A DNA stretch of 37,599 nucleotides, taken from the NCBI GenBank assembly GCA_947063675.1, contig CAMSTM010000013.1, forward strand, positions 1-37,599, read 5' to 3'. Below the pieces are notes generated by a model that had not been told where the DNA came from, made no database searches, and was given only the letters and a program-made list of their open reading frames with translations. Positions within the stretch are counted from its first letter, which is position 1; each line of letters opens with the position of its first letter. The position numbers and the translations under genes were made by a program. Origin of the DNA: an uncultured Lachnospiraceae bacterium (lineage in GTDB: Bacteria > Bacillota > Clostridia > Lachnospirales > Lachnospiraceae). Positions 1 through 37,599 of this stretch are shown one piece after another.

Positions 1-423
1 CGAGTGATAACAGGTATTATTTGCCCGTCCTGGACTTCCCGGATCATAGGAATGGCAGGCGGAAATTTTCTTTTTCGCCCCCCGGCTCAGAGAGTTCGCG
101 ATATTGGCCGTTGTGCCAAAGCTGTAGGAAATATCCGTTCCCAGCTTTTTCTGCAGGGCGGTCAGCTTTATGCCTCGTCTTATGATATTAAGAATTTTCC
201 GAAGCCTGCCGTCTTTTGCTTTCAGATTTAAATCAATCACCGAAAGCCCGGAAATGTCAAAGGCAATATCCTCCATGGAAAAGACCACGATAACCGCCTC
301 TGTATCCCGGCGCTGCGAAAGGGCTCTGGCCGTCATAACGCAGATTCGCTCAAAGCCCCCCTGATGCAGCATGGGAGTAATCAGCATGATTTTTTTATTC
401 TCCGTTTTGTTTTTCTCTCTCAT
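1..423 (-). CDS. Glycosyltransferase family 4, N-terminal part (runs off left edge)
   Basis: Reading the minus strand from an ATG at 423 gives an open frame of 141 codons with no stop before the window edge. The first residues include a hydrophobic strand followed by a glycine-rich turn (MLITPMLHQGGFER), the usual start of the acceptor-binding domain of GT-B fold, GT4-type glycosyltransferases. A later segment, GTDISYSFGTTANI, also fits a Rossmann-like N-domain. The donor-binding C-domain with the E-x7-E signature would lie outside the window, so the sugar transferred cannot be guessed. The gene follows the neighbouring GT4 gene by 34 bases in the same direction and is probably the next gene of the same polymer operon. 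The family call is fairly secure; the substrate is unknown. Confidence 0.75.
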   Translation of the reverse strand, partial: MREKNKTENKKIMLITPMLHQGGFERICVMTARALSQRRDTEAVIVVFSMEDIAFDISGLSVIDLNLKAKDGRLRKILNIIRRGIKLTALQKKLGTDISYSFGTTANIANSLSRGAKKKISACHSYDPGSPGRANNTCYHS

Positions 424-457
424 AAAAACGCATCCCGCATTCCGCTTCATCATCCCG

Positions 458-1576
458 CTATTTAAAGCTTCCGGTCTCGTAAAATCCCGTCATAATTTCC
501 GCCTGAGCCTTCACGTCAAACCCGGCTTTCTCCATCTGCTCCTTATGCCCCGACCTTTCATACTCCTGCGTGTCAACAATATATTCCGCCCACTTTTCGG
601 GGGACTTTTTAATGCTCAGAGCCTGTACCAGCTCCGTTGCCATAACCTCCGTACAGATACTGTCCGACATCAGGCACCTTAACCCCGAAGTCTGGGCCTC
701 CACCACAGTCCCCGGAAGTCCCTCGAACCGGGACGGATACACGAAGTAATCCATGGCCTGATAATAATCGTAAACATTCCGTTTATTTCCCGCGAACAAA
801 ACCTTATCCGAAATTCCAAGTTCCTTTGCCTGTTTTCCGGCGGCCTCCATGCCACCGCCCTCCCCCAGCAGAAGAAGCGCGTAATCCTTTTCTCCCTTTC
901 TGCAAAGAGCGGCAAAAACCTGCAGCAAATACTCGTGGTTCTTTGCGTAGTGAAATCTTCCCACATGGCCAATCACATATTTATCCGAAAGGCCAAGCTC
1001 CTCCCTGATTTTCTGCCGCCGCAGCCCGTCATATTCAAAGGCACCGCAGTCGATGGCGTTCGGCACAAAAACTGTTTTTCCCGCCTCCACGGCCTTTTTC
1101 CCAAACACGGAAATTCCGGCAAGCTCTGAGCAGGTGAACAGAAAGTCCGCTTTTTCTGAAAGATTACGTCGGAGCACCCTCGTTAAGATTCCTTTAATTC
1201 CCTTATCCACACCTGCGCTCCTGGCATGGGCAATAATCAGCGGTACACCCGCTTTTTTTGCAATGGGCAGATAAATGGCCGCGGTGCTTGTGATGTGGCC
1301 CTGCACCGCCCGGAACTCGTGATTTTCCCTGAAAAAATCCGCCATTGCCTTTCTGTATGAAAAATAATTATAAAAACGAAACCGGGGAGCTCTGAAAATC
1401 CGCCCGCCCAATTCCCTTATTTCCTTATCAAAAAATCCTTCTTTGTCCGTATGCACCAGAAAATCAAACTGTACTCTTTCCCTGTCCACATGGCGGTATA
1501 AATCCATGATGCGGCTTTCCGCACCCCCTAACTGGGTGGTGCCAAGCACGTGAAGTATCCGAATCGGTTCCGGCAT
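458..1576 (-). CDS. Glycosyltransferase family 4 (CapM/EpsF-like)
   Basis: A cytoplasmic GT-B glycosyltransferase of 372 residues that should add one sugar to the lipid-linked repeat unit. The N-terminus has the GT4 pattern IRILHVLGTTQLGGAES. The donor domain begins near YVIGHVGRFHYAKNH, and the E-x7-E signature is in PSRFEGLPGTVVEAQTSG. An upstream TTG/GTG-type extension to 1624 is possible, but it would overlap the preceding gene. The ATG at 1576 has a purine-rich GGGGGT site just upstream and is preferred. It sits 28 bases after the DUF2334 gene and is followed by another GT4 gene. Donor and acceptor are unknown; family certainty is high. Confidence 0.88.
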   Translation of the reverse strand: MPEPIRILHVLGTTQLGGAESRIMDLYRHVDRERVQFDFLVHTDKEGFFDKEIRELGGRIFRAPRFRFYNYFSYRKAMADFFRENHEFRAVQGHITSTAAIYLPIAKKAGVPLIIAHARSAGVDKGIKGILTRVLRRNLSEKADFLFTCSELAGISVFGKKAVEAGKTVFVPNAIDCGAFEYDGLRRQKIREELGLSDKYVIGHVGRFHYAKNHEYLLQVFAALCRKGEKDYALLLLGEGGGMEAAGKQAKELGISDKVLFAGNKRNVYDYYQAMDYFVYPSRFEGLPGTVVEAQTSGLRCLMSDSICTEVMATELVQALSIKKSPEKWAEYIVDTQEYERSGHKEQMEKAGFDVKAQAEIMTGFYETGSFK

Positions 1577-1604
1577 TTTTCTACCCCCTACCTGATAATC
1601 CAAA

Positions 1605-2363
1605 TCATCCCCGCAGTTTCCCAATCAGGTATTTCCCCTTGGCCATCCAAAATTCTTTCCACCGTCCGGGCAGGCTCTTTTCCACCTTCGGCAGTCCCAG
1701 ATATTCCTCAAAGGAAATCCATGCCACCCCTTCCCTTTGAAAATACCCCTCATACCGCTTCAAGTCCTCGTCGGAAACGGTATTGGTGTGCACTACCATG
1801 GTGGAATATCCGCTTTTCTTTTTAAGGGTACTCCCAAGCCGAAAGGAAATGGGATAAAAATCAAGCCCGGCATACCGATAGGGCTTTTCTCCAAAACCGT
1901 CCGTAAGCGCCCGGAATCCTGCCGCCCGAAGGGCTTTCCATGTATTTTTGTCATAGGAGTGGGCCGGCGCCATGAAAATATCCGTCTCAATCCCCTTTTC
2001 ACGCAAAATCTCTTTCCCCTCCGTCAGCATTTCCTGCTGCCGCGCAAAGGGCAGTCCGGCAAATTCGGAAAAATTATTCAGGGGAAAACAGCCGCCCTTT
2101 TTTGTGGAATAAATGTGCCGGAAGCCGTGCATGGCAATCACCCATCCATCCTCCTGCAGGGACTTTATATATTCCCAGAATCCCTCCGACAGCTTTTTTT
2201 CCTCCGCGGAAAACTCCTTTTTCACAAGGTTTTCGTCCCTGTTATCGGGAACCACCCCTATAAGCGGCTTCACCTGATAACGGTCCAGAAGCGCCTTAAA
2301 TTTCAGAAAGCGCTCCCAATCCATATCAGGTGTTATATCATCAAGTCTCACTGTGATTTTCAT
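1605..2363 (-). CDS. DUF2334-type polysaccharide deacetylase-like protein
   Basis: A protein of 252 residues with the layout of the DUF2334 branch of NodB/CE4-like deacetylases. RLDDIT near residue 5 supplies the paired aspartates. HGFRH near residue 79 has the metal-binding histidine spacing, and PAHSYD near residue 133 matches the third conserved motif. There is no signal peptide or membrane helix, so it would act in the cytoplasm, perhaps on a nucleotide- or lipid-linked sugar. Its start overlaps the stop of the upstream epimerase gene by four bases (ATGA), so translation is probably coupled. An N-deacetylase here would expose a free amine on a HexNAc of the repeat unit. That function is inferred from family and context only. 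Confidence 0.82.
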   Translation of the reverse strand: MKITVRLDDITPDMDWERFLKFKALLDRYQVKPLIGVVPDNRDENLVKKEFSAEEKKLSEGFWEYIKSLQEDGWVIAMHGFRHIYSTKKGGCFPLNNFSEFAGLPFARQQEMLTEGKEILREKGIETDIFMAPAHSYDKNTWKALRAAGFRALTDGFGEKPYRYAGLDFYPISFRLGSTLKKKSGYSTMVVHTNTVSDEDLKRYEGYFQREGVAWISFEEYLGLPKVEKSLPGRWKEFWMAKGKYLIGKLRG

Positions 2364-3337
2364 ACCAGATTTTCCTTATACCAGTCAATAGCCAGAGCGA
2401 TTCCGGCGGCAAAATCATACTCCGGGTTATAGCCCAGCAGTTCCCTTGCCTTTCCGATATCCGCATTGGAATCCCTGATATCCCCTGCCCTTGGCGGGCC
2501 GAATAAAGGCTCCGTCTCTTTCCCCAAAGCCTTACAGAGTTCATAATAAACGTCAATCAGGTATTCCCTGCCCCCGGCGCCGATATTAAATGCCTCGCCT
2601 GCCGCGTCAGAGGACGCAAGGCATGCCTTTAGGTTCGCCTCGATTACATTGTCAATATAGGTAAAGTCCCTGGACTGTTTTCCGTCGCCATTGATTGTGG
2701 GCCGTTCCCCGTTCATAAGCTGTCTGATAAATTTGGGAATCACCGCCGCATACGCGCCGTCAGGGTCCTGCCTTCTTCCGAATACATTGAAATACCGAAG
2801 CCCGTAGGTATCAAGGCCGTACAGAACCTTGTACAGGCGTCCGTATTCCTCATCCACCTTTTTTGTCAGCGCATAGGGAGAAAGCACCTTTCCCTCCTGT
2901 CCTTCCTTTTTGGGCAGAACCGGGTGGTCGCCATAGACGGAAGAGCTGGAAGCATAGACGAATTTCTTCACTTTGTTCTGGCGGGCAGCCTCCATCATGT
3001 TCAGCGTGCCCCTGATATTGATTTCCTCGTATAAAAGAGGCATTTCAATGCTGCGGGGAACGCTTCCCCAAGCCGCCTGATTCAGCACGTAGTCCACTCC
3101 CTTTGCGGCTTCCATGCAGGTCTCCAGCTCCCTGATATCCCCTTTGATAAAGGTAAATCTTTCATTTTTCGTAAAAGGCTCGATGTTCTCGTACTTTCCT
3201 GTGGACAAGTCGTCAAGACACCTTACCGTATATCCCATTTCCAGTATGGCCTCGCACAGGTTGGAACCGATAAAACCTGCCCCGCCCCCCACAAGAAATA
3301 CGGAATCCTTCTCAAAGCTTAATTCTCTATATCCCAT
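2360..3337 (-). CDS. tviC: UDP-N-acetylhexosamine(uronate) 4-epimerase, TviC/WbpP type
   Basis: An extended short-chain dehydrogenase/reductase of 325 residues. The NAD-binding glycine motif GGGAGFIG is at residues 17-24. SSSVYG at 131-136 and Y155/K159 in SPYALTKK form the catalytic triad. The closest family by motif is the WbpP/TviC UDP-GlcNAc(A) C4-epimerases. The gene directly follows tviB, and this pair makes UDP-GalNAcA from UDP-GlcNAc in Vi-antigen-like pathways. An alternative GTG start at 3355 exists, but the AGGAG site lies between it and the ATG at 3337, so the ATG is chosen. Substrate preference (GlcNAc versus GlcNAcA) is inferred from the neighbour. Confidence 0.88.
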   Translation of the reverse strand: MGYRELSFEKDSVFLVGGGAGFIGSNLCEAILEMGYTVRCLDDLSTGKYENIEPFTKNERFTFIKGDIRELETCMEAAKGVDYVLNQAAWGSVPRSIEMPLLYEEINIRGTLNMMEAARQNKVKKFVYASSSSVYGDHPVLPKKEGQEGKVLSPYALTKKVDEEYGRLYKVLYGLDTYGLRYFNVFGRRQDPDGAYAAVIPKFIRQLMNGERPTINGDGKQSRDFTYIDNVIEANLKACLASSDAAGEAFNIGAGGREYLIDVYYELCKALGKETEPLFGPPRAGDIRDSNADIGKARELLGYNPEYDFAAGIALAIDWYKENLV

Positions 3338-3411
3338 TTTTCTTTCTCCTGTCACTTATTTTCCGCCAAGTCCCTCAGCGCAGGCAAATCTCCGCAATTC
3401 CGAAATTTCCC

Positions 3412-4728
3412 CTACAGCCTCCAGTAAATAAAGTCCTCTGTCAGATATTCTTCCCTGTTAAACAGCCCTTTAATATCCATCAATACCTTTTTCTCATGCT
3501 TTGCGTTGTAGAAGCTGCTGATTTTTTCCTTATCCAGAGACAGGAACTGCTCATGGGACACGGCCACAATCACACCGTCCATGTCCTTTACCGCTTCCAT
3601 ATCGTCAAAGGTAATGCCGTACAGATGCTTTGCCTCCGCCGCGTCCGCCGCCGGGTCCACCACAACGGGATGAATCCCATACTCTCCCAGCTCTCTGTAA
3701 ATATCTATCACCTTGGTATTTCTGGTATCGGGACAGTTTTCCTTGAAAGTAAAACCAAGAATGGCAACCTTGGCCCGCTTTACCGGAATATCGGCCTTAA
3801 TCAGATTTTTTACCATATTTTCCGCAACATATTTCCCCATATCGTCGTTAATCTGACGGCCGGCTAAAATAATCTGGGAGTGGTATCCAAGTTCTTCCGC
3901 TTTATAGGTCAGGTAATAGGGGTCTACGCCGATACAGTGTCCTCCCACCAGACCGGGGAAAAATTTCAGGAAATTCCATTTGGTTCCCGCAGCCTCCAGC
4001 ACCGATTTGGTGTCGATACCCATTTTATTGAAAATAATGGAAAGCTCGTTCATAAAAGCTATGTTGATATCACGCTGGCTGTTTTCTATCACCTTGGCCG
4101 CCTCCGCCACCTTGATAGACTGGGCGCGGTACACTCCGGCCTCCACCACCAGCTCGTACACCTTCGCAACGGTGTCCAATGTTTCCGCATCCATACCCGA
4201 TACTATTTTTACAATGGTTTCCAGCCTGTGAACCTTATCGCCGGGATTGATGCGCTCCGGCGAGTACCCGATTTTAAAATCCACGCCGCAGGTAAGGCCG
4301 GATTCCTTTTCCAGAATCGGCACGCACACATCCTCCGTCACGCCGGGATAAACCGTGGATTCAAAAACCACCACGGAGCCCTTTGTAAGGTTTTGCCCCA
4401 GAATACGGCTTGCGCCTTCCACCGGGGTAAGGTCCGGGGTGTGGTCGCTGTTGACCGGCGTGGGCACCGCCACGATATGGAACTTCGCCTCCCTGAGCTT
4501 TGCCGCGTCCGCAGTAAACTCCACGCTGGTATTTTTGATGGCCTCATCGCCCACCTCTCTGGTGGGGTCTACGCCTTTCTGATACAGCGCAATCTTTTCT
4601 TTGTTTAAGTCAAATCCCACCACTTTGATTTTCCGCGCAAACGCCACCGCGATAGGCATTCCCACGTATCCAAGTCCCACAAGGGACAGCTTTTCTTCTC
4701 CGCTTAACAGTTTTTCATACAAATTCAT
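3412..4728 (-). CDS. tviB: UDP-N-acetylhexosamine 6-dehydrogenase, TviB/WbpO type
   Basis: An NAD-dependent UDP-HexNAc dehydrogenase of 438 residues, oxidising C6 of UDP-GlcNAc or UDP-GalNAc to the uronic acid in two steps. GLGYVG at 18-23 binds NAD. VPTPV near residue 88, FESTVYPGVTE near 122 and a conserved lysine near 212 follow. The catalytic cysteine is C265 in GGHCIGVDPYYL. The C-terminal UDP-binding domain ends normally, so the length is typical. The ATG at 4728 has GGAGG six bases upstream; an earlier in-frame start at 4752 would overlap the previous gene. With the following epimerase it should supply UDP-GalNAcA, giving the polymer a negative charge. Confidence 0.92.
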   Translation of the reverse strand: MNLYEKLLSGEEKLSLVGLGYVGMPIAVAFARKIKVVGFDLNKEKIALYQKGVDPTREVGDEAIKNTSVEFTADAAKLREAKFHIVAVPTPVNSDHTPDLTPVEGASRILGQNLTKGSVVVFESTVYPGVTEDVCVPILEKESGLTCGVDFKIGYSPERINPGDKVHRLETIVKIVSGMDAETLDTVAKVYELVVEAGVYRAQSIKVAEAAKVIENSQRDINIAFMNELSIIFNKMGIDTKSVLEAAGTKWNFLKFFPGLVGGHCIGVDPYYLTYKAEELGYHSQIILAGRQINDDMGKYVAENMVKNLIKADIPVKRAKVAILGFTFKENCPDTRNTKVIDIYRELGEYGIHPVVVDPAADAAEAKHLYGITFDDMEAVKDMDGVIVAVSHEQFLSLDKEKISSFYNAKHEKKVLMDIKGLFNREEYLTEDFIYWRL

Positions 4729-4741
4729 CCTGCTTCCTCCA

Positions 4742-5824
4742 CTATGAAACAATTTCTTTTATTTCTTTATAATAAGCTGCAACTACCTTATTCCTGTCAA
4801 ATTCCCTCTCCATCTTTTCTCTGGCTCTCCGACCCATCCGGGCTCTCTCCTCCCGCGACAGATTCAGGAATTTCCTAAGGGCTTCCGTAAGAGAGTCTCC
4901 GCTTTTCGCCTCACATCCAAAGCCCGTGACGCCCTCCTCAAAAATCTCCCGGCATCCGCTGATATTCGTGGCAATCACCGGCCTGCCCGTGGCGGAGGCT
5001 TCCATCAGCACATTGCTCATGCCCTCGTGCCAGGTGGGAAGCACCAGCGCCGAGGCCCTCTTTAAATGTTCATGTACCTGCGGGTCAAAGCCGAGCTGCC
5101 GGATAACGCCTTCTTTCTCACAGGCGTCAAGCCTGTCCTGATAGTCCTCGTCGCAGTAGCCCAGCAGTTCAAATTCCGCTTCCGGCCCGTGCAGTCTGGC
5201 GGCGGCTTCGAGAAGCTCTTCGATTCCCTTTTCCCGCATCATGCGCCCCACATAGAGGAAACGCACCGTCTCCCCTTCCGGGTATTCCTCAAAGGTGTGA
5301 CGGGACAGATTAACGCCCGAGCCCTTTACCAGTCTCGCGCTTTTCCCATTTATCCGATAGTTTTCAAATATTTTCCGGTTTTCCTCGTTTTGAAAAAACA
5401 CGCAGGCGGCCTTTTTCAGTCCTGCCCGGTACATGGCCACAATCATTTTAAGGAGCAGTCCCTTTTTCTGAAAGGTGCTCCCAAGCCCCGTAACCGTCAC
5501 AAGATAAGGGATTTTCATAAGACCGCAGCAAAATCCGCCGTAAATATTGGGCTTAATGGTGTAGGTCAGCACCAAATCCGGCTTTTCCTCCTTTAAGAGC
5601 CTCAGGTAGCTTCGAAGGAGCTTAAAATCCTCCGCCGGATTCACTCCCCGCCTGTTGATGGGCGTGTGGACCACCTTACAGCCCGCCGCTTTCAGCTCAT
5701 CGGTTTTTACCTCGTCCGGCAGACTCACCGTCACCTCATATTCTCCGAGAAGCTTTTCAATCAGCTCGCCCCGGAAATCATAAAGCCCTGCCGAGGAGTT
5801 GGCCAGTATCAAAATTTTTTTCAC
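4742..5824 (-). CDS. Glycosyltransferase family 4 (PglA/EpsD-like)
   Basis: A GT-B glycosyltransferase of 360 residues. The N-domain contains TYTIKPNIYGG and VTVTGLGSTFQ, both typical of the PglA/EpsD/CapM-like subgroup that adds the second sugar to an undecaprenyl-diphosphate sugar. The donor domain has FLYVGRMMREKGI and the E-x7-E motif in PTWHEGMSNVLMEASATG. The start codon is GTG, one base after the TGA stop of the ATP-grasp gene, so translation is probably coupled. Given its place close to the phosphoglycosyl transferase, it is a good candidate for adding the second residue, perhaps GalNAc or GalNAcA. The sugar is an inference; the family is clear. Confidence 0.88.
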   Translation of the reverse strand: MKKILILANSSAGLYDFRGELIEKLLGEYEVTVSLPDEVKTDELKAAGCKVVHTPINRRGVNPAEDFKLLRSYLRLLKEEKPDLVLTYTIKPNIYGGFCCGLMKIPYLVTVTGLGSTFQKKGLLLKMIVAMYRAGLKKAACVFFQNEENRKIFENYRINGKSARLVKGSGVNLSRHTFEEYPEGETVRFLYVGRMMREKGIEELLEAAARLHGPEAEFELLGYCDEDYQDRLDACEKEGVIRQLGFDPQVHEHLKRASALVLPTWHEGMSNVLMEASATGRPVIATNISGCREIFEEGVTGFGCEAKSGDSLTEALRKFLNLSREERARMGRRAREKMEREFDRNKVVAAYYKEIKEIVS

Positions 5825-5825
5825 G

Positions 5826-6809
5826 TCACTCTACGATTTCCTTTCCGTTAAAATCCCTGATGGCGACTTCGTTGTATTTCATCATACAGATATTTTCCGG
5901 ATACTCCCCGATTCTCACGGGGTTTTCCCTGCCGGAAAGATTGGCCATCACCTGCTTTGGCATGTTCACGCCGCAGGCATAGGCATGGGGATAACCACCC
6001 CCGAATCTGGGATTTACCTCCGAAATATAAAAGGTTCCGTTTATTTCAAATATATCAATATCTATCATACCACAAAAACCGCATTTTTCCACGAATTTCT
6101 GCAGCAGCTCAAAAAGCGCCGGAATTTTTACCGATACGGACTTATCCGTCTCCCCCGCGCGCATTTTAATTTTCTTTTTCACAAAAATAGAAGTGCATTT
6201 TCCGGAGAGCATGTCAATATACACGTCCGCCCCGTATTCCTGCCCGTCCATGAATTCCTGAATCATCAAATCGTCGTATAAGTCAAAAAGCACCTCGATT
6301 TCTTTATCCGAGGACACCTTGTTAATATTGATGCTGGCGCTTCCTCTCACCGGCTTTACGAAAACCGGATAGCTGATTTTTCCCGCGCGCAAATCCCCGT
6401 AAAAGGATTCCTTATCCACATAGCATTTCCCTGTTGGAACGGAAAACTCTGTCAGCATCTGATACATTTTATATTTATCAAAGCATGTTTCCACCAAATC
6501 GTAAGGCGAAACCACGGGCATCGTCCCCACCGCAAGAAACCGCTCCCTTTCTTTTGCAAGAAGGCTCAGCTCCGGGTCAATCAGGGAAAACACGCCGTCA
6601 ATTTTTTCCGATACGCAGATTTCCAGAATCCTGTCAATGTACCCCGGCGCGGTGATTCTGGGAACCAGATAAAAAACGTCCGCCTCATACACCGCGGGCG
6701 CCAGATTTGAGCAGTCGGTGGCAACCACCTTTCCGCCCTCCCCGATGTTTTCCTTAAAAAACTGAACCACCTTGTTCCTTGTTCCCGCACTTAAGATTAA
6801 TATATTCAT
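5826..6809 (-). CDS. ATP-grasp ligase (carbamoyl-phosphate-synthase-like)
   Basis: An ATP-grasp protein of 327 residues. The pre-ATP-grasp domain occupies roughly residues 1-105 and the ATP-grasp domain follows. KPVRGSASI at 152-160 is the glycine-rich ATP loop. IQEFMDGQEYGADVY near 183 is the adenine hinge, and EVNPRFGGG at 264-272 carries the metal-binding Glu and Asn. Such enzymes activate a carboxylate as an acyl-phosphate and join it to an amine. Similar proteins recur in Clostridia capsule loci without assigned function. Here it lies between the phosphoglycosyl transferase and the second-sugar GT. It could amidate a uronic acid (GalNAcA is predicted) or attach an amino acid to a 4-amino sugar. 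Fold certain; reaction inferred. Confidence 0.85.
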   Translation of the reverse strand: MNILILSAGTRNKVVQFFKENIGEGGKVVATDCSNLAPAVYEADVFYLVPRITAPGYIDRILEICVSEKIDGVFSLIDPELSLLAKERERFLAVGTMPVVSPYDLVETCFDKYKMYQMLTEFSVPTGKCYVDKESFYGDLRAGKISYPVFVKPVRGSASININKVSSDKEIEVLFDLYDDLMIQEFMDGQEYGADVYIDMLSGKCTSIFVKKKIKMRAGETDKSVSVKIPALFELLQKFVEKCGFCGMIDIDIFEINGTFYISEVNPRFGGGYPHAYACGVNMPKQVMANLSGRENPVRIGEYPENICMMKYNEVAIRDFNGKEIVE

Positions 6810-6838
6810 GCCAGTCCCTTCTTTCCATGCATGTCAGA

Positions 6839-6859
6839 GTCCGCATATGCAATGCGGAC
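6839..6859. other. Intercistronic hairpin between ATP-grasp and phosphoglycosyl transferase genes
   Basis: Eight-base perfect inverted repeat, GTCCGCAT at 6839-6846 and ATGCGGAC at 6852-6859, with a five-base loop. A second weaker GC-rich inverted repeat follows at about 6859-6875. Neither is followed by a T tract on the minus strand, so this is not a simple terminator. It may affect mRNA stability or the relative expression of the phosphoglycosyl transferase and the genes after it. Confidence 0.5.
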
Positions 6860-6882
6860 GCGCGCTCTCCGGCGCGAAAGCT

Positions 6883-7506
6883 TTAACCTTCACGCTGTCC
6901 TTTCCTGTATATATCAAAATCCACCGTGGTCTGCTCTTCCCCGGACAAAACCCCCGAGCGTTTCAGCACCATTTTGACGGTCATAAAAATAATCCTCAAA
7001 TCCATCCCAAAGGTCAGATGGTTCACATACTCCAAATCGTAGGCGAACCGCTCCTCCCAACCGATGGCGTTGCGCCCGTTTACCTGAGCCAGCCCCGTAA
7101 GCCCCGGCCGCACGTCATGCCTGTGGCTTTCCTCCTCCGAGTACCAGGGCAGATATTTTACCAGAAGGGGCCTTGGCCCAATGAGGCTCATATCTCCCTT
7201 TAAGATGCTGAAAAGCTCCGGCAGCTCGTCCAGGCTGGTGGCCCGGAATATTCTGCCGAAACGGGTAAGACGAACCTCGTCCGGCAAAAGCTCCCCGTTT
7301 TCGTCCCGCTCGTCCGTCATGGAACGGAACTTGTGAAGCTTAAAAATTTTTCCGTCCTTTCCCGGCCTCTCCTGGGCAAACAGCGCCGGCTTTCCCAGCT
7401 TTATCCGCACCAGAATCCAGAGAATAAGGAGCAGGGGAGAAAGAATAATCAGCGCGCAAAGCGATATGATAATGTCGAGCAGTCTCTTTACAAACCTTTT
7501 GTACAT
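6883..7506 (-). CDS. Initiating phosphoglycosyl transferase (PglC/EpsL type)
   Basis: A monotopic sugar-1-phosphate transferase of 207 residues that starts the repeat unit on undecaprenyl phosphate. It has the single re-entrant hydrophobic helix at about residues 10-32, then the cytoplasmic catalytic domain. The Asp-Glu dyad is D93-E94 in SLDELPEL, with PRP near 111 and RPGLTGLAQVNGR near 133. The size is that of the small PglC/EpsL class, not the large WbaP/WcaJ class with an extra N-terminal membrane domain. The ATG at 7506 has GAGGGG upstream. The adjacent aminotransferase and dehydratase suggest the donor is UDP-bacillosamine-like or its 4-amino precursor (as for WcfS with AATGal). Family certain; donor inferred. 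Confidence 0.92.
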   Translation of the reverse strand: MYKRFVKRLLDIIISLCALIILSPLLLILWILVRIKLGKPALFAQERPGKDGKIFKLHKFRSMTDERDENGELLPDEVRLTRFGRIFRATSLDELPELFSILKGDMSLIGPRPLLVKYLPWYSEEESHRHDVRPGLTGLAQVNGRNAIGWEERFAYDLEYVNHLTFGMDLRIIFMTVKMVLKRSGVLSGEEQTTVDFDIYRKGQREG

Positions 7507-7552
7507 ATTTCCCCTCATTTTCCATGGCATATTTATGGTTCGGTATCTTTTA

Positions 7553-8686
7553 TTACCTTCCGAAGCACCTTCTCACAGTCTTAATAATCAGCTCCATGTC
7601 CTCCGCCGTATTTTTAACGTCGCTGGGCAGGCACAGGCCCCTTTCAAAGATATCGGCGGACACGCTTTGCCCCTCCCCGTTTGCGGTGATAAAATCATAC
7701 TCCGCAAATACCGGCTGTAAATGCATGGGCTTCCACACGGGACGGCTTTCAATGTTCTCCGCCTCCAGGGCGTCCATCACATCGTCCGGCGTTACCTTAC
7801 AGCCCTTTGCGATTACCATGCCGGTAAGCCAGCAGTTGGCGTCGCCGTCCTTGTTTAAGGGATTTAAAGTGATTTCAGGAATGTCCCGGAATGCTTCCTC
7901 GTACTGTCTGTAAATCTCCTTTTTTCTGGCTTTGTGCTCATCCAGGTGCAGCATCTGCCCCCGGCCGATTCCGGCGGTTACGTTACTCATTCTGTAATTA
8001 TACCCAATCTGGGAATGCTGATAATGCCGGGCCGCGTCTCTGGCCTGAGTCGCCAGAAAAGTGGCCTTTTTCGTAATTTCCTCATCGGCGGAAACCAGCA
8101 TGCCGCCGCCCGAGGTAGTGATAATCTTATTGCCGTTAAAGGAGTAAATACCGATTTTTCCGAAAGTTCCCGTATACTTTCCCTTATAGGTACTGCCAAG
8201 GGACTCCGCCGCGTCCTCGATAAGCGGAACATGATGCTCCTCACAAATCGCCATAATCTCGTCCAGCTTTGCAGGCGTTCCGTACAGATGAACCACGATA
8301 ACGGCCTTTGGATTCGGATATTTTTCAAAAGCAAGGCGAAGCGCTGCGGGGTCCATGTTCCAGGTCTCCTCCTCCGAGTCGATAAACACGGGAACCGCCT
8401 TTTCATAGACAATGGGATTGCAGGTTGCGCTGAATGTCAATGAGGAAACGAAAACCACGTCTCCCTCTCCTACCCCCAAAATCTTCAGGGCCAGATGAAT
8501 TGCCGCCGTTCCGGCGCTTAGCGCCGAGGCGTGGGAAATCCCCACATAATCCGCCAATTCCTTTTCAAAAGCGTTCACGTTCGGTCCTAAAGGCGCCACC
8601 CAGTTGGTATCGAACGCCTCCTTCACAAATTTCTGTTCCTCGCCATGCATGGTCGGGGAAGATAAATAAATCTTTTTTGCCGCCAT
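7553..8686 (-). CDS. epsN: UDP-4-keto-6-deoxy-HexNAc aminotransferase (EpsN/PglE type)
   Basis: A DegT/DnrJ/EryC1-family, PLP-dependent sugar aminotransferase of 377 residues. It is closely similar along its length to Bacillus EpsN as I remember it: KKIYLSSP start, NWVAPLGPNV, and SFNGNKIITTSGGG with the PLP lysine at K187 and the cofactor aspartate at D158. It would put a 4-amino group on the product of the adjacent 4,6-dehydratase, giving UDP-2-acetamido-4-amino-2,4,6-trideoxyhexose. A GTG start at 8695 is possible, but the GGTGGAG site is better placed for the ATG at 8686. In most Bac pathways an EpsM/PglD acetyltransferase follows; none is found here. Confidence 0.92.
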   Translation of the reverse strand: MAAKKIYLSSPTMHGEEQKFVKEAFDTNWVAPLGPNVNAFEKELADYVGISHASALSAGTAAIHLALKILGVGEGDVVFVSSLTFSATCNPIVYEKAVPVFIDSEEETWNMDPAALRLAFEKYPNPKAVIVVHLYGTPAKLDEIMAICEEHHVPLIEDAAESLGSTYKGKYTGTFGKIGIYSFNGNKIITTSGGGMLVSADEEITKKATFLATQARDAARHYQHSQIGYNYRMSNVTAGIGRGQMLHLDEHKARKKEIYRQYEEAFRDIPEITLNPLNKDGDANCWLTGMVIAKGCKVTPDDVMDALEAENIESRPVWKPMHLQPVFAEYDFITANGEGQSVSADIFERGLCLPSDVKNTAEDMELIIKTVRRCFGR

Positions 8687-8696
8687 TTTCTCCACC

Positions 8697-10580
8697 TCAT
8701 TCCTTATAATGATAGGTCGGCACGATTTCCTTAATCATCGGCCTGATATCGCTGCTTTCATTTTTGGAAGCTTCCTTTAAGTCCCTCAACTGGACAAAAA
8801 ATCTGCTTTCGTCTATCTCTATGGGCTTGCCTATATGAATCAGCCTGTTCGCCGTCTCCTGCATGCCCTCCTCCTCCATAAGGAGTTCCTCATACAGCTT
8901 TTCTCCGGGGCGCAGGCCGGTAAATTCAATTTTGATATCCTCGTCCACCCGAAAACCCGAAAGCCGGATAAGGTTTTTAGCCAAATCAAGTATTTTTACG
9001 GGCTTCCCCATATCCAGAACGAAGATTTCCCCGCCCTTTGCATAAGCCCCCGCCTGAAGCACCAGAGAAACCGCCTCCGGTATGGTCATAAAATACCGGA
9101 TGATATCCGGGTGGGTAACAGTCACCGGCCCGCCCGCCAGAATCTGCTTTTTAAACAGCGGAATCACACTGCCATTGCTTCCCAGCACATTTCCGAAACG
9201 CACCGCCACAAACTCCGTGTCATAATGCTTGTTGAAAGTCTGGATAATCATCTCGCAAATCCGCTTGCTGGCTCCCATAATATTCGTGGGGTTTACGGCC
9301 TTGTCCGTGGAAATCATCACAAAACGCTTCACATTGTTCATTGCCGCCGCCTGCGCGGTCTTAAAGGTGCCGAACACGTTGTTTTTCACCGCCTCGTTGG
9401 GGCTGTCCTCCATCAGCGGAACATGCTTGTGGGCCGCCGCGTGATAGACGATATCCGGCTTATAATGTTCAAAAATCCAGTTCATACGGTTGGTGTTTCG
9501 CACGGAACCAATCAGCACTTCCAGTTTCAGCTCCGGATACCGCACCAGCAGTTCCTGCTGCACATCGTAAACGCTGTTCTCGTAGATATCAAGAATAATC
9601 AGCATGGCCGGCTGGTGGGAAGCTATCTGCCGGCAGAGCTCGCTGCCGATGGAACCGCCGCCGCCCGTCACCAGAACTTTCTTGCCTTTTACATAACCCA
9701 GAATGGAATTTAAATCCACCTCTATGGGGTCGCGCCCCAGAAGATCCTCCACCTCAACGTCCCGCAGCTTGCTGACGCTGACCTCTCCGTTTACCAACTG
9801 GTACATGCCCGGCAGGGAGCGCAGCTTACAGCTCGTCTCCTTGCAGATATCCAAAATGGCGGACATTTCGGAACGGGTGATGGAAGGCATTGCCACAATA
9901 ATTTCGTCAATCCCGAAAATATCGGCGCATTCGATAATCTTATCCCTTCCGCCCACAACTTTGATGCCCTGAATAAATCTTCCCCATTTGCCTGCATCGT
10001 CGTCAATAATGCAGCGGATTACCATGGTGGAAAAATTACTGTTCACGATTTCCTTGATAATCAGATTTGCCGCTTCCCCGGCCCCAATCACCATAACGGA
10101 AATACTGTTGTTCTTATTCTGCTGCTTATGCTTTAAGCTCCTGAAAAACCGGTAGGAAAACCGGCTGGCAAAAATAAAGCTAATCAGCAGGAATACATAG
10201 AGGAAATAATAACTGCTGGGAACCGCCTGCTCTCCTTTCACCCTGAAAAACTGAATGCCCACGCTGTAGCATACCGCCGACACGATACTGGACATCACCA
10301 GATTCTGCAGTTCCGTCTCTCCCGCAAAAGCCCACAGGCTGTGATACATGCGGAACAGATACAATACCACCAGCGTTATTGCGATATTAAGGAGAAGGAA
10401 CCTGTTAATCGGCGTAAGGAAATGCTCCGGTATCTGGGAAATATCAAAACTGTAACGCATCAGAAGCGCTATATAGCTGGCGCCGATTACGCTGATAATA
10501 TCATAGATTATCAGGCAGGTTCTCCTGTAAAACAATTTTACATTAAAGGGTTTTCTTTCTCTTTTCGTCTCGTTACTCAT
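8697..10580 (-). CDS. epsC: Membrane-bound UDP-GlcNAc 4,6-dehydratase (EpsC/CapD/PglF type)
   Basis: A protein of 627 residues with four N-terminal membrane helices (about 20-145), a CoA-binding-like Rossmann domain with GAGEAAN near 166, then the catalytic SDR domain with TGGGGSIG at 305-312. The catalytic segment has STDK at 424-427 and MGASK at 435-439. The usual Tyr of YxxxK is replaced by Met, which is diagnostic of the large PglF/CapD/FlaA1-like dehydratases. It converts UDP-GlcNAc to the 4-keto-6-deoxy sugar, with retention of C5 configuration in the PglF/EpsC class. It starts three bases after the ligase gene and is followed by the aminotransferase that should use its product. Confidence 0.94.
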   Translation of the reverse strand: MSNETKRERKPFNVKLFYRRTCLIIYDIISVIGASYIALLMRYSFDISQIPEHFLTPINRFLLLNIAITLVVLYLFRMYHSLWAFAGETELQNLVMSSIVSAVCYSVGIQFFRVKGEQAVPSSYYFLYVFLLISFIFASRFSYRFFRSLKHKQQNKNNSISVMVIGAGEAANLIIKEIVNSNFSTMVIRCIIDDDAGKWGRFIQGIKVVGGRDKIIECADIFGIDEIIVAMPSITRSEMSAILDICKETSCKLRSLPGMYQLVNGEVSVSKLRDVEVEDLLGRDPIEVDLNSILGYVKGKKVLVTGGGGSIGSELCRQIASHQPAMLIILDIYENSVYDVQQELLVRYPELKLEVLIGSVRNTNRMNWIFEHYKPDIVYHAAAHKHVPLMEDSPNEAVKNNVFGTFKTAQAAAMNNVKRFVMISTDKAVNPTNIMGASKRICEMIIQTFNKHYDTEFVAVRFGNVLGSNGSVIPLFKKQILAGGPVTVTHPDIIRYFMTIPEAVSLVLQAGAYAKGGEIFVLDMGKPVKILDLAKNLIRLSGFRVDEDIKIEFTGLRPGEKLYEELLMEEEGMQETANRLIHIGKPIEIDESRFFVQLRDLKEASKNESSDIRPMIKEIVPTYHYKE

Positions 10581-10583
10581 TGC

Positions 10584-13187
10584 TTAACCTTCATTATACT
10601 CAGCTTGAAACACCAGCGGCGTCACTGCCAGCAAAAGCAGCAGCCCGCAGGGATTGCTCAGATGGAATACCCACTCCACAAGCCCGGCCACCGCCACCGC
10701 CACGGTGACTGCCACAGGCAGCGCCGCATAAGTTATTTTATCCTTTTTCTTCTTATAATAAAGACAGGCGGATACAAAAGTTGCAATTCCCACCAGAACA
10801 AATACAATCCCCACCGGGATTCCGTGGTCGTAAGCCACCTGCAGATAAATATTATGGGCATGGGTGGCAATCTCTCCGTTGTCAAGCAACGCGCCCATCT
10901 CCTCGTGTCCCGTCATATTAAGCTGTTCCATATAGGAGCGGAAAATGTCCAGCCGCCCGTTGGTGTAGTCGTTATCCTCTAAAGTCCCGTCCGGAACTTC
11001 CCCGGGCACATAGTCAAGAGAAGCTACCAGCTCCTCCGTCTCTGCTTTAGATGCTGCGTCTTCCGGCCCTGGCGCTCCATTCTTTCCTGAGGTGTTTTCT
11101 CCAAAAAGGCCGCCGCCCCAGCTCTCGCTCTTAGACGCATCGGCCGAGCTTCCTTCCCCGTGGGTTCTCCTGTATTCCTCAAGCTCCGCAATTTCCCCGT
11201 AAACGTCGAAAGTACCCTCGGGGATTCCGAATATTTTTTCCGCAAACACGTCTATAAAACGTCCTACCCTCATATAATTAAGTGAGTCAGGCCGTCTGCC
11301 CCTCATCACATCCTCGGGACAGTACATGGAATATTCAATCTCATAAAGGAAAGGCTCGCTTACCAGCGCGGGAATGTTTCTCTGGGCAGTAAAGGTAATG
11401 GGCAGGCAGACCACCACCGCCATAGCCATCATACCAAGATTTTTACCGAATCTTTTAAGGCCCCCCTTTCCAAGAGCCGTTACCACAAGCACAAACAACA
11501 TGGTAACTCCCACGGAGAAAAAGGCCGTTCTCGCCATGGTGAAAATCATATAGGAGGACGCCACGCCAAAAAGCGCCAGCTCTTTCCAGCAATCCCTAAG
11601 CTTCCGGCTTTTTGCCAGTTTGCTCAGAAGAATGACCGCCGCCACACATTCCACCATAGTAAGCCAGGTGGCCGTTATCGTCACCGTATGGAAAATATGG
11701 GTGTATCTGGCGTTACGGAAAGTAACGTAAGGCCGGTAAAGCAGCGCATAGCCGGTAGCCCACGCAAACTGGAAAACCACCCCTCGCGCAATATTGACCA
11801 GTATTCTTTTCTTATGCTCCCACATACCGTAGTTTAAGTAAAACAGCGTAAAGGCAATAACCATTGCCACGCCCCACCATCTGCCGTTACGGAAAATGAT
11901 AATAAGGGCAAAAAACAGCGCCAGAACAGCCGCATACCAGGAGGGCTTTGCCATCCTTGCGCCGGGCGGACAGTTTTTCCGCAGGCAGCTTTTGTACAGG
12001 CCGGTCAGCGTGCGAATCACAATAAAGCCAAGCGCAATGGCAATCAGTACCGTAAGCTTCAGAACCTGCACCGCAAGCTCATCCATCTCCTCCGTCAGAT
12101 GCCCCGTATAGTAACGCCAGCCGCCAAAACCTGCCGCCAGAAAATAAAGCAGGCTGTAAACGTTGACGATTTCTTTCCATTTAAACATGGCAATCACCGC
12201 AAGGCAGAACCAGAGCATTTCCTTCCGCTCCGCCACCGAATGGTGAATGTCATAAAGCCCCGACATATACTCGCAGCACCCTGCAATCGCGCCCGCTATG
12301 GCAACGGACTGAATCAAATCCCCGGCATGGCTTTTCAGATAATCAAAGGTAATAACCGAATCCATTCCCACTCTGCTGTGATTAATCCCGTAAAATAAAA
12401 TACCGGCAAGCAAAAGGATGCTTACAATATACACTGTATTGTCCAGCGTATACCGCCCGCAGTATCCCATGAGAACCGCGCCCAGCATAAACAGGGACGC
12501 CGCTCCCACAATCGGATTCATAACCGATTGAAAGACTCTCTCCACCGTAACCAGCTTATCTTCCTTTTTCCTGTACCCGCACCGGACCGCCAATATACAA
12601 AGCGCCGCAACTGCCGCTATCACCGCGCCCAGCATAAACACTTTGGTTTTGCGCAGCGGAACACTGTAATTATAATTGGCCACAAGGCTCATGCCTTCCA
12701 TCTCGGAATTGTCATAATAAAGCTTCAGCAGATAAGGCATTTCCTGCGGAGAAAAAGCCTCATAGCCGGCAGAAAACTCCGCCGTCTTATATCCCTGCAA
12801 AATGACATAGTATAAGCCGCCAACTTCCATATCCACGTCAATCAGAACTTCCTGCCAGCCGCCCTGCACATCATGGGTAAGCTTTGTCTTTTCCTCGCAA
12901 ATCATCTGCCACTGTTCGTCCAGTATCCGCAGATAAAAAACTTCTCCCTCCTCGGCTTTATCCAGATAAACGTCGATGGTGTCCATGTGGTCGTACTGCG
13001 CCACAATGCTCTGCATCACGGTTTTTTCCTCGTTAATGATATCCGTCATGCTTCCCGTACCCGGGGAAATCTGCATGGTAACTTCTTCATGCCAGATTCG
13101 AAGAGGCCAGAGCGATGCCAGAAGGCAAAAAGTAATGATTAATATTACTGTCTGTATTGCTTTGCTTTTATATACTATCTTTTTCAT
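10584..13187 (-). CDS. O-antigen ligase / Wzy-like polymerase with N-terminal extracytoplasmic domain
   Basis: A large polytopic protein of 867 residues. The C-terminal signature ATHAHNIYLQVAYDHG at about 774-789 is that of the Wzy_C/O-antigen ligase family, and many membrane helices cover about 185-640 and 790-860. Two features are unusual. A soluble domain of about 150 residues sits between the first helix (about 12-30) and the second (about 183-202). The big external loop before the signature carries a low-complexity Ser/Gly/Glu segment (about 685-735). It probably polymerises repeat units or transfers the finished glycan to a protein or wall acceptor; sequence alone does not separate these. 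A promoter-like sequence lies just upstream within the previous gene. Confidence 0.85.
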   Translation of the reverse strand: MKKIVYKSKAIQTVILIITFCLLASLWPLRIWHEEVTMQISPGTGSMTDIINEEKTVMQSIVAQYDHMDTIDVYLDKAEEGEVFYLRILDEQWQMICEEKTKLTHDVQGGWQEVLIDVDMEVGGLYYVILQGYKTAEFSAGYEAFSPQEMPYLLKLYYDNSEMEGMSLVANYNYSVPLRKTKVFMLGAVIAAVAALCILAVRCGYRKKEDKLVTVERVFQSVMNPIVGAASLFMLGAVLMGYCGRYTLDNTVYIVSILLLAGILFYGINHSRVGMDSVITFDYLKSHAGDLIQSVAIAGAIAGCCEYMSGLYDIHHSVAERKEMLWFCLAVIAMFKWKEIVNVYSLLYFLAAGFGGWRYYTGHLTEEMDELAVQVLKLTVLIAIALGFIVIRTLTGLYKSCLRKNCPPGARMAKPSWYAAVLALFFALIIIFRNGRWWGVAMVIAFTLFYLNYGMWEHKKRILVNIARGVVFQFAWATGYALLYRPYVTFRNARYTHIFHTVTITATWLTMVECVAAVILLSKLAKSRKLRDCWKELALFGVASSYMIFTMARTAFFSVGVTMLFVLVVTALGKGGLKRFGKNLGMMAMAVVVCLPITFTAQRNIPALVSEPFLYEIEYSMYCPEDVMRGRRPDSLNYMRVGRFIDVFAEKIFGIPEGTFDVYGEIAELEEYRRTHGEGSSADASKSESWGGGLFGENTSGKNGAPGPEDAASKAETEELVASLDYVPGEVPDGTLEDNDYTNGRLDIFRSYMEQLNMTGHEEMGALLDNGEIATHAHNIYLQVAYDHGIPVGIVFVLVGIATFVSACLYYKKKKDKITYAALPVAVTVAVAVAGLVEWVFHLSNPCGLLLLLAVTPLVFQAEYNEG

Positions 13188-13221
13188 AATTTTTCCTCAT
13201 TCCGCGCGTTTTCGCACTGGT

Positions 13222-13250
13222 AGTATATCACAGTTATTTCCAATTATCAA
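13222..13250 (-). promoter_or_regulatory. Sigma-A-type promoter for the polymer operon
   Basis: On the minus strand TTGATA (13250-13245) is separated by exactly 17 bases from TATACT (13227-13222). It overlaps the last codons of the DUF6020 gene and lies about 35 bases before the ligase gene start. This would give the ligase-to-GT genes their own transcription start independent of DUF6020. Identified by consensus only. Confidence 0.6.
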
Positions 13251-15066
13251 ACGTCCTGTCCAAAACAACGGGCAGAAGCGCCCACAAAAATACCACATAC
13301 CTTACCAGATAAGTCGGCCCTAATATAACCGTAAGCCACACCAGCACCAAAAGCCCAAAGGGCAGAACCTGATTCCATCTTCCTTTGTCGCACAGAAATC
13401 CCAGACAAAAGGCCATTACCCAGAATAAAAATCCGGGCGAAAACAGCATGGATACCACCGGAACTTTCTGCTGAAAAATTTCCAGCGACATTTTCCGGTA
13501 AATTTCATTAAGCCAGGGAATCTTGCCCTCCCGCACCCCCGGCTCCTCCACCTCGTATCCGAAATAAGAGCTGTCCTCATAAGTATAAGTAAAAACCGTA
13601 TTTCCCCGGTACACGTCAATCACCGTATCGGGATACCAGAAACCATAAGAGGTCATAAACCATGCGTTTAAATAGGTAAAGGGATGCTCCAGCCCCCATT
13701 TCAGCCAGAGTTTTAAAAAACTCCCCTTATCCGCCTCGAAAGCTTCATTATTAAAGTGAATCTTCACCCCGTCGGACACTTTGGGTGTGTAGCGCAAAAG
13801 CGCTTCCTCCGGAAGATATCTGTACAAAATTTCCTTATCCTCAGAGGGAAGCGTTTCCTTCCCGTCTCCGTATACCCTCGCCATCTGGGAAATCGGAACG
13901 GTAAGCATCTCCTGATGCCCTCCCGCATCCGCGTGGAAAATTCCGGCAAGAACGGAACTTATCATCACATAAGCCGCCGCCACCGCTCCAAAGCAAACAG
14001 CCGCCTTTTTCCTGTATTTTTTCAGGTAAATAATTCCAATGGGGGCAAACACAACATAAGCGTAAAAACCGTTGTGCCGAAGAAGCAGCATAAAAAGGGA
14101 AGCCGCCTCCAGCAGCAAAACAGAGCCTTTTTTCTTAAAAAAAACCTCCGGCTCCGCAAACATCTCCTGCAGCAAAACCACCGTCACAAGAAGCATTCCC
14201 GTAAAAAGCCCGTCCTTGGCGGAGCAGAGGGAAAACATTACAAGCACCGGGCAGAGACCGAAATAAAGAGTTAACAAAATACTCCATGGCCTTTTAAGTC
14301 CTCTTTCTTTCAGTTTTTCCACACACCAGGAAAAAATAACTGACATGACCGTCATCTGCATCAATGTATAACAGGCAATTCCCGGATTACAGGAGCCCGT
14401 AAGCTTGTAAAAAATCTGAATAATTCCTCCTAAAAGCAACACGTGCGCAAGGGGATGATGGGTAGAGAAATTCCGTGTGAGCACCTGCATGTACTCGTCC
14501 TGCGCGTCATATACAAAAAATCCGGGATAAACCGCAAGAAAAACCGGGAGGTAACACAAAAATATTATGACCGCCCGAAGCAAAAGGCTCCAGCGGCTTT
14601 CCCGGCCCCTTTTCTCTTCCTCCAAAACTCCCACAGAAACATTGTTTTCTTTTCCCGAATCTCCCTTCGTCAGGCAGACACGGCCCGCCAGATTCCACAA
14701 AAACCGGACTGCCAGTGTAAAAATAACACCCCATATGAAAATACCGCCCCACATTCCGGCGTCCCCAAAGGGAACGCTCCCACGCAAATCCAGCGCAGTA
14801 CCGAAAATCATGCACATCGAAAAAAGCCCGCCCACACACCCCGGCCAGAACCACCTTGCGCCGCTCTTGGAAAGTCCCTTTTGGAACAGCCCGTCAAGCA
14901 GCCGGAAAAGAAAAAAGAACAGAAAAACAGAAAAGATACTGTTTGTGTATCCAATCCATTCCTGTTCTATATGAAGCATGAAGGGAAGCGTACATACGCC
15001 CCCGAAGGAAAGAGCCGCCGCTGCAAGCCATCTTCCCCATTTGCTGTTTTTCAGATACGTTGTCAT
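13234..15066 (-). CDS. DUF6020-type membrane protein, GT-C-like
   Basis: A protein of 610 residues with about a dozen membrane helices. The first external loop after a mid-protein helix contains YPGFFVYDAQDEY (D187, D190), followed by HHP at 203-205. Acidic residues in the first outer loop are the hallmark of GT-C fold transferases that use polyprenyl-phosphate sugars. I recognise the overall pattern as DUF6020. A soluble region of about 90 residues precedes the last helices. The ATG at 15066 has AGGAAGG upstream. It may decorate the polymer outside the membrane, but no donor or acceptor is known. An internal promoter at its 3' end suggests separate control of the genes after it. Confidence 0.75.
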   Translation of the reverse strand: MTTYLKNSKWGRWLAAAALSFGGVCTLPFMLHIEQEWIGYTNSIFSVFLFFFLFRLLDGLFQKGLSKSGARWFWPGCVGGLFSMCMIFGTALDLRGSVPFGDAGMWGGIFIWGVIFTLAVRFLWNLAGRVCLTKGDSGKENNVSVGVLEEEKRGRESRWSLLLRAVIIFLCYLPVFLAVYPGFFVYDAQDEYMQVLTRNFSTHHPLAHVLLLGGIIQIFYKLTGSCNPGIACYTLMQMTVMSVIFSWCVEKLKERGLKRPWSILLTLYFGLCPVLVMFSLCSAKDGLFTGMLLVTVVLLQEMFAEPEVFFKKKGSVLLLEAASLFMLLLRHNGFYAYVVFAPIGIIYLKKYRKKAAVCFGAVAAAYVMISSVLAGIFHADAGGHQEMLTVPISQMARVYGDGKETLPSEDKEILYRYLPEEALLRYTPKVSDGVKIHFNNEAFEADKGSFLKLWLKWGLEHPFTYLNAWFMTSYGFWYPDTVIDVYRGNTVFTYTYEDSSYFGYEVEEPGVREGKIPWLNEIYRKMSLEIFQQKVPVVSMLFSPGFLFWVMAFCLGFLCDKGRWNQVLPFGLLVLVWLTVILGPTYLVRYVVFLWALLPVVLDRTFDNWK

Positions 15067-15098
15067 GCTTTTCCTTCCTCTGTCTTTTCTTGAGCATA

Positions 15099-15116
15099 CG
15101 GCGCTTTACCGCGCCG
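15099..15116. other. Leader hairpin upstream of the DUF6020 gene
   Basis: CGGCGC at 15099-15104 and GCGCCG at 15111-15116 form a six-base GC stem with a six-base loop, about 33 bases before the DUF6020 start codon. No T run follows on either strand, so a terminator is unlikely. The rest of the 187-base gap to the next gene holds one copy of the repeat reported separately and no clear promoter. Confidence 0.4.
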
Positions 15117-15214
15117 GCGCTGATTTTGCCTTCCAATATAGCCCGCCCTGGCCTCAATTATGTTTAACGACCATAATGCCAAACGTCCCTTTTAATCACT
15201 CATAATTTCTGGTT

Positions 15215-15252
15215 TTCGCTCATAATTCGCTCATTTGAAATGAGTGAATTGC
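15215..15252. repeat. 38-bp direct repeat, copy 1 (beyond the stop codon)
   Basis: Identical to 15455-15492 except for one base (T at 15235, C at 15475) and exactly 240 bases, or 80 codons, away. It begins right after the TAA stop of the AlbA-domain gene and continues in the same reading frame for 17 codons to a TGA at 15200-15202. It would encode nearly the same peptide (NSLISNERIMSE) as the copy inside the gene. Confidence 0.85.
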
Positions 15253-15253
15253 T

Positions 15254-16639
15254 TTAAAGCATTTTATACATATTTCCTTTTGTTGTTTTTTTACTTTCAA
15301 TAACGCCGCAATCACATAACGCTTTTAAATATCTTCGAACTTGAGCTTCTGATTTACCTGTAATTCTCATTCCTTGTCTGGTCGTAATTGTATCATTGTA
15401 CTTTAGATATTCAAGTATCTGCTGTACTTGCTCTTTCATCTTACCGCTCATTAATTCGCTCATAATTCGCTCATCTGAAATGAGTGAATTGCCTTCATTT
15501 CCGGAAAGCAATTCCAAATACTTATCACACGCCTTACAAAGCACCATGATTCCGGATTTATTAATATCATACTCAGGCAATGAACCGCCATATTTTGCGC
15601 AGGCTTCCTTAATCTTTTCAAATCCTCTTCCCCATGCCTCAATCATTCCGCTTTTGAAGAAAACCCCCGCCAGTTTGGGATTATACGGTCTGGAGGAATG
15701 CTTTAAAAACAGCTTTTCAGTTGAATCCAGTCCTGACGGCATCTCACCGTCATTCCAGATATATATTTTATCTTCATATACGCTAATCTGTATGGGATTA
15801 CAGCTACTGTAATCTTTATGCACAATTGCATTTAATAATATCTCGCGAAAGGCATCCTGGTGAAACATAAACTGCTCAATTCTCTGAATACCCTCATAAA
15901 AAATTAATGCCTTCATATATTTTGTATAGACTAAATCAACAGTCTTATCCACCTGTTCAATGAGAGAACCATGCACTTCATCCTGATATTTCAAATCAGA
16001 ATCGGACTCGCCAAAGTACCCAATCTTGATATAGGAGCCCGTAACCCATTTCTCCGGGTCTTTATAGAATGCCAGCATTGCCGCTCTTATCAGATACCCT
16101 TCTTCATCAATCAGATGAAGATTCTCCATTAAGATTATATCATCAACTCTCGTTTCCTCTTCTGTCAACCGCCCTCTTCTTATCGCCTTTTCTTTCAGTA
16201 AATCAATTGCCTCTCTCCTCAAATCTGTTACCTTTAATTTAGGAATCGGCATCCCATCCCATGTTCTACCCTGCGATTTCAAAATTGCCTTATCCAGTTC
16301 TTTTCCTGTAATGGTCCTCATTGTACTTCCGGAACGGTAAAAATATTTACCGTGATAGCTGATAAGAGAGGGATACTTCTCCACAATAATTTCAATGTAT
16401 TGCAAATTATTCTCATAAAGCAAGTTGACATCCGCTACAATGCCCATTGTATCCGTAATCTTATTCGGAATAATTTCCAATAGCTTTTTCCTGTCTTTAT
16501 CGTTAAGCCCAACAACCATTCCGTCGTCATTTTTGCCTATATAGAGTGTCCCGCCATAGGCGTTTGCATATCCGCAAATCCACTCTAAAAACTCATCATG
16601 CCATGACTCTTTCCATTCTACTGTCTGATGTTCCGGCAT
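15254..16639 (-). CDS. Schlafen AlbA_2-domain ATP-binding protein with winged helix
   Basis: A protein of 461 residues in the family often annotated as ATP-binding protein or RecG-like regulator. The N-terminal AlbA_2 domain has VEWKESWHDEFLEWICGYAN and the loop GKNDDGMVVGL. A GHKL-type ATPase domain (HATPase_c_4) is seen at about 270-345 with NAIVHKDY and GRGFEKI. A C-terminal winged helix (about 405-461) follows a short repeat-like linker, ISDERIMSELMSG. Start at the ATG at 16639, with AGGTGG upstream; an in-frame TTG lies at 16672. It has no role in glycan synthesis, its codons are visibly more A+T-rich than its neighbours, and it interrupts the locus. It was probably acquired or moved here. 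Function unknown; a regulator or defence-related role is possible. Confidence 0.85.
   Translation of the reverse strand: MPEHQTVEWKESWHDEFLEWICGYANAYGGTLYIGKNDDGMVVGLNDKDRKKLLEIIPNKITDTMGIVADVNLLYENNLQYIEIIVEKYPSLISYHGKYFYRSGSTMRTITGKELDKAILKSQGRTWDGMPIPKLKVTDLRREAIDLLKEKAIRRGRLTEEETRVDDIILMENLHLIDEEGYLIRAAMLAFYKDPEKWVTGSYIKIGYFGESDSDLKYQDEVHGSLIEQVDKTVDLVYTKYMKALIFYEGIQRIEQFMFHQDAFREILLNAIVHKDYSSCNPIQISVYEDKIYIWNDGEMPSGLDSTEKLFLKHSSRPYNPKLAGVFFKSGMIEAWGRGFEKIKEACAKYGGSLPEYDINKSGIMVLCKACDKYLELLSGNEGNSLISDERIMSELMSGKMKEQVQQILEYLKYNDTITTRQGMRITGKSEAQVRRYLKALCDCGVIESKKTTKGNMYKML
15455..15492. repeat. 38-bp direct repeat, copy 2 (inside the AlbA-domain gene)
   Basis: Partner of 15215-15252. It encodes part of the linker between the ATPase domain and the winged helix. 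It holds a smaller internal repeat of CGCTCATAATT-like units, so slippage or recombination between copies could change the C-terminus of the protein. Confidence 0.85.
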
Positions 16640-16733
16640 ACTCCCCACCTGCTTTCTGTCAAAGTGCGACAAATCATAACTATACAGAGAATAAACGTTT
16701 CTTCTGGTTTACTGACCGCATGCAGCCGCGGAT

Positions 16734-17708
16734 TTATATCGATTTACTTTCTCCCTCAAATTCCGTTTTTCCAGTTCCGCCAATACACTCCCGAATCACA
16801 AACTGCGGGGAATTGTTCATGGAAATATACATTCTCCCCATGTACTCTCCCAAAAGCCCCAGCATCAGCATCATCATTCCGCCCATAAACACCAGCACCG
16901 ACATGAGCGCGCTGAAGCCTGTGACCAAATCCGGCGGATTGATGAATATTTTCTTTATAATCGTATAAATCCCATAAGCAAATCCCAAAAAAGCGCACCC
17001 CGCGCCTGTCACCGTGGCAATCCGGAGGGGTTTCACACTGAAAGCGGTAAACCCGTTGAACCACAGGTTCAGAAGCTTTCCGATGGTATAACCGGAAACA
17101 CCTGCCTGCCTGTCTCTGTGCTCCACGTCCACGTTGATAATATTCTTTGTGGTGCGCAGCACAAGCCCAATCACATAGGGATAAGCAAACTCATAGCGCA
17201 ACATCTCATCCACCACAAATCTTTTCGCCGCAAAATAACTGGAAAGGTACAAATCCTTAGGCTTTCCCAACATGACTCTTGTCATCAGCTCGTTCACGTG
17301 GCTTCCCCAGTTCCGGAAACCCGAGTGGTGCTTTTTGCCGTATCTCGCATACACCACGTCGGCTCCCTTTTCGATGCCCATAAGAAGCCTGTCCGCCTCG
17401 TCCGCCGGCGTCTGCCCATCATCGTCAAGACAGACAATCACGTCTCCCTTTACATAATGGAAGCCCGCCATTAACGCGCTGTGCTGACCGAAATTTCTGG
17501 CAAGGTCAATACCGACAATGTTGTCATTTTCCTGACACAGCTTCCTGATAACGGAAAAAGTTCCGTCCGGCGAACAGTCGTTTACCAGAACAATCTCATA
17601 GCCGTAGTCCTTCATTTTTTCCATTGTATTCTGAATTTCCCTGATTACTCCGGGAAGCGTGGCCTCCGAGCGGTAGCAGGGAATCACAAAGCTTACTAAA
17701 GTCTTCAT
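16734..17708 (-). CDS. GT2 polyprenyl-phosphate glycosyltransferase (GtrB/ArnC/DPM-like)
   Basis: A protein of 324 residues that should transfer one sugar from a nucleotide to undecaprenyl phosphate on the inner face of the membrane. It has the GT2 start SFVIPCYRSEATLPGVI, VNDCSPDGT near 42, RNFGQHSAL at 71-79 and the DDD metal motif at 95-97. Two C-terminal membrane helices at about 229-252 and 263-288 are the arrangement of GtrB and ArnC. It is the last gene of the operon with WecE and a GNAT enzyme, so the likely donor is dTDP-Fuc4NAc. GT-C proteins in the same operon would use the product outside. Family is secure; the donor is inferred from context. Confidence 0.9.
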   Translation of the reverse strand: MKTLVSFVIPCYRSEATLPGVIREIQNTMEKMKDYGYEIVLVNDCSPDGTFSVIRKLCQENDNIVGIDLARNFGQHSALMAGFHYVKGDVIVCLDDDGQTPADEADRLLMGIEKGADVVYARYGKKHHSGFRNWGSHVNELMTRVMLGKPKDLYLSSYFAAKRFVVDEMLRYEFAYPYVIGLVLRTTKNIINVDVEHRDRQAGVSGYTIGKLLNLWFNGFTAFSVKPLRIATVTGAGCAFLGFAYGIYTIIKKIFINPPDLVTGFSALMSVLVFMGGMMMLMLGLLGEYMGRMYISMNNSPQFVIRECIGGTGKTEFEGESKSI

Positions 17709-17768
17709 ACCGCTTTATCCTCTTTTATAAGTAAATATTTTGCGAAAACAGGCACCTGAAAATGCAGG

Positions 17769-18308
17769 TCACTGTAATTTTTCATCCTCACGAAGCACCG
17801 CCATATAAATCACATCTTTATAGCGCCCTTCCAGAAAAACCTCGTCCCTCAAATACGCCTCTTTTACAAAACCCGCTTTCTCATAACTTCTGACAGCTCT
17901 GTCATTTTCCGCGAGCACCCGGAGCATCAGCTTATGAAGCCCCGCTTCCTCAAAGGCATATTTTATCATCATCAAAGCTGCCTGAGTGCCGTAGCCCTTT
18001 CCAAGGGCATCCTCTTCCCCGATAAAAATACCGTACTCGGCTTTATTGTGGGTTCTGTCGATGTCCCGCAAATAAACGCTGCCCACCGGCCTTGTGCCTG
18101 CTTTTTCGCAGATGATGAACTGAACGGCCTTGCCCGTATCTATCATAGTTTTTATCCAGTTTTCATGTCCCTTACGGGTAAATGGCTTCTGGTAGATGAA
18201 ATTCCGGAAGACCATTTCCTTATTCCGCCACCGGATAATGTCCTCCGTATCCTCCCCGGTCATTGGCCGCAGGTAAATGTCCTTACCCTCAATCTGCCCG
18301 CACTTCAT
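17769..18308 (-). CDS. GNAT N-acetyltransferase (RimJ/RimL/PseH-like)
   Basis: An acyl-CoA-dependent N-acetyltransferase of 179 residues. Strand IYLRPMTGEDTEDIIRWRN opens the fold. ALGKGYGTQA at 101-110 is the acetyl-CoA pyrophosphate loop, and LRVLAENDRAVRSYEKAGF near 129 is the usual C-terminal motif. The ATG at 18308 lies 12 bases after GGGGAGG and overlaps the upstream gene by 20 bases; a TTG at 18329 is an alternative. Position beside WecE and the GtrB-like GT suggests it N-acetylates dTDP-4-amino-4,6-dideoxygalactose, as WecD does. PseH, which acetylates a 4-amino sugar nucleotide in pseudaminic acid synthesis, is also a GNAT, so this enzyme could instead serve the Pse cassette. Confidence 0.85.
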   Translation of the reverse strand: MKCGQIEGKDIYLRPMTGEDTEDIIRWRNKEMVFRNFIYQKPFTRKGHENWIKTMIDTGKAVQFIICEKAGTRPVGSVYLRDIDRTHNKAEYGIFIGEEDALGKGYGTQAALMMIKYAFEEAGLHKLMLRVLAENDRAVRSYEKAGFVKEAYLRDEVFLEGRYKDVIYMAVLREDEKLQ

Positions 18309-20166
18309 AAATTTCAAAAACCTCCCCAATCACGGCAATTCTTTCCGCCCTCACAGGCGTTCCGTGGCCCTCGTAGTATGCAAAAAGCCAGTCCATGTCC
18401 TCGCCGGATTTTCTGACAAAATAAACGTTATCCTTTTCCCGCAGCGCCTGCTCCATGTTATCGATTCCGAAAAGGGCAAACTTTTTTCTCTGCAGAGGGC
18501 TTTTACAGGCCCAGCCCCCCATGATATCGTAATTGTCAAGGGAATTGTCCACCCCCTCAAACATCTTTTCCGAATAGGATACCGAAGAATAAACGTCTAT
18601 CAGATAAAAATTATCCGCGTTTTCTTCCCCGGAAAGATGACTGTAAAGCTCCCGGTAAGGGGCGTTTACCTGCTCCCGGTATGTCTGCTCCGCGGAAACC
18701 TCCCGCACACTGTCAGGAAGAACGAAAACCGCAAAAACGGTAAAAACGGCAATGGAAGCCGCGCTCATATATTTTTTTACCGCCCTGTGACGGATTTCCC
18801 TCCACTCCTCAAAAAGCATGGCGGCCAGAATGCACAGCTCCATCAGGTACAGTGAATGGGTAATCCGCTCCGGGGCCCGCTCCCGCATTAAAATGAACAT
18901 CCAAAGCATTGTCCTAACCAGAAAAAGAAGCGCCAGCTTCCAACTGATTTTCAGGATGCGAATGCCTGCCGCTGTCTTTGCTAAGGACCGGCTTTCCGAA
19001 GCCCCCGGCAGTTTTTGCTCTCTCTGCCCGTTTCCGGAATCTTCCGGGTTTCCCATCCCCTGTCCATTTCTCATCTTCCCCGGCAGCGCCGCCGCAAACA
19101 CCAGGAGATATCCGAAAATCACCGCATAATTCCAGGGATAATCGCTCCCCGTCACGCCTCTTCCCCGGGTGAAGCGGTAAACATAATCCTTAAGCTTGCC
19201 GGGCAGCTTCTGCAAAAACGGCTCCGCCGCGCTTCTGTTTTCTCCCGCATACTCCGCAATTTCGCCAACCATAACCTCGTCGATTTCCTCGTCCATGCCG
19301 AAATTATAGTTGTCAAAGAGAATCTTTTCGCTTTCCGTCAGCCCGATACTCTCATAAAACGCCTGATGCTCCTCATAAGAGGGAGGCTCCTGAAAGTCAT
19401 AAAGCTCCGTCCTGTTATTAAAAAACTCCGTAAAGGTGCGCCATTCCTCTGAGCCATAAGCCAGCATATGCGTAATCTGTCCAAATACGATGGCTGCCAG
19501 AATCATACCGATTACGGAAAAATATTTGATTGCATGATTTTTGGTGAAAATTTTTTCCTCGCCGCCCCATTTCGCGACGCCCGCCGCGCAAATCATGGGA
19601 AGCACCAGAAGCAGCATTTCCGAACGGACCAGATAGGCGGTTCCCACCATCAGCGCCACGGGAATATTTTTCCTGATAAACTCCCTGTGGTTAAGGCTGA
19701 TATCCGTTGTGTAAAACAAAAAGGCGGCGCTGGCGGCCAGCAGCGTTGTTGTCACCGTATACTGGGCAAACACCAGATGCTTTAAAAACAGCGCGCCGAA
19801 CAAAAAGAGCTCCCCAAGAGCCACAGCCAGCTTTCCCCAAAGCGAGGCGCAGAATAAGAGGCTTCTTTTTACTATCAGAAAAAAGCTCCCGAAGTGGCAA
19901 AGGCATAAAAACAGCCCATACCAGGGAAGCGTCCCTATCATCCGGTAAAACAGACTGATAAAGGCGCTCACAAGCCAGAGCATCTGTATATTATGCCCCT
20001 CCGGCGTTCCGGTGTAAACCCCGGCCAGAATGTCTTTCATCAGCACGTCGTCGTTCAAATCATAATAATAATCAAAACGAAGCGCCGCAAAGACTCCCAG
20101 CATCGCCACTGCCCCGACTGCAATTATCCAGTTTTCAATTTTCCCAAGCCTGTTTTCTCTGCCCAT
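18289..20166 (-). CDS. Large GT-C-like membrane protein
   Basis: A protein of 625 residues with about ten to eleven membrane helices and a soluble C-terminal domain. The first outer loop has YYDLNDDVLMKD with acidic residues D39 and D40 immediately after the first helix, the typical GT-C catalytic position, followed by YTGTPEGHN. Between the two membrane halves is an external, acidic, aromatic-rich segment (about 245-330). A Gly/Gln/Ser-rich cytoplasmic linker precedes the later helices. I know similar proteins from Lachnospiraceae glycan loci but no characterised member. It overlaps the GNAT gene, so they are probably co-translated. Best guess: it transfers the polyprenyl-phosphate-linked sugar to the polymer. 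Confidence 0.75.
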   Translation of the reverse strand: MGRENRLGKIENWIIAVGAVAMLGVFAALRFDYYYDLNDDVLMKDILAGVYTGTPEGHNIQMLWLVSAFISLFYRMIGTLPWYGLFLCLCHFGSFFLIVKRSLLFCASLWGKLAVALGELFLFGALFLKHLVFAQYTVTTTLLAASAAFLFYTTDISLNHREFIRKNIPVALMVGTAYLVRSEMLLLVLPMICAAGVAKWGGEEKIFTKNHAIKYFSVIGMILAAIVFGQITHMLAYGSEEWRTFTEFFNNRTELYDFQEPPSYEEHQAFYESIGLTESEKILFDNYNFGMDEEIDEVMVGEIAEYAGENRSAAEPFLQKLPGKLKDYVYRFTRGRGVTGSDYPWNYAVIFGYLLVFAAALPGKMRNGQGMGNPEDSGNGQREQKLPGASESRSLAKTAAGIRILKISWKLALLFLVRTMLWMFILMRERAPERITHSLYLMELCILAAMLFEEWREIRHRAVKKYMSAASIAVFTVFAVFVLPDSVREVSAEQTYREQVNAPYRELYSHLSGEENADNFYLIDVYSSVSYSEKMFEGVDNSLDNYDIMGGWACKSPLQRKKFALFGIDNMEQALREKDNVYFVRKSGEDMDWLFAYYEGHGTPVRAERIAVIGEVFEIYEVRAD

Positions 20167-20245
20167 AAATCTCTCTGCTTTGCCGTATCCCTGATTTTTC
20201 TTTCAGCCGTCTGCCGCCGAAGTACCGCGGCGCTTCCTCCCCGCG

Positions 20246-21376
20246 TTATACTCCGTAAAACTCCCGCACCTTACCCGCAATGTATGTGGTCTGTTCTTCC
20301 GTCAACTGATAAAACATGGGAAGGCGCAGAAGCCGCTCGCTTTCCTTTGTGGTGTATCTGTCTTCGCCGGAAAACCGTCCGAACTTAAGTCCTGCCGGCG
20401 CGGAATGCAGGGGCACATAATGAAAGACCGTGAGAATATCGTTTGCCCGCATAAAGTCAATGAGCCTGCCTCTTTCCTCCAAATCCCGGGTTTTGATGTA
20501 AAACATATGGCCGTTGTGCACACAGTTCTCCGGAACCGCTGGCAGTTCGATTTTCCCCGCCTCTTTCAGGGGCGAAAGCAGTTCATAATACTGATTCCAC
20601 CTTGCGATGCGGGAATCGTTAATTTCATCCGCCATCTCAAACTGGGCGTACAGATAGGCCGCGTTCATGTCGCTTGGAAGATAGGATGAACCGAAATTCA
20701 TCCAGCGGTACTTGTCCACCTGCCCCCGGAAGTATTTGCTTCTGTCTGTTCCCTTTTCCCGGAGGATTTCCGCATCTTCAATATAAGCGGGGTCTTTGAT
20801 GAGAAGCGCGCCGCCCTCTCCCATGCTGAAATTCTTAGTCTCGTGAAAGCTGAAACACCCGAAATCCCCGAAAGTCCCAAGGGGCTTTCCCTTATAAGTG
20901 CACATGATTGCCTGAGCGGCGTCCTCCACCACTTTCAGATTATATCTTCCGGCAATGTCCATAATAGTGTCCATTTCGCAGGCCACCCCGGCATAATGCA
21001 CCACAAAAATCGCTTTTGTCTTTTCCGTTATGGCCGCCTCGATTAAATTCTCGTCAATGTTCATGGTATCCGGCCTTACGTCCACAAATACCGCCTTCGC
21101 CCCCCGCAGCACAAAAGCGTCCGCCGTGGAAACAAAGGTATAGGAGGGAAGAATCACCTCGTCCCCTTCCTTCAAATCGCATAAAAGCGCCGCCATCTCA
21201 AGCGCATGGGTACAGGAGGTGGTGAGCAGGCACTTCGCCGTGCCCGTAATCTTTTCCAGATATTCGCTGCACTTTTTTGTAAATTCCCCGTCTCCGCAGA
21301 TATGCATGTTTTCCACGGCCTTCTTCATATTCTCGATTTCCCGTCCCGTGTAGGGCGGCACATTAAAACGAATCAT
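20246..21376 (-). CDS. wecE: dTDP-4-amino-4,6-dideoxygalactose transaminase (WecE/RffA)
   Basis: A PLP aminotransferase of 376 residues that matches E. coli WecE through its entire length as I recall it. It has FNVPPYTGREIENM at the start, CGDGEFTKKC, DEVILPSYTFVSTADAF, VHYAGVACEMDTIM, HETKNFSMGEGG with the PLP lysine K181, and EDRYTTKESERLLRLP near the end. It should convert dTDP-4-keto-6-deoxyglucose to dTDP-Fuc4N. RmlA and RmlB, which make the substrate, are not in this window. The ATG has GGAGGGAAC directly upstream. It lies between two GT-C-like genes, which ties the aminosugar to their activity. High confidence in the enzyme. Confidence 0.95.
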   Translation of the reverse strand: MIRFNVPPYTGREIENMKKAVENMHICGDGEFTKKCSEYLEKITGTAKCLLTTSCTHALEMAALLCDLKEGDEVILPSYTFVSTADAFVLRGAKAVFVDVRPDTMNIDENLIEAAITEKTKAIFVVHYAGVACEMDTIMDIAGRYNLKVVEDAAQAIMCTYKGKPLGTFGDFGCFSFHETKNFSMGEGGALLIKDPAYIEDAEILREKGTDRSKYFRGQVDKYRWMNFGSSYLPSDMNAAYLYAQFEMADEINDSRIARWNQYYELLSPLKEAGKIELPAVPENCVHNGHMFYIKTRDLEERGRLIDFMRANDILTVFHYVPLHSAPAGLKFGRFSGEDRYTTKESERLLRLPMFYQLTEEQTTYIAGKVREFYGV

Positions 21377-21445
21377 GTTCCCTCCTGTTCCGGTTCTTCA
21401 TCTGTCCGGACAATGCTGTTATAAACACTGTTTCTTTCATGTACA

Positions 21446-23284
21446 TTACTCATAAACCACAAAAGCCTCATTCCCAAATACCTGCTCATAGGCTCCCGCT
21501 TCCATATATTCTTCTATTGCTTTCAGCTTTTCATCTTTTTTGCAGCTTTCCACATCCACGCCCCACCAGGCGATGGTCTTTTCCTCCCCTGACAGATATG
21601 CCGCCAGAGGGGGCGATAAAATCACAAGCGGCCTGTCTTTGTGATTTTCCTTATACAAACCGGCCAGCTCCTGCAGCTCTTCCTCAAGCCGCTCAAGGGA
21701 ATTGGTATTCAAATCGGCCCAGGCAGTATATATGGCCGGCCCTTTGTCCAGATAATAGGAAAGTCCCGGAATGTTTCCGTAGAGAATCAGCTTCTTGCTC
21801 TCATATTCCGCCCGGTGCTCCGTCATAAACCGGGAAATTTCCTCCAGCGTTTCCCCGTTCATTTCACTGGTATGCATCCCGTGAAGCACGGGATTTGCCG
21901 CCACCTTATATACCCGGGGCTCGCCCGTCTCCCCGTCCAGAAAAACATACTGACAGCCCACACCCAGCGCCTGCACAAAAAAGGCAATCATCATACCGGA
22001 AAACATGGCCTTCGCCGGAAAAAGAGGCACTTTTCGGGTGGTGTCAAGCCACGTCCGGCCCCACCTTGCAAAACGGTAAATCATCCAGAACGCAACCGGC
22101 GCAATAAAAAACAGGTTATTCAAAACCGGCCAGATATGGTTGTTGCTCCCAAGAGGCGTAATGAGAATAATCAGCAGCGCAATAGAGCCAATCAGCCGCC
22201 ATTCGTCGTCCAGCATCCTTGTAAAAAGCATCCACACGGTCACCCCAAGGCAAACCAGCAAAAAAACCGCCCCCCACTGCAGCGCCGCTTCCTTCTGAAA
22301 ATATTTAAAATTGAACATGCCCCATTTATAAAGCACCAGAAACAGAACGGGAATGCAGAGACAGTAAACGATTTTACGGAGCCGCAGAAAGCGCCCCTCC
22401 CCGATAATCAGGAAAGGAATCCCCGGCAGAATGCACAATAGCATATAAAGCATCCACTGAAAGCCGTGGAAATAAGCGTCCACTATCGCCAGCAGCATTT
22501 CTCCCAGAGTATAGTCGGAAGCGCTGCCCGCCATCCCCAAAACGCCTGTAATCATATTGCCTAAGGTTCCGCTTCCGTAAAGAAGAGTCGCCGCCAAAAG
22601 AAGCGCAAGAAAAGAACTCAGATAGCCCAAAAGGCAAATCCCCGTCTCCTTTGCAAGCGCTTTCACCGTTTTCCTTTTTAAAAGACCATAATACCAGGCC
22701 GCCAGAATCAGCCCCGCCTCCAGAACATTTCCCGGAAAACGCGCCATCACATTGGCCCCAAGCGCCGCCCCGGCCAGAAACAGGCATATCCGCCTTCCTC
22801 CCGCCAGTCCCCGGAACAGCAGTATGCTGCCCAGAAGGAACAGAAAATAAGTGACATAATTATATAAAATAACGGGCGGGCACCAGCAAAGGCCAATGGC
22901 CGCGACTTCCCCGGCAAAGGCCAGAGCCGCCGGCATTTTTGTCTTGAAGAACCGGTATCCCAAAAGCCCCATAAGGCTGATTATCAGGGAGCTGTAAATT
23001 TTCATTCCAAGCATGGTTTTGCCCATCGGAAGCTTTGTAAACAGAAACCCCGTCACATTGGACAAAAAGGTAAGGACTTCCCATATTCCTCCGGATTCCC
23101 CGAAGAAACGGTAGTTCCCGAGACTGTAGCCCGTATCCGTCAGGTCGATTCCTTCCTGCACTTTCAGGAGAGGAAACAGCAGAAGGACAAGCGGAAATAC
23201 AATATTCTCCACCAGCTTCCACACTCTGTGAAATTCTTTTGACTCCCCAAACGCTTTCACTCTTCCAGCCATTTCTTTCATCAT
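21446..23284 (-). CDS. Large GT-C-like membrane protein
   Basis: A polytopic protein of about 612 residues with roughly twelve helices and a C-terminal extracytoplasmic domain of about 150 residues. After the first helix comes EGIDLTDTGYSLGNYRFF, an acidic first outer loop of the GT-C kind, with FPGNVLEAGL and a long external region later. Two starts compete: ATG at 23296, with AGGAAG upstream but overlapping the previous stop, and ATG at 23284, with GAGG six bases upstream and just after that stop. The second is chosen. Homologues are found as unnamed membrane proteins in Clostridia glycan loci. Transfer of an undecaprenyl-phosphate sugar is an inference. Confidence 0.75.
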   Translation of the reverse strand: MMKEMAGRVKAFGESKEFHRVWKLVENIVFPLVLLLFPLLKVQEGIDLTDTGYSLGNYRFFGESGGIWEVLTFLSNVTGFLFTKLPMGKTMLGMKIYSSLIISLMGLLGYRFFKTKMPAALAFAGEVAAIGLCWCPPVILYNYVTYFLFLLGSILLFRGLAGGRRICLFLAGAALGANVMARFPGNVLEAGLILAAWYYGLLKRKTVKALAKETGICLLGYLSSFLALLLAATLLYGSGTLGNMITGVLGMAGSASDYTLGEMLLAIVDAYFHGFQWMLYMLLCILPGIPFLIIGEGRFLRLRKIVYCLCIPVLFLVLYKWGMFNFKYFQKEAALQWGAVFLLVCLGVTVWMLFTRMLDDEWRLIGSIALLIILITPLGSNNHIWPVLNNLFFIAPVAFWMIYRFARWGRTWLDTTRKVPLFPAKAMFSGMMIAFFVQALGVGCQYVFLDGETGEPRVYKVAANPVLHGMHTSEMNGETLEEISRFMTEHRAEYESKKLILYGNIPGLSYYLDKGPAIYTAWADLNTNSLERLEEELQELAGLYKENHKDRPLVILSPPLAAYLSGEEKTIAWWGVDVESCKKDEKLKAIEEYMEAGAYEQVFGNEAFVVYE

Positions 23285-23285
23285 G

Positions 23286-24392
23286 CTACGCCTCATCCAA
23301 CTTCCTTATTTTTTCAAAAAGCACCGTTTTACCCAAAATCCTTCTTACTCCGGCAAACAACATGCTCCTAATCCAGTCTATGAATATACCCGCCCCAAAA
23401 AGAATTACCACACAGCAAATCAGTTCCCAAAGGAAAAAAGGCATTCCCTCCTTATTTCCGGGATTTATCAGACCTTTTATCCACTCATACCACAGGAAGC
23501 GCAAATCAATATGCTCATGCAACAGATAAACGCCAAAGCAAAGCCCGCCCAGCCTCCGAATCAGCCCGGCGCCCGCTCCCTCTTTAACAGAAATGCGGGA
23601 AAATCCGTAAAACAGTCCCACCGCCCCCAAAAGGCAGAGGACATAATTATAATGAAAGGGCACGGTAAAATAGTAACGGAAGCTGTCGCTTTTTCCGGCC
23701 AGCGCCCACATGGAGGCGCTGACGCCAAAACTCATAAGAGAACTGGCCCCGTAGATAAGCCATCCCCTCTTTTCAAATAAATCCCATCCGTAAAGGCCAA
23801 GGTACGCCGCCAGAAGGTACACACAGACAAACCAGGCCAAATCATACCCGTACTTATCAAAGGCAAACACCACGGGACTTATGCTTTTAATCCCGCAAAA
23901 CAGGATAAAAAGGCATGCCAGCGTAACCTGCAGCCGTTTTTTCGGCATATTTCTCACCGCCGTATTTAACACAGGCGTCAGAAGATAAAGCATAAAATAA
24001 GAGGTGGCAAACCAGTAATGCTCCGTTTCTATGGGAAAAAGATACTGTATCAGCCCGTAAATTCCAAGTCTTGAAGCCTCTGTGGAGACGCCGGCCAGCG
24101 TCAGCGCCGCCGGAACAAGCAGGGCGTAAAACCATATCTGGCATAGAAGCCCGGCCGCCTTGCTTACGCGGAACCGCCCGCGGACGCCGAAATACCCGGC
24201 AATCAGCACGTAGACGTTTACCGCCACGAGACAGAAAGCCTCCAGCAGACTGCCCGTAAGCCGCACGCCGCCAAAAGGCTCGTCAAGAGCAAGGAGGCTG
24301 TCTGAGCGCTCCAGAAAATGCATGGCCACCACCATGACCATCGCAAGCACTCTCAGTAATTCATAATTGGCCTCGCGCCCTTTCCCTGCCAT
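23286..24392 (-). CDS. Membrane acyltransferase, Acyl_transf_3 (OafA/WecH-like)
   Basis: An integral membrane acyltransferase of 368 residues with ten or so helices. The N-terminal helix contains NYELLRVLAMVMVVAMHF, with the catalytic-type histidine near residue 25. Other family marks are EHYWFATSYFMLYLLTPVLN near 123 and GVYLLHEH near 290. These proteins move acetyl or other acyl groups from a cytoplasmic donor to a glycan on the outside. It sits 12 bases after the ABC transporter gene and before the GT-C and WecE genes. It may O-acetylate the Fuc4NAc-containing or main glycan. There is no C-terminal SGNH domain. Family secure; acceptor unknown. Confidence 0.88.
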   Translation of the reverse strand: MAGKGREANYELLRVLAMVMVVAMHFLERSDSLLALDEPFGGVRLTGSLLEAFCLVAVNVYVLIAGYFGVRGRFRVSKAAGLLCQIWFYALLVPAALTLAGVSTEASRLGIYGLIQYLFPIETEHYWFATSYFMLYLLTPVLNTAVRNMPKKRLQVTLACLFILFCGIKSISPVVFAFDKYGYDLAWFVCVYLLAAYLGLYGWDLFEKRGWLIYGASSLMSFGVSASMWALAGKSDSFRYYFTVPFHYNYVLCLLGAVGLFYGFSRISVKEGAGAGLIRRLGGLCFGVYLLHEHIDLRFLWYEWIKGLINPGNKEGMPFFLWELICCVVILFGAGIFIDWIRSMLFAGVRRILGKTVLFEKIRKLDEA

Positions 24393-24404
24393 CCTGCCGC
24401 CTTT

Positions 24405-26162
24405 CTATCTTTCTCTGGCCACCCTGCCGTTTTCTACCCGGTAAACCATATCGCACTTTTCAATGGTCTGCAGACGATGGGCAATGATTACCAGCGTTTT
24501 TTTTCCGTGAAGCCTGTTGATGGAATCCATTATCGCCGCCTCCGTCTCGTTGTCAAGAGCCGAGGTTGCCTCATCTAAAACCAATACCTCCGGGTCCTCA
24601 AACAAAGCCCGCGCGATACCAATCCTCTGCCGCTGCCCGCCGGAAATACGAATCCCTCTCTCTCCGATTCCCGTATCAAGACCCTCGGGAAGCCCCCTTA
24701 CAAAGCCGTCAAGCTGCGCCTCCGCAAGGGCCCGCCAGACCTTCTCGTCGTCGATTTCATCGTCGGGGCAGCCGAAAGCCACATTTTTCCGTATGGTGGA
24801 GTCAATCATAAAAATATTCTGTGGAATATAACCGATATTCTTAAGCCAGGATTCGTAGTTTTCCCGGACCTCCACCCCATCCGCTAAAATCTCTCCGCTC
24901 TGGATTCTCAAAAGCCCCAGCATAATATCCACAATCGTCGTCTTTCCCGCGCCGGAGGTTCCCACGATTCCCACCGCCTGTCCGATTGGAATTTCCATAT
25001 CGGCGTGGTCAAAAATCAGCGTCTCCGTGTTGGGATACTTGTAAACAATGTTCTTTAATTCAATTTTATCCTTTATTTCCAGCTTTTCAACATTCTTTTT
25101 CTTCTGATAGGCGCTTTTATCATAGTTGATGGACTCATCCCGGATTTCTTCCTGAAGATTGTCGCTGACGCCCATGAAAAAAGGCTCGAAATAGGAGATG
25201 GAAGTCAGAAAATTGTTGATTCTGTTGGCGCAGGGAATCAGCCTCACGGCCGCCACCGCAAGCGCCATCACCTGGGGCATGATATCCGTCACTTCCGTTC
25301 CCTTAAGAATCTGGAACATCATATAAAGTATCATGCCGGCTATGGCAACCGTTTCTATCAAGAGCCGGGGCGTGGCATTGTACAGATTGTATCTCTGCAC
25401 GGCGTTTACATACCCCTCGCCGCATTTGGCATATTCGTTGATAAAATAATTCTGCCTGTTGGCAATTTTGATTTCCTTGATTCCCATCACCGACTGGTCT
25501 ATCCATTTGTAAAGGCCGCTGTAATAATCCTGATTGTCCTCGCCGGCTTTCCGCATAATCGGCTTTAAGATGCATTTAATGATTATCAGCACCGCCAGAA
25601 TCAGCACCGTCACCGTCACCGTCATCCAGACGTCCGTGGCAAGGCTGATTGCCACCAGAAACAGAAACACCACCGCCTCGCTGGTAAGCTGCAAAAGCGA
25701 CAGGATAAGTCCGTACATATTGTTCACGTCCGAGGTAATGCTTCTTTGAATGACAGACGTGTCGGCATTTAAATAATATTCATAGGGCCTCTCCATAAAA
25801 TTAATCATCATTCTTCTGGACGTGGCGAACTGATTGGTGTAAACAAATTTGAGCTGGGCTTTCTGCTGAAAAAACAGGAAAATATTTTTTACGGCAAAAA
25901 TTCCGATAAGCGCCATCATTGTGACGATGATAAGCCCCCTGGTATTCTCGTATTCAATGTGGAGAATATCGCAGATTACTCTCAGGTAGGCGTGTTTTTC
26001 CACCGCGTGCTCGTCCATCACCACATTCATTACCGGAAGTACCATTGAAACTCCCGCCGTTTCCAGCACCGCCCCCAAAAGCATCAGCAATACCAGAAAC
26101 ATCATTACCCTTTTTTGCCGCCCATCCAGCAGCACCATCATTTTTTTAATTATCTTCTTCAT
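24405..26162 (-). CDS. ABC transporter, PglK-like lipid-linked glycan flippase
   Basis: A fused half-transporter of 585 residues: six membrane helices (about 15-320) and an ATPase domain. GTSGAGKTT (401-409) is Walker A, ISGGQ (506-510) the signature, VLVLDE (526-531) Walker B, and H562 the switch histidine. The membrane domain and ATPase sequence resemble PglK, which flips undecaprenyl-diphosphate oligosaccharides. No MOP/Wzx-type flippase is visible in the window, so this is the best candidate for moving the lipid-linked glycan outward. A lipid or peptide exporter remains possible. It is the first gene after a good promoter. The ribosome site is better placed for a short overlapping ORF than for its own ATG. 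Confidence 0.88.
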   Translation of the reverse strand: MKKIIKKMMVLLDGRQKRVMMFLVLLMLLGAVLETAGVSMVLPVMNVVMDEHAVEKHAYLRVICDILHIEYENTRGLIIVTMMALIGIFAVKNIFLFFQQKAQLKFVYTNQFATSRRMMINFMERPYEYYLNADTSVIQRSITSDVNNMYGLILSLLQLTSEAVVFLFLVAISLATDVWMTVTVTVLILAVLIIIKCILKPIMRKAGEDNQDYYSGLYKWIDQSVMGIKEIKIANRQNYFINEYAKCGEGYVNAVQRYNLYNATPRLLIETVAIAGMILYMMFQILKGTEVTDIMPQVMALAVAAVRLIPCANRINNFLTSISYFEPFFMGVSDNLQEEIRDESINYDKSAYQKKKNVEKLEIKDKIELKNIVYKYPNTETLIFDHADMEIPIGQAVGIVGTSGAGKTTIVDIMLGLLRIQSGEILADGVEVRENYESWLKNIGYIPQNIFMIDSTIRKNVAFGCPDDEIDDEKVWRALAEAQLDGFVRGLPEGLDTGIGERGIRISGGQRQRIGIARALFEDPEVLVLDEATSALDNETEAAIMDSINRLHGKKTLVIIAHRLQTIEKCDMVYRVENGRVARER

Positions 26163-26175
26163 GCTGTTTTTTCAT
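26146..26175 (-). other. Nine-codon upstream ORF overlapping the ABC transporter start
   Basis: An ATG at 26175 with AGGAAG just ahead encodes MKKQHEEDN and a TAA at 26146-26148. It overlaps the transporter start codon (26162) in a different frame. The transporter's own ATG is about 15 bases from that ribosome site, so expression could depend on reinitiation. Alternatively the transporter could start at a later Met (residue 8 or 9). Translation of the short ORF is not shown. Confidence 0.35.
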
Positions 26176-26229
26176 TTCTTCCTGAACCGGAATTTTTCTG
26201 TTGCTTCATATATTAATGTAATCCGCCTC

Positions 26230-26258
26230 ATTTTACCATAGTTGCAAAGACAAGTCAA
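26230..26258 (-). promoter_or_regulatory. Sigma-A-type promoter for the modification operon
   Basis: TTGACT (26258-26253) and TAAAAT (26235-26230) on the minus strand are spaced by exactly 17 bases, about 68 bases before the ABC transporter start. Arms reading TTACCAT and ATGGTAA flank or overlap the core elements and form a spaced inverted repeat that could bind a regulator. Confidence 0.7.
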
Positions 26259-26311
26259 AAAATGGTAAGAGCGGCACTTTGCGTTTTACTTTGAAAACTT
26301 ACTCTGGGAAC

Positions 26312-28351
26312 TTACTCTGTCAGCACCACATCCGCCACCGGCAGCTCCTGCCAGGTGGCGTAGAACGTCATATCCTCGTAAACCGGCTTGTACCGGTCAT
26401 AGGGTATCCCCTCCTTTGTGGCCCAGCCCATAAACAGAGAGCTGTATCTGGACGGTATCAGTTCCGCATCCGGCACCTCTCCGTCCCTGACGCACAAAAG
26501 CTGCCACGCTTCCCCGTCCACCACAAATGTCACGGTATGGCTGATTCCGCCGCCCAGCCAGACTTCGTTCAAAAAATCTCTTCTTTTTTCGATGAAATAT
26601 TTCAAGTATCTGACATCATTGTCATATTCTTCGTAATACTGATACCGGTTCTCAAGCTCTTCCCATCTGATACTGTCCATTTCGGCGGATTTCCGGCTTT
26701 CCAGAACCATCTTGTCAATCCCGCCCGCTAACAGGGAATTGAGATAGGGAAGCGCCTTCTCCTCGTACATTTTTACCATTTGTCCGTAAAAATCTTCTTT
26801 TTCATATAATTCCGCAAACACATCCGTTCCATACACATGGTCCCTTAGTCTTGTGATTCCCGCCGGATTGCTGGCAATCCTGTCCAGATTGCAGTTGCCG
26901 AAAGCCACGTCATAATCCCACACCGGCCCCGCAAAAATCTTACGGCTTACGGAATCCTCAGGCTTGTAAAAAAAGCTGCTTGTGACACCACCGTCATAAT
27001 TCTTGGAAATTTCCTCCACCAGATATTTCCGGATAAAGGAATCCACGTCAATATATTCCGAGTAATGCTTTCCCGTGACGGGATGAATCCCGTCCTCCTT
27101 TGAGACGGCGTCCTGAAATTCCTGCATCAAATCCGCAATATAATTTACCTGGTCTTCCGAGGCATACAGAGGGCTTTGCAGTGTATAACAGTCCCCCTGG
27201 TCTGTCACGAAACCGCTGATTTCCGTCTCAAAGCGCGACTCAATCTCTCTTTCCAACAGATATCCCCCTGACAGGTCCCCGTTATCAATCCCGGTTTCCA
27301 CCCATTTTCTGGTGCCCTCTTCATTCCCGCCGGGCGTAAGCTTTTCAATCTCCTGCGGGCTGTAAACGGCCTCCAACAGCTTTTCCATATCCCGGATAGC
27401 GACGCTTCCCTCGTCCACCCGTATCTTTTCCGTCAGAAAATAGTTCCCGTAATAGCAGTTGTTGATATACAAATCAATCATTTTTCCGTCCGGTACATAT
27501 TTCATCTCAAGCTCCGAAGCCAGTTCCAGCGCGACCTGATTGCGGAGCCTTGTTTCATCATATCCGTTTGCCAGGAGGTTAAAGGATGCGGCTTCACCGA
27601 ACCCGAAAAAATCCACATCTTCACAGAGCTTTATCTGATAGGGCTTCTTTGACAGCCCCCAGGTGGAATTTCCCCTTCCCCTGATGCTCTCCGCCTTACC
27701 GGCATACAGTTTTTCACCGGTTTCGCCATAAAGCGCCGCGCTTCCCTCCTCCTGATTTTCCTTGTCTTCATCAATGAAGTCCGTACTCCCGGAAACGGTG
27801 GTAAGGGACAGCACAGGCAAATCGGAGGAATACATGAAAGCGGCTCCGCATGTAAGCCCCTCCCCGTCGTCTGCCGGCACTGTAAGCTCATAGAGCCTTT
27901 CTTCGGAAATTCCCCGAAGGACGTCCCCCTCTTTTACTTCCGTATCCCCGATAAAAATGCTTCCTCCCGGCGCCGTTTTAAGGACCAGCCCTCTGCCTTT
28001 TGCAAAGCCGGGCAGAAAAAAATAACAGATTCCGGTATTGCTCCGCCACATGGATACCCAAAACGCCTCCGAATCCTCTTCATAGCCCTCCAGGGAAAAA
28101 CATACTTCCGGCAGCGCTTCCTGTTCTATCGCCACTTCCGGCGCAGGAGTTTCTTTTTTTTCTTCCAGCCCGGCTTTTCGCTCTTCTTCTATCTCTTCCC
28201 TGTCCCCAAGGCTCTGCTCCTCCACAAGAAAGACGTCCTTTTTTCTGTGTTCGCTTATCTTTTCCTTTACCACAGGATATCCCGCCATAAAAAGAAGCAG
28301 CGCAGCGCCGGCCAAAGCCAGCGCCGTTGTAATTTTTCTGTTTTCCTCCAT
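26312..28351 (-). CDS. CotH-family kinase-like protein, membrane-anchored
   Basis: A protein of about 679 residues with an N-terminal signal anchor (about 8-26), a charged linker and a CotH kinase domain. Motifs are IRGRGNSTWGLSKKPYQIK, the helix with LLANGYDETRLRNQVALEL, YINNCYYGNYFLTEKI and the metal-binding GPVWDYDVAFGN. The C-terminal 65 residues (TVTFVVDG, FMGWATKEG, MTFYATW) look like one InlB-type beta repeat. CotH phosphorylates spore-coat proteins in Bacillus, while many surface CotH proteins in Clostridia have no known substrate. Start at the ATG at 28351; an ATG at 28363 sits almost on top of the AAAGGAG site. In a glycan locus it may modify a surface protein or a glycan. Confidence 0.85.
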   Translation of the reverse strand: MEENRKITTALALAGAALLLFMAGYPVVKEKISEHRKKDVFLVEEQSLGDREEIEEERKAGLEEKKETPAPEVAIEQEALPEVCFSLEGYEEDSEAFWVSMWRSNTGICYFFLPGFAKGRGLVLKTAPGGSIFIGDTEVKEGDVLRGISEERLYELTVPADDGEGLTCGAAFMYSSDLPVLSLTTVSGSTDFIDEDKENQEEGSAALYGETGEKLYAGKAESIRGRGNSTWGLSKKPYQIKLCEDVDFFGFGEAASFNLLANGYDETRLRNQVALELASELEMKYVPDGKMIDLYINNCYYGNYFLTEKIRVDEGSVAIRDMEKLLEAVYSPQEIEKLTPGGNEEGTRKWVETGIDNGDLSGGYLLEREIESRFETEISGFVTDQGDCYTLQSPLYASEDQVNYIADLMQEFQDAVSKEDGIHPVTGKHYSEYIDVDSFIRKYLVEEISKNYDGGVTSSFFYKPEDSVSRKIFAGPVWDYDVAFGNCNLDRIASNPAGITRLRDHVYGTDVFAELYEKEDFYGQMVKMYEEKALPYLNSLLAGGIDKMVLESRKSAEMDSIRWEELENRYQYYEEYDNDVRYLKYFIEKRRDFLNEVWLGGGISHTVTFVVDGEAWQLLCVRDGEVPDAELIPSRYSSLFMGWATKEGIPYDRYKPVYEDMTFYATWQELPVADVVLTE

Positions 28352-28404
28352 TGTTATAACCATGCTCCTTTCCAAAGCCTGCGGCCTTCCGCCGCTGGTG
28401 AAAG

Positions 28405-29499
28405 TCAGTAAATCTGCTCGTTCTGTCTGTGGATTTCAGGCGCTTCATATTTGTCCATGAAGTCCTCCCCCAGAAAAACTTTTTCTTTTGCGAAGGAAAT
28501 CGCCGCCGGAACGGTAAATACAGTGACAACTCTGTCAAAAACCAGATTTTTTACGAAATTTAAAATTTCCATGGGAAACTTTCCGTCCAGCACAATATGT
28601 TCAGGAAACAGGCTCTTATAATCCAGTGCGTCTCTTGGGTGCGGCTTAATCAGAATCTGGGCTCTCCTGCCCTCAACCACCCCGTATTCCGCGATAATGT
28701 CCCTGAAAATCCGCTCTCTTGTTTCCAGGTCGCACAGAGGCTCCGACAGCACCAGCACCTTATGCTCGTGCCCTTCCCCAAAAGCCAGCTTCTCCTCCAG
28801 CTCCTTCAGATTATCTATGAAAACAGACACAAGTGTCGTTTTTTCTTCTTCTCCTAACCCCTGTGTCAGTTCTTTTCTCGGCTTTTCGATATATTTCGGG
28901 CAGGGGTATTCCAGAACCGAAATGTCATTGACCTCCATATCCAGGCAATACTTCGCGTATCCGTTCTGGATGAAAATCAGGTTTACGGCGGCTATCCGGG
29001 CTTTCAGGCCGAAATGCCCTCTGTTGTCGTACCGGGCGGTATCATAATAGCGAATGCAGTCAAGCCCGTCCTCTAAGGCATGATAATAAATCTTATGGGT
29101 GTTCAGATAGTAGCCGATGGGGTCCGAATCGCAGAACACGTAAATATCCTCATACTCCCGCAAATCCACCGGCACAAAAGGCGCCTGCAGCTTTCCCATC
29201 ATTCTGGTATATTTTATCCGTGCAAGCATATTCAGCACAATATTTCCCCTGTCTTTATGGAAACGGGCAAGCCCGGGAAAATAGCTCTCCGGCTTTTCGT
29301 CGTAGGGAATAACTTCCGCAAAAAGCCCGGAAGAAAGCGCGCGCTCCTGCAGCGAGCCGAAATCGTTTGACAGGCGGCTCAGCATCAGCGAAGCCTGTCC
29401 CCTCACGGCCCCGCCGCCGCTCTTTGGCAGATTTAATTCTTTCAGACATGCAATATAGGCATGATAATAGGTGTGGCAGATATAAATTCTTTTTTTCAA
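28405..29499 (-). CDS. GT52-like (sialyltransferase-type) glycosyltransferase
   Basis: A protein of 364 residues without membrane helices and of GT-B-like layout. It opens with IYICHTYYHAYI, then has a DSD segment at 124-126, YYHALEDG at 138-145 and IKPHPRD at 284-290. The ED-G and K-HP motifs are those of the GT52/GT80-like CMP-sialic-acid-using transferases. It is transcribed divergently from pseF with a shared intergenic region, so a CMP-pseudaminic acid donor is a strong contextual guess. The start codon is TTG with GAGGAG nine bases upstream. A CotH kinase gene follows after 53 bases. Family assignment is by motif memory; the sugar is inferred. Confidence 0.72.
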   Translation of the reverse strand: MKKRIYICHTYYHAYIACLKELNLPKSGGGAVRGQASLMLSRLSNDFGSLQERALSSGLFAEVIPYDEKPESYFPGLARFHKDRGNIVLNMLARIKYTRMMGKLQAPFVPVDLREYEDIYVFCDSDPIGYYLNTHKIYYHALEDGLDCIRYYDTARYDNRGHFGLKARIAAVNLIFIQNGYAKYCLDMEVNDISVLEYPCPKYIEKPRKELTQGLGEEEKTTLVSVFIDNLKELEEKLAFGEGHEHKVLVLSEPLCDLETRERIFRDIIAEYGVVEGRRAQILIKPHPRDALDYKSLFPEHIVLDGKFPMEILNFVKNLVFDRVVTVFTVPAAISFAKEKVFLGEDFMDKYEAPEIHRQNEQIY

Positions 29500-29563
29500 G
29501 TTAAAAGACTCCTCATATCATTACAGAATTTTACATTCCCAGTTATCTTATCATAGTTTTTTG

Positions 29564-29592
29564 TTTGATTGCAATGTATAATGGTGTATACT
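29564..29592 (+). promoter_or_regulatory. Divergent promoter region of the pseudaminic acid cassette
   Basis: On the plus strand TTTGAT (29564-29569) and TATACT (29587-29592) are 17 bases apart, about 60 bases before pseF. A second perfect -10-like TATAAT sits at 29577-29582. On the minus strand a weak TTGCAA then TAAGAT, 18 bases apart, may serve the GT52-like gene. The -10 lies inside a short inverted repeat, ATGGT and ACCAT, at about 29581-29598. Consensus only. Confidence 0.5.
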
Positions 29593-29653
29593 TACCATAC
29601 AGAAGGCCAAAAACGTCCCTGTGCGAAACGGGGCGGCACGGAAAGGAAACATT

Positions 29654-30358
29654 ATGCAGACAAGCGGCAAAAACCTTGCAATGATTACCGCCAGAGGCGG
29701 CAGTAAACGGATTCCCCGAAAAAATATCAAAGAATTTTGCGGTAAGCCCATTATCGCCTACTCCATTGAAGCGGCTAAAGAAGCCGGCGTTTTTGACGAA
29801 ATCATGGTTTCCACCGACGATGAGGAAATCGCGCAAACCGCCCGTGCATTCGGCGCGCGCGTCCCCTTTTTCCGTTCAGAGGAAAATTCCGGCGACTACG
29901 CTTCCACCGATGACGTGATTATGGAAGTCCTTACGGCCTACCGCAATGCGGGACAGGAATTTGACGCCTTCTGCTGTCTTTATCCCACCGCGCCCTTTTT
30001 AAGCGGAGGACGGCTTCGGGAAGCCATGGAACTGCTGAGAGAGGCGGACAGCGTTATGCCCGTGGCGCCTTTCTCCTATCCTCCCCAGAGGGGACTTATT
30101 TTAAACGAAAAGGGGTATGTGGAACGGCAGTTTCCCGAGTACGCGGCCGCGCGCAGCCAGGACCTTCCCCGAATTTACCACGACTGCGGCCAGTTTTACG
30201 CCTGCCGCACCGGCCCCTTTATGCAGGCTAAGACCACCGACGTTCCCTGCCTTGTTCCCTTAATCCTGACGGATTTGGAGGTGCAGGACATCGACACGCC
30301 CGAGGACTGGGCGCTGGCGGAAATGAAATACAGGATTTTACATGAAAAAACTACCTGA
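29654..30358 (+). CDS. pseF: Pseudaminic acid cytidylyltransferase
   Basis: An enzyme of 234 residues that activates pseudaminic acid with CTP to the CMP sugar. ARGGSKRIPRKN at 13-24 is the nucleotide-binding loop. STDDEEIA near 53, the Pse-type segment RSQDLPRIYHDCGQFY at 167-182, and VQDIDTPEDW at 210-219 place it with PseF, not NeuA. The ATG at 29654 has AAAGGAA six bases ahead; an in-frame GTG exists at 29621. It is first in a plus-strand cassette with a PLP enzyme, pseI and pseG. Confidence is high for the PseF-like family. The exact nonulosonic acid is not proven because pseB and pseC are missing here. Confidence 0.92.
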   Translation: MQTSGKNLAMITARGGSKRIPRKNIKEFCGKPIIAYSIEAAKEAGVFDEIMVSTDDEEIAQTARAFGARVPFFRSEENSGDYASTDDVIMEVLTAYRNAGQEFDAFCCLYPTAPFLSGGRLREAMELLREADSVMPVAPFSYPPQRGLILNEKGYVERQFPEYAAARSQDLPRIYHDCGQFYACRTGPFMQAKTTDVPCLVPLILTDLEVQDIDTPEDWALAEMKYRILHEKTT

Positions 30359-30366
30359 TATCCCAA

Positions 30367-30388
30367 AGGCGCGGACACACCGGCGCCT
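30367..30388. other. Intercistronic inverted repeat between pseF and the PLP gene
   Basis: AGGCGC at 30367-30372 and GCGCCT at 30383-30388 form a six-base GC stem with a ten-base loop in the 51-base gap. There is no T run, so it is not an obvious terminator. Confidence 0.35.
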
Positions 30389-30409
30389 GAATCTTTGGAG
30401 GTTACTGCC

Positions 30410-31624
30410 ATGGAACAGCTTCAAACGCCCTTTTTCCGGATAAAGGAAAAGGACTTATTATATGATATTTCGATTTTAAAAGAAGCCCTCTTGAAAAACT
30501 GGGGCAATTACATCGCGGGGTATTCCGTAAAAACCAACTCTCTGCCGTGGCTTCTTTCCTATTTAAAAGCACAGGGCTTTTATGCGGAGGTTGTCTCGAA
30601 ACCGGAATATGACCTGGCGGTAAGGCTTGGCTTTTCGTCGGAGCATATCATTTACAACGGCCCCATTAAGGACAAAAAAATATTCGAGGAGGTACTCCTT
30701 GCCGGCGGCTATGTAAATCTGGATTCCGGCTACGAGCCTGACTGGCTGGCGGAATTAAGCGGCCGCTTCCCTGAGCGCAGTTTTCCGGTGGGGCTTCGCG
30801 TCAACTGCGACATTGCCGCCCTCTGCCCGGAGGAAACTCTCGTGGAAGAGGAGGGCGGGAGATTCGGCTACTGCTATGAAAACGGCGTGCTGGGAGCCGT
30901 AATCAAAAGGCTGGAAAAGCTTCCCAATGTGAAAATATCCGGCCTTCATCTTCACTCCTCCACTCAGTCAAGAACCGTACACGTATACGGCGCGCTGGCG
31001 AAAATGGCGGTCCGCATCGCCCGGGAATACGCCCTTTCTCTCGATTACGTGGACATGGGCGGGGGGTATTTCGGCGGAAGAGACGACAAGCCGGATTACC
31101 GGGATTATTTCCGGGAAATCTGCAAGGAGCTTTCGGCGCACTTTTCCCCGGATAAGACGAAAATTATTGCGGAGCCCGGCGTTTCCCTGATTTCAAGGGC
31201 AACCACCTTTGAAACCACCGTTCTTGACGTGAAGGATATCCGGGGGAGGAAATTTATTGTGACGGACGGGAGCCGCACGAACCTGAATCCGTTGGTGACC
31301 CGGCACGTTTATCCCCACCATATACAGTATATTTCCGACACCTCTGTCAGAAACAGGGAGCACGACCAGTGGGTGTGCGGAGCCACCTGTATGGAATACG
31401 ACAGGCTTTTTGAAATCGTTGACGGCGCCGCTCTCATTCCCGGGGATAAAATTATCTACGATACGGCCGGCGGATATACCATGTGCCTGAACCCTCTGTT
31501 TATCAATTATTTTCCGGCGGTTTATATCGAGCATACAGACGGCACGCTTTTTACCGCAAGAGACGCCTGGTCCAACGACGAGTTTATGATGAAAAATTAT
31601 ACGGAAAGCGAGGCTTGCTTATGA
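30410..31624 (+). CDS. Fold-type III PLP-dependent decarboxylase-like enzyme
   Basis: A protein of 404 residues of the Orn/DAP/Arg decarboxylase family. The alanine-racemase-like barrel has the PLP lysine K41 in YSVKTNS. HLHSS (180-184) replaces the usual HxGS. DMGGGY (215-220) and EPG (255-257) bind the cofactor phosphate. The C-terminal beta domain gives GATCMEYD (C327, D331), where ODC has C-D and DAP decarboxylase C-E: the acidic residue after the catalytic Cys is Met here. GDKIIYDTAGGY near 345 closes the site. The ATG at 30410 has GGAGG upstream. Its stop overlaps pseI by ATGA. No known step of Pse synthesis needs a decarboxylase; it may make an amine or D-amino acid substituent. Confidence 0.85.
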   Translation: MEQLQTPFFRIKEKDLLYDISILKEALLKNWGNYIAGYSVKTNSLPWLLSYLKAQGFYAEVVSKPEYDLAVRLGFSSEHIIYNGPIKDKKIFEEVLLAGGYVNLDSGYEPDWLAELSGRFPERSFPVGLRVNCDIAALCPEETLVEEEGGRFGYCYENGVLGAVIKRLEKLPNVKISGLHLHSSTQSRTVHVYGALAKMAVRIAREYALSLDYVDMGGGYFGGRDDKPDYRDYFREICKELSAHFSPDKTKIIAEPGVSLISRATTFETTVLDVKDIRGRKFIVTDGSRTNLNPLVTRHVYPHHIQYISDTSVRNREHDQWVCGATCMEYDRLFEIVDGAALIPGDKIIYDTAGGYTMCLNPLFINYFPAVYIEHTDGTLFTARDAWSNDEFMMKNYTESEACL

Positions 31625-32682
31625 AGAAAGAAATCAGAATCGGAAAACGGACAATCAGCGAAACTTCCCCCGTTTTCGTGGTCGCGGAAATATCCGGCAA
31701 TCACAATCAGGATTACGGACGCGCCATAGAGCTTATCCATGCGGCAGGCGAAGCCGGCGCGGACGCTGTAAAGCTCCAGACCTACACCGCCGACACCATC
31801 ACCATTGACTGCGACGACCCGGCCTTTACGATTCACGAGGGAACCATCTGGGACGGGCAGACCCTTCATCAGCTTTACTCCCAAGCTTATACTCCCTGGG
31901 AGTGGCAGGCCCGGCTGATGGAGGAGGCAGGCAGGCTGGGAATGGAATGCTTTTCCTCCCCCTTCGATTTAACATCGGTTGACTTTCTGGAGCGTCTGAA
32001 TGTGCCGGCCTACAAGATTGCCTCCTATGAAATCAACGACATTCCCCTGATTCGAAAGGTTGCCAGGCTTCACAAGCCTGTCATTCTCTCTACGGGGGTT
32101 GCCTATCCCGAGGACATTGAACGGGCTTTCGACGCCTGCCGGCAGGAAGGGAACGAGGACGTGATTTTACTTAAATGCGTATCCGCCTATCCCACCCCCT
32201 ACGAAGCGGTAAATTTGAGAGTGATTCCCACTCTGGCAAAAACCTACGACTGCCTTGCGGGCATTTCCGACCACACCATGGGAACCATCGTCTCGGCAGG
32301 CTCCGTCGCTATGGGCGTTAAGATGGTGGAAAAGCACCTCACTCTCCGGCGCTCCGACGGCGGGCCGGACAGCGCCTTTTCCATGGAACCGAAGGAATTT
32401 GCGCAGATGGTAAAGGATATCCGCATTATGGAAAAAGCCCTGGGAAGCGACGTCTACGGGCTTACCGAAACCCAGAAACTGGAGCACGGCGGTTCCCGTT
32501 CCCTTTTCGTTGTGGAGGATATCGACGCCGGACAGCTCCTCACCCCCGAAAATATCCGCTCCATCCGTCCCGGCAACGGTTTATGCGGTTTACACACCAT
32601 GCATTATGAGGAAGTCCTTGGAAAAACAGCAAAAACATTCCTGAAGAAAGGAACGCCGCTTCAATGGGAACTCATCAGTTGA
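31621..32682 (+). CDS. pseI: Pseudaminic acid synthase with SAF domain
   Basis: An enzyme of 353 residues of the NeuB/SpsE family that condenses a 2,4-diacetamido-trideoxyhexose with phosphoenolpyruvate. The TIM barrel has AEISGNHNQ near 22, KLQTYTADT near 51, GISDHT near 214 and EKHLTLRRSDGGPDSAFS near 237. The GGPDSAFS element is the PseI version, as NeuB has a different PGPDH-type sequence. The antifreeze-like SAF domain covers about 290-353. The ATG at 31621 overlaps the previous stop by four bases, so translation is coupled. The long upstream in-frame extension lies within the previous gene and is rejected. Confidence 0.93.
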   Translation: MKKEIRIGKRTISETSPVFVVAEISGNHNQDYGRAIELIHAAGEAGADAVKLQTYTADTITIDCDDPAFTIHEGTIWDGQTLHQLYSQAYTPWEWQARLMEEAGRLGMECFSSPFDLTSVDFLERLNVPAYKIASYEINDIPLIRKVARLHKPVILSTGVAYPEDIERAFDACRQEGNEDVILLKCVSAYPTPYEAVNLRVIPTLAKTYDCLAGISDHTMGTIVSAGSVAMGVKMVEKHLTLRRSDGGPDSAFSMEPKEFAQMVKDIRIMEKALGSDVYGLTETQKLEHGGSRSLFVVEDIDAGQLLTPENIRSIRPGNGLCGLHTMHYEEVLGKTAKTFLKKGTPLQWELIS

Positions 32683-33857
32683 TTTATTTAAGGACAGACG
32701 GAAACAAAAATATTGCGTCCGGCCATTTAACCCGCTGCCTGTCCCTTGCCCTTGCGTGCAGGCAGCTTGGTATGGACGTTCATTTTCTGGTTTCCGATGA
32801 AGAAAGCCTTTCCCTGCTGCAAAGCATTTGGGAGAGCTGGGCAAAGACGGAGGAAAAGATAAGGGAGCCCTTTACTTTGCAAACGGCTTTTGCTATTACA
32901 AAGCTTAAGACCGCTTCCTATGACTGTTTAGAGCAGGAACTACCGGAGCTGACCGCCCTTCTCTCCGCTCCGGTTCCCGGCACTTTTCCTTCCGCAAACG
33001 CTTCTCCCGAAAACGATATATGTGTCACAAGCAAAAGACCGGTATTACTCATTGATTCCTACTATGTAACCGAAGCCTATTTATCCGCCTTAAAGCCTTT
33101 TGCCGCAATCGCTTATCTGGACGATTTGCGGCTTTTTGACTATCCCGTGGATTTGCTTGTCAACTATGACGTAATCCCCAAGTCAGAGCTGCCCGCCTAT
33201 CGGGCCGCCTGCCAGAACGCCGGACGCCTTCTTCTGGGCGCCGCCTACACGCCCCTGCGCAGCCAGTTTCAGGGAAAGCAGATTACAATAAAAAAGCATG
33301 TCGGAAATATATTAATTACCACTGGAGGAAGCGACCCTTACCATTTTTGTCTTTCCTTTATCCATAAACTGAAAATTTTAAATTCGGAGAATCCCTGTAT
33401 TTTTTCGGACACTGTGTTCCATATTATAATAGGAAAACTTAACGATGACAAAGACGCTCTTTATATGCGCGCCAGAGAACTGCCCTTTTTAAAGCTCCAT
33501 GAAAATGTGTCCGATATGGCCGCGCTCATGCTTGGCTGCGATTTTGCCGTATCCGCCGCCGGAACCACCTTATATGAACTCTGCGCTCTGGGCGTTCCCT
33601 CCGTCAGCTTCACCATGGCTGACAACCAGACCGCTTCCGCCAAAGCCTTCGCAGACGCCGGCGCAATTCCCTTTGCCGGAGATATCCGTGAAAATCCGGA
33701 CGAAGTTCTTGCAATGATTTTGAGGCTTATAAAAGATTTCCATGACGGCAATTCTTATCATCAGAGGAAGTCCGCGCAGGCAGCCATGCGCAGACTGGTT
33801 GACGGCAGCGGCGCGCTGCGTATCGCGCAGGCACTCAAAGCTCTTTCCGAGGCCTGA
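32664..33857 (+). CDS. pseG: UDP-2,4-diacetamido-trideoxy-altropyranose hydrolase
   Basis: A GT-B fold UDP-sugar hydrolase of 397 residues that removes UDP before the PseI reaction. RTDGNKNIASGHLTRC with the catalytic-type H21 opens the protein. The MurG-like C-terminal UDP site is VSAAGTTLYELCALGVPSVS. It is longer than well-known PseG proteins (about 275-340 residues), with an extra segment at about 60-130. The gene overlaps pseI by 19 bases. The ATG at 32664 has a distant AAAGGAA; a TTG at 32679, reading MIYLRT, is an alternative start. It completes the late pathway with PseI and PseF and supports pseudaminic acid over sialic or legionaminic acid, which use NeuC-type enzymes. Confidence 0.88.
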   Translation: MGTHQLIYLRTDGNKNIASGHLTRCLSLALACRQLGMDVHFLVSDEESLSLLQSIWESWAKTEEKIREPFTLQTAFAITKLKTASYDCLEQELPELTALLSAPVPGTFPSANASPENDICVTSKRPVLLIDSYYVTEAYLSALKPFAAIAYLDDLRLFDYPVDLLVNYDVIPKSELPAYRAACQNAGRLLLGAAYTPLRSQFQGKQITIKKHVGNILITTGGSDPYHFCLSFIHKLKILNSENPCIFSDTVFHIIIGKLNDDKDALYMRARELPFLKLHENVSDMAALMLGCDFAVSAAGTTLYELCALGVPSVSFTMADNQTASAKAFADAGAIPFAGDIRENPDEVLAMILRLIKDFHDGNSYHQRKSAQAAMRRLVDGSGALRIAQALKALSEA

Positions 33858-33891
33858 AATTTAAAAATTTTGAAAAATTTTAAATAAAGTA

Positions 33892-33922
33892 TTGACCTTA
33901 TACCAGGTATATCCCTTACAGT
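33892..33922 (+). promoter_or_regulatory. MerR-type promoter with 19-bp spacer and dyad operator
   Basis: TTGACC (33892-33897) and TACAGT (33917-33922) are separated by 19 bases, the hallmark spacing of MerR-activated promoters. The spacer contains the perfect dyad TATACC-A-GGTATA (33899-33911). It lies about 70 bases before the merR-like gene, so autoregulation is likely. The pseG-merR gap also holds an A/T-only inverted repeat at about 33858-33885 that is too weak to call a terminator. Confidence 0.8.
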
Positions 33923-33990
33923 CAGCTTAACAAACAAGTTGACTTCCATACAAAACCATTTTCAAAGAAAGGGAAAGGAGGGTGGTATCA

Positions 33991-34821
33991 TTGAATATCA
34001 ATGAACTGGAAACCCGGACAGGAATCACCAAACAGAATATCCGCTTTTATGAAAGGAAGGGACTGCTCCACCCGTCAAGAAACGAGACAAATAATTACAG
34101 GGAATATACGGAAGAAGATTTCCGGACGCTCCAGACAGTGAAAATCCTGCGAAAGCTGGATTTTTCCATAGAGGATATCCGAAACATTCTTTCCGAAGAA
34201 ATTCCTCTTGACGAATCTCTGAAGCACCACCTGAAAACCCTTCAGGAAAAGCAGCAGGAGCTTGACGCCTGCATCGTAATCTGCCGGGAGCTACTAGGAT
34301 GCGATATCAAATCCCTTGATGTAGACGACACTCTTCAGAAAATGGAAACGATGGAAAGAAATGGAGGGAAATTTATGTCAATTATTATGGATTACAAAAG
34401 GTTTGCAACAGCGGAAAGCAAAAAACGCTTTTCTTTTAAGCCGGACACCATGGTACTGAACACCGAAGAATTTACCGAAGCGCTTCTCCAATATGCCCGC
34501 GAAAGTAATCTGAATCTGGTAATCACAAAGCCCGGCATGTCTCCGGTTTTTGAAATAGACGGCCTGGAATACACGGCCATGCGTACCTTTGACCGGTTTG
34601 GCGCGACCATAAACTGCAGTCTCACCCACCCGGAAGAAGTGGAAACAAAAGATATTCCGAAAGCGCGCAAAATGCTGTACCGCTTCCTGCGCAGCCCTTT
34701 ATTTATCGCCGTCATCATACTTGTGTATCTGGCAATCAGCAGACAGAGTCTGTGGCCCGCCCTTTTGGTGGGAGCCGTTACTCTCCCTTATTTGTTCTGG
34801 GCCTTTCCCAGAGTCAAATAA
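33991..34821 (+). CDS. MerR-family regulator with C-terminal membrane anchor
   Basis: A protein of 276 residues. The N-terminal winged helix reads INELETRTGITKQNIRFYERKGLL, followed by YREYTEEDFRTLQ and a helical dimerisation segment (about 75-125). The middle (about 130-225) is a domain I do not recognise. The end has two membrane helices (about 233-252 and 255-270) separated by SRQSLWP. Membrane-anchored MerR proteins are uncommon and might sense an envelope signal. The TTG at 33991 is nine bases after AGGAGG and is preferred over the GTG at 33982, which sits too close. Its own promoter has the MerR 19-bp spacing. Targets in the glycan locus are unproven. Confidence 0.85.
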   Translation: MNINELETRTGITKQNIRFYERKGLLHPSRNETNNYREYTEEDFRTLQTVKILRKLDFSIEDIRNILSEEIPLDESLKHHLKTLQEKQQELDACIVICRELLGCDIKSLDVDDTLQKMETMERNGGKFMSIIMDYKRFATAESKKRFSFKPDTMVLNTEEFTEALLQYARESNLNLVITKPGMSPVFEIDGLEYTAMRTFDRFGATINCSLTHPEEVETKDIPKARKMLYRFLRSPLFIAVIILVYLAISRQSLWPALLVGAVTLPYLFWAFPRVK

Positions 34822-34845
34822 GAGAGCGCATTTTCTTTTGGTCTT

Positions 34846-36357
34846 TTACTTCTCTGCAGCCACTTTTACGGATTCCAGTCCGTAAAACCTGCTGACCCCT
34901 CTGTTTTCCCAGTCCTCCGGGTCCTCCTTTATATCGGAAAAATAAAGGAGCTCCGGCTGGCTGGGGAGGGGACTTACCGTTATATTCTTTTCCCCGCTGT
35001 TATAAATCTCCATCCTCTCATGTAAGGCGTCCCCGTAAGCCTTTGCACTGCCGTTTGACAGGTCTGTCAGCGCGGATGAAAAAACAAAATAATGAGGGTC
35101 CGGTATGATTGTAATGACCGCGGCCAGTCCGAAAAACAAAATACAGCCAAGCAAGCACCAGATTTCATTGAGCGAAAAATCCGCCCCGGCTCTCTTCTCA
35201 ACTTTTTTCCGCACCCAGCCGGTTACATAGCCCACGCACAGGGTAAGAACCAGAATAAACATGGTAAAGGTGAGCGCCTGCAGCCTGGCGGCCCCGATAT
35301 TCCCCACCGCAAAAAGAGAGGGCGTCATCATTGCCGAAACCAGACAATAACCGAAAAGCACTGCAATCAAAGGACAGGGGAAGGTAAATTCCGTCTTTTC
35401 CGCCATATGCCAGCACAAGGGAACCAGCAAAACAACAAGCAGAATTATCGGCCACCCGAACCACTGGCCAAGGCAGTAATCCAGACAGTAATAAAAGGAA
35501 ACCAGAACCGCTTTTACCGGATTCATACCGCTTGCGCCTTCCGCCCGCACCCAGTTACCGGGGGCCGCCACATTGAGCACAAATCCCAGGAAAAACGCCG
35601 CCACAGGCATGATAAGCATCCGGTACTCCTTCCATTTTTTGTGGTAAAAAAGAAATCCGGCCGCCACAGACAGGACTATCGCCACGTTTAACGCCGTAAG
35701 CTGATTGCCGCCGCCGGTCAGAAAGCCAAGGAGAGACACCATAACAAGCTTCAGCTTTCCGCTTTTTCCCCTGTCACAGGCAATGGAAATCAAAAGTCCG
35801 TAAAAAAACAGGGACATGCCGTGGACAAACATATAATTTACCGCGCCGCAGTACCAGTAAAACGCCTCCACCCGGCCCACCATACATTGTACCGTGATAA
35901 ACAACATTGCCATTACCGCGCAGCGGCTGATATATCTGTCCGCCTTAAAGACTCTGACAAAAATGGTTCTCAGCAGATAGGCGGTTGAAAAGCTGAGCAT
36001 GGCAAGCATAATAAAGACCGTCAGCACGTAAAAGCGTTCCCCGAAGCTGCTGGGCGGAACCGCCATCAGAAAATTGGAGGTAAAGTACCCCATCCAGGTA
36101 ATCCAGTCTTCTATTCCCCTCAGAACCCCGGCCCAGACGGCGCTTAAAATATTGTGGCTGCTCACCCACGCCTGCCTGCAGTTGTTGCCGATTGTATAGT
36201 CGTCCGCGCTGGGATAGTTGTACCAGCCAATCCATAGAAGCGGTATCAGGCTTATCACATAGATTCCCGTAAGAAAAACCGACAAATTTTTCGGCGTAAC
36301 CCATTTTGCCAGCCTTCCGTTTATTTTTTCAATTTTCCTGTTTTTTACCGAAATCAC
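34846..36357 (-). CDS. DUF6056-type membrane protein, GT-C-like
   Basis: A polytopic protein of 503 residues with about eleven helices. The first outer loop has YNYPSADDYTIGN with D52-D53, matching the acidic motif of DUF6056/GT-C proteins. GGGNQLTALN near 218 and APGNWVR near 273 are family features I recognise. The soluble C-terminus (about 440-503) is extracytoplasmic. The start is GTG at 36357, with a distant AGGGG; no ATG lies nearby in frame. It converges with the merR-like gene, with only 24 bases between stops and no clear terminator. It may use a polyprenyl-phosphate sugar to modify surface glycans. Function otherwise unknown. Confidence 0.8.
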   Translation of the reverse strand: MISVKNRKIEKINGRLAKWVTPKNLSVFLTGIYVISLIPLLWIGWYNYPSADDYTIGNNCRQAWVSSHNILSAVWAGVLRGIEDWITWMGYFTSNFLMAVPPSSFGERFYVLTVFIMLAMLSFSTAYLLRTIFVRVFKADRYISRCAVMAMLFITVQCMVGRVEAFYWYCGAVNYMFVHGMSLFFYGLLISIACDRGKSGKLKLVMVSLLGFLTGGGNQLTALNVAIVLSVAAGFLFYHKKWKEYRMLIMPVAAFFLGFVLNVAAPGNWVRAEGASGMNPVKAVLVSFYYCLDYCLGQWFGWPIILLVVLLVPLCWHMAEKTEFTFPCPLIAVLFGYCLVSAMMTPSLFAVGNIGAARLQALTFTMFILVLTLCVGYVTGWVRKKVEKRAGADFSLNEIWCLLGCILFFGLAAVITIIPDPHYFVFSSALTDLSNGSAKAYGDALHERMEIYNSGEKNITVSPLPSQPELLYFSDIKEDPEDWENRGVSRFYGLESVKVAAEK

Positions 36358-36433
36358 CTGGACAAAATCCCCTTTCCCGTTATCTGCTATGCGAACAAAC
36401 CGCCGTACGCAAAATAATCTCTGATATTCCTAC

Positions 36434-36462
36434 ATGGTAACACGAGAAGAAATACCGGTCAA
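36434..36462 (-). promoter_or_regulatory. Promoter for the DUF6056 gene
   Basis: On the minus strand TTGACC (36462-36457) and TACCAT (36439-36434) are spaced 17 bases, about 77 bases before the GTG start. The -10 is weak; consensus match only. Confidence 0.5.
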
Positions 36463-36471
36463 GAAATGAAC

Positions 36472-36500
36472 TTGAAAAAGCACCCGCAAGCGGATATACT
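36472..36500 (+). promoter_or_regulatory. Promoter for the right-edge GT-C-like gene
   Basis: TTGAAA (36472-36477) and TATACT (36495-36500) are spaced exactly 17 bases, 39 bases before the ATG at 36539. It is back to back with the minus-strand promoter, so the two genes diverge from a shared control region. Confidence 0.65.
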
Positions 36501-36538
36501 GTTAAATACAGACGTTACCGACGGAAAGGCGAACCTTT

Positions 36539-37599
36539 ATGAATCCCCTGAAAAGACAAGAGAAAATAATTTATATCCTTACTTTATGCTACATGGTTCC
36601 CTGCGGAATCCTGCTTGCCTTTAACAGCCTTTTTTCTCTTTTTCAAACCACTTATATGGAACTGTATCAGGAAATAGAAAAGCCCCTTTACAAGCAGGAC
36701 TCTCCTGTTTTTTTACTGTTGCTTTTCTTCCTTTTTGCGGGTCTGTGGGGGCTGTTTTTCAGAAAGCACGCCGCCACCCAAAGGCTCTGCCGCTTATTTG
36801 AAAAAACGGCGCTGATTTATTCCGTCGTTATCTGTATGCTCATTATTTTCATATACCGGGTAAATGTCGCCTGTGACAGCCAGTCCTTAAGCGACATAGC
36901 CGTCGCTTTTTTAGGCGGCGACTATTCTTCTTTTTCCGGCGACGACTATCTGGCGCACTATCCCCACCAGCTCGGCATGGTTGGTTTCCTTGAAATCATC
37001 TATTTCATTTTTGGCGTAAACAATTTTACGGTTCTTCAGCTATTAAATACAGCCGCTATTTTTTCGGCCGTATATTTTCTTCACCGGATTACGGAAGAAT
37101 TGTTTCCCGATTTTAATGTCCGCATAATGCTCTCCGTCCTTTGCCTCGGCCTGCTGCCTCTTTATCTCTATGTAACGTTTATTTACGGGGACATTCCCGG
37201 CATGGGATTTGCCATGCCCGCCGTTTATCTGATAATCCGCTACTTAAACACCAGGAAGCGTTTCCTTATTATTCCCGCTTCCCTCTGCATGTGTTTTGCC
37301 GTTTTGTTTAAGTCCAACAATTCCGTGATTCTTGCCGCCGCTGTCATAATACTGATATTATATTCCATCACCGCCAGAGACTGGTTTTCTCTCGTTTTTA
37401 CCGCCGCCCTTCTGATTCTTCCCGCCGCGGGAACCTCTCTGATTGATTTTTATTATGTAAAAGCTTCCGGGATTTCCGAAATTCCGGGCGGTATTCCCAA
37501 AGTTGCATGGATTGCAATGGGACTGCAGGAAAACGAATATCTGGAAAACGGCTGGTATAACGGCTATAACTGGGTCACCTACTCCGAATGCGGCCTTGA
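36539..37599 (+). CDS. GT-C-like membrane glycosyltransferase, 5' part (runs off right edge)
   Basis: An open frame of 353 codons from the ATG at 36539 with no stop before the window end. GGAAAGG lies about nine bases upstream. Several membrane helices are visible (about 10-30, 58-75, 90-108, 155-180, 200-235, 250-300). After the third helix the outer loop has CDSQSLSDIAVAF and later AHYPHQLGMVGF, the D/H-rich first-loop pattern of GT-C/PMT-like glycosyltransferases. Then come FIYGDIPGM and FKSNNSVIL. It is like unnamed Firmicutes GT39-type membrane proteins. It has its own promoter, divergent from the DUF6056 gene. Donor and acceptor are unknown, and the C-terminus is not seen. Confidence 0.72.
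   Translation, partial: MNPLKRQEKIIYILTLCYMVPCGILLAFNSLFSLFQTTYMELYQEIEKPLYKQDSPVFLLLLFFLFAGLWGLFFRKHAATQRLCRLFEKTALIYSVVICMLIIFIYRVNVACDSQSLSDIAVAFLGGDYSSFSGDDYLAHYPHQLGMVGFLEIIYFIFGVNNFTVLQLLNTAAIFSAVYFLHRITEELFPDFNVRIMLSVLCLGLLPLYLYVTFIYGDIPGMGFAMPAVYLIIRYLNTRKRFLIIPASLCMCFAVLFKSNNSVILAAAVIILILYSITARDWFSLVFTAALLILPAAGTSLIDFYYVKASGISEIPGGIPKVAWIAMGLQENEYLENGWYNGYNWVTYSECGL

Follow-up and report, generated by a model that had tools for sequence, protein, structure and literature searches.

A PLP decarboxylase gene in pseudaminic acid cassettes of gut and rumen Lachnospiraceae, and a possible ligase-decarboxylase route to an amine-ended nonulosonic acid

Bacterial surface glycans carry nonulosonic acids as caps, and recognition is influenced by the N-acyl groups of these sugars. 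The described route to CMP-Pse5Ac7Ac comprises PseB, PseC, PseH, PseG, PseI and PseF. In Shewanella oneidensis, the sfmABCDE genes specify a Pse-like pathway for the flagellin glycan with an ATP-grasp_4 protein (SfmE) and no clear PseH, and the Pse inferred by the authors bears a single acetyl group and a further moiety of 236-264 Da; clear PseF, PseG and PseI are absent there too, and the passages of PMC3765264 consulted mention no decarboxylase. Among PLP enzymes, FigC, SbnH, AcsE, MccE and BtrK share one fold and, according to passages of PMC7857480, act on conjugated amino acids. FigC/FslC (PDB 7kh2; NF041039), the N-citrylornithine decarboxylase, is encoded in siderophore loci and is partnered by an amide-forming synthetase in the same passages. 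BtrK (PDB 2j66, 7ru7), which works with BtrJ in butirosin biosynthesis, handles glutamate on a carrier protein and serves an antibiotic, in contrast to the surface glycan considered here.

The stretch of DNA analysed (37,599 nucleotides, hereafter the window) comes from an uncultured Lachnospiraceae bacterium and holds a real four-gene cassette on the forward strand: pseF, CMP-pseudaminic acid synthetase (29654..30358; 234 aa), a PLP decarboxylase gene of the alanine-racemase fold and an unnamed subfamily (30410..31624; 404 aa), pseI, pseudaminic acid synthase (31621..32682; 353 aa), and pseG, UDP-sugar hydrolase (32664..33857; 397 aa). The pse genes were called with NCBIfam profiles at their family cut-offs, and all three score above them (TIGR03584, 273.9 bits against 205.7; TIGR03586, 459.9 against 340.25; TIGR03590, 162.9 against 153.55). 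The genes and the order proposed in the earlier note are thus borne out, the PLP gene having both decarboxylase domains. The tight packing that it described holds for the PLP and pseI genes, which overlap by ATGA (31621-31624), and for pseI and pseG, which share 19 bases (32664-32682), but not for pseF, whose stop (end 30358) is separated from the ATG of the PLP gene (30410) by a gap of 51 bases, with no overlap in the window. Divergent from pseF lies a gene for a GT52-family glycosyltransferase (28405..29499, reverse strand; PF07922, 50.2 bits against 26.1), which is close to the cassette in many relatives and is a candidate transferase for the nonulosonate.

Compared with the described pathway, the genome carries PseC, PseG, PseI and PseF above their cut-offs, together with two pieces of PseB, which lie at ends of contigs C77 and C249, cover profile positions 2-183 and 173-323, and are each below 407.75 bits alone. 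All ten of the further PLP-positive genomes examined have PseC above the cut-off too. The cassette differs from that pathway in having an extra ligase and decarboxylase, and in having no PseH-type gene within 6 kb of pseI.

The two domains of fold-type III decarboxylases are both found in the PLP protein, PF02784 at 90.9 bits (cut-off 23.4) and PF00278 at 27.1 bits (cut-off 23). The protein belongs to an unnamed subfamily of alanine-racemase-fold decarboxylases; FigC/FslC is the nearest to it and gives the best profile and structure match. The two share the fold, the catalytic residues and a Met right after the catalytic Cys. The catalytic set, K41, H182, G217-219, E255 and C327, is kept in 120 to 124 of 126 alignment rows, and the Met in 117 of 126; the roles of the catalytic Lys, the PLP-stacking His, the glycine loop, the Glu and the catalytic Cys are taken from passages of PMC7857480, where the Met of FigC is said to replace an Asp by which other enzymes bind ornithine, arginine and DAP at the side-chain amine. 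Unlike FigC/FslC, the protein scores 130.8 bits with NF041039, below the cut-off of 500, it is encoded in a sugar locus rather than a siderophore locus, and its partner is an ATP-grasp ligase rather than an NIS synthetase. It also lacks the Arg that binds the PLP phosphate (EPG-R): 111 of 126 rows have Val or Ile at this position and two have Arg, which counts against the explanation that we prefer below. R289 and R298 (R or K), each conserved in 119 of 126 rows, are possible acid-binding residues. The specificity-helix region (296-298) has pLDDT below 50 in the predicted structure, too low for residues of the pocket to be assigned.

The order pseF-PLP-pseI, which the earlier note proposed to look for in relatives, recurs: with ORF lists from 80-90 aa upward, pseI is the next same-strand ORF (at least 90 aa) after the PLP gene in 62 of 80 GTDB loci, and in 20 of the 80, mostly from Butyrivibrio, PseF and the PLP domain lie in one ORF, both domains of the L200 fusion, from Butyrivibrio hungatei DSM 14810, being confirmed by Pfam. 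The link between pseF and the PLP gene therefore exceeds chance. A passenger gene is ruled out by this order, by the fusion and by the genomes that the gene shares with the ligase, as the earlier note had held; its further claim that the PLP gene is integral to the pathway has to be given up, since, of the 34 genomes of the genus in which PseI exceeds its cut-off, eight (G005, G008, G015, G024, G026, G031, G032 and G033) have no ortholog at 61% identity or more. Absence from closely related cassettes, which the earlier note named as refuting, is thus seen in part. Three of the eight (G033, G024 and G032, with loci L058, L060 and L061) have a PLP relative of 47-49% identity beside the cassette together with a PylC-like ATP-grasp ligase. 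Because of these absences and replacements, the PLP gene behaves as an exchangeable module.

The ligase gene of the same genome lies outside the window, on another contig (C90:3699-4841) and in the neighbourhood of PseC. Of 194 genomes, 27 have the ligase (at least 55% identity), and the PLP gene (at least 61%) is present in these 27 and in no other. At the same-genus PLP loci, the ligase gene is convergent after pseG in 21 of 26, usually with GT2 and PseC genes behind it, and it directly precedes the PseF-PLP fusion at 19 of 20 fusion loci. Across the GTDB loci, an ATP-grasp gene was present within the fetched DNA at 66 of 80, and a ligase was found elsewhere in the genome for 13 of the other 14. 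The partner changes family across loci while the PLP enzyme stays. On these genomic comparisons, a pairing of the decarboxylase with the ligase is well supported. The ligases of relatives L078 and L200 match PF13535 above its gathering score, and in the search with the model of the genome's own ligase the L-amino acid ligases 3vot, 4wd3 and 3wo1 rank next after 4dim. The L-amino acid ligases that are closest in fold act on the alpha-carboxylate. Ligation at that position would leave nothing to decarboxylate, which counts against the explanation preferred below; that model requires side-chain ligation or prior decarboxylation.

The presence of PseH was considered at two scales. Near pseI, an ATP-grasp gene was found within 6 kb at 32 of 54 places, and a PseH-type GNAT was near at none of these 32 and at six of the 22 places without a near ATP-grasp gene (p 0.003, kinship ignored). 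Eleven of the 54 places have no PLP, ATP-grasp or GNAT gene within 6 kb, so a substitute cannot be concluded from the absence of a near PseH alone. Genome-wide, there is no anticorrelation of PseH-like and PLP genes; the exclusion concerns only the GNAT near pseI. Of the 37 genomes of the genus, 32 have a PseH-like match at 1e-12, whether or not they carry the PLP gene, with none at that threshold in the PLP- and ligase-positive G018, and further PLP-positive genomes have a match at 1e-5 in 16 of 16, above the cut-off in two. The sole PseH-like gene above the cut-off in the genome under study (17769-18329 of the window; 98.4 against 93.1) is one gene away from WecE, for which reason it more likely serves the WecE product; it could act as PseH too, which, with the genome-wide counts, speaks against the explanation preferred below.

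We tentatively favour the explanation, held with somewhat less than even confidence, that the ligase and the decarboxylase supply the N-acyl group of pseudaminic acid in place of PseH, and that this group ends in an amine. PseC would make the sugar amine, and the ligase, as a carboxylate-amine ligase, would form an amide between it and a carboxylate of an amino acid, for example Asp or Glu linked through the side chain. PseG and PseI would then build the nonulosonate, and the PLP enzyme, acting with PseF or fused to it, would remove the alpha-carboxylate of the conjugated (or omega-carboxylate) amino acid. The outcome would be the same if the amino acid were decarboxylated first and ligated afterwards. 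The product would be a CMP-nonulosonate whose N-acyl end is a free primary amine, of the beta-alanyl or 4-aminobutanoyl type. SfmE of Shewanella offers a partial precedent, as an ATP-grasp protein in a Pse-like pathway. The earlier note had suggested an amine or amino acid decorating the nonulosonate or the glycan; the enzyme is indeed decarboxylase-like, and of these possibilities a role in decorating the nonulosonate is the likeliest. The sequences show the enzyme class, the kept active-site residues, the pairing, the fusion to PseF and the mutual exclusion of PseH-type and ATP-grasp genes near pseI; the substrate, the acylated nitrogen, the order of steps and the product are what we infer. 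The locus L063, where the PLP gene and a PylC-like ligase have no DegT aminotransferase gene among the ten neighbours scanned, speaks against this explanation.

In the main rival, the ligase would couple an amine made by the decarboxylase, or a conjugated amino acid trimmed by it, to the sugar's own carboxylate (C1 in the nonulosonate, C6 in a uronic acid), giving an amide with an amine tail as FigA and FigC do with citrate and ornithine. We consider this doubtful. Acidic sugars are common to Pse and non-Pse PLP loci, several of the latter carrying UDP-glucose dehydrogenase and epimerase genes (L064, by Pfam; L059, L062, L065 and L066, by BLAST label); FigC, the closest of the characterised enzymes, acts as decarboxylase on ornithine in amide linkage with a carboxylic acid (passages of PMC7857480); and the conserved R289 and R298 might be the acid-binding residues. 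However, carboxylate amidation leaves the exclusion between PseH-type GNAT and ATP-grasp genes near pseI unexplained, and the uronic loci also hold dehydratase and DegT aminotransferase genes, so that a sugar amine is available there too. Nor does it suit L063, where the PLP gene and a PylC-like ligase lie amid LicD, IspD-like and glycosyltransferase genes, with neither UDP-glucose dehydrogenase nor DegT among the ten neighbours scanned.

In another reading, the product of the two enzymes is a free amide or a dipeptide-derived amine, attached to the glycan by some transferase after assembly, and the nonulosonate is plain Pse5Ac7Ac. The occurrence of the pair in unlike glycan loci, the LicD-bearing L063 among them, the varying ligase family and the PseH-like gene of the genome would fit this, but the fusion to PseF at 20 of the 80 GTDB loci and the position before pseI at 62 tie the PLP enzyme to the nonulosonate itself, and such an independent unit is unlikely. 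We regard as more improbable still a relocated housekeeping-type enzyme, whether a racemase or a decarboxylase of diaminopimelate, lysine or ornithine, making only a free amine or amino acid. The diaminopimelate decarboxylase 6n2f does come first by Foldseek E-value, structures of that enzyme lie within 1 Z unit of FigC as matches, and the lysA profile TIGR01048 is matched at 120.9 bits; that score, however, is far below the cut-off of 297.9, two further homologs (24-25% identity) are present elsewhere in the genome, the C-terminal sheet domain of decarboxylases and the catalytic Cys are present, and the gene is linked to PseF, PseI and the ligase. Identity as LysA or ornithine decarboxylase is rejected on the scores below the cut-offs and on the Met in place of the Asp with which free-diamino-acid enzymes bind the side-chain amine.

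If the preferred reading, amine-ended N-acylation by the ligase and decarboxylase, is true, the pair would bring chemistry new for nonulosonates within the literature searched; a search by title and abstract start, mostly without subscription papers, found no paper on a PLP decarboxylase in a nonulosonate cluster. It would also mean a possibly positively charged nonulosonate in common gut and rumen bacteria. More broadly, and with somewhat lower confidence, we envisage that Lachnospiraceae of the gut and rumen have a PseH-less Pse pathway. An ATP-grasp ligase and a new subfamily of conjugated-amino-acid decarboxylases, the latter forming one protein with the CMP-sugar synthetase in Butyrivibrio, would yield a zwitterionic nonulosonic acid with a free-amine N-acyl group, and the pair would serve various types of surface-glycan locus as an exchangeable decoration cartridge. 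The subfamily would form a new branch of the FigC/BtrK/SbnH decarboxylase group, placed in glycan biosynthesis.

Among the other neighbours at PLP loci are LysR, MFS, MatE, HAD and bactofilin genes and more, which give no amino-acid clue, and at L057 aspartate-dehydrogenase-like and 2-hydroxyacid-dehydrogenase-like genes follow the PLP gene, too thin a basis for such a clue. The PseF-decarboxylase fusion, or an ATP-grasp and a PLP gene beside pseI, may serve as a genomic marker. In a phylum-wide search with the subfamily profile at 1e-60, matches were obtained in five of 398 genomes, the genome under study included. Three of them are from other families; no ATP-grasp relative was seen near the match in L240, and a distant one (23-24% identity) lies near those in L238 and L239.

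The pse cassette lies on the forward strand of the window and comprises pseF (29654-30358), the PLP gene (30410-31624), which encodes an alanine-racemase-fold PLP decarboxylase of an unnamed subfamily, pseI (31621-32682) and pseG (32664-33857); pseF, pseI and pseG all exceed their NCBIfam cut-offs. The tight packing described in the earlier note is right only in part, because pseF stands 51 bases from the PLP gene, but an ATGA overlap does join the PLP gene to pseI, and pseI and pseG share 19 bases. The PLP gene belongs with the Pse genes. The view that it is no passenger is borne out by a survey of GTDB contigs. The best 80 of 508 relatives were kept; they come from Parablautia, Eisenbergiella, Lacrimispora, Butyrivibrio and unnamed Lachnospiraceae. 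In 62 of the 80 the PLP gene is followed by pseI as the next same-strand ORF, and PseF and the PLP domain form a single ORF of 631-677 aa in 20. Sixteen of these 20 fusion loci are titled Butyrivibrio, and Pfam assigns CTP_transf_3 and both decarboxylase domains to the fusion of B. hungatei DSM 14810.

Among 194 genomes (own, genus, family and order), a PLP ortholog with at least 61% identity is present in 27, of which 26 belong to the genus, itself represented by 37 genomes. PseI exceeds its cut-off in 34 of those 37. The earlier note had called the PLP gene an integral part of the pathway, which absence from closely related Pse cassettes would contradict; the ortholog is missing from 8 of the 34 and kept in the rest, and the gene is thus a module rather than a core pathway step. 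Three genomes (G024, G032 and G033) have a 47-49% PLP relative and a PylC-like ATP-grasp ligase beside pseF-pseI-pseG, and in G008 and G015 pseI is followed by a different ATP-grasp gene, with 26-27% identity to the window type, and the PLP gene is absent. The PseG-like ORF of G008 (locus L111, 4936-7260, +) encodes 774 aa, and its long N-terminal part, judged by eye, looks like a fold-type I aminotransferase.

The partner of the PLP enzyme is a putative ATP-grasp carboxylate-amine ligase, encoded in the own genome on another contig (C90, 3699-4841) with GT2 and PseC genes a few genes off. In the same 194 genomes, the ligase at 55% identity or more occurs in exactly the 27 PLP-positive genomes, a co-occurrence that overstates the independent evidence because the genomes are kin and the genes mostly linked; the remaining matches (G039, G077 and G103) have 28-45% identity. 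In 21 of 26 same-genus PLP loci the ATP-grasp gene is convergent with pseG or lies one or two genes beyond, with genes for GT2, PseC and a Spo0A-C-like protein usually coming after it (Pfam for locus L078). Among the best 80 of 508 GTDB relatives, an ATP-grasp gene lies within the fetched DNA at 66 loci, and 13 of the other 14 genomes carry the ligase elsewhere; it was not found in the 1.8 Mb assembly of G618. At every one of the 20 fusion loci except L216 (19 loci), the ligase gene is directly upstream of the fusion. The ligase model (pLDDT 91.8) matches 4dim first, then the L-amino acid ligases 3vot, 4wd3 and 3wo1.

We examined the neighbourhood within 6 kb of 54 pseI places in the G-numbered genomes. 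An ATP-grasp gene is found at 32 and a PseH-type GNAT gene at six, and the two occur together at none of the 54 (Fisher p 0.003, kinship not corrected for). Neither is near at 16, of which 11 lack the PLP gene; at the five with it, the window included, the ligase is on another contig. Of the PseH-like matches in the own genome, one passes the cut-off, and only just (17769-18329, -); the other is weak (27.8 bits). The former gene is one gene from WecE (20246-21376, -; 627.5 bits vs a cut-off of 375) and adjoins a lipid-sugar transferase-like gene (192.5 bits, below its cut-off); these neighbours make acetylation of the WecE product its more likely role, and the PseH model may then be labelling it wrongly. 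This assignment is favoured by G018, which is PLP- and ligase-positive and has no PseH-like match at 1e-12, but is weakened by PseH-like matches being common in genomes both with and without the PLP gene. All 10 of the further PLP-positive genomes checked have PseC above its cut-off.

In the tree of PLP enzymes, the proteins from Pse loci group in a single clade of 22 leaves (support 1.0), which includes L221, a locus without a pse gene in its fetched DNA. Twelve leaves fall outside, not counting the own-genome root. Eight have a PylC-like ligase gene adjacent or two genes on and L238 has another ATP-grasp relative; no ATP-grasp partner was seen at L069, L070 and L240. The PLP enzyme has thus retained a partner of the ATP-grasp type through a change of ligase family. 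In G073 (L057, 315-3290) the PLP gene is followed not by pseI but by aspartate-dehydrogenase-like and 2-hydroxyacid-dehydrogenase-like genes, with ligase, GT2, PseC and PseB relatives nearby. The window also holds a PylC-like ATP-grasp gene (5826-6809, -) in a uronic-acid cluster (6883-7530, 3412-4752 and 2360-3355), which lacks the PLP relative (46-47%) that similar clusters of L059, L064 and L066 carry between a sugar transferase and the PylC-like ligase.

The sequences themselves establish the enzyme class, the retained active-site residues, the pairing with the ligase, the PseF fusion and the mutual avoidance of GNAT and ATP-grasp genes around pseI. As to the substrate, position, order of steps and product of the pair, we infer that ligase and decarboxylase would stand in for PseH: an amide would form on the amine installed by PseC, and the alpha-carboxylate would be removed from the amino acid, attached or free, to give an acyl group ending in an amine. 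The tie of the PLP enzyme to PseF suggests that decarboxylation would come late, close to CMP activation. The main rival is amidation of a sugar carboxylate instead, ranked so because several non-Pse PLP loci contain uronic-acid genes. Replacement of PseH is also weakened by the possibility that the WecE-side acetyltransferase serves both products, by the 11 cassettes with no PLP, ATP-grasp or GNAT gene near, and by L063, where LicD genes accompany the PLP gene and the ten neighbours scanned include no DegT aminotransferase. Two features of the protein also count against it: the PLP-phosphate Arg of the fold is lost, residue 258 being Val or Ile across the subfamily, and model confidence is low at the specificity helix.

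The literature searched, subscription journals being mostly outside it, yielded no account of a PLP decarboxylase encoded in a nonulosonate cluster; we take the enzyme classes to be known ones, placed in a pathway for which no description of them was found, with a putative product. The closest partial precedent is sfmABCDE of Shewanella, where an ATP-grasp_4 protein is present, clear PseH, PseF, PseG and PseI are missing, and a Pse-like sugar with one acetyl was inferred (PMC3765264).

A CotH-kinase protein gene (26312-28375, -) adjoins a GT52 gene in the window and relatives of it occupy the corresponding position in some loci of the genus. Short proteins of 122-149 aa that are Spo0A-like or carry a Spo0A C-terminal domain are encoded directly before the PseC gene (L078, 3275-3691; L058, 5056-5424; L041, 9427-9876) and possibly regulate the locus.
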